Shown here: one piece after another, positions 1 through 64,000 of the stretch
Position numbering within the stretch: position 1 is the stretch's first letter
Layout: each line of letters opens with the position of its first letter
Assembly: GCA_002778785.1 (NCBI GenBank)
Contig: PEZS01000005.1
Coordinates: forward strand, 508 to 64,507
Direction of reading: 5' to 3'
DNA length: 64,000 bases
Origin: Bdellovibrionales bacterium CG10_big_fil_rev_8_21_14_0_10_45_34
GTDB lineage: Bacteria; Bdellovibrionota; Bdellovibrionia; Bdellovibrionales; 1-14-0-10-45-34
Program-made: the position numbers and the translations under genes
The notes under the pieces: generated by a model
What the model saw: the letters and a program-made list of their open reading frames with translations, nothing else
Told to the model about the DNA's origin: nothing
The model's database searches: none

Positions 1-136
1 GCATAATACACTCGGTTTTAAAACACTGATTTTTCGCTCTATTAATGCTCTGAAAGGGCGGTGGAAAAATTTGCCGCAAGCGGCACAGGTGGGCTTAAAA
101 GAGCAGCAAGAGCGTCTTCCTGAGCTGTTAAAGTAG
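1..136 (+). CDS. 3' end of an unidentified gene (cut by window start)
   Basis: An open frame enters from the left edge and ends at the TAG at 134-136. It gives 44 residues ending ERLPELLK, rich in Lys, Arg and Gln, with no motif I recognise. The next small ORF starts 12 bp downstream on the same strand, so the two may be cotranscribed. No function can be given. It could also be a non-coding frame, but it is open throughout and directly abuts a plausible ribosome binding site. Confidence 0.4.
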   Translation, partial: HNTLGFKTLIFRSINALKGRWKNLPQAAQVGLKEQQERLPELLK

Positions 137-147
137 AAGAAAACAAG

Positions 148-321
148 ATGTCTATTTTGCAATCAACTTTTAAGAAAACCGCAGAATTGCCCGTCAAGCG
201 CGAAGGCAAGGCGTCACGCGGTTCATTTATAAGCGGATCTCACCGCAGCAGTTCTCGGTACCAAGTGTTGAGCTATCGTACTGAGGCGGCTGGTGTGTCA
301 CTAAGTTTTGGTTTCCTATGA
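148..321 (+). CDS. small hypothetical protein (57 aa)
   Basis: The ATG at 148 is preceded by a purine-rich stretch (AGAAGAAAACAAG) that can serve as a weak ribosome binding site. The product is basic and Ser-rich in its first 45 residues and ends with a short hydrophobic tail (LSFGFL). I recognise no domain. It follows the upstream frame by 12 bp. An opposing 64-aa frame overlaps it, so coding status is uncertain. Bases 322-451 show nothing else I can identify. Confidence 0.3.
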   Translation: MSILQSTFKKTAELPVKREGKASRGSFISGSHRSSSRYQVLSYRTEAAGVSLSFGFL

Positions 322-451
322 GGGTAGAAAGTTGAGCCTTAACTATTTTCCCCAAACTGAGAGTGGGTTGAACCGGCGCTGAAAGAGTATTTTCTACAGC
401 AACTGTTTGCGCTCTTAGCACGGAACCATATGCGTGATATGTTCCTCGACC

Positions 452-1642
452 ATGATTAATTGGGTTTATCCTTGTTTCTTGTTGTTATCCTTTAGCGGTT
501 TATTGGGCTGCTCCCCCAATAGTGACAATACCTCGAAAGAACCGCCCCGGCCGCAATATGTTGGTGATTTAGATAGAAAAGCTCAAGAGATCTATAGCCG
601 TGAAAACGAACGCTTTTTTTATAGCTGCGACCACGAGCAGAGAAAACAGATACTTGAAGTTGCTCGGTCTTTAGAAGTCAATAGAACCAAAATTGAATCC
701 ATGTACGAGAAGTTTCGTTCTAACGGGAATAAATACAAGACGGTATTAATCAATAATATCCCATTTTTGGAACCCGTATCTAATACTTCCGAAGCTGACG
801 ATGAATGGTATGAGGTATTCACTAGCTGGAAGAAAGTTTTTAGGACTTATCAAGAAATCAAAGATAATTTGGAAGATGAACGTTGGTTAGACATCAATAT
901 AGACGCAAGATCTTTAATCGTAGAAGACGAAGATCGAATTCTACGAGGCACTCACCCTTGGGTACGTAGAGAGTTAAAAGAGATCATAGAAACGTCAGCC
1001 AATAGTTTAAAGAAGTGTCTTGCCGATCCAAACTGCATATCTCCAAACTTAACTGCCCGCGAAAGAGAGTGGCTAGATCGATCTCCCCATATTGAGCAAG
1101 CCCTTTCTGAACCTTTAAATTCTGAGTATAGCTTTGATCAACGCCGCGAATGGATCAGTATCATATACGATATTGTAGCAGAAGCTATAGACAAAACTAG
1201 CGGCGAAGTTAACTTCAGCATTTCTAAGGAGAACAATCAACTCATTGTGCCTATAGACCTCTCGACATTCGGCGACGAATCTTCGCGCGTAGCTTCGTTT
1301 TTAGAAGAGGTGTGGAGTAGTGATCACCTCCGGATTCAAGTTCGCGACATTCAAAGAGATGATGTCTATAAGGTAGTGGTTTCTCATGCAGTTGGCGAGC
1401 GCGCCTACGTCAGTCGTGCAAAAATGAAAATGCATCTTTACGCACCAATTCGCTTTACAACACTCGCGCATGAGTTTGGCCACGTGCTCGGGCTGCCGGA
1501 TGAGTATTTTACAAGTTTTGATTCTTCAACTTGCACCTATATTGATCAGGTCAATGATAAGAATATTATGTCGAGCGCCGCTCGAGGGAAGGTGACTTCC
1601 GAAAATGTGCATTCAATCAAAACGCTCTATGGCATCGACTAG
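452..1642 (+). CDS. lipoprotein with zinc-metalloprotease (metzincin-like) motif
   Basis: Seen: from the ATG at 452 the product starts with a hydrophobic signal ending LLGC, a lipobox, so the mature protein should be lipid-anchored at the envelope. A GTG at 434 in frame would add six residues and fits a lipoprotein signal less well. The long middle part is charged and helical. Near the C-terminus is HEFGHVLGLPDEY, an HExxHxxGxxD zinc site as in metzincin-type peptidases, followed by a Cys and a conserved-looking NIMSS, which could be a Met-turn equivalent. Inference: an envelope or secreted zinc endopeptidase. The substrate is unknown and I could not assign a MEROPS family. It converges on the M16 peptidase gene, 82 bp away. 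Confidence 0.75.
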   Translation: MINWVYPCFLLLSFSGLLGCSPNSDNTSKEPPRPQYVGDLDRKAQEIYSRENERFFYSCDHEQRKQILEVARSLEVNRTKIESMYEKFRSNGNKYKTVLINNIPFLEPVSNTSEADDEWYEVFTSWKKVFRTYQEIKDNLEDERWLDINIDARSLIVEDEDRILRGTHPWVRRELKEIIETSANSLKKCLADPNCISPNLTAREREWLDRSPHIEQALSEPLNSEYSFDQRREWISIIYDIVAEAIDKTSGEVNFSISKENNQLIVPIDLSTFGDESSRVASFLEEVWSSDHLRIQVRDIQRDDVYKVVVSHAVGERAYVSRAKMKMHLYAPIRFTTLAHEFGHVLGLPDEYFTSFDSSTCTYIDQVNDKNIMSSAARGKVTSENVHSIKTLYGID

Positions 1643-1674
1643 GCACGGCGGTGGTTGTCTTTAACATATGCTAT

Positions 1675-1703
1675 GCACCGATTCCGACAGTACCTATCGG
1701 TGC
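1675..1703. terminator. stem-loop between converging genes
   Basis: Arms GCACCGAT (1675-1682) and ATCGGTGC (1696-1703) are perfectly complementary around a 13-nt loop. It lies between the stop of the metalloprotease gene and the stop of the converging M16 gene, where a bidirectional terminator is expected. There is no T-run on either side, so factor-independent termination is doubtful. Confidence 0.35.
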
Positions 1704-1724
1704 GACGTATTTACTCGTACGAGC

Positions 1725-4394
1725 CTACCGCGCTGAAGCGACGGAACTCTTTTCTGAGATCTCTCGTTCGATGGCGTCGGAGCCGAAGGGGTTTTGCTGG
1801 CCTACACAAACCTCAACGAAACTCTGCGTGAAGAGTTTTTGAGCAAGATCCTTTATCTCGTGGGCGGTGATTTTTTTGATATTCTCGCTAAAATTTAAGT
1901 ACTGATTAAATGGCACCCCGTAGATGTGATCAAATAGCATACTGCTTGCAATAGCTGAGTTCCTTTGTAGATCGATGTCATGCCTGCCTATCAAATACTT
2001 TTGAGACCTCTCTAATTCTAGAGAAGGCACCATATCATCAACAAGTCTTTGCAGCTCAGAGTGTATCATCGAAATAGCAAGTTTCGCTTTTTCTGGAGAG
2101 CAACCAATGTACACGCCGAAGTATCCCCCCTCGACACCCTCCATCTTTAGCGGAGAAACCGTGTACGCTAGCGAAGCTTTGTCTCTAAGATTCAAAAATA
2201 ACCTGCCACCTTGGCCCGCTAAGATAGACTGAATGAGCAAAAGGGCAAAACGATCTTCGCTCTTAAAGCTGAGTCCTCGGCATCCCACAACTATGTGGCT
2301 TTGTTCCTTCTTTTGTTGAACATAAACCTTTTTGTTAGCGATGAGCTGCGCGAGGGGCACCGACACAAAGAGGTCATGCTCATAATTCTTTAAAGGCTTC
2401 ACAAGTTTTTCAATTCGTTTAAGAGTCTCCTCTTTTTCGAACGATCCCGAAATAGATATTTTGAGTCGCCCTCGCCCCAAATGTTCCCGAGCGCAAGATT
2501 CAATATCTCTTTCTGTAATATTTTTAAGGGTTTCAATATCTCCTTCCGGCTCGCGACCATAAGGATGTCCACTAAAAATTAAATCGTAAAAGTTCTGAAT
2601 GCAGATTTGAGCCGGGTTATCTTTTTTACTCAATATATGATCAAGCTGATGACTTTTCTCACGCTCAAAAATTTCGGGTTGAATTCGAAAGTTCCCAACG
2701 ATCTCTTCTAAAAGCGCCCAAACTTCGGCAGAGTGAGGAGCTAACATATCGACGCCAAGGCCCATAGAGTTTCTGCCGGCAAAACCACGTATGCTTGCAG
2801 CAAGCTTCTCAGTTTCGTGACTCAATCTTTGTTCGGTGAAATTTGACGTGGAAGCGGGCCAAACACTCGAAGCAAGCTGAGTGAGACCTAACTTTTCTGC
2901 CGACTCCGCCCTGGCTCCGCCTAAGCTCGCCAATTTCATCGAGACCGAAGGAGCGTCATGGTTTGGCCTTAGAAGCACATCTACATTGCAGGCCAGTCGC
3001 ACAAGTTCGGGCGTTGAATCTTCTGATTTTCCCACTTGAAACCCCAAGGGCCTTCGATTCACCGATCGCTCTGGCGCCTCTTCAGCTGCTAAGGTATTCA
3101 AAGAATCTATCGCTAAGGTGAAATCATTCACGAATTTTTTAAGCTCATAATCTATTTCTTTTAAATCTGACTTCACAAGCGCCGTCACACTCATTCCTGT
3201 AGGATCAATATACTTTTTTGAAACTCTCAAAATGTCTTTTCTTGTGACACTTTGAAGCTGCCGCAAGTAGGTTTCGAAGTAAGCCGGATCGTCAAAGTGA
3301 AATTCATAATTGCCGACTTTGCTTGATAAGCCATCAACTGTCTCTATGGAGTACAGCTCTTCGCCCTCTAATATCGAAAGCGATCTCTCAAGTTCTTCTA
3401 GTTCGACTGGCAACTCTCTCATAAGCAACAATTGTTCGCCAACCGCACTTAAAAGATTTCCGATATTTGTTTCTCGGTAAGAAATAGAAATCGAAAAGAC
3501 ACCGCTATCTTTTGGTGTGTAGGCATAACAGCCAATCGTTGTAGCAAGATTCAATTCATTTCGTACTTTTGACACAAGTCTTGAGCTCTCGCCTTGGCCA
3601 AGAACTAACGCCATCAAATCAAGGGCCGGAACATCTGTTTCTTTGACCCCCGGAATCGGAAAAGAAATTTGGACAAAGTTTTCTTCAAATTCGCTTTGCC
3701 TTAAAAAGAGACGTGGTTTTTTTTGCCGTGGAGCCTTATTTCGCACCGAGTGACGTAGTTTTCTTTTTGCATGAGTTGAGAAATGGCGATCTACACGGGC
3801 CCTCATGTCGTCATTCTCAAAGTCTCCGCAAACGACTAAGAACATGTTCTCTGGGTTGTACCTTGATTCAAAGAACTCTCTGATTTTTTTAGGGCTAAAC
3901 TTTTTAACATTTTCTGAATAACCAATCACTGGGATGCTGTAGGGGTGTCCTTTAAACACAGTTTCAAACATACCCCGACTTGCTTGGCGGCCAGGACTGT
4001 CTTCTGATCTTTTTATCTCTTCAATGACTACTTCTCGTTCGCGGTCGATCTCTTCAGAGTCAAACTTCGGAAAACCCATCATTTGGCTTATGACATTAAG
4101 GCCGGTGTCTGCGTATTGTTTAGAAATTGTGACGTAAAACACTGTCTGATCAAAAGACGTGTAGGCATTGAGCTCGCCCCCGCTTCCTTCGACAATGCTG
4201 GCAATCTCACCGACTCCAAACTGGTTCGTACCTTTAAAGACCAAGTGTTCGATAAAATGGCTGATCCCTTCTTCGCCCTTCAGTTCGTCTGCACTGCCAG
4301 TTCGCACCCACATTTGAACGCTCACCACTGGCGATTTGTGGGATTCACACAATACGACCGTCAAACCGTTCTTTAATTGAAATTTTTGAACCAT
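1725..4394 (-). CDS. M16 family zinc peptidase, two-domain fusion
   Basis: An 889-residue insulinase-family (M16) peptidase. The N-terminal half carries the inverted zinc motif HFIEH (residues 46-50, HxxEH) and, about 75 residues on, REREVVIEEI, which supplies the third zinc-ligand Glu. The C-terminal half (from about residue 450) has the fold's later features (SGHPYG, an R/Y-type LAYTVSP segment) but no HxxEH, as in the inactive partner of the mitochondrial-processing-peptidase type pair. Here both halves are in one chain. No signal peptide is visible, so it may be cytoplasmic or exported another way. Its ATG is 17 bp from the divergent hemW start, so each promoter must lie inside the other gene. 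Confidence 0.88.
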   Translation of the reverse strand: MVQKFQLKNGLTVVLCESHKSPVVSVQMWVRTGSADELKGEEGISHFIEHLVFKGTNQFGVGEIASIVEGSGGELNAYTSFDQTVFYVTISKQYADTGLNVISQMMGFPKFDSEEIDREREVVIEEIKRSEDSPGRQASRGMFETVFKGHPYSIPVIGYSENVKKFSPKKIREFFESRYNPENMFLVVCGDFENDDMRARVDRHFSTHAKRKLRHSVRNKAPRQKKPRLFLRQSEFEENFVQISFPIPGVKETDVPALDLMALVLGQGESSRLVSKVRNELNLATTIGCYAYTPKDSGVFSISISYRETNIGNLLSAVGEQLLLMRELPVELEELERSLSILEGEELYSIETVDGLSSKVGNYEFHFDDPAYFETYLRQLQSVTRKDILRVSKKYIDPTGMSVTALVKSDLKEIDYELKKFVNDFTLAIDSLNTLAAEEAPERSVNRRPLGFQVGKSEDSTPELVRLACNVDVLLRPNHDAPSVSMKLASLGGARAESAEKLGLTQLASSVWPASTSNFTEQRLSHETEKLAASIRGFAGRNSMGLGVDMLAPHSAEVWALLEEIVGNFRIQPEIFEREKSHQLDHILSKKDNPAQICIQNFYDLIFSGHPYGREPEGDIETLKNITERDIESCAREHLGRGRLKISISGSFEKEETLKRIEKLVKPLKNYEHDLFVSVPLAQLIANKKVYVQQKKEQSHIVVGCRGLSFKSEDRFALLLIQSILAGQGGRLFLNLRDKASLAYTVSPLKMEGVEGGYFGVYIGCSPEKAKLAISMIHSELQRLVDDMVPSLELERSQKYLIGRHDIDLQRNSAIASSMLFDHIYGVPFNQYLNFSENIKKITAHEIKDLAQKLFTQSFVEVCVGQQNPFGSDAIEREISEKSSVASAR

Positions 4395-4411
4395 AATGTA
4401 ATAACTCTTTC

Positions 4412-5794
4412 GTGAAACTCGGGATTTACATTCACTATCCCTACTGCGTTCAGCGCTGCCCTTATTGCGATTTTGCTACCTACGAGAGGTCGCAAATTCC
4501 TCCCTCGGAGCACTACCTAAATCTCTTGTCAGACGAGGCAAGAGCCCTGGCTCCTTTTGTGAAGGAAAAACAGGTGGCCACCGTTTTTTTTGGCGGTGGA
4601 ACTCCGAGCCTCATGCCCCCTCACGCCATTCTAAATCTTCTTGAAGGCCTGACAACCCTGGGCTTCGAGCTCCTAGACGATGGCGAAGTAACTATAGAAA
4701 TTAATCCTGGAACGGTTGGCCGAGAAAGAATCAAGGAGCTTTTGGCTGCCGGAGTGAATAGGTTCAGCGTGGGAGCACAGACCTTTAACGAGGACCATCT
4801 CAAGAGACTTGGCAGGAGGCACTCTGTAGAAGATACCGTTTTTCTTTTGAATGAACTCCAAGAACAAAAGCTCAACTATAGCTTCGATTTGATGTATGGC
4901 TTACCTGGCCAGTCCCTGGGAGACCTTCGGGCAGACCTTGATCGAGTTCTTGCATACAGACCTCCTCACGTCAGCCTCTACAATCTAAATGTCGCCGACA
5001 ACAACCCCCTCAATCAAGGGCGCCCCGCAGATGAAGTGCAGGCAGAAATGTTTTATATCATTCGAAAGCGACTGAGCGAAGAAGACTATGATGCTTATGA
5101 GCTGAGTAACTTCGCAAGAGACGGTCTCTATTCTAAACACAATAAAAGTTATTGGAATGGAGCGCCCTATTGGGGTTTGGGTCTTGGAGCTCACGGGTAT
5201 ATTGCTGTAGATAATGCGAAAACCACTGAATCGAAACCTGAGCAACCGAACGAAGTTGATGGCCTCAATTTATCAAGTTCACACCGGCAGCCAAATCGAG
5301 GCTTCGATCCACCTATCGAAGTAGAGCCTACAAATGAGTGGGGAATTCGCTACTGGAAGCCGCGCCGATATGGAGAATACGAGAGTTGGGTGAAGGGCTT
5401 GAAAGACGCAACTCACCGCAATTTTACTGATGCGTTTACTCGTGACTCCTATGAAAATCTTCTTAAGCATGAGGCTTTGACAGATTATCTTTACACGCGC
5501 CTTCGCACAAAGGCTGGGTTCAGCCTTGAAAGCCTCGAAGAAATTTTTGGACTCCCTGTGAGACAGCAACTCGATAAGAGGCTTGAACGCCTTCTTGTTA
5601 AAAATTGGCTGAGGGTACAAAATTCGCAGGTTACTCTTAGCGAAGATGCACTTATTATAAGCAACCGCATTTTCACAGAGCTTTGTTTCACCGCTGACGA
5701 TCTCTTGTCTCCACTTATTGACAAAGACTTGAGCAAAACCATAATACGAGAAACCCCAACCTCGGAACTCGTAGATAGAGGAGCGATAAAATGA
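4412..5794 (+). CDS. hemW: HemW-like radical SAM protein (oxygen-independent coproporphyrinogen oxidase-like)
   Basis: GTG start at 4412; the nearest upstream ATG runs straight into stops. Radical SAM cluster CVQRCPYC lies at residues 12-19 (CxxxCxxC), followed by FFGGGTPSL and the SAM-binding and HemN_C regions expected of HemW, a heme chaperone rather than a true HemN. HemW proteins are usually about 380 residues; this one has 460, partly because of a polar, low-complexity insert (about residues 272-313, rich in Glu, Pro, Asn and Ser) between GLGAHGYI and the RYW motif. It overlaps grpE by 4 bp (ATGA), a common sign of translational coupling. The hemW-grpE pairing resembles heat-shock operons in other bacteria. 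Confidence 0.85.
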   Translation: MKLGIYIHYPYCVQRCPYCDFATYERSQIPPSEHYLNLLSDEARALAPFVKEKQVATVFFGGGTPSLMPPHAILNLLEGLTTLGFELLDDGEVTIEINPGTVGRERIKELLAAGVNRFSVGAQTFNEDHLKRLGRRHSVEDTVFLLNELQEQKLNYSFDLMYGLPGQSLGDLRADLDRVLAYRPPHVSLYNLNVADNNPLNQGRPADEVQAEMFYIIRKRLSEEDYDAYELSNFARDGLYSKHNKSYWNGAPYWGLGLGAHGYIAVDNAKTTESKPEQPNEVDGLNLSSSHRQPNRGFDPPIEVEPTNEWGIRYWKPRRYGEYESWVKGLKDATHRNFTDAFTRDSYENLLKHEALTDYLYTRLRTKAGFSLESLEEIFGLPVRQQLDKRLERLLVKNWLRVQNSQVTLSEDALIISNRIFTELCFTADDLLSPLIDKDLSKTIIRETPTSELVDRGAIK

Positions 5795-6390
5795 GTAAAG
5801 ATGCCGAAAATAGTGAAGAAATGACCGATAGCAACGACACTTCCTCTGAGTCGGAAACTAGCGGTAACGGCATTGCGGATGGGCTCGCCGACAAGGCCGA
5901 GGCTGCCGCGGCATCTCAAAGCGCGGAATTAGAAGCCCTTCGCGGCGAAAGAGATGACGCCAAAAAAGAGCAACTCTATTTACGCGCCGAGTTCGACAAT
6001 TACAGAAAGCGCGTCATTAAGGAGCAAAGTGATCTGAGGAAGTATGCTTCTGAACCACTTCTGGTTGCTATACTTGATGTGATGGACAACTTTCAAAGAG
6101 CTCTCGACACCGATGTGAACGAAGGCAACTTTAAAGATTTCGAAAAGGGTGTTCGCATGATTTCGGATGAACTGAATCAACTGATTCAACGATTCGGGGT
6201 TCAAGAAATTGAGGGGTTGGGAAAAGATTTTGACCCCAATTTTTTTGAAGCACTCGCCAGCGAAGAGTCTGAAGAGGCTAGTCCCGGCAGTATTGTTAGA
6301 ATTTTTAGGCGAGCCTACAAACTTCATGACCGTATTATTAGGCCGGGCCAAGTCGTTGTTGCCAAAGAGCCCTCAAAGAAAGATTCTTGA
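5791..6390 (+). CDS. grpE: GrpE, nucleotide exchange factor for DnaK
   Basis: 199 residues, normal for GrpE. An acidic, disordered N-terminal 50 residues is followed by a long coiled coil containing LRAEFDNYRKR, the GrpE signature stretch, and a C-terminal beta domain ending in IRPGQVVVAKE. It releases ADP from DnaK. The ATG overlaps the hemW stop (ATGA), and the DnaJ-type gene follows after 6 bp. No dnaK or hrcA is in the window, and I saw no CIRCE element upstream, so DnaK must be encoded elsewhere. Confidence 0.93.
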   Translation: MSKDAENSEEMTDSNDTSSESETSGNGIADGLADKAEAAAASQSAELEALRGERDDAKKEQLYLRAEFDNYRKRVIKEQSDLRKYASEPLLVAILDVMDNFQRALDTDVNEGNFKDFEKGVRMISDELNQLIQRFGVQEIEGLGKDFDPNFFEALASEESEEASPGSIVRIFRRAYKLHDRIIRPGQVVVAKEPSKKDS

Positions 6391-6396
6391 TTCTGC

Positions 6397-7362
6397 ATGA
6401 AAGATCACTACGGAGCACTCGGCGTACTACCTACGGCGAGTCTTGAGCAAATCAAGTCGGCTTATCGAAAGTTGGCTCACCAATTCCATCCAGACAAAAA
6501 TCCCGATCCAGTATTACAAAATAGATTTAAAGAAATCTCAGAAGCGTACGCAGTGCTTTCGAATTCGGACTCACGAACCAAGTATGATCGCATCAGAGCG
6601 AGAAGGGCAAATGCCTCCTCCCAGCAAAAAACGACCTCAAAAAGCGGTGGAGCTGAAAGAAACGCTCCCAAGGAGCCGTCCGCTAAAAAGAATACCAACT
6701 CAAAGAACGACGGTCCTAAGCTAGGGGAAATTTTTGGCGAAATCTGGGATCAAGTCTTCGAAAAAACCGGTATTAAAAAAGGCAGAGATCTTAAGTATCA
6801 TATCAAAATTTCGTTAGAGTGTGCCGCCAATGGGGCCGAAAAAGAAATCCAATATATAAGGTCCTACAACGGCGCCACTCAGGAGCGAAAACTCATTGTA
6901 ACCATCCCAAAGGGAGTGGAGGCTGGCCAGCGCTTACGAATTGCAAATGAAGGCGAAATTGCACATGGCGACTCTAAGCCCGGCGATCTAATGGTGGTCG
7001 TCGAAATTGAACCACATCCCTATTTTAGGAAAACCGGCCAAGACATTCACCTGGACTTGTACTGTAAGCTGAATGAACTCGTTGCTGGCGCGCAGGTGCG
7101 GGTTCCGACACTGAGCGGTTTCAAATATTTGACGTTGCCTGCAGGTTCCCAATCAGGAGACACACTCCGGTTGAAATCTGAAGGATTTCCAGATCTTCGA
7201 ACTCAAAAATGCGGCCACCTGTTTGTGCATCTTGTTTTTCGGCCCCCTCGCATCATGGATGAAAAAGTGAGTGAGGTCCTGAGACAAGTTGATAGTTCAA
7301 TGCTAAAGTACGAAGAGCGTGAAAAATTTGAACATTGGTTTAGTAACCGAAATAAAAACTAA
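6397..7362 (+). CDS. J-domain co-chaperone, CbpA-type (no zinc finger)
   Basis: The N-terminal J domain has HPD at residues 31-33 (HPDKNPD), the triad that stimulates DnaK ATPase. A polar linker rich in Lys, Ser, Ala and Asn (about residues 70-110) replaces the Gly/Phe region. Next come the two C-terminal substrate-binding beta domains (IPKGVEAGQRLRI, LPAGSQSGDTLRL). The CxxCxGxG zinc repeats of class I DnaJ are absent, so this is a class II protein like CbpA. At 321 residues it fits that class. Together with grpE it forms a two-gene co-chaperone unit. It may work beside a full DnaJ encoded elsewhere. Confidence 0.85.
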   Translation: MKDHYGALGVLPTASLEQIKSAYRKLAHQFHPDKNPDPVLQNRFKEISEAYAVLSNSDSRTKYDRIRARRANASSQQKTTSKSGGAERNAPKEPSAKKNTNSKNDGPKLGEIFGEIWDQVFEKTGIKKGRDLKYHIKISLECAANGAEKEIQYIRSYNGATQERKLIVTIPKGVEAGQRLRIANEGEIAHGDSKPGDLMVVVEIEPHPYFRKTGQDIHLDLYCKLNELVAGAQVRVPTLSGFKYLTLPAGSQSGDTLRLKSEGFPDLRTQKCGHLFVHLVFRPPRIMDEKVSEVLRQVDSSMLKYEEREKFEHWFSNRNKN

Positions 7363-7414
7363 CGCTTTTTTGTAGTATTGTTATGAGTATCTCCCTGCGA
7401 ACAAAGGATACGTG

Positions 7415-9364
7415 ATGACTTTGAATAATATTTTGAAATGGTTTCGCCTGAGTATTTTGATTTTTCTCATTGCAGGATGTCAGTCGACTCCTAAGGTAGA
7501 AGCCCCAAAATCAGATCCTAGCGCTCAAAAATTGCTCAATCAAGTGCAGGCGCTTTTAAAGTCTGGCAAACAGGCTGCCGCCTATCGAACTGCATCTAAA
7601 CTCGTTAAAGCTTACCCCGAATCTTTAGAGGCAGAAGAGGCCTACTTGGTTCTCGCTACACAACACCAGAAGCGCTCAGACCCGGTAAAATGCAAAGTTC
7701 TCCTCGAATCTTTGATTAAACGCCCGTATCAATTGCAAAGCCCTTATATGGCCTACAGCATGTTAGGTGATTGCAGTTCGGCGAGCTCCGATACCGAAGC
7801 CGCGATCAGTGCTTTTGAGTTAGCTCAAAAAGTGGCAAAAGAACCTCAACATGTTTTGTCCGTTTCGGCCAAGCTTTTCAAACTTTACAAAGAAAGAGGG
7901 CAGATAGGTAAGTCTCTTATTTCCCTTAAGGCCGCTTACGAAGTTGCACCAGAAAGTCAAAAGCGCAATCTCTTAGAGGCTGGACTCCGAACCGCTGAGT
8001 TCCAGATGACACTTCCCGAAATTTCTGAGAGCGAAGACTCGTCACTTTATCCGTTTTTGTCGCCCGGATACTTGCGCCTATCGCGTTGGTATCTTGACCA
8101 AGGCAATACATCAAAAGCGCGACGATACTTGCAGTTAACAGTAGAGGCATATCCAGAAAGCCAGTATGCCGAAGAGGCTAGTGAACTTTTAAATCAACTT
8201 AGTTCCCGTGAAAGAGTAGAGCCGAATCGAATTGGCGTTATTCTTCCGCTATCTGGTAAGTATGCAAAGATTGGGTATAAGACTCTTTATGGAATCCAGT
8301 TAGCACTTGGAATTGCTCCCGGCGAAGAAGGACGATCACCGTATAGTTTGCGTATTATTGATAGCGAGGGCAATCCTGGGCTGGCTCGCCGTGGTGTCGA
8401 ACGGCTGGTTTTAGAAGACAAAGTTATCGGTATTATTGGTGGTCTTATTGGCCGAGAGGCACAAGAGGTTGCATCAAAATCTCAGGAGCTCGGTGTGCCC
8501 GTCATCACTTTGTCTCAAAAGGCCGGACTCACTCAGACCGGTGATTATGTTTTTCGAAACGCTTTAACAAGTGAAATGCAGGTAGCTGCTCTTGTTGATC
8601 TGTTCATTAGTCAGCTCAACAAAAAGAAATTTGCGCTTTTGTTTCCCAATGATGCTTACGGCACAGAGTATTCTAACCTTTTTTGGGATGAGGTCTTGGC
8701 TCGTGGGGGAGAGATCCGAGCTGCGCAAATCTACGACCCAAAAGAAACAGATTTTCGCCAAGGCATTCAAAAACTCGTCGGACTTTACCACAAAGAGGAT
8801 CGTGCGGACGAACTTAAAGCTCGATTAAAAATTTGGAATCAGGCGCACAATCAGGCACATGGTCGAAAGGAAATACCGAACGATATTCTTCCACCTATAG
8901 TCGATTTTGAAGTTCTCTTCATTCCTGATAGTGCACGTGCGGTTGGGCAAATCGCCCCTATGCTTGCTTATAACGATGTCCAAAGCGTCACTTTAGCGGG
9001 TACAAGCTTATGGAACACAAACGATCTTATTAGACGAGCCGGGCAATTTGTGGAGGGATCAATATTTGTAGATACCTTCCAAGCAAATTCCGATTCTTTT
9101 TTGAACTCACCCTTTTCTAAACGCTTCAAACAGAGTTTTGGTTACGCCCCGGACACTTTTGAGCTTCGCGCTTATGACTCCGCCATGCTCATTAAGAATT
9201 TTGTCGACCGCGGCGCCACCACGCGCTCGCGCCTCAAAGAAGAACTCGCCGGAGCAAACGGAGTCAAGGGTGCTATGTTTGCTTTAAAAATGTCTCGTAA
9301 CCGCGAGGTGATACGTCCACTAGTTGCTTTGACTATTAGAAATCAGAAGATTGTTCCTCAGTAG
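7415..9364 (+). CDS. LpoA-like lipoprotein: TPR region plus periplasmic-binding-protein fold
   Basis: The ATG at 7415 sits 6 nt after AAAGGA; the GTG one codon upstream is too close. The signal ends IAGC, a lipobox. Residues about 35-260 are alpha-helical with TPR-like periodicity (YLDQGNTSKARRYLQLTVEAYPES is typical of a tetratricopeptide unit). From about residue 270 a type 1 periplasmic-binding fold begins (RIGVILPLSGKYAKIG) and runs to the end (ELRAYDSAMLIKNFV). This TPR plus PBP1 layout is that of LpoA, the outer-membrane activator of penicillin-binding protein 1A in gammaproteobacteria. A branched-chain amino-acid receptor-like role is the alternative. It stands alone, with its own upstream region. 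Confidence 0.75.
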   Translation: MTLNNILKWFRLSILIFLIAGCQSTPKVEAPKSDPSAQKLLNQVQALLKSGKQAAAYRTASKLVKAYPESLEAEEAYLVLATQHQKRSDPVKCKVLLESLIKRPYQLQSPYMAYSMLGDCSSASSDTEAAISAFELAQKVAKEPQHVLSVSAKLFKLYKERGQIGKSLISLKAAYEVAPESQKRNLLEAGLRTAEFQMTLPEISESEDSSLYPFLSPGYLRLSRWYLDQGNTSKARRYLQLTVEAYPESQYAEEASELLNQLSSRERVEPNRIGVILPLSGKYAKIGYKTLYGIQLALGIAPGEEGRSPYSLRIIDSEGNPGLARRGVERLVLEDKVIGIIGGLIGREAQEVASKSQELGVPVITLSQKAGLTQTGDYVFRNALTSEMQVAALVDLFISQLNKKKFALLFPNDAYGTEYSNLFWDEVLARGGEIRAAQIYDPKETDFRQGIQKLVGLYHKEDRADELKARLKIWNQAHNQAHGRKEIPNDILPPIVDFEVLFIPDSARAVGQIAPMLAYNDVQSVTLAGTSLWNTNDLIRRAGQFVEGSIFVDTFQANSDSFLNSPFSKRFKQSFGYAPDTFELRAYDSAMLIKNFVDRGATTRSRLKEELAGANGVKGAMFALKMSRNREVIRPLVALTIRNQKIVPQ

Positions 9365-9641
9365 ATTCGTCTTATTGCCGCGACATTCAAGTCTGTTCGA
9401 AATAAAAGTTCGCAAGATGTCGCACTTTCGTGAACTGCTAAACAATTCTTTGTTTGTCTAAAAGAAATACTAATGTTCTGCCCCAACTGATGGATTTTAG
9501 CGGATTTCGGGCTTTATCTAGCGACTAAGGTCTAAATACTGCGTTTTTTTTTAACCGAATCCACCAAGCTTTTGGTCCAAAACACAACCTCGTCTAGAGT
9601 TAATAGATGAGGTGGGGTCAAAGAGGCCTCAAGGGGGGGTT

Positions 9642-10025
9642 ATGAACGGAGTAATGACTAAGATACCTATTGAGGTCATCAAATTTTGCAAGATCAAGTT
9701 ACTCGAGACAAAAGAGGACCTTCTTAACCGCGTAAAAGATGTGCGAACACAGCTACTGGACGTGCAAGATGCTGGCGGTGACGAAGGTGATCAAAGTGTT
9801 CGCATGATTGAAGAGGGCGAGTTGATGGCGCATCAGGAGCGTTTACGCTCTATGCTTTTTGAAGTTGAAATTGCTCTTAGTAAAATTGAACGCGGCAGCT
9901 ACGGTGTTTGTGAAGAAACCGAGGAGCCTATCGAGCCAGAGCGTCTCAAGGCTATTCCATGGACTCGTTTAAGTATCGAAGGCGCTGAGGTTCGCGAAGC
10001 TTTACAACGACGTTACGCCCGTTAG
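9642..10025 (+). CDS. DksA/TraR-like protein with degenerate zinc finger
   Basis: I chose the ATG at 9642, just after the G-rich AAGGGGGGG; an in-frame GTG at 9612 and ATG at 9654 are alternatives. The protein is a long coiled-coil hairpin with an acidic DEGDQS near its tip, then GSYGVCEETEEPIEPERL, the DksA/TraR C-terminal motif. Normal DksA has two CxxC pairs. Here only one Cys remains and the second pair is replaced (RLSIEGA). Zinc-free DksA homologues are known in some bacteria, so binding in the RNA polymerase secondary channel remains plausible. A clear terminator follows. Bases 9365-9641 upstream hold no gene I can see. Confidence 0.75.
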   Translation: MNGVMTKIPIEVIKFCKIKLLETKEDLLNRVKDVRTQLLDVQDAGGDEGDQSVRMIEEGELMAHQERLRSMLFEVEIALSKIERGSYGVCEETEEPIEPERLKAIPWTRLSIEGAEVREALQRRYAR

Positions 10026-10065
10026 ACACCCACTCTGTTAGTGAAAACTAGTCGGTATTTTCTTG

Positions 10066-10088
10066 GCCCACAATGTGGGCTTTTTTTT
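10066..10088 (+). terminator. rho-independent terminator of the DksA-like gene
   Basis: A perfect 6-bp stem GCCCAC/GTGGGC (10066-10071 and 10075-10080) with a 3-nt loop AAT is directly followed by eight T residues (10081-10088), 40 bp after the stop codon. This is the cleanest intrinsic terminator in the window. Between it and lon (10089-10334) I see no gene; the stretch presumably contains the lon promoter. Confidence 0.85.
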
Positions 10089-10334
10089 GCACATTAGTGG
10101 CGCGAAAAATTCGATTAAAGTTGATGTCATGGCGAAGTTTTAATCGAACTGCAACATCCGCTTTAGTTAAATAAGCAAAAGTATAGGTGCGCTCGCGCAT
10201 TGTTGGTCTTTTGGCTCGTCCTTTCTAGACGAGACGCCCCACTAAGTAAGATTCCCGACTCGACTTTCAGGAGATTTTTTTAAGGTTAGGCGCACTGACT
10301 CCGAATGAGATAGTAGCGATTTATCATCCAAGGA

Positions 10335-12758
10335 ATGGGGGTCAATGTGAGTGCCAGCGAGAAGGTTTTAGAAGTACCAGCACTTCTTCCAATGCTGCCG
10401 GTTCGAGATTTTGTTTTCTTTCCGTATATGGTTCAAACCATCTTTGTAGGTCGCGAAAGCTCCATCAAAGCCTTAGAAGAAGCTCTGACTTCTAGCCGAA
10501 TGATCCTCTTAGTTGCACAAAAGGATCTTGCAGAAGAATCACCAGCACCGCAGACAATTTACAGAACGGGTACGGTGGCAATGATTCTTCGAATGAGAAA
10601 ACTCGTCGACGGTAGGGTGAGAGTTCTCTTTCAAGGTGTATCAAAAGCTCGCATTCAAGACTATGTCCAAAACGAGCCATTCTTTAGAGTTTCAATTGAC
10701 TCCATTCCTGAGAAGGAATTTCTTGGAACCCCGATAGATTCTGAAGCACTTATTCGCCATGCTCGCGAACAAGTTGAAAAGATAATCGCTCATGGCAGAA
10801 TGATGTCGCCGGATATCTTGCTCCCTCTTGATGAAATCACTCACCCTGGAGTGATTGCCGAAAAAATCGCAGGCAACATTGCCTTAAAAGTTAATGAAGC
10901 TCAGCGTGTTCTTGAGCTCGAGGATCCACTTCAACGTTTAAAATACGTCAATGAACTTTTAGATAACTTGGTAGATGTGCTTTCTATTCAAGCGAAGATT
11001 CGAACTTCAGCAAAAGAAGGCATGTCTAAGAATCAAAAGGAATATTTTTTAAGAGAGCAACTAAGAGCTATTAAGAATGAACTCGGTGAAGGCGATCAAA
11101 AGAACGATGAGATCGAAGACCTTCGAGAAAAACTTTTGAATGCTGATATGCCTAAAGAAGTTGAACCCGAAGCACTTAAGCAACTGGCCAGACTTGAGAG
11201 AATGCATCCAGATGCTAGTGAAGCCTCCATGCTAAGAACTTACTTAGATTGGTTAATTGAGCTGCCTTGGTCAATCGAGTCTGAAGACAACTTGGATCTT
11301 GGGCACGCCAGAAAAGTGCTCGACGAAGATCATTTTGAACTTAACAAAATCAAGGAGAGAATCTTAGAGTTCCTTGCTGTTAGAAAATTAAAATCAAACA
11401 TGAAAGGTCCTATTCTTTGCTTCGCAGGACCTCCGGGTGTCGGTAAGACGAGTCTTGGTAAAAGTATTGCGCGAGCCATGGGCCGAAAGTATCACCGCAT
11501 CGCTCTTGGAGGCGTTAAAGACGAAGCAGAAATACGTGGGCACCGACGTACTTATGTTGGCGCTATGCCGGGTAAAGTGATTCAAGCGCTTAAACAAACG
11601 AAAACACGCAATCCAGTTTTTGTTCTCGACGAGGTCGACAAACTCGGAAGTGACTTCCGCGGAGATCCAAGTGCAGCTATGCTGGAAGTTTTGGATCCAG
11701 AGCAAAACAATTCATTCAGGGACAACTATTTGAATGTGGATTTCGATTTGAGCAAAGTGCTGTTCATCGCAACTGCGAACGATTTGAGCCAAATCCCGCA
11801 AGCACTTCGTGATCGAATGGAAATCATCGAGCTAACCGGTTACACAGAAGAAGAGAAAATTCAGATTGCCAAAAAGCATGTTATCGAAAGACAAATCGAA
11901 GAGAACGGTATCAGATCAGACAACATTGAGTTCACAGATGAAGGGCTCCGCCACATTGTCTCTCACTACACTCGCGAAGCTGGACTTCGAAGTTTAGAAA
12001 GAGAGATCGGAAGTGTTTGCCGCAAAGTGGCTAAAGAAGTTGTTTTAGGAAAAGATCAAAAATATTTGATTGACGAAAAAATGGTCGAGAACTTTTTGGG
12101 AGTGCCCAAGTACATCAGAGAAGATGAACTCGGTGAAAGCCGCGTGGGCGTGGCAACAGGTCTTGCCTGGACTCCATTTGGCGGAGAAGTTCTTTATATT
12201 GAAACTCTCAAGATGCGCGGCAAAGGCGGACTAGTTATGACCGGGCAGCTTGGTGACGTCATGAAGGAGAGCGCCACGGCAGCCATGTCGTACGCAAAAG
12301 CGCACTTCGATGAACTGCAAATTGCCGATGATTGGTTTGAGAAGAACGAAGTGCACGTACACATACCCGCGGGAGCAACACCGAAAGATGGCCCTTCTGC
12401 TGGAATCACTCTTGCAACTGCACTGATTAGCTTGATGACGGATACTCCGGTACGTTCAGATGTTGCAATGACGGGTGAGATCACACTAACGGGCAAAGTA
12501 CTGCCTATCGGTGGGTTAAGAGATAAGGCCTTGGCGGCGCTTCGCTACGGAATCAAAGATATAATTATACCGATCGCGAATCAAAAAGATCTCGCGGACA
12601 TTCCCCAGACTTTTAGAGACAGGTTAAATTTTATTCCTGTATCGCACTTTGACGAAGTCATTGCTGTGGCACTTGAAAAGAATCCGGTAGCGAAGAAAAA
12701 AGTTGCCGGTCACTCGAAGGACCGCAAAGTTACAAAGATCGCCGCCCCCGCCGCTTAA
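10335..12758 (+). CDS. lon: Lon ATP-dependent protease
   Basis: 807 residues, the usual length. It has a LAN substrate domain (about 1-210), an AAA+ module with Walker [10 protein letters not shown], and a C-terminal Ser-Lys protease domain. The nucleophile lies in KDGPSAG (Ser688 when counted from 10335) and the Lys partner in GGLRDK (Lys731); the 43-residue spacing matches E. coli. A basic tail follows. Two starts are possible: ATG at 10335, which has AAGGA touching it, or GTG at 10347, which is better spaced from GGGGG at 10337. The short hairpin over the stop codon (12747-12765, CCCGCC/GGCGGG) lacks a T-run. Confidence 0.97.
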
Positions 12759-12814
12759 AGGCGGGTGCTAGTATCTTTGGCGGCGGCGCCTCAGACGGCC
12801 CACCAGAAAAGGCG

Positions 12815-13510
12815 TCAAGGCTTTAGTTTTCGTATTTTTTGCCAAAGTAAAGCTTTTGGTACCTGATTCATTTGCAAAGCGTCCATGCAATCATCGAGGC
12901 GATCGACTCTTTCGCGAAGTTTATCAATAGCTCTTAGCAAGTCCCTTTCAACGCTTTCCCCATAGGCGGCCTTCGCCTTTTTTATTGCGGCAGATAGTTT
13001 TGCCCTAGGTAAATCTAGCATTGCCAAATCAATAACATCTCTACTAAAAACGGAATCGTCGGCCCACCTATCCGAATTAGCCAATAGTTTGCTCGCTGCC
13101 ATGTCGATGAGTGTCAGCGTGCTCACGCCACATATTCGATTCGCAGGAGAGGGTGGCTCCAGTTCAATTCTGCCTTCATGAATAATTTCGAACTTGATTT
13201 CTGCTTGAGCAACCTGAAGCATCGTCCGTACTCCATACTGGTCTGCCCGAATTTCTCTTAAAGGAACTAAACTAAAACCCTCGCGCACAATAGCCGAAAT
13301 TCCCTTGCTTCCAGTAATCAATTGCCGCAAAAGTCGATAATGATCTAGGTCAGAAATCAAAAAATCTATGTCCACTGACTCGCGGTATTCATTACGAGAA
13401 AGCACAATCGCGGTCCCGCCTCCAAAATAGCACTGATGCTGGCGCAAGAGATCCGCATCAAGCGCCTGCAAAATGGCTGCGATTCGAATATGATGGTCAC
13501 GCTTAAACAA
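12815..13510 (-). CDS. AbiEii-type nucleotidyltransferase toxin
   Basis: The N-terminal GGGTAIVLSRNEYRESVDID (residues 30-49) has the nucleotidyltransferase layout of the AbiEii/AbiGii toxin family: GG(S/T), then D-x-D (Asp47, Asp49). The rest is helical with a Lys-rich C-terminus. Related toxins transfer nucleotides to tRNA 3' ends and block growth or phage production. The gene starts inside the 3' end of the XRE-type gene (8-bp overlap), so it is translated after the presumed antitoxin. A non-toxic nucleotidyltransferase of the same fold is the alternative. It converges on lon. Confidence 0.75.
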   Translation of the reverse strand: MFKRDHHIRIAAILQALDADLLRQHQCYFGGGTAIVLSRNEYRESVDIDFLISDLDHYRLLRQLITGSKGISAIVREGFSLVPLREIRADQYGVRTMLQVAQAEIKFEIIHEGRIELEPPSPANRICGVSTLTLIDMAASKLLANSDRWADDSVFSRDVIDLAMLDLPRAKLSAAIKKAKAAYGESVERDLLRAIDKLRERVDRLDDCMDALQMNQVPKALLWQKIRKLKP

Positions 13511-13979
13511 GTAATCGCTTCCTTCCGAAGGCCCTAAGGAGCTTCTTGATAAACGCCTTTTCGCTTGGGTCCATTGCTTTGAAATCTATATGTCGCCAAT
13601 TGCGTTCATAAACATTGAGAACTTCTTCGAGATTCATTTTGCGAGATGCTTTGGTTTGCCAAGCCAACTTCTTGAGCTGTGGGTAATCCGAGAGGCTGAC
13701 TTTTTCTTTTAAGTCTTTGGCAGACTTCTGCTCAGTATCGCCGTCCAACTCTAGGTGAAAGCGGAAACCCAAAGACGCTATAATGCTCAGATATGCCCCC
13801 ATAGAAACGGAATCTTCTCCTTTTTCTATTCTGTAGAGAGTAACTCGAGATATTCCAGCTGACTCGGCAGCCACGGAGGCGCTGATTCCCAGCGCCTTTC
13901 GACGCTGCCTAATCCCGTCACCTAGCGACTGGAGCTCAGTTTGAATTCTCCTACTTAACCGAGGTTTTCTTGCTGACAT
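13503..13979 (-). CDS. XRE-family HTH protein, likely antitoxin of the AbiEii-type toxin
   Basis: The helix-turn-helix region is at about residues 17-75 (IRQRRKALGISASVAAESAGISRVTLYRIEKG as two neighbouring pieces), typical of XRE/Cro regulators. The C-terminal 70 residues are charged and helical and may contact the toxin. It is the first gene of the pair and overlaps the toxin gene by 8 bp. A palindrome touches its start codon (see 13981-13998), suggesting autorepression, as in many type II and type IV modules. No phage genes or att sites are nearby. Confidence 0.75.
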   Translation of the reverse strand: MSARKPRLSRRIQTELQSLGDGIRQRRKALGISASVAAESAGISRVTLYRIEKGEDSVSMGAYLSIIASLGFRFHLELDGDTEQKSAKDLKEKVSLSDYPQLKKLAWQTKASRKMNLEEVLNVYERNWRHIDFKAMDPSEKAFIKKLLRAFGRKRLLV

Positions 13980-13980
13980 A

Positions 13981-13998
13981 TGTATCTTATTCTATACA
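13981..13998. promoter_or_regulatory. putative operator of the XRE/AbiEii pair
   Basis: The 18-bp inverted repeat TGTAT-N8-ATACA lies 1 bp upstream of the antitoxin start codon. A further half-site TGTATAC lies at 14011-14017. On the minus strand the region is AT-rich, with -10-like TATA sequences. Inference: the XRE protein binds here and represses its own operon. Confidence 0.5.
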
Positions 13999-14102
13999 AA
14001 ATGGAGAAAATGTATACTATATGAAACGTTTTTCTTGTAAAGAGGTCCAGTGGGTTTGAGGCACAATAAGGTCTTGGTGTTTTTCAACCAGGAGAAAACC
14101 GA

Positions 14103-14123
14103 ATGAAATTTAGGAGGTGTTAG
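14103..14123 (+). promoter_or_regulatory. six-codon leader ORF overlapping the DUF423 gene's ribosome binding site
   Basis: ATG AAA TTT AGG AGG TGT TAG encodes MKFRRC. It has its own AGGAGA 7 nt upstream (14090-14095), and its stop ends 1 nt before the ATG of the next gene. The tandem AGG-AGG arginine codons are themselves the Shine-Dalgarno sequence of that gene. A ribosome on the leader would cover the downstream site, so it may couple or tune translation. It could also be chance. Confidence 0.4.
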
Positions 14124-14124
14124 A

Positions 14125-14559
14125 ATGAGACCATTTGTTTATTTTGTGCCTTTGTTTGGTTTTTTGTCGGTTTTGTTTGGTGCTATCGGATCACACGCTC
14201 TTAAGAGCCGGATCTCTCCCGAGATGTTTAAGATTTTTGAAACCGCCGTGCTCTTTATGATGTTTCATTCTGGCTCTTTACTATTAGTTTGCTTTTTGAT
14301 TTTCGTCGCACAAAATAGCCTGGGAATTTCTCGCGAACGTCGATCGAGCACTGAGCTGGTAGGTGTAACTGGGTTGCGCCTATCGGGCCATGCATTTTTA
14401 GCAGTGCAGGTTCTCTTCAGTTTCTCTTTGATTGCCTACTCAATCACAGAGGTTAAGTTTCTCACGAAATTTGCCCCTTTTGGCGGCTTGCTTTCTCTGC
14501 TCGCTCACGCAAATATTTTCGTATGGACAATCAAACACCGCAAAAGGCTGGCCAGTTAA
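14125..14559 (+). CDS. DUF423 family membrane protein (YgdD-like)
   Basis: 144 residues with about four hydrophobic segments. The N-terminal FGAIGSHALK is the DUF423 hallmark (G-A-x-G-A-H-x-L), and a hydrophobic C-terminal half ends in a short basic tail. Strong AGGAGGT at 14112-14118 sits 6 nt from the ATG. The function of the family is unknown; the proteins are small inner-membrane proteins. The loop after the third segment carries a polar insert (SRERRSSTELVG). A small hypothetical gene follows 34 bp later. Confidence 0.85.
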   Translation: MRPFVYFVPLFGFLSVLFGAIGSHALKSRISPEMFKIFETAVLFMMFHSGSLLLVCFLIFVAQNSLGISRERRSSTELVGVTGLRLSGHAFLAVQVLFSFSLIAYSITEVKFLTKFAPFGGLLSLLAHANIFVWTIKHRKRLAS

Positions 14560-14593
14560 ACAAACCCAAAATTTAAAAATTAAAGGCAGTGCG

Positions 14594-14773
14594 ATGGAAA
14601 AATTCGTACTCGCACAAGCTGGCGAAGAGATCGGCCGACAAATCAGCGAGGCGGGTGCATCGGCTAAGCTAGATCTTAAGATCTCTGACTTTAACTGTAA
14701 GTTAGATTCCGATCTCGTGGGTGTTTACGCCTGCGACGTAGGAATCAAAATTAATATGGAAGTACGAGATTAG
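14594..14773 (+). CDS. small hypothetical protein (59 aa)
   Basis: ATG at 14594 is preceded by AAAGG at 7-nt spacing; the frame is also open further upstream, but that part overlaps the DUF423 gene. The product has a short amphipathic N-terminus (FVLAQAGEEIGRQISEAG), then a beta-rich acidic stretch with two Cys (DFNCKLD, YACDVG). I do not recognise it. Cotranscription with the DUF423 gene is likely. Confidence 0.45.
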   Translation: MEKFVLAQAGEEIGRQISEAGASAKLDLKISDFNCKLDSDLVGVYACDVGIKINMEVRD

Positions 14774-14805
14774 GCGCTGCTCAAAAGTGGTATTTCAGAT
14801 TTTTT

Positions 14806-14838
14806 CGGGCCGAAGGTCTTCTTGACCCTTCGAGCCCG
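14806..14838. terminator. imperfect stem-loop between converging genes
   Basis: CGGGCCGAAGG (14806-14816) pairs with CCTTCGAGCCCG (14827-14838) with one bulged A and a 10-nt loop. It stands between the small hypothetical gene and the converging pckA gene. No T-run follows it on the plus strand, so its strength as a terminator is uncertain. The rest of 14774-14921 shows no gene. Confidence 0.4.
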
Positions 14839-14921
14839 ACTTTAGAGCAAAAATCAAACTCATTGACACTTAAAATTCTCTAGCCAGAAAAGAGCGAACT
14901 TTTAACAAGGCTTTTGGTTTT

Positions 14922-16418
14922 TTAAACTCTGGGGCCGCCGTTTGCAACAACGTGCGGATCCATTCCGCTGGCTTCGTGTTTTTTCATGTTGTCTTGAAAT
15001 CTCTTAGCCAATGCAGTAACTGCAGGACCTTCTGGGATTCTGAAAAACTTTTCATCTATCCCTTGGCAACTCTGTGGAACAGAGAATCCAAAAATTGGAT
15101 GCTTAACCATGTCTGCACTCAAAAGGCTGCCATCTTGAATTGAACGCAAAAGGGCGCGGCTTACAGATATTGGGTAGCGCTGCGATTTGACATAGCCGCC
15201 TTCCATCCAACCTGTATTAAGGAGCCACACATTGCACTTATGCGCTTGCACCTTCTCTGCAAGAAGCTTTGCGTAGACTTGCGCTGGCCGTGGCATAAAT
15301 GGCGCGCCAAAACATTGGCTAAAAACCGCCTGCGGCTCGGTGACGTTCATTTCTGTTCCAGCAACTTTCGCCGTATACCCAGAGACAAAATGATATTGCG
15401 TCTGCCAATGATCGAGTTTGGCAACAGCCGGGAGCGCGCCAAAAGCATCTGCAACAAGAAACACGATGTTTTCTGGTTGAGACGCGTAGGTGTGTTGGTT
15501 GTAAACATCGTCTAAGTTTTCGAGAGAATAACTTCCACGCGTGTTTTCTGTAATAGATCTGTTGGTAAAATCCACATCTGATCCGTCTTGAGTCAAAACC
15601 ACGTTCTCTAAAATGGCGCCCGGCTTATGGATAGCACTAAATATGCCCGGCTCTTTTTGTGGATCAAGATCAATCAGTTTGGCGTAGCAACCGCCCTCTA
15701 AATTAAACAAGCCACCATCCGTCCATACTATCTCGTCGTCACCAATCATGGAGCGATCACTCGCAGTAGAGAGAGTCGTCTTGCCCGTCCCAGAGAGTCC
15801 GAATAAAACCGTGCTGCTACTGCCGTCCGGCTTGCAGTTAGCCGAAGCATGCATCGAAAGTACGTTTTGCTCTGGTAAAAGATAGTTCATCATCGTGAAA
15901 GCAGATTTTTTTATTTCACCGGCGTAGGCTGTGCCAACTATCAAAACTTGCGATTTATACGGGTCTAACAAAATAGCAACGTCATAATCGAATGCCATAC
16001 CGAGTTCAGCCGGAGTTTTATCTGGCACGTGAAAAATTTGAATCGTCGAGAACTCTTTTAAGCCATTTACTTTGAAGGGCTCTGTTCGAAACATATTTTG
16101 GCAAAAACCAACATGCCAATCACTCGTTGTTTGAACGGTGAGGCTACAAGGACCAACGGCTCCTTGGAACTGCCGAGCACTAAGTGCGCCCAAGTATTTT
16201 TGAGCCAATTCAAAAAATTGGTCGGCTTTGTCTGCATCTATAGGTTGATTGACAACACCCCAATCGATTGCTTTTTCAGTTTCGGCTCTTTTTACGACAA
16301 ATCGCTCCTTGGTTGATCTTCCAGTGCGAGGGCGGGTGTCAACAACCAGCGCTCCGTACGGAAGTTTGTTCGGTACTCTTGTAGGACGATAGGTCGGTTC
16401 AACCATAATTTGATCCAT
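14922..16418 (-). CDS. pckA: phosphoenolpyruvate carboxykinase (ATP)
   Basis: Converts oxaloacetate and ATP to phosphoenolpyruvate and CO2, the entry step of gluconeogenesis in the cytoplasm. Visible hallmarks are the kinase P-loop GLSGTGKTTLS, the metal-site region IGDDEIVW, the ENTRGSYSL segment and FVSGYTAKVAGTE. These place it in the ATP-dependent (not GTP) family. At 498 residues it is slightly shorter than the usual 520-540, mainly at the N-terminus. AAGGAG precedes the ATG at good spacing. Gluconeogenic capacity fits an organism living on amino acids. Confidence 0.95.
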   Translation of the reverse strand: MDQIMVEPTYRPTRVPNKLPYGALVVDTRPRTGRSTKERFVVKRAETEKAIDWGVVNQPIDADKADQFFELAQKYLGALSARQFQGAVGPCSLTVQTTSDWHVGFCQNMFRTEPFKVNGLKEFSTIQIFHVPDKTPAELGMAFDYDVAILLDPYKSQVLIVGTAYAGEIKKSAFTMMNYLLPEQNVLSMHASANCKPDGSSSTVLFGLSGTGKTTLSTASDRSMIGDDEIVWTDGGLFNLEGGCYAKLIDLDPQKEPGIFSAIHKPGAILENVVLTQDGSDVDFTNRSITENTRGSYSLENLDDVYNQHTYASQPENIVFLVADAFGALPAVAKLDHWQTQYHFVSGYTAKVAGTEMNVTEPQAVFSQCFGAPFMPRPAQVYAKLLAEKVQAHKCNVWLLNTGWMEGGYVKSQRYPISVSRALLRSIQDGSLLSADMVKHPIFGFSVPQSCQGIDEKFFRIPEGPAVTALAKRFQDNMKKHEASGMDPHVVANGGPRV

Positions 16419-16522
16419 GTGTTCGGCTCCTTATTAATAGAGTTCTCAATATTAACCCCTCAAACAGAGCATGCAGGTTTACCAAATGCCAATGAATTGA
16501 GCAAAATTTTACTGGGCTTGGC

Positions 16523-17062
16523 TCAGCGAGCCTTCAGTTCGCTTTCAAGTACGCGAATAAGCGTTTTAAGGTCTACGATTTCTTCGCGAAGCATAAAAAT
16601 CTGCTCTTCTTTTTCTTTGAGTATCGTTCCGTAGGCGGCCCTGACCTCTTCGAAAAGCTTTTCCGTAAGATGGTTGCCTGAGATGGCTTTCATTTTGGAA
16701 GCCGACGTGTTTTGAGGTTTTGTTTCAACCGCAAACGTCGGTAGTGCACGCCCTGCGTAGCCACCTGCCACTTGCTCAGAAACGGATTCAAACGTTTCCT
16801 CGGCAAGGCTGCCGTCGAAGTTCAACATCGCAAGCCCATTAGAAGGTTTAAGCGGTGTGCGGCCCCTTTTTGCTCTCTTCTTCGGTTGATCGCTCTCTTT
16901 TTCTGCTGAAAGCTGAATAACATCTTTAAAGGGGATGTCAGGAACAAGATATCGCCCCGAATCAGACTTACACTTTAGGGTGTTCGACCTGATTCGCCTT
17001 CTCAGGGTAGAGACACTCACCCCATACTTATTTGAATACTCAACTAAACCTAACCATTCCAT
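16523..17062 (-). CDS. HTH plus coiled-coil DNA-binding protein, RacA-like in layout
   Basis: 179 residues. The N-terminus (about 5-45, YSNKYGVSVSTLRRRIRSN then GRYLVPDI) is a MerR/excisionase-like winged helix-turn-helix. A basic linker (PKKRAKRGR, about residue 62) and a Ser/Thr/Ala-rich middle follow. The last 45 residues are a heptad coiled coil (LKEKEEQIFMLREEIVDL). This order and length resemble Bacillus RacA, which binds palindromes near the origin and anchors the chromosome; I claim similarity of layout, not homology. Eight copies of a 10-bp palindrome run from its first codons through the upstream region, suggesting that it controls itself. It is read towards pckA, with a 104-bp gap. 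A plain transcription regulator is the alternative. Confidence 0.65.
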   Translation of the reverse strand: MEWLGLVEYSNKYGVSVSTLRRRIRSNTLKCKSDSGRYLVPDIPFKDVIQLSAEKESDQPKKRAKRGRTPLKPSNGLAMLNFDGSLAEETFESVSEQVAGGYAGRALPTFAVETKPQNTSASKMKAISGNHLTEKLFEEVRAAYGTILKEKEEQIFMLREEIVDLKTLIRVLESELKAR

Positions 17063-17239
17063 GGATACTCACGATTATTCAGAGCAAAACGTTGATTGAC
17101 AAGGAAAAGCTGCTACATCGGCTATTCTTTACTTTGGATAGCCCTTTGGCTAGCGTGGATACCCACTCGATATTTTTGGCTATCCACTTTAATCTTTGGC
17201 TATCCATGTGGATACTCATCCTCGACTTTTGGATAGCCA
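17033..17239. repeat. cluster of TGRNTANYCA palindromes upstream of the HTH/coiled-coil gene
   Basis: Sites start at 17033 (TGAATACTCA), 17062 (TGGATACTCA), 17135 (TGGATAGCCC, 9/10), 17156 (TGGATACCCA), 17177 and 17197 (both TGGCTATCCA), 17209 (TGGATACTCA) and 17230 (TGGATAGCCA). Steps from 17135 onward are 21, 21, 20, 12 and 21 bp, so most sites lie on one face of the helix. The cluster fills the divergent region between the HTH gene and the patatin gene and overlaps the HTH start codon. The same motif recurs at 48.7 kb and 50.5-50.9 kb. Confidence 0.75.
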
Positions 17240-17284
17240 ACTTGCCGTTTTGACCACTCTGACCAGTGGCTCCAGAGGCGTTAG

Positions 17285-18529
17285 TTGATATTATCGGCGC
17301 CATCCAACTATGATGTTATCGTGAAGAAAATCCGCGAAAAGAGACAGATTGCATTGGTGTTAAGTGGCGGCGGAATCAAAGCCGCGGCTTTTCACATTGG
17401 GGTCTGCATGGCCCTCCATGAAAAGGGGTTTCGATTTCGTGGCGGCATGCGAACCGAAGGTGAAAGACCCGACCCAGTTGCAAAATTCCCTTTAGAAATC
17501 GCAACCTTCGTAGGTTCGTCAGCTGGAGCAATTATTAGTTCTATACTCGCCTCCGGCTACTCGATTAGCGATTTGTTACATGCTTTTGAAATTGAAACCG
17601 GAACAAAAAAGGCCATGAGGGGGTTTAATACTCCGTCGGGCCTTCGAAAAATTACTTATTTTGATATTTTTTCGATCAATCGAAATGGTCTTTTTAGGCT
17701 GGTGCCCGATTTTATGCGTCGTAAGTCTTTAGTCAGCGGCGGCATAGAGGCTCTCTTAAAATATGGCTTTAAGGTAAATGGGCTTTTCACCACCCGAGGA
17801 ATTGAGAGATATCTTCGTGAAGCGGTTCTTCCAACGAATGATTTTCATCTGCTCGATTGCGCACTTTATATTGTTGCCACGCAGTTAAATCACAGCCGAA
17901 AAGCTATCTTTGGGCCTTATGACGAATACGTTAAAAAAGACGACATCAAACTTGTTAACTGGGCGTCCATTAGTGAGTCTGTCGCTGCGTCGGCAAGTCT
18001 CCCGCCCGTGTTTTCTCCTTACGGCATTCGAAACCCTAAAGGTAAAACGATTTATTTTTTTGACGGAGAGATCCGCGACACCCTATCGACCCACGCGGCT
18101 ACCGACTCTGGAGCCGATCTGGTGATTGCAAGTTATTCGATCCAGCCCTATCACTTTAACTCGGTGATCGGATCACTTCACAGGTTCGGAATACCTATCA
18201 TTGCCAATCAGGCTCTCTACCAAGTTGTCGAACAAAAAATTAAGAGGCATATCCAGCATCAGGGTGATATTCGAGCTACGATTAATATTGTAGAAGGCTA
18301 TTGCAGAGAAAACGACATCGCCGATGAGCACCGTACCCGACTGGTAGATGCTTTATCGAAAAGACTCAACTACCGGGCGGCCGTGGACTACATGTATATT
18401 CACCCACACCCTCAAGACTACGACTTCTTTTTTGCCGACCACTTTAGCCTCAACGGAAATATCTTAAACAAAATCGTGATGAGCGGATTCAAGTCAGCGC
18501 TTCGCACCCTCCGCCGCTACAACTTTTAG
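17285..18529 (+). CDS. patatin-like phospholipase
   Basis: Lipid acyl hydrolase of the patatin fold. The oxyanion-hole motif SGGGIKAAAFHIGV is near the start and the nucleophile elbow GSSAG about 50 residues later. The dyad Asp is probably in FFDGEIRDTL, where the common DGG/DGA is replaced by DGE. No signal peptide is present, so it is cytoplasmic or exported by another route. TTG at 17285 has AGAGG 6 nt upstream and is my choice; a GTG at 17321 lacks any ribosome binding site. Its upstream region is the palindrome cluster, so it may share regulation with the HTH gene. Stops of this gene and the converging one overlap (18526-18529). Confidence 0.85.
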   Translation: MILSAPSNYDVIVKKIREKRQIALVLSGGGIKAAAFHIGVCMALHEKGFRFRGGMRTEGERPDPVAKFPLEIATFVGSSAGAIISSILASGYSISDLLHAFEIETGTKKAMRGFNTPSGLRKITYFDIFSINRNGLFRLVPDFMRRKSLVSGGIEALLKYGFKVNGLFTTRGIERYLREAVLPTNDFHLLDCALYIVATQLNHSRKAIFGPYDEYVKKDDIKLVNWASISESVAASASLPPVFSPYGIRNPKGKTIYFFDGEIRDTLSTHAATDSGADLVIASYSIQPYHFNSVIGSLHRFGIPIIANQALYQVVEQKIKRHIQHQGDIRATINIVEGYCRENDIADEHRTRLVDALSKRLNYRAAVDYMYIHPHPQDYDFFFADHFSLNGNILNKIVMSGFKSALRTLRRYNF

Positions 18530-19539
18530 TGATTTGGATTTTCACCGCCAAAGAGGCCATCGCAAGCCTTAGCTCCGCCCTCGATGGCATCATCATCACC
18601 ACCATTAAGGAACTCCAAAACTTTTCCTAGCCTTTCAAGATATATCTTACGATCCTCTGGGGACAACCGTGCAAATTCTTTCGCGATTCTGTCGTCAAAA
18701 GTAATTACGTAGTGCTGCTTTTTGGCCTCCCCCCGCACTTCAGGCGAAGGATCGTTTTCTTTTACGCTGGCCAGGAAATCTTCAAACTCAGACAACCTCG
18801 ACGCAGGCTCGTCCCTGGACCAACCAATACCCTCAATTAACGCCATTTTCGAATCTTGACGAAACTCATGCGGCAGTTGCTCAATCTCCCGCCAGGCCAG
18901 TCGAATAAGCTCGATATTATCATAGCTTGGTAAAGAGCGAGTCGCCCACTCTCGAATCTTGGAGTTTCCACTTTTCATTAGCGAAAAGAGAAACTCTACT
19001 GTACTCGCCTCGGGTAGCTTAATACTTTCAATATTGACAACGACAGTTAACGCCAGGTCTTCGTTACCCGGAGATTCATTGTATTTTTTCAAAAGCACTA
19101 AGTTGGCTTTTCTTCTATAGGTGAGCTGCAACTGTGGATCCAACTTCGCCGCGATTTTATCTATTGCCAAAATATCATGCTGGGTGAATTGCTCAAAATC
19201 CTCGTCATCAACCGACCTTTGCTCTACCCTCTCTAGCAGAATCTCGACGGCTTCCTCAATATTGGTATTTGATACCGCATCTACAAGAGATAGCACCCTG
19301 AAAAAGTCACCACCAACAACCCTGCGGACAGATTGGAATTTATCCAGTATTGGCGACAAGTCATATCTCTTCGAGTTACGGGCCGTCATGGTTCCCAATG
19401 CTCTATCAATTTCTTCGATCGTGGCATTGTCTGTCAAAACAGTTCTTAGTGCTTCGGCAAAAGAATTGGATTTTGGACGCGCACCCAAATGATTCGAAAT
19501 TAGAAACAAAGAGCTTACTAAAAGAAGGTTTTTAATCAT
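18526..19539 (-). CDS. exported protein with HEAT/armadillo-like helical repeats
   Basis: The frame is open much further upstream, but ATG at 19539 has AGGA at good spacing and opens a signal peptide (MIKNLLLVSSLFLISNHLGA). The mature part, about 315 residues, is almost all helical. A segment like NSKIREWATRSLPSYDNIE and the later EVRGEAKKQHYV look like HEAT-type repeats. The end is Gly/Asp-rich. I do not recognise a specific family; a scaffold or binding role in the periplasm is a guess. It lies downstream of the nuo operon on the same strand, separated by a long palindrome. Confidence 0.6.
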   Translation of the reverse strand: MIKNLLLVSSLFLISNHLGARPKSNSFAEALRTVLTDNATIEEIDRALGTMTARNSKRYDLSPILDKFQSVRRVVGGDFFRVLSLVDAVSNTNIEEAVEILLERVEQRSVDDEDFEQFTQHDILAIDKIAAKLDPQLQLTYRRKANLVLLKKYNESPGNEDLALTVVVNIESIKLPEASTVEFLFSLMKSGNSKIREWATRSLPSYDNIELIRLAWREIEQLPHEFRQDSKMALIEGIGWSRDEPASRLSEFEDFLASVKENDPSPEVRGEAKKQHYVITFDDRIAKEFARLSPEDRKIYLERLGKVLEFLNGGDDDAIEGGAKACDGLFGGENPNH

Positions 19540-19692
19540 CTGAAATCCTGGGTACCGTCCCAAAGTTTGTTGAAAAACAACCTTGCGAAGGCACCTGTTA
19601 ATAGTTTGTGTTGTGATGATTATACTGGATTCCCTGCCGGGGGGTGAGAGGAGAGATTTCACGGACTGTCTACAAGTTCGACGCTTTTTTAA

Positions 19693-19743
19693 GTGCCAGG
19701 TCCAATTCGTGGAAGCGACGCTTCCACGAATTGGACCTGGCAC
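19693..19743. repeat. REP-like perfect palindrome (25-bp arms, 1-nt loop)
   Basis: Left arm 19693-19717 (begins GTGCCAGGTCC) and right arm 19719-19743 are exact reverse complements around a single A. It sits 1 bp after the stop of nuoN. A T-run lies only on the left side (19685-19690), which is the wrong side for a plus-strand terminator and reads as A on the minus strand. This suggests a REP/BIME-type or small MITE-like element rather than an ordinary terminator. It may still stabilise the 3' end of the nuo transcript. I saw no second copy in the window. Confidence 0.7.
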
Positions 19744-19744
19744 C

Positions 19745-21226
19745 TTACTCGAGGGCTTTGAAGATGGCCTGCTGAATCTGTCCGTAAAACGGACTCGAGA
19801 ATATCCCCAAGAACAATGTGAGAACGGCACAAACGCCCAGGGCAGATCGACTGAACCAGTCACGACCTGGGGCTACAGGTTCGAGTGATTCATCGGCCAT
19901 ATACATAAGCACGATGGGACGCAAATAGTAGTAAACGCCCACCACAGAGCCAAGTAAACCCCAAACTACCAACCAAACAAGGCCTTCTTCAATGGCTGCA
20001 GAAAACAGGAACAGCTTTCCAAAGAAGCCCGCCATTGGAGGGATTCCAGCTAAACTCAATAAACAAATCGTTAAGCCCACTGCGACCCATGGTCTTGAGC
20101 GGCCAAGTCCTTTAAAATCTTCGAGTAGAAGCGTTGTGTTTTCATTTTTCTCAAAAAGGCTAAGCACAGCAAATGCGCCGACGTTCATGAGAGTGTAAGT
20201 GAGTAAGTAAAACAAAACACCCGAGGCAGCAAAAGTAGCGTTACTACTGAGACCTGCTGCAATCAAGCCCGTCATTATATAGCCAGAATGAGCGATGCTT
20301 GAGTAGGCGAGCATCCGCTTAAAGTTGGTTTGCCTAAGTGCCGCGAAATTACCAAGAAAAATAGTTAGAATTGTCAGCCACTGAAGTACGGTGATCAAAT
20401 CAGGAACACCAACCAGGAATCTTGTAGAGAAAATGCGAACCAAAACCACAAAAACAGCAAGCTTCGAAGCCGTCGCTAAAAATGCCGTAATTGGAGTGGG
20501 AGCACCTTGATAGACATCCGGAGTCCAGGCGTGAAACGGAAACAAAGAAACTTTGAACCCGAGGCCCACAATGATACCCACCATTCCCATCAAAAATAGC
20601 GGCTGAGATGAAGCAAGACCTGGGGCCGATTCTGCTAACTTTATGAAGTTTGTTGTCTGAGCAATACCATCGACAAACGCGACACCAAAAAGATAAATAG
20701 CGGACGCGAAACTTCCAAGTATGAAATATTTAAAGGCGGCTTCTTTAGCCAACCGCTCTTCGTTGCTCATACCGACAAGCACGTAGAGGGCCAGGGACAT
20801 AAGTTCTATTCCGATAAATACAATGATCAAATCGTTAGCTGCAGCGAGCACCATCATTGCTAAGGCAGAATTAAGAATAAGAAATACCTGTTCAGATGAC
20901 TGGTGCGACCTCGTCGCTGGGTTTCCAAGCGAGAGCCACATAACTAAAATTCCAGTGAAGAGAACGACAGCACTTGTCCAGCTGGAGATCCCGTCAAAAA
21001 CAAGTTTGGAAGCAAAACTCAAACCCACTCTATTATCCCATTGATAGAAGATGGTAATAAGAGCAAGCACAGCCACTACCACGCCGACTCCGACGGCAAT
21101 AAAAGGTGGAACGCTTTGGTTGCGCGATAAAACTCGTACTGTAAGTGGCACCATGCTGCCTAAGAATAAAATTAAGAGCGGCAGAGCAAGCCAAACATCT
21201 GACAATCCAATAGTGAACTGATTCAT
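19745..21226 (-). CDS. nuoN: NADH-quinone oxidoreductase subunit N
   Basis: 493 residues, about 14 membrane helices, one of three antiporter-like proton channels of the complex I membrane arm. Key landmarks are FIGIELMSLALYVL (TM5 Glu), GFKVSLFPFHAWTPDVYQGAPTP (TM7-TM8, with channel Lys and His), SKLAVFVVLVR and FKRMLAYSSIAHSGYI. Last gene of the operon. Its ATG overlaps the nuoM stop by 4 bp. The channel residues expected of an active subunit are present, in contrast to the paralogue at 27106. Confidence 0.95.
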   Translation of the reverse strand: MNQFTIGLSDVWLALPLLILFLGSMVPLTVRVLSRNQSVPPFIAVGVGVVVAVLALITIFYQWDNRVGLSFASKLVFDGISSWTSAVVLFTGILVMWLSLGNPATRSHQSSEQVFLILNSALAMMVLAAANDLIIVFIGIELMSLALYVLVGMSNEERLAKEAAFKYFILGSFASAIYLFGVAFVDGIAQTTNFIKLAESAPGLASSQPLFLMGMVGIIVGLGFKVSLFPFHAWTPDVYQGAPTPITAFLATASKLAVFVVLVRIFSTRFLVGVPDLITVLQWLTILTIFLGNFAALRQTNFKRMLAYSSIAHSGYIMTGLIAAGLSSNATFAASGVLFYLLTYTLMNVGAFAVLSLFEKNENTTLLLEDFKGLGRSRPWVAVGLTICLLSLAGIPPMAGFFGKLFLFSAAIEEGLVWLVVWGLLGSVVGVYYYLRPIVLMYMADESLEPVAPGRDWFSRSALGVCAVLTLFLGIFSSPFYGQIQQAIFKALE

Positions 21227-22755
21227 TTGCCCCCTCCGTCTTCGGTACCCATTTCAATATGATAATTGTGCAGATTATTTGAGAGATGCTCTAAGCTAGA
21301 CTTTGAATAGTCTAAGAAGTGGTTCGGAAAAACACCCATCCAAAATATCAATACTATTAGCGGACTAAGCACCGTCCACTCTCTCAAGTTAATGTCTTTC
21401 AGCGGATGCTCTTCATCTTTTACAAGCTCACCCTTAGGGCCAAGAAAGATTCTCTTAAACATCCAAAGCATATAAACTGCACCAAGTATCACGCCCAAGA
21501 CCGCAACAACTCCGTACACTGGCCTCGAAGTGAAAACCCCTAGTAGAATCAGAAACTCACCAACAAAACCGTTTGTCCCAGGCACTGCTATGCTTGAAAG
21601 CGTTACTATAAAAAAAGCAACAGTAAAGTGCGGCATGACAGATGCAAGGCCACCATACCTAGAAATCTCGCGCGAATGTGTTCGTTCGTAAATCATTCCG
21701 ACTAACAGGAAGAGAGCTCCTGTGCTAATGCCGTGATTGAGCATTTGGTACGTAGCCCCTACAATGCCGTTTACATTTAAGGCAAAAATTCCTGCAACTA
21801 TATAACCCATATGAGAAACAGATGAGTAAGCAACTAGCTTTTTGACGTCAGGCTGTACCATCGCTGTTAGCGCTCCGTAGATGATTCCAGCAACTCCTAA
21901 GAACATGAGGAGCCACGCCCAATATTGCGTAGCCTCAGGAAACAACGGAAGAACGAATCGAAGAAATCCGTAGGTTCCCATTTTTAACATGATGGCTGCC
22001 AAAATGACTGAGCCCGGAGTCGGCGCTTCAACGTGCGCATCCGGAAGCCATGTATGAAGCGGAAACAAAGGGACCTTAATCGCAAAAGCCGTCGCGAAAG
22101 CAAAAAACATAAGAGTTTGCGGGTTGAGAAGCTCGCCTCCAACGAATGGAATCTTGAGTCGATAAAAATCAATAAGACTTGAGCTCATATGGCCGAGTTG
22201 ATCCTGGCATAGCAGCATCAAATAAATTATTGATGCTAGCATCAAAACGGAGCCCAACATCGTGTAAAGAAAAAACTTCATTGTAGCGTATAGCTTCCGG
22301 GCTCCTCCCCAAATACCAATCAAAAAATACATTGGTACGAGCGAGGCCTCAAAGAACACATAGAATAAGACCGCGTCTAAAGCTAGAAATGTGCCCGTCA
22401 TGGCCGAAAGTAAAAAGAAAAGCTGTGAGTGGAAGAAGCGAACTCTTGATTCGATCGCACTCCAACTTGCCAGGATAACTATTGGAATAAAAAAACTCGT
22501 CAAAATCACAAGCCATAATGAAATGCCATCAACTCCCAAAGAAAGCTTTGTTCCGAAAAATGGAATCCACTCGTAAGACTCTGCAAACTGATAATTGACC
22601 GTAGATTTATTGAATTTTAATAATAGGCCCAAAGATATCGCAAAGTGACCTAGCGAAAGCACTAATGAAACTATACGTGTGATCTTGTCGTTAGGTATGA
22701 ATAAGACAGCTAAACCAGCAAGAATCGGAACTAAGACCAAGGCACTTAACAACAT
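21223..22755 (-). CDS. nuoM: NADH-quinone oxidoreductase subunit M
   Basis: About 510 residues, 14 helices, antiporter-like. Features include YVFFEASLVPMYFLIGIWG (TM5 Glu), AIKVPLFPLHTWLPDAHVEAPTPGS, and DVKKLVAYSSVSHMGY. I place the start at ATG 22755, which has GAGGT just upstream; a TTG at 22773 would overlap nuoL. The end overlaps nuoN (ATGA). Proton-channel Lys and Glu residues are intact, so it should pump. Confidence 0.95.
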   Translation of the reverse strand: MLLSALVLVPILAGLAVLFIPNDKITRIVSLVLSLGHFAISLGLLLKFNKSTVNYQFAESYEWIPFFGTKLSLGVDGISLWLVILTSFFIPIVILASWSAIESRVRFFHSQLFFLLSAMTGTFLALDAVLFYVFFEASLVPMYFLIGIWGGARKLYATMKFFLYTMLGSVLMLASIIYLMLLCQDQLGHMSSSLIDFYRLKIPFVGGELLNPQTLMFFAFATAFAIKVPLFPLHTWLPDAHVEAPTPGSVILAAIMLKMGTYGFLRFVLPLFPEATQYWAWLLMFLGVAGIIYGALTAMVQPDVKKLVAYSSVSHMGYIVAGIFALNVNGIVGATYQMLNHGISTGALFLLVGMIYERTHSREISRYGGLASVMPHFTVAFFIVTLSSIAVPGTNGFVGEFLILLGVFTSRPVYGVVAVLGVILGAVYMLWMFKRIFLGPKGELVKDEEHPLKDINLREWTVLSPLIVLIFWMGVFPNHFLDYSKSSLEHLSNNLHNYHIEMGTEDGGGK

Positions 22756-22766
22756 GTACACCTCAA

Positions 22767-24692
22767 CTACCAAAGAATCCAGGAGCTAATGACAACCAAA
22801 CCAAGCACTATGTACATTGCATACTGCTGAAGAGAGCCAGACTGAAAACTTCTAAATCCATCACCGCTTGAGATGGCCCAATCTGAAACTTTGTAGGTTA
22901 TCTTATCGATGAACGAGACATCTACCTCTGTCCATAAACCTTTGCCCACTTCCACGGTAGGCTTCACAAATGCTTTGTCGTAGGCTTCGTCAACTCGGTA
23001 TTTATCATAAACAAGCGAGTGCAATCTCGGAAACTTAGCCACGAAGGTTTTTACAAAGGCCGCGCCCTTAACATAGTTAACGTAGGCAAACCAGGCCGAT
23101 AGCCCCGCAAGGCTTACAGAGACAAACATCAGCAGATACTCTTGCCAAGCTTTTGCTTCTTGTAGCCCAGGTATGGCAGCAACCATTGGTTCTAACCAAT
23201 GAGCCAGTATATTGGGAATATGTAAACTATGCCCAATGACGTGAGGAATTCCTATCCATCCTCCGATAACTGAAAGCACACCGAGCACGATGAGCGGAAA
23301 TGTCATAGACAGCGGCGATTCGTGGGGATGTGTTTCTTTGGGTACGCGGCTAGCGCCCCAGAATGTGAGAGCCATAAGCCGAGTCATATAAAACGCCGTG
23401 CAGGCTGCAGCGAGCACGCCCACTACCCACAGAGCCCAATGGCCACGGGGACTATGAAAGCTCATCCACAAAATCTCGTCCTTGCTGAAGAAACCTGAAA
23501 AAAGTGGCGTACCGATAATCGCCAACCACCCCATCACGAACGTGGCGTGAGTTATTGGAAGGTATTTTTTAAGCCCTCCCATTTTTCGAATGTCTTGCTC
23601 TTCATGCATCGCGTGAATGACACTACCTGATCCTAAGAACATAAGTGCTTTAAAAAAGGCGTGAGTCATAAGGTGAAACATGGCAGCGCCAAAAGCCCCA
23701 ACTCCGCAAGCTAAAAACATATAACCTAGCTGTGATACCGTCGAGTATGCCAAAATCTTTTTAATGTCCCACTGGGTTGTGCCTATGGTAGCGGCAAAAA
23801 GTGCCGTCAGAGCGCCAACGATAGCGATACATGCCATAGCTATGGGCGATAAAATAAATAAGTGGCTAAGTCTCACAATCATGTAAACGCCGGCCGTAAC
23901 CATCGTCGCAGCGTGGATAAGAGCCGAAACTGGTGTGGGGCCCGCCATAGCATCAGGTAGCCAAACATAAAGTGGGATTTGAGCCGACTTCCCCGTTGCT
24001 CCAACGAAGAGAAGCAAGCAAATAGCCGTTATTAGTCCAAAGCCTTTTTCAGGATCTAGCCCAATTGTCGCCTGAGAAATCGTTAAGAAGTCGAGACTTC
24101 CGAAGAGCTGGAATAGAAGAAACATTCCCAGAAGTAGCCCTGCATCTCCAATTCGATTTGCTATAAAGGCCTTCATTCCAGCATTCGATTTTTCGACATC
24201 TTTGTACCAAAAGCCGATGAGCAAATAAGAGCAGAGACCTACGCCCTCCCAGCCGACAAACATGACGACTAAGTTGCTGCCGAGCACGAGAAGGAGCATG
24301 TTAAAGACAAATAAATTCAAATAAGCAAAGTATTTAGCGGGTTTCTCGTCATGACTCATGTAACCGATGCTAAATATATGTATAAGACTTCCGACGCCGG
24401 TAATGACAAGAGCCATGATTCCGCTAATTCGATCGAAGAGAAACGAAATGTCTAGTTGAAAACTAGACAAATTTAGCCAAGAGAAAAAGTTCACCAGCAA
24501 ACCTGCCCCGTCTTCAGCAGGTAATTGAGAAACTTGCATAAACAGAAGAACTGAGCAAACGAAGCTCGAAGCAATAGCCACGGTGGCTACGGTGCCTGCG
24601 AGTTTGTAATTGAGCTTGCATTGCAAGATCCCGTTAAACAAAAAACCGACAAGAGGAGATAGAAGTAGAATTCCTAGAAGCGTGGCGGCCAT
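22767..24692 (-). CDS. nuoL: NADH-quinone oxidoreductase subunit L
   Basis: 641 residues, the distal antiporter-like subunit with the long lateral helix at its C-terminus. Landmarks: FVGWEGVGLCSYLLIGFW, KSAQIPLYVWLPDAMAGPTPVSALIHAATMVTAGVY, DIKKILAYSTVSQLGYMF, and near the end SGSLQQYAMYIVLGL, the final anchor helix. It follows nuoK by 3 bp. Complete and normal in length. Confidence 0.96.
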   Translation of the reverse strand: MAATLLGILLLSPLVGFLFNGILQCKLNYKLAGTVATVAIASSFVCSVLLFMQVSQLPAEDGAGLLVNFFSWLNLSSFQLDISFLFDRISGIMALVITGVGSLIHIFSIGYMSHDEKPAKYFAYLNLFVFNMLLLVLGSNLVVMFVGWEGVGLCSYLLIGFWYKDVEKSNAGMKAFIANRIGDAGLLLGMFLLFQLFGSLDFLTISQATIGLDPEKGFGLITAICLLLFVGATGKSAQIPLYVWLPDAMAGPTPVSALIHAATMVTAGVYMIVRLSHLFILSPIAMACIAIVGALTALFAATIGTTQWDIKKILAYSTVSQLGYMFLACGVGAFGAAMFHLMTHAFFKALMFLGSGSVIHAMHEEQDIRKMGGLKKYLPITHATFVMGWLAIIGTPLFSGFFSKDEILWMSFHSPRGHWALWVVGVLAAACTAFYMTRLMALTFWGASRVPKETHPHESPLSMTFPLIVLGVLSVIGGWIGIPHVIGHSLHIPNILAHWLEPMVAAIPGLQEAKAWQEYLLMFVSVSLAGLSAWFAYVNYVKGAAFVKTFVAKFPRLHSLVYDKYRVDEAYDKAFVKPTVEVGKGLWTEVDVSFIDKITYKVSDWAISSGDGFRSFQSGSLQQYAMYIVLGLVVISSWILW

Positions 24693-24695
24693 TCT

Positions 24696-25028
24696 TTATC
24701 CCTTTAAGTTTTCAAAAAATCGAATGTTTATTCCTTTAAACTGCCTAAATATAGACACAGCGAGGGCTAACCCTATCGCTGCTTCAGATGCCGCTATTGC
24801 CATTACGAAAAACACGTTTATTTGGCCGTCCAAGGTCCCTGAAAAGCGGCTAAACGCTACCATGATAACATTCACTGCATTTAGCATAAGCTCGATCGAC
24901 ATTAGGATAACAAGAGTATTTCTTCGTACTAACACTCCTATCAGGCCTACAACAAAAAGTATGGCACCCAGTGTAAGATATTGAGGTAACCCGACATTCT
25001 GAGTCGCAATTGCTAAATTAGCGAGCAT
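24696..25028 (-). CDS. nuoK: NADH-quinone oxidoreductase subunit K
   Basis: 110 residues, three helices. Both buried acidic residues of the family are present: Glu in MSIELMLN (TM2) and Glu in IAASEAAIG (TM3). These belong to the central axis of charged residues that links quinone reduction to proton movement. Overlaps nuoJ by 11 bp. It serves as the reference for the diverged K-like gene at 30785. Confidence 0.95.
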   Translation of the reverse strand: MLANLAIATQNVGLPQYLTLGAILFVVGLIGVLVRRNTLVILMSIELMLNAVNVIMVAFSRFSGTLDGQINVFFVMAIAASEAAIGLALAVSIFRQFKGINIRFFENLKG

Positions 25029-25548
25029 GGGTTCCTCCTTTGGCTTTAGCTAGAACAATTGCGCCCACTAAGACGACCAAGAGCAAGACCCCGGTAAGTT
25101 CAAAACTGATTAAGTGTTCAGAAAACAATCGAATCGCCAGTTCTTTGGTTTGAGCTGTTCCGTCTTGAAGAGCTTGCCTAGGAGTGGGAGTTCCTTTGAA
25201 TGTCCATCCAATAACGGATGAAACGACACCTAAGAATAGACCAGCTAAGATCACCTTGAACATAAAACTGATCAGTCCGCCCGAAAAGGCCTTCTTTTCT
25301 TCTTTTAAATCGAAAAGCATCAGCACCATCACAAACAAAATAACAACGGCGCCTGCATAAACGATGAGCTGCACGCCGGCCAAAAAGTAGGCCTCCAAAT
25401 GGAAGAACAAGCCACTTACGCTCAACATTGTGAGTGCTAACGACAGCGCCGAATAAATGGGGTTCGATACTAAAACGACTGAAAGAGCTGACGCCATGGC
25501 AAGGCCAGCTAAAAGGTAAAATAGAAGACCAGATACATCGATTAACAT
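25018..25548 (-). CDS. nuoJ: NADH-quinone oxidoreductase subunit J
   Basis: 176 residues, five helices. VSNPIYSALSLALTML and YAGAVVILFVMVLMLF (the pi-bulge TM3 region that flips during turnover) are typical. The C-terminal helix ELTGVLLLVVLVGAIVLAK also fits. Start ATG is 2 bp from the end of nuoH. Confidence 0.95.
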   Translation of the reverse strand: MLIDVSGLLFYLLAGLAMASALSVVLVSNPIYSALSLALTMLSVSGLFFHLEAYFLAGVQLIVYAGAVVILFVMVLMLFDLKEEKKAFSGGLISFMFKVILAGLFLGVVSSVIGWTFKGTPTPRQALQDGTAQTKELAIRLFSEHLISFELTGVLLLVVLVGAIVLAKAKGGTHAR

Positions 25549-25549
25549 G

Positions 25550-26704
25550 CTAGCCCCTGTTCATAACATACACTGCGATCGCAGTAACAAAGAGGTTCAT
25601 CAAGCCCCATGGAAGCATCGTCTTCCAGCCCAAATCCATAAGCTTGTCATATCGAAACCTAGGAAGCGTCCAACGAACCCAGATAAAGAACCAGAGAAAG
25701 AAAAAGACCTTCATAAGAAAAGAAATCAAAAAGACGAGGGACGTGAGCAGACTCGATACCGTTGGCGAAAATCCATTGTTGAGAAGCGACTGAAACACCG
25801 TATCTTGTGTCAAGAAGGGAATGCCGTAACCTCCCAGGAAAAATATGACGAATAAGGCACTCGAAACCAGCATGTGCCCATACTCACCCATAAAAAACAG
25901 GAGCATTTTAAATCCACCATACTCGGTATGGAAACCCGCGACCAATTCACCCTCTGCTTCTGGAAGATCAAACGGAAGACGATTCGACTCCGCAAAGGCG
26001 GCAGTTAAAAACAATACTGCACCAAGTGGTTGAAAGATGATTCCCCAGTTCGGGAGCCACCCGACCGTTACCTGCTTCCCAAACCAAGCAAATGCAAGTG
26101 GGCCCTCTTGAAGCTGAACCATCTCATTGAGACTAAAGGTGCCGTAAAGTATGAGTGCACCAACAATTGATAGACCGAGAGCCAGCTCGTAACTCACCAT
26201 TTGTGCGCAGGCTCTCAGAGCACCCAGTAAAGAGTATTTATTGCCAGACGCCCAGCCCGCCGTGAGAAGTCCATAAGCGCCCAACGAAGAAACGCCTAAT
26301 ATATAGATAATACCAACATTCATATGAACAGTCTGAATTTCAAAAACGTAGGGTCCCCATGCGCGCCCAAACAACTCGAAGGTGCTAACTTCCACTGGGG
26401 TTGAAAGAGGAATGGCAGCAAAGGCCAATGCTGCCGGGACAAGCGCAATCACTGGAGCAGCCTTAAAGAGAAACGGCTTTGCGTTGGCCGGAATAAACTG
26501 TTCTTTAAAAATAAACTTAATTGCATCTGCAAGTAACTGAAGCAGGCCCAGCGGCCCAACTCGATTCGGGCCAAGTCGATTCTGGATAAACGCAGATCCT
26601 CTTCGTTCTGCCCACACCAGAATGGGAACGAGCTGCACCATCGCAAGAAAGATCACAATAAGTTTTAGCAAGTTGACCGCTATTTCAAACTGATCGGCAC
26701 CCAT
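25550..26704 (-). CDS. nuoH: NADH-quinone oxidoreductase subunit H
   Basis: About 384 residues, eight helices, forming the quinone chamber with the peripheral arm. WAERRGSAFIQNRLGPNRVG (first cytoplasmic loop), GWASGNKYSLLGALRACAQ and LVAGFHTEYGGFKMLLFFMGEY (quinone-site and E-channel motifs) are all present. The ATG at 26704 overlaps the nuoA stop (TGATG); an in-frame start 30 bp upstream would lie inside nuoA. Confidence 0.95.
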   Translation of the reverse strand: MGADQFEIAVNLLKLIVIFLAMVQLVPILVWAERRGSAFIQNRLGPNRVGPLGLLQLLADAIKFIFKEQFIPANAKPFLFKAAPVIALVPAALAFAAIPLSTPVEVSTFELFGRAWGPYVFEIQTVHMNVGIIYILGVSSLGAYGLLTAGWASGNKYSLLGALRACAQMVSYELALGLSIVGALILYGTFSLNEMVQLQEGPLAFAWFGKQVTVGWLPNWGIIFQPLGAVLFLTAAFAESNRLPFDLPEAEGELVAGFHTEYGGFKMLLFFMGEYGHMLVSSALFVIFFLGGYGIPFLTQDTVFQSLLNNGFSPTVSSLLTSLVFLISFLMKVFFFLWFFIWVRWTLPRFRYDKLMDLGWKTMLPWGLMNLFVTAIAVYVMNRG

Positions 26705-27075
26705 CAATCCCACTCCAAGGCTTTTGCCTTCCACTCATAAAAAAGTCCAAAAACTAAAACGAATAGAAAGAAGCCCATTGATAGTAATAGATATAGACCT
26801 GCTTCTGGCATTGTTTCGCGGTAAATAAGTGTCCAAGGATACAAAAAGACAATCTCGATATCGAACAATATAAAGGAAATAGCAGTGAGATAAAATTTGA
26901 CCGGGATTTGTGTGGAATTCGGAGCCTGCCCTGCAACTCCACATTCGTAGGGGTTTTCTTTGGCTTGCGTGGCTCGAACTTTAAAGCCCGTTAGCGTTGT
27001 CAGTAAGATCATGCCTGTTCCAAAGGCAATCACAACGACAAATAAGATAAGCACCGGCAAAAGCTGCTGAATCAT
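26704..27075 (-). CDS. nuoA: NADH-quinone oxidoreductase subunit A
   Basis: ATG at 27075 has GGAG six bases upstream; the longer frame from 27099 has no ribosome binding site. 123 residues, three helices, with NPYECGVAGQ and the acidic FDIEIVFLYPW motif of active NuoA/ND3. First of the canonical set A-H-J-K-L-M-N. It follows the diverged N-like gene by 30 bp without a visible terminator. Subunits B, C, D, E, F, G and I are not in the window. Confidence 0.94.
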   Translation of the reverse strand: MIQQLLPVLILFVVVIAFGTGMILLTTLTGFKVRATQAKENPYECGVAGQAPNSTQIPVKFYLTAISFILFDIEIVFLYPWTLIYRETMPEAGLYLLLSMGFFLFVLVFGLFYEWKAKALEWD

Positions 27076-27105
27076 GCTGCACTCCAAAAAAACACACAAC
27101 TTATT

Positions 27106-28500
27106 CTAAGTCGGATGAGAACTTAAATAGTTATACAAAGGGGCTGCACAGATTCCAAGCACTATAAATGCCACATAACCGGCACATTCAAGAAAACTGG
27201 GCTGCCATTTTTCTGATAAGGTATCGCTCGCCTCTCGCGCATTGAGTCGAAAAAGATCGTAAAGAGATTTAAATAACGCCATAAATACAAAAGCTAAAAC
27301 CAACGCCACTAGTAAAGAGGGCGACAAGACGGAAAGCTGAACCGGTTGCCAAAGGGGGGCTTTATACGCTTCAAAGTACCGGCCGACAAGTTGCAGTCCG
27401 AGCTCGGTAGCGACAGGAAATAAACCCAAGACTGCAGATCCCAAAAGAATTCTAGGGAAAAGGTGCCAAGATTGAATTTTTTGGCTCAAGCGATCCGGAG
27501 AAATATTTAGCGAGAGGCTTGAGCGTTTGAACACAAAAATGATCAAACAGAGAGCTAGCACCCCTTCGATGAGTACAATCGCCCGAAAAACCGCATCCAG
27601 TTTAAGTAGCGGTGAGTGAGCTAGAATGTTTATCGTAAGAGTCAGGGTAAACCAGGCAAAAAGCCGTGTATAGATATGCTTAGAACTAAAAATTTCGAGA
27701 ACTGCCATCATACTCAGCGAGCCGAACACAAACAACCGTACGGCCTCTTGCATACCTTCAAACGGACCCGGCGTAGAATAGTACTCCAAAACACGCGAAA
27801 TGAGAGAAAACCCTATGAGCGTCAAAAGAGCTCGTATGTAGCCCATGAGGCTCCAGCTATTAACCTCTTCGAAATCTTTCATAATTGGAGAAAATGGGAA
27901 TCGTGCAATGAGCATAAATGAAACCGCCAACCACAAAAGCGTCGAATACACGAGCATCTCTCCCGGCTGCAACGATGGGGCTGCTCCAAAAACAGATTCC
28001 CCCGTCGCAAAGTGATACTGGAGGCTTGCAATCACACACATAAGAGCAACAACGCCAGCCATTAACCCCCAACCGACTATCTTTTTAGGCGCAAGCGGCA
28101 TTTTTTTTGCCAAGTGAGGAGCTAAGTGGCCGAAGAAGTAGCTCGCTGGGAGTAGCATCGTAAGAATAAGAACATCCTGTGTTTCAATTGCCTGAAGAGT
28201 TAAGAGCAACATGATAAGCACGAATGGCAAAAACTGACGACGGTATCCATACCGATCCTTGAGTAGCCCGCTTGAAAGAAAAAGCGCCGTAAAAAGGGCT
28301 GCCGCCTTATAGATTGTCATCTCGACCTTCCACCCTTTCAGCTCTGCCCATGTTCTGTAGAGTTCAACTCCTTCTAAAATGATGGATAAGGAAACCGCCG
28401 AAAGAAAAATTGTAGGGATTGCATCTTTCAAGCTCCAACGCTGTGGCCAAAGGGTTATCAAAGCTACGCCAGCAATCAACGCTATATAGGTATGACTCAC
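27106..28500 (-). CDS. diverged NuoN-like membrane protein (N')
   Basis: 464 residues, about 13 hydrophobic segments. Alignment by eye to the NuoN encoded at 19745: IARFPFSPIMKDFEEVNSW aligns with KVSLFPFHAWTPDVYQGAP; LLTLIGFSLISRVL aligns with SKLAVFVVLVRIF; IYTRLFAWFTLTLTINIL aligns with FKRMLAYSSIAHSGYI; VLGICAAPLYNYLSS aligns with FLGIFSSPFYGQIQQ. The channel Lys (FK-, SK-) and the FPFH His are replaced, so proton translocation by the normal route is unlikely. Start GTG at 28500 directly follows the upstream stop. Calling it a NuoN relative is inference from faint similarity plus gene order. A NuoM-type assignment is possible. Confidence 0.6.
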   Translation of the reverse strand: MSHTYIALIAGVALITLWPQRWSLKDAIPTIFLSAVSLSIILEGVELYRTWAELKGWKVEMTIYKAAALFTALFLSSGLLKDRYGYRRQFLPFVLIMLLLTLQAIETQDVLILTMLLPASYFFGHLAPHLAKKMPLAPKKIVGWGLMAGVVALMCVIASLQYHFATGESVFGAAPSLQPGEMLVYSTLLWLAVSFMLIARFPFSPIMKDFEEVNSWSLMGYIRALLTLIGFSLISRVLEYYSTPGPFEGMQEAVRLFVFGSLSMMAVLEIFSSKHIYTRLFAWFTLTLTINILAHSPLLKLDAVFRAIVLIEGVLALCLIIFVFKRSSLSLNISPDRLSQKIQSWHLFPRILLGSAVLGLFPVATELGLQLVGRYFEAYKAPLWQPVQLSVLSPSLLVALVLAFVFMALFKSLYDLFRLNAREASDTLSEKWQPSFLECAGYVAFIVLGICAAPLYNYLSSHPT

Positions 28501-29601
28501 CTAAACCCCCAAAAATCTTATTCCAACAATTAAAAAAGTGCCGATCTGTATGGCCGCCCATCGATATTCTTGCAAAGAAGTCTTTCGCGAATCTGCTGGC
28601 TCAGGTTGCCGCGTTTGGAGTTGATACTCCATAATCCAGCTCACCGATGCCAGTAAAAGTGCAAATGCGAGCCACGCGAGCACAGAGTAGACGGATCTAT
28701 TCGCCAACGAATCGAAAACGCAGAACACAAATATTAACATGGGACCGCCGCCCAAAGAGAAGTGTTGTCCAGGTAAATACAAGTGAGCGTGGCTATCTTC
28801 GCTCTTTTGAGCTTTTCGAGAAAAACCCACCGCTGACGAGAATGCTACCAAAGCCAAGAGAAGTGTAATTGATCCATCATCACGGTTCAGTGAAAGACCA
28901 ATAATCATTAGAGTAAGAAAGGATATTACATACCAACTCCAGTGCTTGAGGTTCGCAAAAATAAAGTAGCCTAGAGCTGCTGCTGCAATTGTTAACCAAA
29001 CCCATAGTTCAAAACTCTTTACAAAAGAAAAACTTAAGAGCGTTGGCTGGAATGAATACACGAGATAAATTATATAAAGACGCAAACTTGTTTGCTGAAT
29101 ATTCACCTGCCATCTCAGAAAGGATGATTCGCCAACACTACTGTCAGTCCAGTGCGACGCAAAAACCGGAACAAATGAAAGAACTAGAGTAGAGGCTATC
29201 TCTATTGCTAAAGCTTGCTCCGCAAGCAGCCAGCCAAATTGCGCCACGCAATAGCCCAACACGCCAATGGCCATTATCACGATAAAATACTTGGCCGGCC
29301 TACGCCTCAATGAAAATGAAATTAAAGAAATAACAATAATTTGAAGCAGGCTCATGGATAGGCCCCAGTTTCGCGTGGCTAAGCCAACAGCTCCGTAAAG
29401 CAGGGGTAAACCAAGAAACAAAAGCAATGCGCTGCCGCTGTATTTTTGATCAGAAGTCGCAAATAAACCTAAAAGGCTCAGCAATACCCAAACTGAAAAA
29501 GTTAGATCGGTAAGGTGAATTCGTCCTGTAAATGCGAAGAACAAAACCCCGAAGAATAGGACTATAGCAATATTTTTAAAGGGATCTAATTTGCGAACCA
29601 A
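28501..29601 (-). CDS. diverged NuoM-like membrane protein (M')
   Basis: About 366 residues, 10-11 hydrophobic segments. TTG at 29601 has CTGGAG six bases upstream; it lies inside the end of the preceding gene. Weak matches to NuoM: AALGYFIFANLKHWSWYVISFLTLMIIGL follows the pattern of the TM11-12 region, split here as AALGYFIFANLKHW and YVISFLTLMIIGL, but lacks the K-K-L-A-Y-S-S core. SVYSVLAWLAFALLLASVSW resembles the VYGVVAVLGVILGAVYMLW region. It is about 140 residues shorter than NuoM and has no FPLH or Glu-channel motif that I can find. Without the gene order I would call it only a membrane protein. Confidence 0.5.
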   Translation of the reverse strand: MVRKLDPFKNIAIVLFFGVLFFAFTGRIHLTDLTFSVWVLLSLLGLFATSDQKYSGSALLLFLGLPLLYGAVGLATRNWGLSMSLLQIIVISLISFSLRRRPAKYFIVIMAIGVLGYCVAQFGWLLAEQALAIEIASTLVLSFVPVFASHWTDSSVGESSFLRWQVNIQQTSLRLYIIYLVYSFQPTLLSFSFVKSFELWVWLTIAAAALGYFIFANLKHWSWYVISFLTLMIIGLSLNRDDGSITLLLALVAFSSAVGFSRKAQKSEDSHAHLYLPGQHFSLGGGPMLIFVFCVFDSLANRSVYSVLAWLAFALLLASVSWIMEYQLQTRQPEPADSRKTSLQEYRWAAIQIGTFLIVGIRFLGV

Positions 29602-30788
29602 ACGAAACTCCAGACACAAGCAACGATAACTAGGGTACCTATACCAAACTGAAGAAGTGGATTTGCCACAACTCGGTCCATAACTCCATACTCAGAAAAT
29701 GCCGAATAGAGTTTCGGAGTTTTAGCAACCTCTTTCTGTATTGGTCGAGGTAAGTACTTTGCTATTGCAATCGAAAAACCAACCGGTCTACTGCCAACTG
29801 AATTCCTATCGGTGAAGTAGCCAAGCAGCACACCGACAAAAACTGAATATACCGAGTATCCAAGCTCTGGCCTAAACTCACGAAGCATTTCAAGAATCTC
29901 TTCATTATATAGAAAACAAAACCCCGAAAAGAAGAGAAGACCGACCACTTCGATTTGCCAACTCATTTGTTTTCTAAGATCTCCTCGTAAAAAAGCCGAG
30001 TAAGAAACCGCCAGATACGCGGCAGCCGTCGCCAGCTGCCAAACTATATTCAGAGAGGCGTCGTAAGAAAATAGGGCCGATACAATTAATGAGATACCAA
30101 ATGAGGCCCGTGCAACAATCCCTTTTCTCCAAAAAAATAAAAGGGCTGGCAGAATTGAAAGCCACGGACCCCAGAGCGAGGCCGTGTACAAGTAAATCGC
30201 GAGAGAAGCACCACGATATCTTCTGGTAAAGCCCAAGAAAAACGCTATGCCTAAAAGGATTTTAGCGTACTGCAAAAGACCCGCCTCGGGAATCATACAG
30301 AACACGCTCAGAATCAATACCTCAGAGAGAGCAAATCCGTCCTTCGAATCAAGTTCGACATTCGAAAATGAGAAAAAAGGCCATTCTAGAAACCGAACTA
30401 ATAAGAGTGTCGACAAGAGTATGGCTATGAGGAGCGATGCTTCCGGGTTGTTTAGAGACATAATTGCTCTGGCCAACACAGCAATGCCCAAGACAATAGG
30501 AAGCCCTAGTTTTTCAGACCAAACGTTTCCATCACCCGATTCGACGAGTGCTCTTAGGGTGTAAAAACTGGCGGCTGCAAATAATGCTACGCCCAGGGCG
30601 CCGGGCAGAAGTGTCGAAAAACCCACCAAAAAAAAAGTGATTGTTCTGCCTACATCAGCGCGAGTAAAGCCTTCATATAAGCAGTTGAGTGCTAGTGAAA
30701 GCATCAAAAGCCTTACTGACGTTGTCTCAGTAAACGTTGAACCTACCGCTAACAAAACTGCCGCGAGTACGTGAAATGCTACTTTCAT
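29586..30788 (-). CDS. diverged NuoL-like membrane protein (L')
   Basis: 400 residues, about 11 hydrophobic segments. The C-terminus has a long polar, partly amphipathic stretch (about 325-370, IAKYLPRPIQKEVAKTPKLY) followed by NPLLQFGIGTLVIVACVWSF. This mirrors the lateral helix and last anchor of NuoL (SLQQYAMYIVLGLVVISSW). The central K-x-P-L-x-x-W-L-P and K-K-I-L-A-Y motifs are absent. It overlaps the K-like gene by 4 bp (ATGA) and the M-like gene by 16 bp. The NuoL assignment is inferred from position and this C-terminal layout. Confidence 0.5.
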   Translation of the reverse strand: MKVAFHVLAAVLLAVGSTFTETTSVRLLMLSLALNCLYEGFTRADVGRTITFFLVGFSTLLPGALGVALFAAASFYTLRALVESGDGNVWSEKLGLPIVLGIAVLARAIMSLNNPEASLLIAILLSTLLLVRFLEWPFFSFSNVELDSKDGFALSEVLILSVFCMIPEAGLLQYAKILLGIAFFLGFTRRYRGASLAIYLYTASLWGPWLSILPALLFFWRKGIVARASFGISLIVSALFSYDASLNIVWQLATAAAYLAVSYSAFLRGDLRKQMSWQIEVVGLLFFSGFCFLYNEEILEMLREFRPELGYSVYSVFVGVLLGYFTDRNSVGSRPVGFSIAIAKYLPRPIQKEVAKTPKLYSAFSEYGVMDRVVANPLLQFGIGTLVIVACVWSFVWFAN

Positions 30789-31063
30789 TTCAAACCTTCA
30801 GGGTGTTCTTCATAATCGCTATTTTCCAGCTGTCTACCTCTCCAGCTAGATTGAATGACGACAAAGCAGACGCCTAAAATTAAGACCGGCACACTGAGCG
30901 CCGCAATCGTCATTTGGCCGTTTTGTGAAAACCTCAAAGCCATAATGGCTATAACCGTGAAGAAATTAAATAGAAACAGGGTTTTAAACATTTGAGAGGG
31001 AACGAAGTAAATAAGACCTGAAATCAAAATAAGCGAACCTATATATACCCAAGCCTCTATCAT
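30785..31063 (-). CDS. diverged NuoK-like membrane protein (K')
   Basis: ATG at 31063 overlaps the preceding stop (ATGA); the longer open frame has no ribosome binding site. 92 residues, three helices, collinear with NuoK: YIGSLILISGLIYFVPSQ aligns with TLGAILFVVGLIGVLVRR. At the two buried Glu positions it has FNFF (for SIELM) and VPVLILG (for SEAAIG), so both acids are lost. A short acidic tail ends in HPEGLK, where NuoK ends in ENLKG. Among the seven this is one of the clearer relationships. Confidence 0.6.
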   Translation of the reverse strand: MIEAWVYIGSLILISGLIYFVPSQMFKTLFLFNFFTVIAIMALRFSQNGQMTIAALSVPVLILGVCFVVIQSSWRGRQLENSDYEEHPEGLK

Positions 31064-31443
31064 GTTCGGACTCCATCTTTTAACCCGGCAACAAGCCCTG
31101 AAAGTCCGATAAGTGTGCAAAGGGCCAATAGACGCTCCTTCTTTTCAATGAGAAGTCCTCCAACGTCCGACCAGTTCACATTCCATTCTGATGAAATTTG
31201 TTCGATCTTAAGTAAATGCATAAGTATTGCAAAACTAACAGCGATGACCCCGTATACAACCAACATTGTCGTGTGCTGGTTTGTTCTCATCGCTTTCAAA
31301 TCTCTTTTGTGCTGAGGAACGACGGCCAACACACAAAAAATGGCCGCCAAGGAAAGTACTATTGCGAACTCATATTGACCCGCCCTAACAAGGGTGAGTA
31401 ACGCCAAAGAAAATATTAAAAGATTCAGGGTCGCCCAGATCAC
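31060..31443 (-). CDS. diverged NuoJ-like membrane protein (J')
   Basis: GTG at 31443 is preceded by AAGGAG at ideal spacing and overlaps the H-like stop (GTGA). 127 residues, four to five helices. The end, GGLLIEKKERLLALCTLIGLSGLVAGLKDG, parallels the C-terminal RLFSEHLISFELTGVLLLVV...LAKAKGG of NuoJ (compared in two halves). The TM3 YAGAVVILFVMV motif is not recognisable; MLVVYGVIAVSFAIL occupies that place. The family call rests on position, length and the C-terminal helix. Confidence 0.55.
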   Translation of the reverse strand: MIWATLNLLIFSLALLTLVRAGQYEFAIVLSLAAIFCVLAVVPQHKRDLKAMRTNQHTTMLVVYGVIAVSFAILMHLLKIEQISSEWNVNWSDVGGLLIEKKERLLALCTLIGLSGLVAGLKDGVRT

Positions 31444-32303
31444 ATTGCGCTCCTTACTATGGAGAGTGCGCAAAAAAGCAAAATGAGTGTTGGATTTAGT
31501 AGTCTTAAAAAAGATCGCAGTGTTGAATCCAGAGATTTAGAATGAGAATACTTCTCTAGTAGAGAAATAATGGATCTGACGAAAGCGGTAGCCAGAAGCG
31601 GCAATGCCCACGACATTAGACCCTCTCCCATAATACTCGTCGGAAATAAGGCCATCGTTACAGTCAGTAAAACGATTAATATAATGAGTTCTTTTTCGAA
31701 ATTCTCAATAGAGTTCTCGAGCGGCCCATCAATATAATACAATCCATTTAAATAAACGAGGGAACTTGCCACTCCCAACCCTGTTAATAACGGGGCAATC
31801 AAGAAATACGAAACAACAATAGAAAGTTGATTCGCGCTTGCACCCTCTAAAAAGGCTAACTGTTTAAAACAAATAACTGTGAAGACAGAAAGAGACAAGA
31901 GGAGAAGTAACTGTAATTTAATTTCTCGAAACTGGCCATCTCCTCGGCGAAGCGAATCAACCCAGTCAACAAGACCGTGGAGCCCCAAGCAAATAATAAT
32001 TAGATATCGCCAATACATCTCATCTATGTTGACGGGAAATACTGCAAAAACTGCTACTGAAGATAAGAGAAGTCCCGTCGTCAAAATTCGAAAGGGATTG
32101 GCTGAGTAGCTAAGACAAAGCTGCAACAAAGACCAAATAGTTTCTTTAAACAAAAAGACTAACTTTTGAGGATTGGCCTTTAAACCTTTTGAGAAAAATA
32201 GTCCTGGCAAGAAGTAAAATTGCATAAAGCGTATTACCAGGAAGTACACAGCAACGAAGCCGAGCAACTTCAATACGACTATGAGAGCCTCTTGCAAATT
32301 CAT
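31440..32303 (-). CDS. diverged NuoH-like membrane protein (H')
   Basis: 287 residues, about eight hydrophobic segments against 384 residues in NuoH. KLVFLFKETIWSLLQ and ANPFRILTTGLLLSSVAVFAVFP follow the NuoH stretch LLQLLADAIKFIFKE and ANAKPFLFKAAPVIALVPAAL in order and spacing. The ERR loop, the GPNRVG loop and the acidic quinone-site loop (HTEYGGF...GEY) are missing, so it cannot form a normal quinone chamber. A polar loop (YIDGPLENSIENFEKE) marks the second half. ATG overlaps the A-like stop (ATGA). Confidence 0.55.
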   Translation of the reverse strand: MNLQEALIVVLKLLGFVAVYFLVIRFMQFYFLPGLFFSKGLKANPQKLVFLFKETIWSLLQLCLSYSANPFRILTTGLLLSSVAVFAVFPVNIDEMYWRYLIIICLGLHGLVDWVDSLRRGDGQFREIKLQLLLLLSLSVFTVICFKQLAFLEGASANQLSIVVSYFLIAPLLTGLGVASSLVYLNGLYYIDGPLENSIENFEKELIILIVLLTVTMALFPTSIMGEGLMSWALPLLATAFVRSIISLLEKYSHSKSLDSTLRSFLRLLNPTLILLFCALSIVRSAM

Positions 32304-32617
32304 TTTGATATCCTAGGCTCGAACCATTTTAGACACAAGAAGGTCACCCCGGCGAAAAATAAGATCGTGCCCACAACTTTTATGCTGGACTCACTTATCG
32401 AAATAGAGGGCAGCAAAATCACCAAGACCAAAAAGCTTGGGAAAGCAGTAACATATTTGTAAACTTCGCCTACTACTGGAGGTTTTACTATCTGCCACCG
32501 ATTTTTGTTAAGATCTGGCGTTGAGATGAATATTCTTTTTGCAAAAATCGACATGACAATTGCAAAACAAAAGAAGGTGGTGACAAAAATTAAAGAAACT
32601 AATAAAAATTGCGACAC
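32300..32617 (-). CDS. diverged NuoA-like membrane protein (A'), first gene of the operon
   Basis: GTG start at 32617. 105 residues, three hydrophobic segments like NuoA/ND3, with a basic polar loop after the first (STPDLNKNRWQIVKPP) where NuoA carries ATQAKENPYECG. The ECG and FDIE motifs are gone. It opens the series A'-H'-J'-K'-L'-M'-N' that runs, every junction overlapping or abutting, into nuoA-H-J-K-L-M-N. As a lone gene it would be unassignable. Confidence 0.5.
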   Translation of the reverse strand: MSQFLLVSLIFVTTFFCFAIVMSIFAKRIFISTPDLNKNRWQIVKPPVVGEVYKYVTAFPSFLVLVILLPSISISESSIKVVGTILFFAGVTFLCLKWFEPRISK

Positions 32618-32638
32618 AAGACGACCCTATATCAAGCC

Positions 32639-32644
32639 ATTATA
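32639..32644 (-). promoter_or_regulatory. possible -10 element of the complex I membrane-arm operon
   Basis: Reading the minus strand, a perfect TATAAT lies about 20 nt upstream of the GTG of the first gene. I see no good -35 hexamer at 16-18 bp, so it may need an activator or an extended -10. The 191-bp region to mfd on the other strand is divergent and presumably carries both promoters. Confidence 0.3.
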
Positions 32645-32808
32645 CCAACTCCACTTGGTTCGTGCGGGAGGAGCGTGGAAGAAGCTGTATAGGCGATACT
32701 GCGACGACAAAGCAACAAGACGCACGGACGAAATGGGATTCTTATAATTAACTCAAATGGGCAATCCCCGGTCAAGTTGCCTGATGATTTCTATGTTTGG
32801 GAAATTAA

Positions 32809-35800
32809 GTGAGATATTCGGATTTTTATGCACTTTTGAATCGCGCTTGTTTAAATAGCCGATTTGTACATGTTACCGGCACCGCCTCTGAGTTAGCGGC
32901 CTCGAAGTGGTTGACCGACTTGAGTTGCCAAATTCAAGGTGGGCCCATTGTCGTCGTAGCGGCGGATACCTCTTCGCTCGATCGCTTTGATGAAGGGCTG
33001 TCGTTTTGGGGCGGAAGTATTTCAAGTTGTCGACTTGAAGAGATGGATGTCGGCCCATACTCAGGGTTAGCACCGCACCGTCAAAGAATTGGAGAAAGAT
33101 GCCGCTGGTTGTTTTCAGCCTTGAATCTGCAGCAAAACAAGGTTCTGAGTGCTACGTTACCCGGTCTTGCTCAACGAACGAGCCCTGTCGACTATTTTCT
33201 CGGTCACTGCCATGAACTTCGCATCGGGACTGATTTACCCGAGGGGTTTGTGTCACTGCTTATTAAAATGGGCTACTACGCAAGCCCAAAGGTTGAAGAT
33301 GTCGGCCAATATTCCATTCGCGGAGGTATAATTGACCTTTTCAGCCCGGCCTATCTGTCCCCTGTACGAATTGAGCTATTTGGAGATCAGATTGAATCTG
33401 CACGGCTTTTTGATCCTTTAAGTCAAAGATCGCTCCAAAGCGTAGAAAAACTTTGGATTATCCCTTCAAGAGAGGTTTCACTCGAACCGGAATATCGAAT
33501 GGCGGCGGCACGCAGCATTAAAGATCGATTCCCCGATGGCTCTGCCGTTCAGGAGATACAAAATCAACTGAGCCTGGGCGCTAATTTTGACTGTGTCGAC
33601 TTTTTGGTTTCTGATTTTTTTGATCAAGATACGAGCGCGGTAGATTATATTCCCACTGGGGCAACAATATTGTGGCTCGATTCTATTGAATGTAACCAAA
33701 GCTTCGAATCGTTTTTGGTTTCAGAAGCGAGGGCTTTTGAAAAGTCTGCGGGCGAGATTTTTTCACCTCCTCCTGATCGCTTTTATGAAAAGAGTATCCG
33801 AACGATTTTGGATAGCCAGTTTCGGCGCATAGAGCTTAACAGAATTCGATTGGAAGAAGGTGACGAATCAGAATCGCACCTTTTAACGTATAGAACTCAG
33901 CCCTTTCGCACGCTAAATGCCGATCATCTACCTTTAACTAATCCTGACCTTCAGAAGAGAGTACGAGCGAAACTTCAAGAGTTTTTAGAGAATCAAATTG
34001 GGGTCGTTGTTACCTGTGGGTCCGAGCTCCAGTTGCAGCGAATGAGTCACTTCATGGAAGTTTTATCTCTTCCTCTAGAAATCGTGAAGGGGCCAATCGA
34101 AGACTTGTCGCATAACACGATACATTTGGCTTCGGCCGAAATCTCTGTTTCTGAAGTCGACTTAGAGAGTCGAACCGCCTTTTTAAGAGATCAGGATTTT
34201 CTTGGGGACCGAGCTGCCAGGCGGTTGGGTGCCGGCCAATCGAAAACCACTTCAGCCCAGAAAGCCCTGGAGACTTTTTCGCATTTAGACCTTGAATCAG
34301 GTCAGGTGGTAGTTCACAAGGATCACGGAATTTGCATTTTCGACGGCTTAAAGACGATCGAGGTACAAGGTATACCTGCCGAGTTTTTGGTGCTTCGCTT
34401 TAAAGACCAAGACAAGCTCTATTTGCCAACATATCGAGTGGGATTGATTCAGAAGTTTGAAGGCTCCCCTGCACTAGACAAGCTTGGTGGCACGGCTTGG
34501 TTGAGAACCAAGATTAAGGTAAAGAATCATCTCAGAGATATTGCCTCTGAACTTCTTAAACTCTACGCAATTCGCTCACAGGCTGAACGCGAAGCTTACC
34601 CTCCCGTCGATGAAGACTACTTGGCGTTTGAAAGCGCGTTCCCTTACGAGGAAACTCAAGATCAGCTGCGTGCTATTGACGAAATCAACTCAGATCTTGA
34701 ACTCGTGCGCCCAATGGACAGACTCGTTTGCGGAGACGTTGGTTTTGGAAAGACTGAAGTTGCCATGAGAGCGGCTTTTCGTTGTGCAAAAGAAGGTCGG
34801 CAGGTTGCGGTGCTTGTTCCAACAACCGTTCTCTGTTTTCAACACCTAGAATCCTTCAGAAAAAGATTTCACGGGTGGCCTTTGCGCATTGAATCGCTTA
34901 GTCGCTTCACGAGCCCTGCAGATTCAAAGAAGACTCTCCACGACTTGTCTGAAGGAAAAGTCGATATCGTAATTGGTACTCACCGACTGCTCAGCCAAGA
35001 TATTAAGTTCCAACGGCTCGGACTCATTGTCGTTGATGAAGAACAAAGATTTGGCGTCAGCCACAAGGAGAAGCTTCGTAATTTGCGTAAGACCGTCGAT
35101 ACACTCAGTATGTCGGCCACACCGATCCCGAGAACTCTCAACCTAAGCCTTTCGGGAATTCGAGATCTGAGTTTGATTGGAACTCCTCCAAAAGGTCGCT
35201 TACCTACAAGAACGTTTATTTCTAAGTATGATGAAGAAACGATTAGAAAAGCAATTCTCGGCGAAATGGAGCGCGGCGGGCAAATTTTTTATATTCACAA
35301 TCGTGTTCAATCTATTTACTCGGTTGCAGACGAATTGAGAACACTTGTGCCAGAAGCGAGGGTTATCATTGGGCATGGGCAGTTGCCCGAGAGAGAGCTC
35401 GAAAGGGTTATGGTCGACTTTTATTCTCACAAGTCTGATGTTTTACTTTCTACAACGATAATTGAAAGTGGATTAGATATTCCGCGCGCAAATACGATGA
35501 TCGTTGATCAGGCTCAGAACTACGGCCTTTCTCAGCTGTATCAGCTTCGCGGGCGCATAGGCCGAGGTAAAGATCGCGGGTATTGTTATCTAATAATTCC
35601 TCATGGCCGAGTTCTTGATTCCGCAGCTCAAGAGCGCCTGCGCGTACTTCAGCAAAATTCCGAACTCGGCAGTGGTTTTATAATTGCTCAGCATGATTTA
35701 GAGATGAGAGGCTCTGGCAATCTGCTTGGTGAGGAACAAAGTGGTTTTGCCAATTCAGTCGGATACGAACTCTACATGGAACTGCTTCAAGAGGCGATAG

Positions 35801-36270
35801 CAGAGCTTAAAGGCGAAGAGATATCAGAGAAAACAATAGATACAGAGATCAACTTACGAATCCCTGCATTGATTCCTGATTCCTACATTCCTGACATCAA
35901 AACACGGCTCTACTACTATAGAAAACTTACCTTTGTAGAAGATGAACGTGATATTGATACGCTAGAAGACGAGCTACGAGACCAGTTCGGTGCACTTCCA
36001 GAATCGACAATTAATCTACTAGGAGTCATGTTAATTCGGCGAGAGTGTCAGCGCTTGGGCGTTTTAGATTTGTCCGCGGGCCCAAAAAATCTTTCACTGC
36101 TGTTCTCTCCGAAAACAAAGATTCGTACGGAGAGATTAATCTTCTTGGCCGGACACCCGAACAAAAAGTATGCAATCACTCCAGACAATCGACTGATCGT
36201 GCGTCTAGGGGATATCACTTGGCCAAAAGTTCTCGACGAAATCCGCACCCTTAAAAACTCACTCCTCTAA
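32809..36270 (+). CDS. mfd: transcription-repair coupling factor Mfd
   Basis: 1153 residues. It displaces RNA polymerase stalled at DNA lesions and recruits UvrA. Order: a UvrB-like N-terminal module (about 1-400, YSIRGGIIDLFSP), an RNA-polymerase-interacting domain (about 500-570, VVHKDHGI...FLVLRF), a SF2 translocase with Walker A GDVGFGKTEVA and the Mfd box VVDEEQRFGV, helicase motifs (MSATPIPRTL, GRIGRG), then a TRCF C-terminal domain. GTG start at 32809. Complete, standard length. It ends 33 bp before the converging outer-membrane protein gene. Confidence 0.97.
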   Translation: MRYSDFYALLNRACLNSRFVHVTGTASELAASKWLTDLSCQIQGGPIVVVAADTSSLDRFDEGLSFWGGSISSCRLEEMDVGPYSGLAPHRQRIGERCRWLFSALNLQQNKVLSATLPGLAQRTSPVDYFLGHCHELRIGTDLPEGFVSLLIKMGYYASPKVEDVGQYSIRGGIIDLFSPAYLSPVRIELFGDQIESARLFDPLSQRSLQSVEKLWIIPSREVSLEPEYRMAAARSIKDRFPDGSAVQEIQNQLSLGANFDCVDFLVSDFFDQDTSAVDYIPTGATILWLDSIECNQSFESFLVSEARAFEKSAGEIFSPPPDRFYEKSIRTILDSQFRRIELNRIRLEEGDESESHLLTYRTQPFRTLNADHLPLTNPDLQKRVRAKLQEFLENQIGVVVTCGSELQLQRMSHFMEVLSLPLEIVKGPIEDLSHNTIHLASAEISVSEVDLESRTAFLRDQDFLGDRAARRLGAGQSKTTSAQKALETFSHLDLESGQVVVHKDHGICIFDGLKTIEVQGIPAEFLVLRFKDQDKLYLPTYRVGLIQKFEGSPALDKLGGTAWLRTKIKVKNHLRDIASELLKLYAIRSQAEREAYPPVDEDYLAFESAFPYEETQDQLRAIDEINSDLELVRPMDRLVCGDVGFGKTEVAMRAAFRCAKEGRQVAVLVPTTVLCFQHLESFRKRFHGWPLRIESLSRFTSPADSKKTLHDLSEGKVDIVIGTHRLLSQDIKFQRLGLIVVDEEQRFGVSHKEKLRNLRKTVDTLSMSATPIPRTLNLSLSGIRDLSLIGTPPKGRLPTRTFISKYDEETIRKAILGEMERGGQIFYIHNRVQSIYSVADELRTLVPEARVIIGHGQLPERELERVMVDFYSHKSDVLLSTTIIESGLDIPRANTMIVDQAQNYGLSQLYQLRGRIGRGKDRGYCYLIIPHGRVLDSAAQERLRVLQQNSELGSGFIIAQHDLEMRGSGNLLGEEQSGFANSVGYELYMELLQEAIAELKGEEISEKTIDTEINLRIPALIPDSYIPDIKTRLYYYRKLTFVEDERDIDTLEDELRDQFGALPESTINLLGVMLIRRECQRLGVLDLSAGPKNLSLLFSPKTKIRTERLIFLAGHPNKKYAITPDNRLIVRLGDITWPKVLDEIRTLKNSLL

Positions 36271-36303
36271 CGACGACGCGGAACGATGCTTCTTTGAAGC
36301 AGG

Positions 36304-37296
36304 TTAGAATTCAAACTTGAGTCCGGCGCCTATCTCTGGCCCCGTCGACAAATCCACGTTGGGATCACCTGGGTCCATGTATGACCTGGCTTCTAAAAAG
36401 ATGTAGGTATTCTCAATGCCCATTTTGTACGACTCTAAATCAGCATCTTTGTCTAGTCGATCGAGTTGAAAGAGAAATCCTACTCGATAATACGTGTAAG
36501 GAACTGTCTGACCGGTAAAACTGTTAGACTCAAATTTTTCGTCATAAAAAAGGATTGTGGCACCACCGCCCGCATAAGGAACAATATAGGGTTCAGAAAA
36601 AAGCATATCTAAATAGTATGTTACGTCGATTTGCGGAGCCATCACGCTAAGAGTTGTTCCGATGTCGGCTTGCTTACGATAATAACCAAATGAGGTGTTG
36701 AGCCCGACGGCGCCGAAGCTTCCTTGAAGACGCGCGCCGACCTCTAGGTTGTACATGGGAGTGACTTCCGAACCGTAGTAGTCTGAGAAACTTTCATTCA
36801 AAGAGAAATTGGGAGTGTAAAGATCGGGCGTGAAGAAGTTCATGCCCAAGCCTATGGTCCAGCCTATTGTGCTTCTTCTTTCAAGATAGGGGACGCCCCA
36901 TACGGTTTCAGGCTTACAAACAAGCTTTTCAGAGGTCGAAGCACCCGTGGTTTGCTCGCGCTCATCAATCGTAGTGAAAGACTCTGCGCGATCATCGATT
37001 ATTTCACTGATACTAGCTGGACCCTCAGCGGGCACTTCAATGGTTGCCTCTTGGAGAGATTCTTCGGGCAACTCTTGAGTCAGTTCACTCTCTACTGGAT
37101 CTTCAGTGAAATCATCCGAACCAAAGGCCGGCTCATCCGACTCTAGGCTAAAGACTTCTTCGTCGCTGGAATCTTGAGCGGCAAGCTGATGAGAGGAAAC
37201 GCTAAAAATTGCGATGAGAGCAAGTCCGGAGAGCCTTAGTTTTCGTTCACGAAGTTTCGAAGAGGAATGAGTCAAAAGCCCCCCATATCTCTTCAA
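36304..37296 (-). CDS. outer-membrane beta-barrel protein
   Basis: A hydrophobic signal (LSGLALIAIFSVSSHQLAAQ, cleaved near AAQ-DSS) is followed by about 100 acidic, Ser/Glu-rich residues and then a C-terminal domain of alternating aromatic/polar beta strands that ends in Phe (GLKFEF). A terminal aromatic residue is the usual mark of BAM-inserted barrels. TTG at 37296 is the longest start; a TTG a few codons later follows GGGGGG and may be the true one. Family unknown; the size of the barrel part suggests 8-10 strands. Divergent to nagZ. Confidence 0.65.
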   Translation of the reverse strand: MKRYGGLLTHSSSKLRERKLRLSGLALIAIFSVSSHQLAAQDSSDEEVFSLESDEPAFGSDDFTEDPVESELTQELPEESLQEATIEVPAEGPASISEIIDDRAESFTTIDEREQTTGASTSEKLVCKPETVWGVPYLERRSTIGWTIGLGMNFFTPDLYTPNFSLNESFSDYYGSEVTPMYNLEVGARLQGSFGAVGLNTSFGYYRKQADIGTTLSVMAPQIDVTYYLDMLFSEPYIVPYAGGGATILFYDEKFESNSFTGQTVPYTYYRVGFLFQLDRLDKDADLESYKMGIENTYIFLEARSYMDPGDPNVDLSTGPEIGAGLKFEF

Positions 37297-37332
37297 GTAT
37301 AGGCCCAGTCGCTCCGAAAAAGGAAAGTGAGA

Positions 37333-38769
37333 ATGAAAATTCCAAGCCCAACTAACAAATTCTCATCTTTAGTAAGGCTAGTGCAGCTCGCCGTGCGGGC
37401 TCGCTTATTTGCCATAGCTCCGTTTGCCACCACGTCGCTTTCTTTCACGCAGATTACCATCTCCCGGTCTAAAGTAACGCTGACAAACGCAGCTTCGCTT
37501 AAGGTAACACCGACTACTGGAACTAAAGTGCTTGGAGTCTGGCTTTTGTCGTTTATGTTTTCGTTCAACAGCTGGGCCTCAGCCCTTGAGTGCCAGCTTA
37601 TCTCTGATCCAAATATTTGCTCGTCGCTGAAGGAGGAGTTTTCCACAACAGAACCCGAAACGCGTGTGGGCAATGTGTTTATGATTGGCGTGAGCCAAAA
37701 GGCCTTCAATTTAGAAACTAAAAAGCTTATCGAAGAGATTCGTCCTGGGCAGATAATTTTCTTTGGCCGAAACATTTCTTCGCCAGAGAGAGCGTTTATC
37801 TACACGCGCAAGATTCAAGAAGTCTTCAGATCACGCGGCTGGCCACGACCCATCTTTGCCATAGATCAAGAGGGTGGTAGCGTTGTTCGCCTCAGGATGA
37901 AACCGCATTTGCCCTCTGCTGCTCAGATGGCCTCAACACTTTCAACAAAAGAGATCGCAGAACTTGCTGAACAAGTTGGCCTCTACATGAGAAACTACGG
38001 GTTTCAAATTAACCTTGCTCCGGTTTTAGATATTGGTACTCCCGATAAATCGGGCTTTTTAAAAACACGCGCATTTGGCGTTGATCCTGAAGTTGTCTCG
38101 GAAGTTGGCATTTCGTGGACTGCAGGTATGTGGAGCTCCGGTGTTTTTTCTTACGCTAAGCACTTTCCGGGACATGGCTCCGTTGAGGGCGACTCTCATA
38201 GGAAAGAGTTGGTTTCGAACCGTAGCAAAGACGATCTTCAAATCAAAGATTTATCGCCCTTCAAATCGATTTTTAGAAGTACGATTCCTTCTGGTGTTAT
38301 GGTGGCTCACATTGCCTATCCAAGCATTGATGAGTCGGGTTTAGCCGCGGGATATTCAAAAAATATTCTGCAGAACCTGCTTCGTCAGGATCTGGGTTTT
38401 AAGGGGATAGTTATTACCGACGACTTGCTAATGGGCGGCGCAAGTAAATACAAAACAATCGAAGAGCGCGTTGAGAATAGTTTGCTTGCCGGAGTTAGTG
38501 TGGCAATGGTGGCATGGAGCCCGAAAGAGCAGCTAAGAGCTTTCAAGCATGTGCTCAAACTTTACAACAGTAATAACAAGCCCGCGTGGAAGACGCTGGT
38601 TGATACCGAAGCCTTTCGGCTTTACCAACTGAAGTTTTTACTTCAGAGAAACCTCATCGGCACAAAAAAGTTTGACTTCAAAACCTATAAAGAACTCGTT
38701 TATAAAACGGCGACTCAAAGGCAGGTTGCTGGTAGAGAAAAAAATGGCCCTGTGGACTTGAGCGATTAG
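37333..38769 (+). CDS. nagZ: beta-N-acetylglucosaminidase, GH3 (NagZ-like)
   Basis: A glycoside hydrolase family 3 enzyme that removes N-acetylglucosamine from peptidoglycan fragments. AIDQEGGSVVRL, AKHFPGHGSVEGDSH (catalytic His/Asp loop) and GIVITDDLLMGG (nucleophile Asp) are diagnostic. ATG at 37333 has AAAGGA 8 nt upstream. It gives a 65-residue leader before a hydrophobic, signal-like stretch (VLGVWLLSFMFSFNSWASA). A GTG at 37528 would start right at that signal. Either way export is suggested, unlike the cytoplasmic NagZ of E. coli. The start is uncertain. Confidence 0.88.
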   Translation: MKIPSPTNKFSSLVRLVQLAVRARLFAIAPFATTSLSFTQITISRSKVTLTNAASLKVTPTTGTKVLGVWLLSFMFSFNSWASALECQLISDPNICSSLKEEFSTTEPETRVGNVFMIGVSQKAFNLETKKLIEEIRPGQIIFFGRNISSPERAFIYTRKIQEVFRSRGWPRPIFAIDQEGGSVVRLRMKPHLPSAAQMASTLSTKEIAELAEQVGLYMRNYGFQINLAPVLDIGTPDKSGFLKTRAFGVDPEVVSEVGISWTAGMWSSGVFSYAKHFPGHGSVEGDSHRKELVSNRSKDDLQIKDLSPFKSIFRSTIPSGVMVAHIAYPSIDESGLAAGYSKNILQNLLRQDLGFKGIVITDDLLMGGASKYKTIEERVENSLLAGVSVAMVAWSPKEQLRAFKHVLKLYNSNNKPAWKTLVDTEAFRLYQLKFLLQRNLIGTKKFDFKTYKELVYKTATQRQVAGREKNGPVDLSD

Positions 38770-38826
38770 CGAATGGCGCTTTTGGTTTGAATGAAATACT
38801 TCTTGCCTACAGCGGGAGCTACAAAC

Positions 38827-39129
38827 ATGAGCAAGGTTTTAAAAGAAGATACTGCACTTGAGTCACGGATGCGTCTGCTCGTAAGTAGAGTACAAGCCCT
38901 AAAAATAAAGCTCGAACTAGCTGTTTCGTCTTCGGCGTCTTTACCCCCTCATGAGCGATTGAATTTACTTCGTTTTATTAGCAATGAATTTGAGAAATTG
39001 CCTGCCGAGCTCGACGCCTTTCCCTCTCGGCAGTTAGTAAACCCTGGATCTAAGTTTTCGTGGGAAAACACCAAGCAGTCTTTCTCAGTAATGCGAGTTC
39101 GATATATCAAATGGAGCCGAGCCGCATGA
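38827..39129 (+). CDS. hypothetical protein (100 aa)
   Basis: ATG at 38827 follows GGGAG at 9 nt; an ATG 36 bp upstream lacks a ribosome binding site. The product is helical and charged (ESRMRLLVSRVQALKIKLELA) with a basic end (MRVRYIKWSRAA). No family recognised. It follows nagZ by 57 bp on the same strand and could be cotranscribed. Confidence 0.5.
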   Translation: MSKVLKEDTALESRMRLLVSRVQALKIKLELAVSSSASLPPHERLNLLRFISNEFEKLPAELDAFPSRQLVNPGSKFSWENTKQSFSVMRVRYIKWSRAA

Positions 39130-39144
39130 CGGAACTTATCTGGC

Positions 39145-39336
39145 TTAGTTAAGAAAAGGGTTTACTGGCACTTGACCTAGGTTAGTTGGAAGATAGGTTA
39201 AATAGAAGGCTAGGCGAGTGTGTTCGCCCTCAAGGTATTGCGCGAGCTTGCGGAATTCGCCGTGCCCACCGCGAGGTCTCTTTTTCATCCAATCGCGCAA
39301 ATACTTGCGAACATCCGAATACGTGTAAATGTTCAT
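39145..39336 (-). pseudogene. probable N-terminal stub of a TIGR02147-type protein
   Basis: The 63-residue frame starts MNIYTYSDVRKYLRDWMKK, which resembles the N-terminus of TIGR02147 proteins (a family found in Fibrobacter and Bdellovibrio relatives, normally about 250-280 residues with an HTH-like part). Similarity fades after about residue 40, and the frame ends long before a full protein. I read it as a truncated remnant; a genuine short protein is possible. Confidence 0.4.
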
Positions 39337-39354
39337 TGGATAACCCCCGCTGTA

Positions 39355-40002
39355 TCAAGGAACTCTTGTGAGAGTAACGCAATCTAAAGGCAAGGGGATT
39401 GGAAGTTTCTTGCCACCATATCGTGCGGTCATTTTTTCTATGGGGCTTCCTAAGAATTCGGCGGCGAGTGGGCCTGATCGGGCTACCAAATGACGGTTCG
39501 ATAGGCCTTCTGTGTTCGACTTAACTTCCTTGGACGCTGGCGCCGTAAACTCAGACGTAGTTTCAGCCTTAAACTCATCACCTTTAAACTCAGTAGTCAC
39601 GTGGTAACAGCGATTCGGAAAGGCAATGTCAAACTCGGCAATCTCATCGGCTTTACCAGCATCTGCCAGAAAAAAGCTTTGAACCAGATCAAAACATTTT
39701 GAGCGAACTTTTGATTTGAATTCGTCTCCGGTTTGAGTTTTTTCAAACAAAGTTTTCCCTCTCATAGAGATTCGCCAACTTTCAGTCACTTCCGAAACCT
39801 CAAATTCTTCGCCATTTTTATTGCACTTACTCTTATAACCGTAATCAACTTGAGCTTTGAGAAGTGCTTTTAATCCTGTGTTCTTTGAAGCAAGTTTAAA
39901 CTGAATTTGACCCTCAGCCACACTCTCGGCTGTTTCGGCCCAGTTGATCTTCAAATCAAAATCAAACCCCGCTTCACTGCCCACAAAAACTGCCCTTTTC
40001 AA
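39355..40002 (-). CDS. hypothetical protein (215 aa)
   Basis: TTG start at 40002 sits behind a strong GGAGGAG (40006-40012 read on the minus strand), which decides the start. The product is beta-rich and polar, with four Cys spread along it, and ends in PIPLPLDCVTLTRVP. The first residues (MKRAVFVG) do not form a convincing signal peptide. No family recognised. It may be an envelope protein, given the neighbouring secreted gene. Confidence 0.5.
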   Translation of the reverse strand: MKRAVFVGSEAGFDFDLKINWAETAESVAEGQIQFKLASKNTGLKALLKAQVDYGYKSKCNKNGEEFEVSEVTESWRISMRGKTLFEKTQTGDEFKSKVRSKCFDLVQSFFLADAGKADEIAEFDIAFPNRCYHVTTEFKGDEFKAETTSEFTAPASKEVKSNTEGLSNRHLVARSGPLAAEFLGSPIEKMTARYGGKKLPIPLPLDCVTLTRVP

Positions 40003-40054
40003 AGCTCCTCCAGAAAACTTCCTACTGCCAATATACTAGATCATATATCCTAAG

Positions 40055-40390
40055 TCAGTAGCTTGAGATGCCGTCACTCCTGCTATCTCCGTTGTCATAG
40101 AATCTGCATCCATAGCTTGCTCTAGCCCGAGTCCAAACATAAGATCCCTGCCTGCACGTTTCATAAAAAATCACACATGTCGATATTTCGCTAGGGTAGC
40201 CACTCTCTGTATAGAGAGGTTTGTTATTGTAAAGATATTGCCTATACATTTCGGTACACTGTATATCCCTGCCCCCCAAACTTATCTTGTCCGGATAGTC
40301 GAAATCGCCCTCTCTTCCGTCTCTCGCACCGACTTCTGTTGTCCCAAAAAGAGACAGTACAGTTAAGCAAACTTTCAAAAAACCTTTCAC
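40055..40390 (-). CDS. small secreted four-cysteine protein
   Basis: GTG at 40390 is preceded by GGGGGAG at suitable spacing, and from there a signal peptide reads out (KGFLKVCLTVLSLFGTTEVGA, cut near VGA-RDG; compare in pieces). The mature part, about 90 residues, has four Cys (DIQCTE, STCVIF, ETCRQG, YGCRFY), compatible with two disulfides, and many Tyr. The longer open frame upstream has no ribosome binding site. No family recognised. Confidence 0.55.
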   Translation of the reverse strand: MKGFLKVCLTVLSLFGTTEVGARDGREGDFDYPDKISLGGRDIQCTEMYRQYLYNNKPLYTESGYPSEISTCVIFYETCRQGSYVWTRARASYGCRFYDNGDSRSDGISSY

Positions 40391-40518
40391 ATTTCTCCCC
40401 CAGCAGTCCCTTCTACAAAGTCGATGCCAGGCCAAAAGGCCGCAGTTATGTTTTCGCGGAATTCTTTTTACAGCTGTAAAGAGATCGATATACACCGGGC
40501 CTCTTGGCTCCTCTATTA

Positions 40519-40912
40519 TTACCAAGCGGGTCCAGCTCTGTTTGACGTTAAGGTTAATAATAAAGGTGATCGTTTTGAGTGTTCGATCTCACAAAGCCGA
40601 GTGGCTGTGCGTATGCCTGGGGGCTTTATGAGCATAGACAATAGTTCCTCAAGGTCTGTTAAGAGTAAAACCTTCGCGCCCGAGTTGTGTTTAGATCCTA
40701 AGTTTTTGCAAAAAGCCAATGTGCTCCCTGTTCAGCAACAACGCCCTTTGAAGAAACCAATGCTGAGTTGTCAAAAGACTTTATAGATTCCCATGAGGTC
40801 TCGGAAAGCGCATTCCACAATCCCACGTCGAGAAAATACATCTTGTACAAGCTGGGTTCCGTTTGAGATGAAAGCGGCAATCTAGCAGCATTCGTAAGGT
40901 AGCAAAAGATAC
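40519..40912 (-). pseudogene. remnant of a DUF4143-type AAA ATPase gene
   Basis: On the minus strand 40912-40698 reads ...LTNAARLPLSSQTEPSLYK then MYFLDVGLWNAL and SSKGVVAEQGAHWLF, which matches the DUF4143 region (PL...K.YFLDVGL.N.L...GVVAEQ) of large Fic/ATPase-like proteins. After a stop, another frame (to about 40519) continues with SGAK...IRTATRLCEIEH, like the end of the same family (EVKSG...IR...RL). The ATPase half is missing, about 60 middle residues are lost and the frame is broken, so the gene is dead. Its upstream end coincides with a 25-bp inverted repeat. Bases 40980-41113 hold only a short degraded open frame. Confidence 0.55.
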
Positions 40913-40979
40913 GATTGGCTCAAATAGCCCCCATTTTCAACCGACTTTTGGCTTAAAATGGGGGTTATTTGAGCCAATC
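40913..40979. repeat. 25-bp inverted repeat flanking a 17-nt loop
   Basis: Arms 40913-40937 (begins GATTGGCTCAAATAG) and 40955-40979 are complementary over 25 bp except for one position that can pair as G-U. No T-run follows on either side. It lies exactly where the DUF4143 homology stops and before atpC on the downstream side. It could be a MITE or REP-type element that inserted into the gene, or a strong transcript end for the atp operon. Confidence 0.65.
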
Positions 40980-41113
40980 TCATTACCTACTTGAGCTAAA
41001 GCGATACTATGAGCGGCTCCACTCTCAGCATTTATACTAGGTGTGCCGTATTCACTTTCGGCAGTGAATTTCCCTAATGGTTGGATAGTGCTGCTTTATT
41101 TGAAGATCGCGCT

Positions 41114-41527
41114 TCAGAGTTGGAGGCGGTTTTGGGCACGGCGGATCTTGCGTTGGTATTTTTCGCGATCAAAGTCAGAGAGCGCTTCTTTGCCTGAAAG
41201 TTTCTCAAGCGAAACTTTCAGAGTCTGTTCGGCACGAGCACGATCAATTGTTTCTTTTGTTTCAACAGTCTCAGTAAGTAGGTTCACTTGATTACCAACA
41301 ACTTCACAGTATCCCCAGCTGACAACTGCCTTTTCAATTTTTTGACTTCCGGCAGCTTGATACTTGAGCACGCCAGTATCCAACGTAGTGATTAGAGGAG
41401 CATGGCCTGGTAGAACATTTAGCTCACCGGCCGCGCCAGGTATCCAAACTTGATCCACAACAAGATCAGACACCAAACGTTTTTCTGGAGTCACAACAGT
41501 GAGAATCAGATTTGTTGCCTTTGCCAC
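41114..41527 (-). CDS. atpC: F1 ATP synthase epsilon subunit
   Basis: 137 residues. The N-terminal beta sandwich (LTVVTPEKRLVSDLVVDQVWIPGAAGELNVLPGH; see the E-L-N-V-L-P-G-H motif) and a C-terminal helical hairpin are both present. It regulates catalysis in F1. Last gene of the atp operon, separated from atpD by 192 bp, much more than the other junctions. Confidence 0.93.
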   Translation of the reverse strand: MAKATNLILTVVTPEKRLVSDLVVDQVWIPGAAGELNVLPGHAPLITTLDTGVLKYQAAGSQKIEKAVVSWGYCEVVGNQVNLLTETVETKETIDRARAEQTLKVSLEKLSGKEALSDFDREKYQRKIRRAQNRLQL

Positions 41528-41719
41528 TTTCTCTCCTTACTTATCAAAGCACGTTTTTGTTCTTTGATTTCATCGGCCTCTTTCGTGAGCATGTGAGGCC
41601 TTTGCTCGCCAAACGCAAACTTTTTTTCACTACGCCTCCCTAACTCGGTGGAAGGCTAAATCTTTCTCTAACCTTCGAACATCTTTCGTTGACGCTAAAG
41701 GCGTCCGCGCGCAAGACCG
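41528..41719 (-). other. 192-bp spacer with stem-loops between atpD and atpC
   Basis: Contains two small inverted repeats: GACGC/GCGTC (41691-41695 and 41701-41705), close behind the atpD stop, and GGCCTC/GAGGCC (41575-41580 and 41595-41600). Neither has a T-run on the minus strand. They may mark a processing or partial termination point that lowers epsilon expression. No ORF of note. Confidence 0.35.
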
Positions 41720-44031
<2,312 letters not shown>

Positions 44032-44037
44032 TGGTTC

Positions 44038-45558
44038 TTACGCCTTACTTGCTACTTTGAAGCTCGCGGTGAATTCTTGAATTACCTCTTTCAAAGTTCC
44101 TTTTGCGTCGTCCGCGATAGCTTTTGTTTCTTTGATTTTATTAAAAAGAGCCGAATACTTTTGCTTGATGAATGTTAAAAGCTCAGCTTCGTATCGCTTT
44201 ACATCGGCGACGGGAACCTGATCCAGATAGCCGTTAACACCTGCAAAGATAGTAATAACCTGTTCTTCAACTTCATAGGGCGTATATTGAGGCTGTTTAA
44301 GAATTTCAACAAGTCTCATACCACGATCTAGTTGCGCTTTTGTTGCTTTGTCCAAATCAGATCCAAAGGCGGCAAATGCTTCAAGATCTCTAAACTGCGC
44401 AAGGTCAAGCTTCAATGTACCCGCAACTTGTTTCATTGCTTTTACTTGCGCTGCGCCACCCACACGAGAGACCGAGATACCAACGTTCACAGCAGGGCGA
44501 ACACCTTTGTAAAACAAATCTGATTCCAGAAAGATCTGCCCATCTGTGATCGAAATAACGTTGGTAGGAATATAAGCAGAAACGTCGTTTGCCTGTGTTT
44601 CGATGATAGGAAGCGCTGTTAGCGATCCGCCGCCCATAGCCGGACTCAACTTGGCTGCGCGCTCAAGAAGTCTTGAGTGGAGATAAAACACGTCTCCCGG
44701 ATAAGCCTCACGGCCTGGAGGTCTTCTGAGCAAAAGCGATAGCTGACGATAAGCTTGGGCTTGCTTTGTTAAATCGTCATAAACGATCAAAGCGTGCTGC
44801 CCGTTGTCTCTAAAGTGTTCGGCCATCGTGCAACCAGAGTACGGAGCTAAGAACTGAAGGGGAGCCGGGTGCGAAGCCGAAGCCACAATAACCGTCGTGT
44901 AATCAAGAGCACCAGCGTCTTTCAGTTTTTCAACAACTTGTGCAACCGTTGATTGCTTTTGACCAATAGCTACATAAAAGCATTTAACGTCTTTGCCTTT
45001 TTGATTGATGATTGTATCAAGGGCCACCGCCGTCTTACCAGTTTGACGGTCACCAATAATTAGCTCCCGCTGGCCACGGCCGATGGGAATCATAGAATCA
45101 ATGGCTTTAATTCCGGTTTGAAGGGGTTCTGTTACAGGAGCTCGGGCCACAATTCCAGGGGCCTTAAGTTCCACCCGGCGAGAGGTTTTAGCATTGAGCG
45201 GACCTTTGCCATCGATCGGATTGCCCAAGCAATCGACTACACGACCAAGTAACTCTGGACCAACTGGCACTTCCACAATCTTTTGTGTTCGCTTGACAGT
45301 GTCGCCCTCTTTGATTTGAGAATCATTACCGAAAATCACCACACCAACGTTTGTCTCTTCAAGATTCAGAGCCATACCGTATATGTCGCCAGGAAAGAGA
45401 ACCATCTCACCTGCGACCACGTTGTCGAGGCCATACACTCTGGCAACCCCGTCACCCACGGAAACTACTGTGCCAGTTTCTGTGACATCCATTTTTTTAG
45501 CGTAGTTCTTGATCTGATCCTTCAGAATTCTTGTGATCTCGTCTGCACGAATTTCCAT
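44038..45558 (-). CDS. atpA: F1 ATP synthase alpha subunit
   Basis: 506 residues, non-catalytic nucleotide-binding subunit. Walker [45 protein letters not shown] in two adjoining conserved blocks, and a normal C-terminal helical domain. It directly abuts atpH (stop at 45559). Confidence 0.98.
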
Positions 45559-46110
45559 TTAGTGGATGCTCCTCTTTAAAGTCTCTTTTAATGTTCTCAA
45601 CTGATTGTCTAAAGTGTCGTCAAAAGTGTAACTGCCAACTGTCGCTCTCAAGCCACCTATCAATGACTTATCCACCTGATACTCGAGAATAACTTTTTTG
45701 CCAGTAACTGTAGAAATCTTGGCCTCAACGGCTTTACGGTCCTCTGCTGAAACTTCTTGCGAAGAAACGGCTCTGCCGCGAACCACTCCATTTGCCGCAT
45801 CCATCTGCTCTTGAAAAGCCCCTACCATTTCTGCGAACAAATCCATTCGATTTCTCTCAACCAACAAGAGCACCACATTTGCAACGCCCGTTGGAAGCTT
45901 TAGCTCGGCAAGCAACTTTTCTGTGATTTCTCGTTTTTCGTTGGCGGAAATATGTGGTGCTCTGAGAATGTCCAACAAAGTTTTTTGGCTTTCTAGCGCT
46001 GTCGAAAAAAATCTTAAACTCTCAAGCGTTTCTCTGGCAACTTCGCTGCCTTGAATAGATTCAAATAGCGCTTTGGCATATCTTTGGGCGACCTCATTTG
46101 CTTGCTTCAT
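45559..46110 (-). CDS. atpH: F1 ATP synthase delta subunit
   Basis: 183 residues. The N-terminal helical domain starts ANEVAQRYAKALFE, and the C-terminal beta domain has IGGLRATVGSYTFDDTLDNQL, the delta/OSCP signature. It joins the peripheral stalk to F1. The spacing to atpF is 1 bp. Confidence 0.95.
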   Translation of the reverse strand: MKQANEVAQRYAKALFESIQGSEVARETLESLRFFSTALESQKTLLDILRAPHISANEKREITEKLLAELKLPTGVANVVLLLVERNRMDLFAEMVGAFQEQMDAANGVVRGRAVSSQEVSAEDRKAVEAKISTVTGKKVILEYQVDKSLIGGLRATVGSYTFDDTLDNQLRTLKETLKRSIH

Positions 46111-46111
46111 T

Positions 46112-46747
46112 CTAATTCACCCGAACCGTATCTACGATTTTTTCAACAAACTCCCGGTGTAAACGATCTTGATCTTCTGATCGAATCACTTCTCTCAAAC
46201 GCTTTTCACTTGTGAATATCGCTGATTCAATTGCACCGTCTTTGAGTTTTAGTAGCGCTTGACTCACCAGCTGCTGACCTTGCTTTTCTACATCTACCAA
46301 GAGTTTGTCTGTAGACGCTTTCGCTTCAGATACCATTTTTTCAAACATCTTAGTCGAATCCACTTGAGCTTCACTGATCGCCTTTTGCGAAGTGGTCTCG
46401 ACATTCTTAAGGCGCGACTCAGCTATACTGAGACGATTTTTGGCATCCGCTAATTTGGTCTTGGCGGCGTCGCGCTGAGAAATGAATTTGGCATATCTAT
46501 CTGAGAGATGTTTTTTGATTTTTTTGTTGGCGAAAAAATAAATTAATCCAAAAAGCAATAATAGATTGATCAACTGAAACAGCAGCATGATTCCGGGGCC
46601 AGTAGCTTCACCAGAAGCAGCAAGGGCGATAGTGCCAATTAATGTCATTGCCAAGTATAGAAATGCGGCACTCAGGGGAAATCTTAGTCCTTTAGCTCTA
46701 GAGCCGTTCACATCGTGTGAATTCGCTGAATTCCTAAAGTATTTCAT
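46112..46747 (-). CDS. atpF: F0 ATP synthase b subunit with extended N-terminus
   Basis: 211 residues. The membrane helix (IMLLFQLINLLLLFGLIYFFANKKI) is followed by a long charged coiled coil, as in b subunits. Before it are about 45 extra residues including a second hydrophobic segment (FPLSAAFLYLAMTLIGTIALAASGE) that looks like a cleavable signal or an extra helix. Usual b subunits have 156-170 residues. Together with the next gene it forms a b/b' stalk. Confidence 0.88.
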   Translation of the reverse strand: MKYFRNSANSHDVNGSRAKGLRFPLSAAFLYLAMTLIGTIALAASGEATGPGIMLLFQLINLLLLFGLIYFFANKKIKKHLSDRYAKFISQRDAAKTKLADAKNRLSIAESRLKNVETTSQKAISEAQVDSTKMFEKMVSEAKASTDKLLVDVEKQGQQLVSQALLKLKDGAIESAIFTSEKRLREVIRSEDQDRLHREFVEKIVDTVRVN

Positions 46748-47191
46748 TCAATGTCCTCGGGAGTTCATCAAGTGATTGCAAATTTGTTCTGTAAGCTGGG
46801 GGATTGCTTGATCTAATTCTTTTTGAACCTTCTGTACAGAGACTGTGAGGTCGGTCTTAAATAACTCAGCCTTTGCATTCGCCTCGGCGCGAGCCTTGGT
46901 AAGAATCTCCGTTTGCTTTACAAGCCCTTCTTTTCTCTTCTCTTCAAATATCTCATTGATTTTTTGGCGCACTTTTAAACTTGTTTGAGCAAATGCTAAT
47001 TCAACCTCTACGGCCTTTGCCTCAACCGAATTGGCCGTGTCTTCTCCGCCAACGGTCTGAGATTCCCAAGACAGCAAAGCCTTCATGTAAGGTTTAAATA
47101 TGAGATAGTATAATGAGAGAAAACCAACCAAAAAACTGGCGAGTTGAATCCATAGGGTCGAGTCGATACCTAAAGTCTTAAGAATGGACAT
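46748..47191 (-). CDS. F0 ATP synthase b' subunit
   Basis: 147 residues with one N-terminal membrane helix (IQLASFLVGFLSLYYLIFKPYM) and a long coiled coil. As a second, shorter b-like gene next to atpF it fits b' (AtpF' or AtpG by older naming). First atp gene of the cluster; subunits a (atpB) and c (atpE) are absent here and must be elsewhere. Bactofilin lies 85 bp upstream on the same strand. Confidence 0.85.
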   Translation of the reverse strand: MSILKTLGIDSTLWIQLASFLVGFLSLYYLIFKPYMKALLSWESQTVGGEDTANSVEAKAVEVELAFAQTSLKVRQKINEIFEEKRKEGLVKQTEILTKARAEANAKAELFKTDLTVSVQKVQKELDQAIPQLTEQICNHLMNSRGH

Positions 47192-47276
47192 GGGTGCTTC
47201 CTTAGGATGTCTCAGGTAGCATTTGGCCTTGCGTCGGTCAACTTTTTATCTCTGGACGGCTGCTTTGAGAATGGCT

Positions 47277-47645
47277 TTACGCGTCCGCTTTCGGCATGTA
47301 AGAGGCACCTTCGAAGACGACACCCTCATCAATTCTTAAACTCGGAGTCGTCACGCTACCCCTGAAAATGGCTGGAGGGTGCATAATGACTTTGCGCTTA
47401 GCAAAGACGTGGCCCTTAACCTCGCCCGAAATCACGACTGAATCCGCCTCAATCTGAGCTTCAACAATAGCGCCAGGGTCTATGATCAAAGTATCGCGAG
47501 TGAAGATTTCGCCCTTGAAGTGGCCACCAATTCGAACTGTACCTTCAAAAGTGAGGTTACCCTCAAAAAACGCTCCTTGATCCAGAAGTGCAGTGACCTG
47601 TCTGGTAGATACTTTCTCTTCATCTGTCAGGGCAAGTGAGCTCAC
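47277..47645 (-). CDS. bactofilin
   Basis: 122 residues, right-handed beta-helix cytoskeletal protein (DUF583). The repeating turns GAFFEGNLTFEGTVRIGGHF, GEIFTRDTLIIDPGAIVEAQ, DSVVISGEVKGHVFAKRKV and so on show the regular V-x-I-x-G pattern. Short tails, no membrane segment. Located 5 bp downstream of parB and upstream of the atp genes; in Myxococcus a bactofilin scaffolds the ParAB-PadC system, so a link to chromosome segregation is plausible here. Confidence 0.9.
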   Translation of the reverse strand: MSSLALTDEEKVSTRQVTALLDQGAFFEGNLTFEGTVRIGGHFKGEIFTRDTLIIDPGAIVEAQIEADSVVISGEVKGHVFAKRKVIMHPPAIFRGSVTTPSLRIDEGVVFEGASYMPKADA

Positions 47646-47650
47646 AGCTA

Positions 47651-48640
47651 TTAACCTCGCAGCGCCTTTAAGGATCCGGTTATTCCTTCGAACTGGTCAT
47701 CACTATGAAAGCGAATTTTAATCCAGCCTGAGCCCTCATTGTAATCGAATTTCACTTGAGTGCGCAGCTTATTTTCGAGTTCTTTTTCAAGGGAAGCAAG
47801 TGCTCGACCAACGGGGGAGTCGAGTGAAGCGCCCGAGGGCACCTTTTCTTTAAGTGGTTTTTGTTTTTTTAATAAGTCTTCAAGCGCTCGCACAGAGAGT
47901 TTTTGATCTACACATATTTGTGAAATTCTTTTTAGCTCTTCTGTATCTTCGATAGAAAGAAGCACTTTAGCATGTCCAAACGAAATTCTTTTCTCTGACA
48001 AAGCCTTCTGTACTTCATCAGGTAGGCTCAAAAGTCTCATCGTATTTGTCACCGAGCTTCTGTCTTTTCCCACTTTTTCAGAGATTTCCTGATGACTTAG
48101 CTTGAATTCCATAGCTAGCCGCTGGAAGGCTTTCGCAAGTTCGAGCGGACTCAAATCTTCTCGCTGAATATTTTCGATGAGGGCTCTCTCAAAAATACTT
48201 TGCTCGCCAACTTGTTGCACGATAACTGGGATTTCTTTTAATTGCGCCTTCTGAGCAGCTCTCCAGCGCCTCTCACCAGCAATAATCTCGAACGTGCCTG
48301 GCACTTTCGCATCTTGCCTTACAAGTATTGGTTGCAAAATTCCGTGTTGCCGAATGGACTGCGCCAACTCTTCGATGTGAATTGGCTCAAAAAATTTTCT
48401 TGGCTGAAGAGGATTGGGGCGAACCTTTTCAATTCCAACCTGATAAATCATTTGTCCAATAGTTTTAGCAGTAGAAGATGTTTGCGCCGCAGACGTTCCT
48501 TGAGCCGACTTTCCGGCATTTGCGCCCGAATTATTGGCAGAAGGTGCTTCTTCGGGGCCTTGCTCAGCATTAGAAATGAGCAAGCTTCCAAGGCCTCGGC
48601 CCAAACCCCGCTTTGCTGAAACTTTATCAACGCTCGACAT
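47651..48640 (-). CDS. parB: chromosome-partitioning protein ParB
   Basis: 329 residues. The N-terminus (GLGRGLGSLL) contains the short motif that stimulates ParA ATPase, then about 60 disordered residues rich in Ser/Ala/Asn. The CTPase/nuclease-like fold carries GERRWRAA and ENIQREDLSPLE, followed by the HTH (HQEISEKVGKDRSSVTN) and a C-terminal dimer domain. It overlaps parA by 14 bp. Two parS-like sites lie at 49641 and 50527. Confidence 0.96.
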   Translation of the reverse strand: MSSVDKVSAKRGLGRGLGSLLISNAEQGPEEAPSANNSGANAGKSAQGTSAAQTSSTAKTIGQMIYQVGIEKVRPNPLQPRKFFEPIHIEELAQSIRQHGILQPILVRQDAKVPGTFEIIAGERRWRAAQKAQLKEIPVIVQQVGEQSIFERALIENIQREDLSPLELAKAFQRLAMEFKLSHQEISEKVGKDRSSVTNTMRLLSLPDEVQKALSEKRISFGHAKVLLSIEDTEELKRISQICVDQKLSVRALEDLLKKQKPLKEKVPSGASLDSPVGRALASLEKELENKLRTQVKFDYNEGSGWIKIRFHSDDQFEGITGSLKALRG

Positions 48641-49598
48641 TATCCCTCCGCTCGCTACTTATTGGTGATTGAGTACCCTGTGAAACCTGAGTATCCACAC
48701 TTTGCCCATGGCTATCCACTGCTCTGCCGGACGCTGCAACTATCCGATTTTCCTTGGTTTTTTCTATCTGAATATTCACATTGTGACCACTTTGGATATT
48801 CATACTGGCGCGGTTAGTCTTTCCTGTCTCCAAACTCACTCGATTATCAAGCTCTTCTGCGAGTTCTACATATCTAATTGCACCAATAGATTTAGGGTCG
48901 TACTCCAGAATAGATAGCCCGTGGCTCGGCGCCTCGCTCAGCCTAACGTTTCTAGGTATTACGGTCTTAAAGACTTTGTCACCGAAATGACTAGAGATTT
49001 CTGAAACAACTTGATGAGACAAATTGTTTCGAGAATCAAACATTGTAAGGATAATACCTTCTATTTTTAACTGAGGATTTAAGCCTTTCTTGATGAGGCC
49101 CGCCGTATTAAGCAGCTGAGAAAGCCCTTCGAGGGCGTAGTATTCACATTGAAGTGGAACCGCAAACGTATCCGCAGCGGAAAGTGCGTTAAGAGTTAAA
49201 AGCCCCAAAGAAGGGGGACAATCTATAATAATATAATCATATCTTGAGGTGAGCGGAGTCAGCGCATCTTTCAGCCGATATTCCCGGCGATTCATATCCA
49301 CCAGTTCTATCTCTGCGCCCACTAAATTCGGATTTGCAATGGCGATGTCTAAATTTCTGATGGGGGTCGAGATAAGCACTTCGCTCAACGTCCGCTCCCC
49401 AATCAGCACTTGGTAAATCGTAGAATCTTCGAACTCATGTCTTTTTATTCCGACACCGCTAGAAGCATTCCCTTGGGGATCCATATCGATCAACAATACG
49501 CTCCTACCAAGCTGACACAGTGCGGCAGAGAGATTGACGGATGTTGTTGTTTTACCGACTCCGCCCTTCTGGTTTGCTATACAGATTGTTCTCGCCAT
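48627..49598 (-). CDS. parA: chromosome-partitioning ATPase ParA with C-terminal tail
   Basis: 323 residues. Deviant Walker A KGGVGKTTTS, Walker A' DMDPQGNAS and IDCPPSLG mark a Soj/ParA ATPase without an N-terminal HTH. Typical Soj proteins end near residue 255; here a polar tail of about 65 residues follows (MNIQSGHNVNIQIEKT, AVDSHGQSVDTQ). The DNA for this tail carries several TGRNTANYCA palindromes, so the tail may exist to accommodate them. The ATG is preceded by the parS-like intergenic region. Confidence 0.95.
   Translation of the reverse strand: MARTICIANQKGGVGKTTTSVNLSAALCQLGRSVLLIDMDPQGNASSGVGIKRHEFEDSTIYQVLIGERTLSEVLISTPIRNLDIAIANPNLVGAEIELVDMNRREYRLKDALTPLTSRYDYIIIDCPPSLGLLTLNALSAADTFAVPLQCEYYALEGLSQLLNTAGLIKKGLNPQLKIEGIILTMFDSRNNLSHQVVSEISSHFGDKVFKTVIPRNVRLSEAPSHGLSILEYDPKSIGAIRYVELAEELDNRVSLETGKTNRASMNIQSGHNVNIQIEKTKENRIVAASGRAVDSHGQSVDTQVSQGTQSPISSERRDNVER
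48688..48802. repeat. TGRNTANYCA palindromes in the 3' part of parA
   Basis: Exact sites start at 48688 (TGAGTATCCA), 48709 (TGGCTATCCA), 48769 (TGAATATTCA) and 48793 (TGGATATTCA). A 9/10 match starts at 48670 (TGAGTACCCT). 48688 and 48709 are 21 bp apart, as in the 17.1-kb cluster. All lie in the DNA for the ParA tail, which encodes the repeated V-D-S/T-H/Q pattern. Confidence 0.7.
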
Positions 49599-49640
49599 TT
49601 AGCCCCCGATTTTTTGGCAGTTTTTGGGTTCTAAGCCAGT

Positions 49641-49654
49641 GTTCCATGTAGAAC
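49641..49654. promoter_or_regulatory. parS-like site between parA and the divergent lipoprotein gene
   Basis: GTTCCATGTAGAAC, with a T in front, resembles the universal parS (TGTTTCACGTGAAACA): both half-sites keep the GTT/AAC ends and the central C-A-x-G-T. Position 43 bp upstream of parA, near the origin, supports it. Centre bases deviate (ATGTA for ACGTG). Confidence 0.55.
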
Positions 49655-49781
49655 GATCAGAAACAAGCAGGAGTGTGAAGTTTTTCCAATTTTTGTCCGA
49701 TAAAGTCATAGATCACCTAGACTTTTGACGGTGTTTTCTTGGGATCTACTGGGGGAGTTGTTGAGAATCCAATGTTTTAGG

Positions 49782-50324
49782 ATGAACGGACTTTCGACTC
49801 TTCGATACCCTTCACATATCGGTGTAAGCTTTCGATTCGCCCTTTTTTGTGCTTTGGCTTGTGTCATTCTTTCCTCGTGTGACAAGCCAAATCCAACTCC
49901 AGAACTGAGTGATCCCATCTACAGAGAACTTCAAACCGCACATGGATTAGTCGTGAAAGACGTAGCGGAAGCAGAAAAAGAACTTCTAGAGGCAAAAGAG
50001 GCTCTCAACACTATAATTCCTCAAACGCGAGACAGAAAACAAAAGACATCCGCCTATTTCAATACGAAAAAGAAGCTTAGACTGCTTAAAGAAAGAGAAG
50101 TTTACTTTTCCGAAAGGCTCAAAACTCGCCGAATTGATGATAGAAGATCCTACTTGGAAGCGTACCGTGCCAAGGAGCCTTGGCCAAACCCTCAAGAGGC
50201 GAAGGATTACAACACTCACATGCGCCTTCGAACTGAACTAATAGACTGGTCTCGGCGCGCGCCGGCTTCAGAGCCAAAAAAATCCGAGAAGGCCAATGAA
50301 ACGCCTAAAAAGGCTGAACACTAA
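49782..50324 (+). CDS. lipoprotein with coiled-coil domain
   Basis: From ATG at 49782 a basic N-terminus and hydrophobic core end in LSSC, a lipobox. The mature part, about 145 residues, is highly charged and helical (VKDVAEAEKELLEAKEALN), followed by a Pro/Lys/Glu-rich end. A TTG at 49761 with GGGGGAG upstream is an alternative start. Unknown family. It is the only plus-strand gene between parA and rsmG, splitting the usual rsmG-parA order. Confidence 0.6.
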   Translation: MNGLSTLRYPSHIGVSFRFALFCALACVILSSCDKPNPTPELSDPIYRELQTAHGLVVKDVAEAEKELLEAKEALNTIIPQTRDRKQKTSAYFNTKKKLRLLKEREVYFSERLKTRRIDDRRSYLEAYRAKEPWPNPQEAKDYNTHMRLRTELIDWSRRAPASEPKKSEKANETPKKAEH

Positions 50325-50442
50325 GGGGGGTTTGCCCTTCTGTCGATTAAACCAAAGAAGCAAAGCTTAGGTTTAAACCCGGCCCAACCACAGCTGCTTT
50401 TTTCCGACTGGAGTTCACGCTCATGAGCTGCAAAATTCTCTC

Positions 50443-51093
50443 TCAGCGCCCTTCGGCAGCTTTTTTCCAGAATAGTAGGCGAAGACCGACCTTAGCGGGA
50501 GTTGAGTATTCAACTTGACTATCCAAGTTCCACGTAGAACCATGTAATGTAGTCAACTCTTCTGAATACTCAGGTCCCTTCCACATGACTATCCAACTTC
50601 CGGCATTAGTCAGTGGGTCTAACCATTCAAGTTGCTGCTGAATGCTTGAAAACCCCCTTGAAACAGCAAAGTCTATAGGACCAGAAACATTTCTCAAGTC
50701 TTCTGCGACGACAAAAACCCGTTTCAAATCCATCAGATAGGCAATTCTGCGGAGAATTTCAGCTTTTTTTTTGTCTCTTTCGACTAAATGGATATCCAGA
50801 TCTAGTTGAGTAGCCAAAATTAAGCCCGGAAAACCATTGCCACTGCCCAAATCCCATAGTTTTTGGATATCCAACCTAGTTTTGGATATCCAATTTTTGA
50901 GTATCCAAGCGCCCTTTAGGCTATCCAAAAAGTGCACCTGATCAATCTGACTGACAGTGCCAGAGCCAATAAGATTGGTAGTCCGCTGATATCTTAAGAT
51001 TTCCTGCTTCATGACTTCTAACTTAGAGGCCTGCTTATCAGTTAGTGAAGCTCCCTCCGCCAAAATCAAGTCCTTCAAAGACATTGGTAACAC
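50443..51093 (-). CDS. rsmG: 16S rRNA (guanine527-N7) methyltransferase RsmG
   Basis: 216 residues. The SAM-binding motif LGSGNGFPGL and the following VERDKKKAEILRRIA are as expected for RsmG/GidB, as is SRGFSS. It lies 1 bp after mnmG. Unusually, the gene is crowded with ten TGRNTANYCA-type palindromes and one parS-like site, which constrain its codons (for example the repeated GGATATCC within codons for D-I-Q and W-I-S-K). Confidence 0.94.
   Translation of the reverse strand: MLPMSLKDLILAEGASLTDKQASKLEVMKQEILRYQRTTNLIGSGTVSQIDQVHFLDSLKGAWILKNWISKTRLDIQKLWDLGSGNGFPGLILATQLDLDIHLVERDKKKAEILRRIAYLMDLKRVFVVAEDLRNVSGPIDFAVSRGFSSIQQQLEWLDPLTNAGSWIVMWKGPEYSEELTTLHGSTWNLDSQVEYSTPAKVGLRLLFWKKAAEGR
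50503..50927. repeat. TGRNTANYCA palindrome cluster inside rsmG
   Basis: Exact sites start at 50503 (TGAGTATTCA), 50516 and 50586 (TGACTATCCA), 50563 (TGAATACTCA), 50789, 50864 and 50883 (TGGATATCCA), 50807 (TGAGTAGCCA) and 50898 (TGAGTATCCA); 50918 (AGGCTATCCA) matches at 9 of 10. The TGACTATCCA at 50516-50525 lies 1 bp from the parS-like site at 50527. Random expectation for this motif is about four in the whole window (equal base use), so nine in 425 bp is far from chance. Confidence 0.78.
50527..50540. promoter_or_regulatory. parS-like site inside rsmG
   Basis: GTTCCACGTAGAAC keeps the central CACGT of parS and both outer half-sites. It is closer to consensus than the site at 49641. ParB binding sites inside coding regions near the origin are common. 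Flanked by the palindromes at 50516 and 50563. Confidence 0.6.
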
Positions 51094-51094
51094 C

Positions 51095-53026
51095 TCAGCC
51101 TAGAACTTCGCTTGAGGGCGGTGGCGATCTCTTGGCAGTGGGATTTTGTTTGTGTGCCTTTAGATATATGAAGAGTATTTGAATTGCAGACGGGTTTACT
51201 CCACTTATTCTTACTGCGTCCGCAAGAGTGCGCGGTTTTGATGCGCTCAGTTTTTCTTTTTCCTCAACTTTGAGCCCTTGAATTTTTGAGTAGTCAAAGT
51301 CTTCAGGGATGACTATCTCCATTCGACGATTCACCATTTCGAGGATTTCCATCTGCTTCTTGATATAGCCTTCATATCGGATTTCAATTTCAGCGCTCTC
51401 ACGGGCCTCCACACCAAACTCACTTAGGCCAGGATCAAAGTGGTACAAATCATCGAATTTTATCTCAGGGCGCTTGAGAAAGCTTGCTAGACTAGTTGGC
51501 TTCAAAAGGGGAGAGGAGCCAAGTTGCGTGATTTTCTCTTGTGTTAAACCGTTTGGAACAATCACCTTCTTTTGAAGTCTTAACTTGAGTGCTTCTCTAG
51601 TGCTCTTAAGTGCCTCTAATCTCTCAGTTGTTTTTAAACTCAATACCCCAAGTCCAATGCTTTGCCCGCGCAGCCGATCCCACGTGTTGTCTTCGCGAAG
51701 GTGTAGCCGGTGTTCAGCGCGAGAAGTGAACATACGGTAAGGCTCAGACGTCCCTTTGTTTACTAAATCATCAATCAACACACCTATATAGGCTTCATGA
51801 CGCCCGAGAGTGAATTCGCCTTTTCCTTGGGCCATCAGCGAAGCATTTACGCCGCCAATAAATCCCTGAACAGCCGCCTCTTCGTAACCGCTTGTTCCAT
51901 TTATTTGGCCTGCTAAAAACAAACCCGAGATGCCCTTTGTTTCCAAAGTCTTTTTTAGCTGCGTGGGCTCAAGAAAATCATATTCGACGGCATAGCCGAA
52001 TTTGAGAAACTTCACATTCCGAAGCGCTGGTATCGACCTAACAAATTGATCCTGTGTCTCGGCCGGCAAACTCGTAGAAATTCCCTGGAGATAAATGGAA
52101 TTTGTATTTATTCCCTCTGGCTCCAAAAAGGTTTGGTGCCGTGATTTAGTTGCAAATCTAACAACCTTATCTTCAATACTTGGGCAATATCGCGGACCTT
52201 TGCCTTCGATTTCACCGCTATAAATCGGCGACAAATGCAGATTCTTTCTAATAAAGTCGTGCGTTTCCTCATTTGTGTGAGTTAAAAAACACTCCACCTG
52301 CGGAAGCGCCAACTGAGCATGGCTGCGAAACGAAAAAGGATAAAAAATTTCATCTCCGCCTTGTGGCTCCGTGAGGCTAAAATCAATCGAATTCGCATCA
52401 AGCCTCGGTGGAGTTCCGGTTTTCAATCGGTGAACTTGAAAACCTTCGGCTCGCAGCTGATCTGACAAACCTGAAGTGGCTTTGTCTCCCACTCTTCCGC
52501 CTGAAGTTTTCTCACGTCCCACATGCATGACAGCATTCATAAAGGTGCCGGCTGTAATCACTACACATCTTGAGAGTACTTGGCTCCCATCGCCGACGAT
52601 GACCCCACGACAAGTGCCTTTCTCTAATAGAAGACCTTTTACTTCTGCTTCTATCAAATCAATCCGGTGTTCGTTGTTTAAAATATTCGACATGTAGCGG
52701 GAATAAAGATCTTTGTCGCATTGACTTCGGCTTCCACGAACAGCCGGGCCCTTCTTAGCGTTTAGGCGTCTGAACTGTATACAGCTTGAGTCAGCGGCCA
52801 TTCCCATTTCACCGCCCAGTGCATCTAGCTCTCTCACCATGTGTCCCTTAGCCAGACCGCCGATCGCAGGGTTACAGCTCATATACCCTATGCGCTTTAG
52901 ATTCGTAGTGATAACGAGCACTCTAGAACCCAAGCGGGCGGCACTGAGCGCAGCTTCTATGCCCGCGTGCCCCGCACCTACTACAACGACATCAAATTCT
53001 TTCGTTAAAGCCAATCTGCTCTCCAA
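51095..53026 (-). CDS. mnmG: tRNA uridine 5-carboxymethylaminomethyl modification enzyme MnmG (GidA)
   Basis: 643 residues. The FAD-binding GAGHAGIEAALSAARLG opens the protein, followed by the MnmG signature NPAIGGLAKGHMVRELDALGG (in two parts) and a C-terminal helical domain that contacts MnmE. It installs the wobble-uridine cmnm5 group with MnmE, encoded 60 bp upstream. The last residues (KRSPPPSSEVLG) are a short polar extra tail. Confidence 0.97.
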   Translation of the reverse strand: MESRLALTKEFDVVVVGAGHAGIEAALSAARLGSRVLVITTNLKRIGYMSCNPAIGGLAKGHMVRELDALGGEMGMAADSSCIQFRRLNAKKGPAVRGSRSQCDKDLYSRYMSNILNNEHRIDLIEAEVKGLLLEKGTCRGVIVGDGSQVLSRCVVITAGTFMNAVMHVGREKTSGGRVGDKATSGLSDQLRAEGFQVHRLKTGTPPRLDANSIDFSLTEPQGGDEIFYPFSFRSHAQLALPQVECFLTHTNEETHDFIRKNLHLSPIYSGEIEGKGPRYCPSIEDKVVRFATKSRHQTFLEPEGINTNSIYLQGISTSLPAETQDQFVRSIPALRNVKFLKFGYAVEYDFLEPTQLKKTLETKGISGLFLAGQINGTSGYEEAAVQGFIGGVNASLMAQGKGEFTLGRHEAYIGVLIDDLVNKGTSEPYRMFTSRAEHRLHLREDNTWDRLRGQSIGLGVLSLKTTERLEALKSTREALKLRLQKKVIVPNGLTQEKITQLGSSPLLKPTSLASFLKRPEIKFDDLYHFDPGLSEFGVEARESAEIEIRYEGYIKKQMEILEMVNRRMEIVIPEDFDYSKIQGLKVEEKEKLSASKPRTLADAVRISGVNPSAIQILFIYLKAHKQNPTAKRSPPPSSEVLG

Positions 53027-53086
53027 CCAATCATCTTTAAAACCGTCTACCTAACGTAACTATCCTGCTTAGCTGGCTTTAAGTTC

Positions 53087-54553
53087 TCATTTACCAATAC
53101 AAAACTCGCTAAACACATGATTCAAAATATCGTCGTTAAATGTTTTCCCTAAAATGCGCTGAATTTGATCAAGAGCAATTCTCAAATCAAGTGCAGCACA
53201 CTCCGGACCCAAGCCTTCATCAAGACTTGTCTTCGCTTCTAAAAGGGCACGTTTTGCTTGCATTAGTGCATCCGCATGCCTTGACTGAATCATGAAGTCG
53301 GTCTCATCTAAACTGACGTTTCCACTCTTAGCTATCAGTTCCGACAGAGATTTGACTCCCTCCCCACTTAACGAACTAACGAACAAAAGTTCTCTCTCGC
53401 CACTCATCGCTTTAAAGATACCTAAGATCTTTATCCTCTCTTGCTGAGACAATAAGTCAGACTTATGAACCACAACTATCTCATCGCTAGCTAACTGAGT
53501 AAACTGACTCGTCACCCAATCGCTCAACTGCAAACTTTCGTTCTCGTGCTGCATACAATCTAAGTTGATCTGCGATCTACTAGAGGAGCTACCATTCAAA
53601 AAAAGACTTGCGTCAAAAACCAGAACCTTCAAATCTACATCTTTCTTTAAATCTTGAGCTCTTTGAACGCCCTGAGCTTCAACAAGATCGCTCGTTTCAT
53701 GAAGGCCGGCGGTGTCAATGAGTCTAAGCTTAATCCCTCGAAAAAGCATTTCGGCTTCCACATAATCGCGTGTAGTGCCTGCGTCCTTAGAAACTATGGA
53801 CCTTTCTCTTCCGAGGATTTGATTGAATAGACTAGATTTGCCAGCATTTGGAGCGCCAAATAGGCCAACTCTCAAGCCCGTTTTGACAAGTTTACTTTGT
53901 CTGTAATTACTAAGAATTGTACCTATCTGTTTGCTTAGCTCTTCAATTTGACTCAAAAAATCTGATTCAACAGAGTGATCCAGTCGCTCCTCGGTAAAGT
54001 CTATGCCGACTTCGACGTGAGCCAAAATTCTTACCAACTCTGCCTCAATCTCTGTGATGTTCTTCGAAAGTATTCCTCTTAGGTTGTTCAAAGAAGCCCG
54101 CGCTTCTTTTGAGGACTCCGAATGAATAAGCTCCAACACCGCCTCTGCCTGAGTCAGATCTATTCGACCGTTTACAAAAGCACGAAAGGTAAACTCTCCT
54201 CTTAATGCTGAGCGAGCTCCCTGAGAGTTTAAAGCAGAACACAGATCTCTTACGACAACTGCGGATCCGTGCACTTGAAATTCGCAAGTTTGCTCGCCGG
54301 TATATGACTTCCCATTAGCAAAAAAAAGCAACAACCCTTCGTCTAAAATCTCTTCATTTTGTGGATCACAAATTGAAGTGAAATAGGCCCTGTGGGATTC
54401 TATATTTTCTGGTAAGTTCTTTGAAAGGGTGCGAGCGATTTGCCATGATTTGTCCCCTGACAGACGAACAACCGCCACGCCACTGGGTGTTGCCCCAGTG
54501 GTGAGTGCGTAGATCGTATCCGTCTGCCCTTCAATATATTGTGATTCGCCCAA
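53087..54553 (-). CDS. mnmE: tRNA modification GTPase MnmE (TrmE)
   Basis: 488 residues. N-terminal folate-binding domain (IYALTTGATPSGVAVVRLSG), then a G domain inserted in a helical domain: P-loop GAPNAGKSS near residue 230, GTTRDYVE (switch I), DTAGLHET, HKSD. It ends in FCIGK with the essential Cys. A polar insert of about 30 residues (LNGSSSSRSQINLDCM and on) sits in the G domain before HKSD. It works with MnmG. Confidence 0.96.
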   Translation of the reverse strand: MGESQYIEGQTDTIYALTTGATPSGVAVVRLSGDKSWQIARTLSKNLPENIESHRAYFTSICDPQNEEILDEGLLLFFANGKSYTGEQTCEFQVHGSAVVVRDLCSALNSQGARSALRGEFTFRAFVNGRIDLTQAEAVLELIHSESSKEARASLNNLRGILSKNITEIEAELVRILAHVEVGIDFTEERLDHSVESDFLSQIEELSKQIGTILSNYRQSKLVKTGLRVGLFGAPNAGKSSLFNQILGRERSIVSKDAGTTRDYVEAEMLFRGIKLRLIDTAGLHETSDLVEAQGVQRAQDLKKDVDLKVLVFDASLFLNGSSSSRSQINLDCMQHENESLQLSDWVTSQFTQLASDEIVVVHKSDLLSQQERIKILGIFKAMSGERELLFVSSLSGEGVKSLSELIAKSGNVSLDETDFMIQSRHADALMQAKRALLEAKTSLDEGLGPECAALDLRIALDQIQRILGKTFNDDILNHVFSEFCIGK

Positions 54554-54562
54554 AATTCACCG

Positions 54563-55129
54563 TTAAACATTCCCTCTTTCTTCACTTCGAGTATTTGATG
54601 AACGGCTACTACGATGACTTTTATCTCCGGAAGCTGGAAAGATTTTGATTTTTTTAAAATGACCTTCGCCAACTGACTTACTCTTAACTCTTTCGTCTTC
54701 AGCCAAATACTGATGCACGAATTTTCGATCCTTTGGAGGAAGTGCTCTAAAATAGACAGACTTCTTTTTCTCAACCACCACATCTCTGAGTCTATCAGCC
54801 AATTCCTTAAGCTCTTCGATAACTTTTTCTCTAAATCCTTCACTATCACATTCTACTTCTACACGAGCTTCGGGGTACTGATGTTGTACAACGCGCTTGG
54901 TATAAAACTGCAAGGCCTCAAGAAGTTGCCCGTCTTTTTCGGTCAATAAGGTGGTGTCATTACCAGTAAATTCAATGAGATAAATATTTTCTTGTTGCTC
55001 AACTGAAAACTTTAGCTTTAATCCGGAGTATTCGATAATTCCGTCAACAACTTCCGAAATCGTATCCGCAACTTCTCCTGTTGCTTCTTTCTTACTGGAT
55101 CGTCCGAAGATTTTTTTGAAAATAGACAC
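54563..55129 (-). CDS. KhpB/Jag-type RNA-binding protein
   Basis: 188 residues. A short N-terminal basic segment is followed by a KH-II type domain (about 70-110) and an R3H domain (LPPKDRKFVHQYLAEDERV, KSVGEGHFKKIKIF), the order seen in Jag/KhpB. The end is Ser/Arg-rich. It lies between yidC and mnmE, the usual place. Binds RNA; in firmicutes it affects cell division and elongation. Confidence 0.9.
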   Translation of the reverse strand: MSIFKKIFGRSSKKEATGEVADTISEVVDGIIEYSGLKLKFSVEQQENIYLIEFTGNDTTLLTEKDGQLLEALQFYTKRVVQHQYPEARVEVECDSEGFREKVIEELKELADRLRDVVVEKKKSVYFRALPPKDRKFVHQYLAEDERVKSKSVGEGHFKKIKIFPASGDKSHRSSRSSNTRSEERGNV

Positions 55130-55141
55130 TTTTCCTCCTTA

Positions 55142-56824
55142 TTAGGCCTTGGCCTGTGCAACTGCTGCACTTCTGGTTTTTTGTTTCAAAAAGAAATACT
55201 GTTGAATAATTCCGAACAGAGAACTTACACACATGTAAAGTGTCAATCCGCTTGGAAGAGTTACCATAAATAAAGTAAATACCAGTGGCAAAAACATAAG
55301 CACTTTTGCCTGCGCTGGATCCATTGTCGTTGGAGTCATTTTTTGCTGTAAAAACATCAACCCGCCCATAAGGACTGGTAATACATAAAACGGATCTTTC
55401 AAGCTCAAGTCATGAATCCAGAAAGCAAACGGAGCCTTGTAAAGTTCGATACTGTTTCCGAACACTCGATAAAGAGCAATAAAAACAGGGATCTGAAACA
55501 TGACCGGCAAACACCCGCCTAATGGGTTCACTTTGTGCTGTTTGAAAAGCCCCATTACTTCTAAATTCATTTTCTGTGGATCATCTTTGTAGCGCTCTCG
55601 CACAGCTTGCATCATGGGCTGAATTTCTTGCATAGCCTTCATGGAGCGATAAGACATCATGTTAAATGGCAAAACAAGAAGCCGCACCAGCAACGTTACT
55701 AGTACGATCGCTATTCCATAGTTATTTACCCATGTAAAAAGAAGATTCATAAATTTTAACAGTGGCTCCGCGATGAGACCAAAGAATCCAAAATCAATCA
55801 TCTTCTTCATACGATCATCTACCTTTGAAAGTAGATTGATGGATTTCGGCCCTAAGAATTCATCAAAAGACACCTGAAAATTCTGAACGCCAGCTATAAA
55901 CGGATAACTAACCCTCACAGTTTGTTCCTGGGTTAATGCGTTTATGTCTGCCGACACGACCGGATGGTAAGACTGAGAAATATTTGATTTATCAATAAGT
56001 GCTTGTGCGAAATAAAGGTTATCGATGGCCGCAATGTAAGCGCCCGTTTGATCAAACTTAACAATTTTCTCTGACAACCCTTTTTCTGGGTCTATAATCT
56101 CTCGTTTTTCTCCATCAGTACTAATCACAAATACACTTTGGTGATCGAGCGTCGGCGAAAACAAGCTCGCTCCTTTAGTCTGCCTAATTCCATCAGAAAA
56201 GCCGATTTGGATTCCTGAGACACCATCACTCGCTCCGCTAACCTGAACTCGAGAATGAACGAGATACTTCTCTGGCACGATCTCCAGAGTCCTTGTAACT
56301 TTTAATCCTCCGAAATTTGCCTCGCCAGAGATGAGATGAGAGCCTTGGTCGTGATGAAGTTGAAAGTTTAAACTTAAAGGTTCGGCATCTGTTAAATTAG
56401 CTTTTACTGAATGCAAGGTAAGTACAAACTGTGGCTGCTTACTGCCAACTGTAACCGGTTGATTCTCTCTATCTGAGTACTTCTTCAATTGAAAGTTATG
56501 AAGACCCATGCCTCTACTAGAAACTTCTGCACTAAAAAATTCGTTGTCAATTTTTACAAACTCTTCTCTGTCATTTTCCACAGACTCCACGGGTTTAACC
56601 ACAGAGCTAACCGCTGAACTATCCCCATTGCTATTTTGCTCAAGTGTCGTACTTGGGCCTGCTTTGGTTTTCTCTTGAGCAATTTGCAAGGCTTGATTGG
56701 GCTTATGATACTTTTTCTGCATGTAACTTTGCCAACCAAGAATGACGGCAATAGAAACACCCACGGCAAGTAACGCTTTTTTGTCAAAAAGCTGTGGTTC
56801 ATTGTTCAGACTCACGATGCGCAT
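55142..56824 (-). CDS. yidC: membrane protein insertase YidC
   Basis: 560 residues, Gram-negative type. An N-terminal membrane helix (ALLAVGVSIAVILGWQSY) is followed by a large periplasmic domain (about 60-340) and then the Oxa1 core with five helices (FTWVNNYGIAIVLVTLLVRLLVLPFN, NPLGGCLPVMFQIPVFIALYRV). Start ATG overlaps yidD by 13 bp. It inserts membrane proteins such as the F0 subunits and lipoproteins. Confidence 0.96.
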   Translation of the reverse strand: MRIVSLNNEPQLFDKKALLAVGVSIAVILGWQSYMQKKYHKPNQALQIAQEKTKAGPSTTLEQNSNGDSSAVSSVVKPVESVENDREEFVKIDNEFFSAEVSSRGMGLHNFQLKKYSDRENQPVTVGSKQPQFVLTLHSVKANLTDAEPLSLNFQLHHDQGSHLISGEANFGGLKVTRTLEIVPEKYLVHSRVQVSGASDGVSGIQIGFSDGIRQTKGASLFSPTLDHQSVFVISTDGEKREIIDPEKGLSEKIVKFDQTGAYIAAIDNLYFAQALIDKSNISQSYHPVVSADINALTQEQTVRVSYPFIAGVQNFQVSFDEFLGPKSINLLSKVDDRMKKMIDFGFFGLIAEPLLKFMNLLFTWVNNYGIAIVLVTLLVRLLVLPFNMMSYRSMKAMQEIQPMMQAVRERYKDDPQKMNLEVMGLFKQHKVNPLGGCLPVMFQIPVFIALYRVFGNSIELYKAPFAFWIHDLSLKDPFYVLPVLMGGLMFLQQKMTPTTMDPAQAKVLMFLPLVFTLFMVTLPSGLTLYMCVSSLFGIIQQYFFLKQKTRSAAVAQAKA

Positions 56825-57123
56825 TCCTCACGAGAAAGATGTTTCAATTTTGAAGCCCCTAATGAGCTCCTGGAGTTTGGCAATTTCATTTTGGTTTGAA
56901 GCACTTCCTTGTTTTGTGGAACTGCATCAAAGCCACTGGGTCCAAAGGGGCGACACTTTAAAAGCCGCTTACCTATAAGATACAAGGCGCGATGGGTGGG
57001 CTGCTTGTGCAAACACTCGTTTGCGTAGTTTGAACATGTTGGATAAAATCGACAGTCACTCGGAAGCCACACGCGTAAATAGATTTGATAAACGCGCACG
57101 CAAAACAGGAGGGCTCGCTTCAT
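56812..57123 (-). CDS. yidD: membrane protein insertion efficiency factor YidD
   Basis: 103 residues from ATG 57123, which follows CGGAG; the open frame continues upstream into rnpA but has no start signal. CRFYPTCSNYANECL is the YidD hallmark with its Cys pattern, then CRPFGPSGFDAVP. The last 30 residues are an extra basic tail. It helps insertion through YidC; the gene order rnpA-yidD-yidC is typical. Confidence 0.93.
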   Translation of the reverse strand: MKRALLFCVRVYQIYLRVWLPSDCRFYPTCSNYANECLHKQPTHRALYLIGKRLLKCRPFGPSGFDAVPQNKEVLQTKMKLPNSRSSLGASKLKHLSREECAS

Positions 57124-57157
57124 AGCTCCGAGGGAATTTGAATTGATTGACTCGTGA

Positions 57158-57508
57158 TCACCGTCGCTCAAAAATTTTCTCCAATATCTTTTGCACATCA
57201 GACCCATTCAGTTTTTTAAGCCTATCTATAAAGCCGGGCTTTACCACAAAGACGACATCTTGGGATGGAATGCCTTCCTTAGAAAAAGTTCGCTTAAGGG
57301 ACTCTCTGAGGATTCGTCGGATACGATTTCGCAATACGGCTGAACCGACCTTCTTTGGGATAACAAACCCATATCGCCTTTGCCCGTCTATTCGGATCCA
57401 CTGATTAAGTATGAGCCAGGGCGCCGGATGAGACCGTCGACCTCTTTTACGAACTTCCTCGAAGTCTATGCGCCTTCGCAAGACCTCGATTTCACTCCTA
57501 TTATTCAC
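57158..57508 (-). CDS. rnpA: ribonuclease P protein component
   Basis: 116 residues. RRYGFVIPKKVGSAVLRNRIRR followed by ILRESL contains the RNR motif of RnpA. It binds the RNase P RNA to mature tRNA 5' ends. Starts 6 bp after the rpmH stop, so the two are cotranscribed. Confidence 0.95.
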   Translation of the reverse strand: MNNRSEIEVLRRRIDFEEVRKRGRRSHPAPWLILNQWIRIDGQRRYGFVIPKKVGSAVLRNRIRRILRESLKRTFSKEGIPSQDVVFVVKPGFIDRLKKLNGSDVQKILEKIFERR

Positions 57509-57514
57509 ACTTAT

Positions 57515-57664
57515 TTACTTTGAACCCACCTGAACACAAAGGCGTTTGCGGCCTTTAGCTCGGCGCCGAGAAATGACTTCTTGGCCTGATTTTGTGGCCA
57601 TACGAGCCCTAAAACCGTGGGTATTTTTGCGTCTGCGACGACTTGGCTGATACGTACGTTTCAT
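57515..57664 (-). CDS. rpmH: ribosomal protein bL34
   Basis: 49 residues, very basic: [41 protein letters not shown], then a short tail CVQVGSK. Normal length is 44-46, so the tail is slightly extended. First gene of the minus-strand rnpA-yidD-yidC block. The 157 bp to the dnaA start contain divergent promoters and nothing else I can identify. Confidence 0.97.
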
Positions 57665-57821
57665 GATACGACTCCTGATTCGACCGTAGATTTCGACAAT
57701 AATGAGAAAAATCGGAAACTGCGTGAATCAAACATGACGCGCGTTTGCCTGTCAAGTTATTGAATGTTCTTGAACCTTTTGATAGCAGCTAGTGGGCGGT
57801 TCGAGCGTTGGGGGGAGTCGT

Positions 57822-59237
57822 TTGGAAGCAAACCTTTGGGAAAGCATCAAAACGAGTTTACGCCAGAAAAACCCTGAAAACCGGGGCCTTGATACTTGGA
57901 TAAACCCAGTCAGACTGGGTGGCTTTGAGGACACCTCGAGCGGTCGACGTATTAAACTTCTTGTGCCCTCTGAACTCCATGAATATTGGATCTCCCAACA
58001 CCTACTCGATCAAATTTGTGCAGAGATCGCGCAAATATATAAGACTCCATTTACGGTGGAGCTAGTTGTATCGGCAGATGGTCCCTCCGAGCTTTCCCAT
58101 GATGAACAGCAGGGCTCTTCGCTGGCCGCTTCAAATCAAAGTTGGAATACAGTATCTCAGCCGACTGTCTCTGTTGGGCCATCTGCCCAACCGTCTCCTG
58201 TCAGGCACGATTTTTTGAACCGCGACTATACCTTTGGAACCTTCGTCGTTGGCAGAAACAACGAATTTGCTCACGCGGCCTCCTTTTCGGTGGCAGAAAA
58301 CCCAGGCGGCAAATACAACCCACTTTTTATATGCGGTCCTACGGGAATGGGGAAAACCCACCTCCTCAATGCCGTCGGTAACTTTATCGCCAGCACGCGA
58401 CCGGATCTGCGTATTCGCTATATAGCTGCCGAACGCTTTCTTACCGAGTGCGTGGCGGGGATCCGTCATGGTGATATGGAGAAGTTTCGCCAGCGCTATC
58501 GCGAAAAGAGTGACGTTTTGCTGATGGATGATATTCAGGTTCTCGGACGAGGAGAAACCGTTCAAGAGGAGTTCTTTAATACTCTTAATAATTTCTTTGA
58601 GAAAAATGGCCAGGTCGTTGTCGCCAGTGATCGGATGCCTAAGGATATTCAGGGTTTAGAAGATCGAATCCGTACGCGACTTGAATGGGGGCTTATTGCC
58701 GACATTCAAATGCCCGAAATTGAAACCCGTGTGGCCATTTTAAGATACAAGGCGGAGCAAAGAGGCATCAATTTACCGGATGAAGTCGTCAGTTTTATAG
58801 CTAGAATTTCTAGGCGTTCGATCCGAGAGCTTGAAGGTAATCTTAATAAAGTAAAGATGTTCACAGACTTTCAGGGCATCCCTATCGGTCTTGATGTGGT
58901 GAAACAGATTCTGGCCACTCATTTTTCGGAAGTGAGTCAGCTCACCACTGAGGACATTCAGAAAATTGTCTCTCAGCATTATCAAATAAAACAGATGGAT
59001 CTTAAATCAAATACTCGATCGAAACCTATCGTCATGGCCCGGCAAATGGCGATGTATTTGGCCAAAAAGTACCTCGATAAATCTCTTACAGATATTGGAA
59101 GATCTTTTGGGGGGAGAGACCACACGACGGTAATTAATGCACTGCGCCGGGTAAAGGATCAACTAGATAAAAATACGGAAATCAAGAGAGATCTCCAGGA
59201 CTTAGAAAGCAGAATCCACAATATCACAGGGTTGTGA
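57822..59237 (+). CDS. dnaA: replication initiator DnaA
   Basis: TTG at 57822 follows GGGGGGAG at a 4-5 nt spacing and gives the usual N-terminus (EANLWESIKTSL). A GTG at 57792, ten codons upstream, is less likely. Domain order: N-terminal DnaB/self-interaction domain, variable linker (about 95-135), AAA+ with Walker A GPTGMGKTH and Walker B VLLMDDIQ, then DNA-binding domain IV with the GGRDHTTVINALRR signature. About 471 residues. Confidence 0.97.
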   Translation: MEANLWESIKTSLRQKNPENRGLDTWINPVRLGGFEDTSSGRRIKLLVPSELHEYWISQHLLDQICAEIAQIYKTPFTVELVVSADGPSELSHDEQQGSSLAASNQSWNTVSQPTVSVGPSAQPSPVRHDFLNRDYTFGTFVVGRNNEFAHAASFSVAENPGGKYNPLFICGPTGMGKTHLLNAVGNFIASTRPDLRIRYIAAERFLTECVAGIRHGDMEKFRQRYREKSDVLLMDDIQVLGRGETVQEEFFNTLNNFFEKNGQVVVASDRMPKDIQGLEDRIRTRLEWGLIADIQMPEIETRVAILRYKAEQRGINLPDEVVSFIARISRRSIRELEGNLNKVKMFTDFQGIPIGLDVVKQILATHFSEVSQLTTEDIQKIVSQHYQIKQMDLKSNTRSKPIVMARQMAMYLAKKYLDKSLTDIGRSFGGRDHTTVINALRRVKDQLDKNTEIKRDLQDLESRIHNITGL

Positions 59238-59238
59238 A

Positions 59239-59345
59239 TGTGGATTCCACAAGTGCATGTGAATGTAATGGGAATTGAGTGTGGATAAATTTTGCTGTGG
59301 ATAACTCGCCTACAAAGCTGGATTTTTTCCGCACAGTTTTCCACA
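59239..59345. other. putative oriC: DnaA boxes between dnaA and dnaN
   Basis: Two perfect boxes TGTGGATAA at 59280-59288 and 59296-59304 (same orientation, 16 bp apart), one-mismatch box TTTTCCACA at 59337-59345 in the opposite sense, and a weak TGTGGATTC at 59239. The stretch 59405-59440 before dnaN is AT-rich (TTTATTTAATTAAG) and could be the unwinding element. Together with the gene order this makes the intergenic region the best oriC candidate. Confidence 0.7.
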
Positions 59346-59448
59346 CGACTTGGCAAGTGATTTAAAGGGTTTAGGTCGATTTCGCATCAATCAACGCCCC
59401 TACTACTTCTACTTGTTTATTTAATTAAGAATAGTAAAGGAATAAGGC

Positions 59449-60570
59449 ATGAAAATTCGAGTCGAAAAGAAAAGGTTTTTAGAAATGGTTACAAGGGGTC
59501 AAGCTTTGGCAGAAAGAAGAACTTCCATGGAGGTTCTTTCAAATCTTTTGTTAGAGGCTAAAGATGGACGACTAAATTTATTTGCTACAGATTTAGAAGT
59601 GAGCGTCACCACATCGTGTCCTGCCGAAGTTGAAGAACCAGGGCGTGTAGCAGTTGATGCAAAAAGTATATATCAAATTCTTCGAGAGTTAAGTGATGAT
59701 GCTCCTGTGGTCGTAACAACCAAAAAAAATAACTGGATTGATATCGAACAACTACGTTCTAAGTTTAATATTGTTGGCGTAGCTCCAGAGGACTATCCCA
59801 TCTTTCCAACCTTTACGACTGACGATTTTGAAAAAATTTCTGCGAGTATCCTTGTGGAGATGGTGGATAAAACAATCTATAGCGTCTCGGTGGATGAAAC
59901 TCGTCATCATTTGACAGGGGTTTATTTGCATAAAGAAGAAAAACCAGAAGGCGCAATTATTCGAATGGTGGCGACTGACGGTCATCGATTGAGTTTCGTA
60001 GAAAAGAACATATCTACAGCTGCGAAATCGATTCCTTCAGAAGGAGTTATTGTTCCTCGAAAGGGTTTAAGTGAACTGAGAAAACTTTTAGAAGGCCATG
60101 ATGAAATGGCGGATGTAGCTGTTGAAGGTAGCCAACTGATTGTTCGCTTTAAAGACACCTTGTTAATGATTCGTCTGATTGAAGGGAACTTCCCTGACTA
60201 TCGATTGCTGATACCTAAAACGGTTAAGAACCATGCGAAAGCTAACCGGCAAGAGTTAGTTTCAGTTCTCAGAAGAGTGTCGTTGCTTTCTAATCAAAAA
60301 TCTAAAGGCGTTACAATGACATTTACCGACGGTAATTTGAATATTGCTTCTAGCAGTCCGGAACTTGGGGATGCTAAAGAAGACCTACCAGTCAATTACG
60401 AAGGAACTGAGCTAAAAATAGGATTCAATGCACGCTACCTTTTGGATGTCTTAAACTCTATGGAAAATCCAGACGTTGAAATCGGAGTTAACGATCAAGT
60501 GTCACCGGGAGTTCTTCGCCCAGAATCGAAAAATGACTACACTTGTATCGTCATGCCGATGCGAATATAG
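59449..60570 (+). CDS. dnaN: DNA polymerase III beta subunit (sliding clamp)
   Basis: 373 residues, three copies of the clamp fold. Typical motifs: LLEAKDGRLNLFATDLEVSV, ATDGHRLSF and the C-terminal YTCIVMPMRI, the family's hydrophobic end. AAAGGAATAAGGC lies just ahead of the ATG. It follows the oriC candidate and precedes recF by 60 bp. Confidence 0.97.
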   Translation: MKIRVEKKRFLEMVTRGQALAERRTSMEVLSNLLLEAKDGRLNLFATDLEVSVTTSCPAEVEEPGRVAVDAKSIYQILRELSDDAPVVVTTKKNNWIDIEQLRSKFNIVGVAPEDYPIFPTFTTDDFEKISASILVEMVDKTIYSVSVDETRHHLTGVYLHKEEKPEGAIIRMVATDGHRLSFVEKNISTAAKSIPSEGVIVPRKGLSELRKLLEGHDEMADVAVEGSQLIVRFKDTLLMIRLIEGNFPDYRLLIPKTVKNHAKANRQELVSVLRRVSLLSNQKSKGVTMTFTDGNLNIASSSPELGDAKEDLPVNYEGTELKIGFNARYLLDVLNSMENPDVEIGVNDQVSPGVLRPESKNDYTCIVMPMRI

Positions 60571-60630
60571 AAATCCTAACTCGACACCTGAACTCGTTTT
60601 GGATTTTCAAAAAGGATTTGAAACTAATCC

Positions 60631-64000
<3,370 letters not shown>

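Follow-up and report, generated by a model that had tools for sequence, protein, structure and literature searches.

The stretch of DNA analysed in this study (the window, 64,000 nucleotides) contains dnaA, rsmG, parA, parB and a bactofilin gene, and on its reverse strand, at 16523-17062, it carries an ORF that starts with ATG and codes for a protein of 179 amino acids. The position and length of this ORF, taken from the ORF list, are as given in the initial annotation. The dnaA gene (57792-59237, forward strand) served as the zero point for distances. parB (47651-48640) and parA (48627-49598) are both on the reverse strand, and the bactofilin gene (47277-47645, reverse strand) adjoins parB. 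A gene for a patatin-like phospholipase (17285-18529, forward strand) is divergent from the ORF, and the predicted operator region is common to both. Of 70 related loci, 66 have patatin as the divergent neighbour; the operator region may thus serve both genes. In the genome pairs compared with both genes on one contig, about 14-57 kb separate the gene from parB. In five complete genomes (G018, G044, G004, G003 and G009) it is found 31-44 kb before the end of the record; since parS is about 8 kb away from this end, the end was regarded as dnaA-proximal. At 19693-19743 the window also has a perfect inverted repeat of 51 nt, with 25-nt arms, a 1-nt loop and no T run after it, which is possibly a REP-like element.

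The protein was studied by AlphaFold prediction (with 66 sequences as input), family alignment and Foldseek search. Residues 1-54 are predicted to form a winged HTH (wHTH) of the MerR type, with block pLDDT values of 89-97 over residues 1-50. A single C-terminal helix of 49 residues (130-178, block pLDDT 92-97) is predicted in the monomer, and the alignment shows a conserved heptad-like region there, as expected for a coiled coil. The two are joined by a disordered linker and have no fixed mutual placement in the model (pTM 0.35). The layout proposed earlier, an N-terminal HTH, a linker and a C-terminal coiled coil, is borne out by the ORF and the structure prediction. The predicted structure has the beta wing that characterizes the MerR/BldC/Xis-type wHTH superfamily, and the Pfam match to HTH_17 is weak (E 0.023).

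Family alignment showed two conserved blocks, (D/E)YSxKYxVSxSTLRRRIK...GKY at the N-terminus and ELKKAYxxILQEKEEQIxxLKEEVxDLKTLVRVLE at the C-terminus, connected by a variable linker. A single-sequence search recovered the gene from 135 of 143 Bdellovibrionia genomes, and a profile search from 311 of 368 Bdellovibrionota genomes. Scanning the genome contigs with the single protein gave no match, and an alignment-based scan was needed to find the homologs. None of the Pfam, NCBIfam and PDB sequence families matches above the cut-off. The weak matches are to excisionase/MerR-type HTH domains, and 7 of 27 members match a PHROG excisionase/regulator family. DUF3972 was rejected as the identity of the family, as one member matched at 8e-6 yet no DUF3972 match was obtained in the host genome; TMF_TATA_bd and other Pfam matches resemble coiled-coil noise. 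The protein thus belongs to a conserved, unnamed family of Bdellovibrionota that is covered by no named Pfam or NCBIfam family. The host genome (3.06 Mb) belongs to Bdellovibrionia, the class being assigned from related records, and is the sole member of its taxonomic family among the genomes compared. Beyond the class, the coiled coil of the homologs is shorter. One record with a member of the family (L044, a MAG) is titled Streptomyces griseus, and this title is probably wrong.

The region around the start of the gene is rich in palindromes. Exact matches to TGRNTANYCA begin at 17033, 17062, 17156, 17177, 17197, 17209 and 17230, and two sites with one mismatch, at 17072 and 17135, bring the number to nine; the eight palindromes reported earlier for the first codons and the upstream region were therefore right to within one. 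Two of them sit in or over the first codons: TGAATACTCA (17033-17042) falls on the codons for (D/E)YS and TGGATACTCA (17062-17071) overlaps the start codon. Further upstream come a near-site with one mismatch, TGGATAGCCC (17135-17144), and a predicted operator array of five exact sites (17156-17239). Over codons 8-10, where one conserved predicted operator lies, the choice of codons is constrained: Ser10 is encoded by TCA in 54 of 63 loci, as compared to 17% of the other serines in the same genes (nominal p ~1e-29). This bias suggests that the DNA itself, and not the protein alone, is under selection. Helical phasing of the operators (10.5 bp) was looked for and none emerged.

The motif was derived de novo by counting words in the orthologous upstream regions, without the motif of the initial annotation. 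The words obtained, TGACTACTCA, TGAATACTCA, TGAATATCCA, TGACTATCCA and words like TGGATAGCCA, give the consensus TGRNTANYCA. In the discovery set there were 73 sites in 15.6 kb of upstream DNA against 21 in 84.8 kb of flanks. The consensus was then applied to 59 unseen loci that have no sequence in common with the discovery set, and a site was present in 56 of them. When the coding part was excluded, 52 of 58 loci still had a site, as expected for an autoregulator with conserved putative operators upstream of its own gene. The non-coding DNA of these loci has 96 sites over 21.0 kb, compared with 61 over 1.01 Mb of flanks, a 76-fold density (nominal p ~1e-119, as related loci are not fully independent, which does not affect the fold change). 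Eight permuted motifs gave 0-2 matches each in the same loci. Outside the class, a site was found in 5 of 17 upstream regions; an eighteenth locus, L271, was excluded because its reading frame was wrong. The initial annotation had suggested a look at the phylogenetic co-occurrence of gene and motif, and across the class the two do occur together. Its proposal that this protein reads the palindrome and regulates its own gene is strongly supported by the comparison of sequences, that is, by the class-wide co-occurrence, the 76-fold density and the constrained codons.

In the whole host genome 161 matches were counted, against 156 for the reversed motif, and the two counts were broadly equal in 15 other genomes as well. 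Specific sites in excess over the chromosome, which would mark a global nucleoid-associated protein, were thus not seen in these 16 genomes, and compaction of the whole nucleoid through specific sites was rejected. On the 106-kb origin contig, however, 34 of the 161 matches are found where 5.6 are expected (p 4e-16). With an array taken as three or more sites in 500 bp, the genome has only four, of 4-9 sites each, and all lie on this contig within 41 kb of dnaA. Apart from the own-gene array (seven sites), these are an array of four sites at the 3' end of parA, in its variable C-terminal tail just before parB (48688-48802), one of nine sites in rsmG (50503-50907) and one of six sites 39 kb beyond dnaA on the other side, outside the window (G000:C5:97230-97523). 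The last three are all inside coding sequence. When 161 sites were placed at random, only 5% of the trials produced any cluster of three in 500 bp, and none of 5000 placements exceeded three clusters, against the four observed. The rsmG and parA clusters described earlier have the same motif as the sites at the gene itself, and no array lies outside the origin region.

The rsmG array flanks a parS-like sequence on both sides. This sequence, GTTCCACGTAGAAC (50527-50540), has one mismatch to the parS consensus and is 1 bp from the motif site at 50516-50525; a second, GTTCCATGTAGAAC (49641-49654), has two mismatches. The consensus itself, GTTCCACGTGGAAC, is exact in most related genomes, and in G139 (L194), another genome with origin arrays, the parS sites are similarly diverged. 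An unnamed lipoprotein-like ORF (49725-50324) between the two parS-like sites is in the position of bd3907 of B. bacteriovorus. The fourth array is inside another small lipoprotein-like ORF (L130 12520-13077), which comes after a transaldolase-like gene. Other matches in the window include the site TGAGTAGTCA at the 3' end of mnmG (51287-51296) and a single site TGGATAGCCA inside mfd (33809-33818). Two arrays lie at -40.8 and +39.2 kb from the origin, but this apparent symmetry was given no weight, as it is present in one genome only and absent in three others.

Arrays recur in genomes of other families. In eight further origin regions of 100 kb, three arrays were found in G139, two each in G122 and G064 and one each in G067 and G142. 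In G139, G122 and G064 one of the arrays is the operator region of the gene itself, and an array at the parA/parB junction is present in G139, G064 and G067. Six control motifs formed no cluster in the same regions (800 kb), and no motif arrays were seen in five distant regions. The 60 parB-parA-parS-rsmG regions compared contain 18 sites at the parA/parB junction, spread over 10 genomes, where the controls average 1.3; near parS, at no more than 150 bp from it, there are 14 (control 2.5). Most of the 60 genomes, including most of the Bdellovibrio-like ones, have no sites at the junction or near parS, and the Bdellovibrio-like G018, G003, G006 and G009 contain the gene but lack exact sites for several kb around parS. 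The self-operators are class-wide; the origin arrays are recurrent but patchy. If the protein were needed for anchoring the origin, arrays might be expected everywhere, and autoregulation is therefore the only role conserved in the whole class. The absence of parAB arrays from most Bdellovibrio-like genomes that have the gene argues against a universal tether.

The initial annotation had called the protein RacA-like, adding that there was no sequence proof of homology. In layout and fold the likeness holds. The RacA-DNA complex (5i44) ranks first in Foldseek (probability 0.96), but the E-value of about 0.1 is weak and its score is equalled by those of BldC, Xis and MerR proteins (Z 5.4-5.9). 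In sequence it does not hold: a profile of 27 family members detected no RacA chain among the PDB sequences up to E 10, and none of the 25 NCBIfam families listed is a RacA model. Like RacA of Bacillus subtilis (PMC6593407, PMC5859096), the protein has an N-terminal MerR-type wHTH (by AlphaFold and Foldseek) and a C-terminal coiled coil, and its putative sites are concentrated near the origin. The motif itself is unlike that of RacA: TGRNTANYCA is centred on TA, and the RacA site is GC-rich. RacA also works with DivIVA in sporulation; the present system has few arrays and strong self-operators, and involves no spore. An arginine of RacA contacts a pyrimidine-G step (PMC5859096), and a similar mode of reading would be consistent with the invariant arginines of the HTH and with the motif's invariant TG/CA ends. 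A RacA-like function can be regarded as a good hypothesis, with a chance of being right that is a little under even.

Similar combinations are known from other systems. RocS of Streptococcus pneumoniae and Par of the staphylococcal plasmid pSK1 have a MerR-type wHTH and a coiled coil and act in DNA segregation (PMC11500499), but RocS ends with an amphipathic helix for the membrane, whereas in the 179-aa protein the coiled coil forms the end. TubY, from type III plasmid partition, has a MerR-like HTH and a C-terminal coiled coil and is a DNA-binding regulator joined to a centromere complex (PMC7762940), but it has a lysine-rich membrane tail and a plasmid TubZ/TubR context, whereas the present gene is chromosomal and beside none of these. 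KfrA of broad-host-range plasmids differs in being plasmid-borne and mostly alpha-helical. BldC, phage Xis and MerR regulators have the same wHTH fold, but BldC lacks a coiled coil and binds direct repeats, Xis acts in recombination and classical MerR proteins carry effector domains.

We propose that the protein, presumably as a dimer, reads the palindrome TGRNTANYCA with its MerR-type wHTH. By sitting on several operators over the start codon and upstream of it, it would control its own gene and probably the divergent patatin gene too; that it is the reader of the motif and an autoregulator is very probable. In the host genome it would also load on the arrays at the 3' end of parA, around parS in rsmG and in the lipoprotein gene, and such occupancy is likely. 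The coiled coils could bridge the arrays into a nucleoprotein complex at the origin. Beside ParB/parS, this complex may help to keep the centromere organised or anchored, or to gate it. Tethering of the origin, as raised in the initial annotation, is plausible, and contacts with ParB, bactofilin or the pole would be conceivable. A local architectural role is suggested by the location of the sites within coding DNA near the origin and by the lack of clusters in the rest of the genome, though on balance this part of the proposal falls slightly short of an even chance. As a whole, a reader and autoregulator that also shapes the origin appears somewhat more probable than not.

The strongest competitor is an ordinary transcription factor with a small regulon, which would repress itself and patatin and tune parAB from the parA/parB junction and from near its promoter, with no architectural or tethering role. 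The autoregulatory operators are the sole class-wide feature, the junction is the strongest recurrent second target, and transcription of parAB in B. bacteriovorus is under cell-cycle control by an unknown regulator (PMC10547168), all of which would suit such a factor. Against it speak the arrays in rsmG (nine sites) and the lipoprotein gene (six), which are inside coding sequence and away from promoters, and the position of every array near the origin; we give it a substantial but clearly minority probability. It could also be argued that another DNA-binding protein reads the palindrome and regulates the gene while the HTH protein binds elsewhere, as co-location by itself cannot name the reader. 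This is quite improbable, because the gene and its operators are the class-wide constant, the gene encodes a DNA-binding fold known for such sites, and a motif with no genome-wide excess fits an autoregulator and not a wide regulator.

A more specific role would be the gating of parS, in which sites beside parS block the loading of ParB in the non-replicating phase and the protein is the 'Bdellovibrio-specific factor' proposed for B. bacteriovorus. In that species, parS flanks of 242 and 330 bp prevent ParB from forming foci during attack phase, an effect ascribed to an unknown factor (PMC10547168), and in the host genome the nine sites surround a parS with one of them only 1 bp away. As the parS flanks of Bdellovibrio-like genomes have no exact site, the protein would need other or degenerate sites in the very species where the effect was measured, and this role is unlikely. 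That the origin arrays are an artefact of chance or composition is hardly credible; the motif is short and degenerate and its genome-wide counts equal the controls, but random placement rarely gives even one array and there are four, all on the origin contig, and control motifs have no cluster in 800 kb.

A complex that anchors the origin is a gap in the literature consulted (PMC11318664), and so is the factor acting through the parS flanks of B. bacteriovorus (PMC10547168). Judged by its predicted sites, the protein is the weaker match to the latter, because those flanks have no exact site in Bdellovibrio-like genomes. It is possible, if rather doubtful, that palindrome arrays and a MerR-type HTH/coiled-coil reader constitute a second chromosomal centromere-like system beside ParABS in Bdellovibrionota, anchoring or gating the origin. 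With one conserved gene, a probable motif and exact arrays named, both the origin-anchoring and the parS-flank questions become testable. The protein is a candidate for the factor that organises or anchors the origin in the Bdellovibrionota, predatory-type bacteria with non-binary division.

Follow-up and report, generated by a model that had tools for sequence, protein, structure and literature searches.

A probable degenerate second complex I encoded beside the canonical nuo operons in a small clade of Bdellovibrionales

Background

What do seven consecutive membrane-protein genes encode when they lie directly before nuoA-H-J-K-L-M-N, follow its order in length and resemble no obvious family? 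Complex I is among the most conserved bioenergetic machines. An initial annotation of the 64,000-nucleotide stretch analysed here (hereafter the window; contig PEZS01000005.1 of Bdellovibrionales bacterium CG10_big_fil_rev_8_21_14_0_10_45_34) proposed that these genes are a degenerate tandem duplicate of the whole membrane-arm block. We call them the shadow cassette, and mark each gene by the letter of its presumed counterpart with a prime.

Results

Location and distribution of the shadow cassette

The seven open reading frames were recovered with the positions and lengths given in the initial annotation (Table 1). The spacings between neighbouring cassette genes are -4, -34, -61, -4, -34 and 0 bp (window ORFs, before start trimming), and the end of N' is 6 bp from the longest nuoA ORF. 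Since the genes overlap or abut in this manner, the cassette is predicted to form one operon with nuoA-H-J-K-L-M-N.

Table 1. Positions of the shadow cassette, the canonical membrane-arm genes and mfd in the window, with proposed assignments
Feature	Position	Strand	Size and topology	Assignment or remark
Shadow cassette A'-H'-J'-K'-L'-M'-N'	27106-32617	(-)	seven membrane-protein genes	between mfd and nuoA
A'	32300..32617	(-)	105 aa, 3 TM	shadow NuoA by position, topology and weak profile match
H'	31440..32303	(-)	287 aa, 8-9 TM	shadow NuoH
J'	31060..31443	(-)	127 aa, 4 TM	shadow NuoJ by position only
K'	30785..31063	(-)	92 aa, 3 TM	shadow NuoK
L'	29586..30788	(-)	400 aa, about 13 TM	shadow NuoL by position
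M'	28501..29601	(-)	366 aa, about 13 TM	shadow NuoM by position
N'	27106..28500	(-)	464 aa, 14 TM	shadow NuoN
nuoA	26704..27075	(-)	123 aa	canonical; directly downstream of N'
nuoH	25550..26704	(-)	384 aa	canonical
nuoJ	25018..25548	(-)		canonical
nuoK	24696..25028	(-)		canonical
nuoL	22767..24692	(-)		canonical
nuoM	21223..22755	(-)		canonical
nuoN	19745..21226	(-)	493 aa	canonical
mfd	32809..36270	(+)		transcription-repair coupling factor; divergent, far side of insertion site

The insertion site is empty in 81 relatives, in which nuoA adjoins mfd. The complete A'-N' order followed by nuoA-N, noted at first in one genome, was found at this site in seven Bdellovibrionales genomes (the window's own, G000, and G076, G138, G139, G140, G369 and G370), and this recurrence suggests that the cassette is more than a chance arrangement. 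The carriers form one clade, and the non-carriers inside it look like losses. The lengths of the cassette proteins vary by 4-15% (CV) among the seven genomes, although their identity is often 15-25%; canonical counterparts are far more alike. The numbers of TM helices in the carriers are 3 (A'), 8-9 (H'), 4 (J'), 3 (K'), 11-13 (L'), 11-13 (M') and 13-14 (N'), compared with canonical medians of 3, 9, 5, 3, 17, 15 and 14 in the same order, L' and M' having about 2-4 helices fewer. When length and helix count were combined, the observed order ranked within the top 12 of the 5040 pairings that are possible with the canonical set, the tied pairings being in essence permutations of similar subunits, which bears out the initial remark that the lengths track the canonical order.

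Relationship of the cassette proteins to complex I subunits

None of the seven proteins exceeded a Pfam or NCBIfam family cut-off, in agreement with the earlier description. Single-sequence searches with N' (84,980 genomes, plasmids and 141 genomes of the order) returned N' itself alone, the matches of H' outside its own genome were at chance level, and narrow HMMs of the canonical subunits did not separate the shadow proteins from background membrane ORFs. An Mrp antiporter (A-B-C-D-E-F-G, with MrpA and MrpD) was considered and rejected, as the cassette has no Proton_antipo_M match, its gene order is different, and it is associated with B', D' and I' (see below).

Profile comparison gave a clear result for N', which is homologous to NuoN from end to end (hhalign 97.1%, E = 6.7e-11, 459 columns); the motif pairings noted earlier fall within the aligned regions, and comparisons with the NuoL and NuoM profiles stayed at background level. 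The seven best Foldseek PDB matches of an AlphaFold model of N' were complex I antiporter-like subunits, which we count as support only, the model being of low confidence (pLDDT 44). The structural comparison proposed for the whole set was of no use for L', whose model (pTM 0.26) gave no meaningful Foldseek match. For H' and K', the less diverged members matched their own families, below the curated Pfam cut-offs: H' matched PF00146 (NADHdh) in G370 (E = 9.6e-5) and G369 (E = 3e-5), colinearly over the C-terminal part, the two H' sequences matching each other by BLAST at 6e-40, and the best Pfam match of K' was PF00420 (Oxidored_q2) in G370 (E = 0.006) and G076 (E = 0.037), with a TM spacing like that of NuoK. 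These matches, weak but colinear, lend some support to the assignment of H' and K' to NuoH and NuoK.

The remaining four assignments lean on position and topology. A' is graded weak, because its match to the NuoA profile swings from 58% in one sequence set to 0.6-10% in others. J' has a constant place and topology in the seven genomes and gave no sequence signal in profile comparisons. Neither L' nor M' had a significant profile match; in L', a long polar segment of 48-69 residues precedes the last TM helix in all seven genomes, where the lateral helix of NuoL sits, and M' has a weak antiporter-like profile signal with NuoN as its best match (14-19%).

A second set of soluble subunits

In the same genome, on another contig, a second NuoB, NuoD and NuoI (B', D' and I') directly follow nuoI of the canonical nuoB-CD-E-F-G-I operon. 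B' and D' of this genome belong to the Pfam families of NuoB (PF01058, 66.4 bits against a cut-off of 27) and NuoD (PF00346, 33.7 bits against 24), the best PDB matches of their profiles were complex I chains, and hhalign supported B'-NuoB (99.9%), D'-NuoD (99.7%) and I'-NuoI (98.6%). In five relatives a short ORF (C') occupies the NuoC position; C' is missing from the window's own genome. C' and D' are separate genes, while canonical NuoCD was fused in 81 of the 81 loci checked. No second NuoE, NuoF or NuoG, that is, no NADH module, was found at either locus. A gene of about 300 aa after I' was rejected as a member of the system, since it follows nuoI in many non-carriers.

Among the carriers of the cassette, four have a peripheral locus that is informative, and D' was present in all four, against 1 of 82 genomes without the cassette (Fisher 2.4e-6, a value that overstates independence, the genomes being related). 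As a prospective test, G369 and G370 were found through their shadow soluble genes only, and were then seen to carry the cassette. In G090, which has B'-C'-D'-I', the cassette is missing from the mfd-nuoA site and N' was not detected, so that either the two halves are separable or divergence hides the membrane arm of this genome. The soluble set has apparently been lost in two related lineages of the carrier clade (L214 and L229).

Kept and lost catalytic residues

The cysteine ligands of the [4Fe-4S] clusters N2, N6a and N6b are all retained: the four N2 cysteines of B' (CC, C, GCPP) and the two CxxCxxCxxxC motifs of I' are kept in seven of seven sequences. The HPxxHG hairpin and a tyrosine of NuoD are quinone-site residues; the hairpin motif is absent from all six full-length D' sequences, and the tyrosine is replaced in the D' alignments. 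D' also does not have the two CxxC nickel-ligand motifs expected of a group 4 membrane-bound [NiFe] hydrogenase, which was thus rejected. In N', the TM8 lysine is lost in 7/7 and the TM12 lysine in 6/7 sequences, the positions of the TM5 glutamate and the TM7 lysine being unaligned columns, and by inspection both channel glutamates are absent from K'. The suggestion that the second arm is ion-inert fits these losses.

Origin

In trees of B' and D', the shadow sequences made a clade of their own and were not placed inside the canonical clade, and because of their very long branches the trees are undecided on a duplication within the canonical lineage. The layout of the genes makes the in-situ tandem duplication of the initial annotation plausible, but neither the trees nor the unfused C' and D' support it.

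Discussion

The cassette together with B', D' and I' very probably represents a degenerate paralogous complex I. Because the second NuoB, NuoD and NuoI lie beside the canonical peripheral operon, the set appears to be a near-complete complex; the proposal of a second membrane set stands, and its restriction to the membrane arm does not. Overall, we favour, with rather better than even confidence, the explanation that the seven genes encode the membrane arm of a second, degenerate, paralogous complex I that acts as a partner.

As neither locus encodes a second NADH module, and a normal quinone pocket and normal proton channels appear to be missing, the set may act beside canonical complex I as a partner that does not pump, in a redox or a structural capacity, a role that we regard as nearly an even call, on the doubtful side. 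More tentatively, it would be a conserved pseudo-complex I, a duplicate of the whole respiratory complex without NADH input, normal quinone reduction or pumping, which acts as a stoichiometric partner of the canonical enzyme by forming a hetero-oligomer with it or by drawing electrons from it. The shadow sets run in the same direction as the nuoA-N and nuoB-I operons and are closely linked to them, from which we infer that they would still assemble into an L-shaped complex that is stoichiometric with canonical complex I. Electrons could then pass through N6a, N6b and N2 to an acceptor other than the canonical quinone; alternatively, the main role of the shadow complex might be to bind canonical complex I and give it shape, for instance within a hetero-oligomer. 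Quinone might still be reduced, by way of a remodelled site.

It is possible, in our judgement unlikely, that the shadow set is a working enzyme of the 11-subunit type, with donor-dependent quinone reduction and proton movement. Its composition of B, (C), D, I, A, H, J, K, L, M and N without E, F and G and the invariance of both I' cluster motifs and the four B' cysteines are what such an enzyme would have, and complex I-like enzymes of 11 subunits that lack the NADH module exist (PMC11238625). Seven further genomes of this order have an intact operon of the kind (type 2, A-B-C-D-H-I-J-K-L-M-N). The enzymes of Desulfitobacterium, cyanobacterial NDH-1 and Fpo share with the shadow set the absence of E, F and G and the separate C and D. 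However, these enzymes have normal, recognisable subunits, whereas the shadow set has lost the NuoD hairpin together with important charged positions in N' and K', has shortened L' and M', and has membrane subunits often below 25% identity. The type 2 operon also forms a single block in which I separates H from J, unlike the shadow genes, which are split beside the two canonical operons, and B' and D' form a clade of their own.

Decay would account for other features. The very rapid divergence, the loss of the soluble set in L214 and L229, the tiny or missing C' and the shortened J', L' and M' are as expected of duplicated genes without present function that are drifting to loss, and the extreme divergence could itself be drift before loss; but every complete gene is intact, and lengths and helix counts hardly change across seven deeply diverged genomes. 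The iron-sulfur cysteines are invariant and the overlapping start-stop coupling is preserved, and we consider a relic improbable. That only N', B', D' and I' derive from complex I, the other membrane genes being unrelated proteins that joined the locus, would explain the lack of significant profile matches for J', L' and M' and the failed fold search with L'; it is improbable given that the best Pfam matches of H' and K' are the NuoH and NuoK families, that order, lengths and TM counts follow A-H-J-K-L-M-N, and that all seven L' proteins have the NuoL-like polar segment.

As in the initial annotation, no earlier description of a conserved shadow complex I was found in our searches, which covered open-licence literature. 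A degenerate paralogous complex that keeps the electron wire and the apparent subunit plan without the residues implicated in quinone reduction and proton pumping would separate architecture from catalysis, and would give an unusual example of an entire multi-subunit respiratory complex turned into a pseudo-complex; the cassette beside an intact complex I offers a directly testable system.

The set resembles bacterial complex I (NDH-1, nuoA-N) in its homologous B, D, I and N, its weakly supported H and K, its retained cluster cysteines, and the gene order and two-locus split that it shares with this genome's canonical set; it differs in that a NuoE/F/G partner, the quinone hairpin of NuoD, the lysines of N' and the glutamates of K' are missing, and in membrane subunits that are shortened and too diverged for family models. 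Extra antiporter-like subunits related to NuoL/M/N occur in 2M complex I and similar enzymes. The shadow set would likewise add membrane-arm subunits of this kinship, but 2M complex I adds one pumping subunit, whereas the shadow set would be a whole second complex without the pumping residues tested here. Two sets per genome are also found in Rhodobacter sphaeroides, where both isozymes, complex IA and IE, are normal complex I (PMC4859585), whereas one of the two sets appears to be degenerate here.

Identity and conservation of the membrane cassette

The initial annotation had described a second, strongly diverged set of complex I membrane subunits, attributed to an ancient tandem duplication. 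The seven open reading frames (A', H', J', K', L', M' and N') exist with the lengths then reported, in a single run with tight overlaps on the minus strand from mfd to nuoA. None of the cassette proteins scored above the cut-off against curated families, and a search of the whole genome (G000) with the antiporter family PF00361 matched canonical NuoL, NuoM and NuoN and two proteins on another contig, with no match inside the cassette. The latter two, which lie near each other, are probably an Mrp-type antiporter.

The N' profile from seven sequences matched NuoN (97.1%, E 6.7e-11, 459 columns), with only background levels against NuoL and NuoM. A five-sequence N' profile gave few weak matches in 369 genomes, two of which were NuoN genes, and N' of the Oligoflexia isolate nzgw168 (G369) matched the gene at the NuoN position of 7_bin.11 (G090) by BLASTP (6e-5). 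The top Pfam matches were NADHdh (NuoH) for H', with colinear coordinates (E 3e-5 in G369 and 9.6e-5 in isolate SJ240, G370), and Oxidored_q2 (NuoK) for K' (E 0.006 in G370 and 0.037 in G076). The match of A' to the NuoA profile varied with the sequence set (58% in one, 0.6-10% in others). Profile searches with J', L' and M' gave no significant match, M' showing a weak antiporter-like signal (14-19%). All seven L' have a segment of 48-69 residues ahead of the last helix, where canonical NuoL has 84, and we infer that it is the lateral helix.

We compared the nuoH neighbourhood of the window with those of 91 other genomes in its order (92 loci). nuoA directly adjoined mfd in 81 loci (mfd-nuoH distance, 444-971 bp), mfd was absent from the contig in five, and one had a gap of 2.4 kb in which there were no membrane genes. 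The cassette was present at mfd-nuoA in the remaining five: the window (family f1), G076 (f6), and G138, G139 and G140 (f10). The cassettes were mostly 14-25% identical to one another in sequence; nonetheless, lengths and helix counts were almost constant.

Locations of the shadow genes and related features
Feature	Location	Strand or size	Gene content
Membrane cassette	window, 27106-32617	minus	A'-H'-J'-K'-L'-M'-N'
Canonical and shadow soluble genes	G000 contig 8, locus L200	B' 163 aa, D' 350 aa, I' 180 aa	nuoB, nuoCD, nuoE, nuoF, nuoG, nuoI, B', D', I'
PF00361 protein pair	G000:C13:1804-5720	760 and 524 aa	
Protein 3' of nuoI or I'	L201:7549-8427; L203:7246-8154	~300 aa	
Intact 11-subunit operon	L138-L144 (G028, G128, G097, G002, G031, G106, G067)		A-B-C-D-H-I-J-K-L-M-N

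Soluble shadow genes and their pairing with the cassette

NuoD and NuoB family searches of the carriers of the shadow set detected a second, degenerate NuoD (D') and NuoB (B'). The arrangement of G000, with B', D' and I' (a second NuoI) past nuoI, was also found in G138, G139, G140 and G090, and in the last three an ORF of ~100 aa, which from its position may be C', separates B' from D'. Among 141 genomes of the order, the degenerate NuoD was confined to these five genomes, the remaining second copies belonging to an intact second operon or to split hits. G076, with an assembly that is 83% complete, lacked NuoD entirely and is uninformative on the soluble set. Profiles of D', B' and I' matched canonical NuoD (99.7%), NuoB (99.9%) and NuoI (98.6%). 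When they were compared with PDB chains, subunits of complex I ranked top, with hydrogenases lower. Many members of the order also have, 3' of nuoI (or I'), a protein without a Pfam family above the cut-off, which was ruled out as part of the shadow system, being non-specific to shadow loci.

When the NuoCD loci of named genomes were scanned, B', D' and I' followed nuoI in 5 of 80. Three were already known (G090; UBA6502, G140; UBA3535, G139) and two, the Oligoflexia isolates nzgw168 and SJ240, were new. Their mfd-nuoA regions, then fetched as a prospective test, contained all seven cassette genes in SJ240 and a cassette spread over two contigs in nzgw168. Only G090 has the soluble set (B', C', D', I') without the cassette at mfd-nuoA; N' was sought elsewhere in this genome and was not found, and its membrane arm may have been lost, relocated or become too diverged.

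Retained residues and possible function

The cysteines of N2 in B' (4/4) and of N6a/N6b in I' (8/8) were kept in every carrier for which the soluble set was available. NuoD binds the head group of quinone with an HPxxHG hairpin; this hairpin is absent from all full-length D', in which the quinone-site tyrosine is also replaced. N' has lost the TM8 lysine in 7/7 sequences and that of TM12 in 6/7; the positions in TM5 and TM7 were unalignable. K' is, by inspection, without the NuoK glutamates. In K' of G369 and G370 (L292 and L297), the helix 2 glutamate of NuoK appears to be replaced by lysine (SMKL and AIKL versus SIEL), a reversal of charge and not simply a loss.

The simplest reading of these residues is that the shadow complex would have an intact iron-sulfur wire, with canonical quinone chemistry and pumping gone. 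We tentatively judge it most likely that this complex would be a partner to the canonical enzyme that does not pump and whose role is redox or structural. A remodelled enzyme of the 11-subunit type ranks second and is rather unlikely, and a decaying relic, third, seems improbable. Spacing suggests that the shadow genes are co-transcribed with both canonical operons. No account of such a gene set was found in the open-licence literature, and a complex I survey published recently and based on HMMs (PMC12361115) mentions in its main text neither Bdellovibrionota nor paralogs or degenerate sets.

Evolutionary history

The seven carriers that have a peripheral locus all fell in a single ten-member clade of the NuoCD tree, which also contained three non-carriers. 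A single origin of the shadow set with later losses is plausible, although the tree requires three changes and its support is moderate. The shadow sequences formed a single clade in each of the B' and D' trees (99-100% support). The branches are so long that the point at which this clade joins the tree, between canonical enzymes and the intact second (type 2) enzymes, is unreliable. In-situ duplication of the canonical genes is plausible. In its favour, both shadow blocks directly adjoin canonical blocks and the split A-H-J-K-L-M-N / B-(C)-D-I is common to both sets; against this, C' and D' are separate genes, whereas NuoCD is fused in 81/81 canonical loci. Seven other Bdellovibrionales genomes have the intact type 2 operon, which lacks E, F and G and whose NuoH is 41-47% identical to canonical NuoH.
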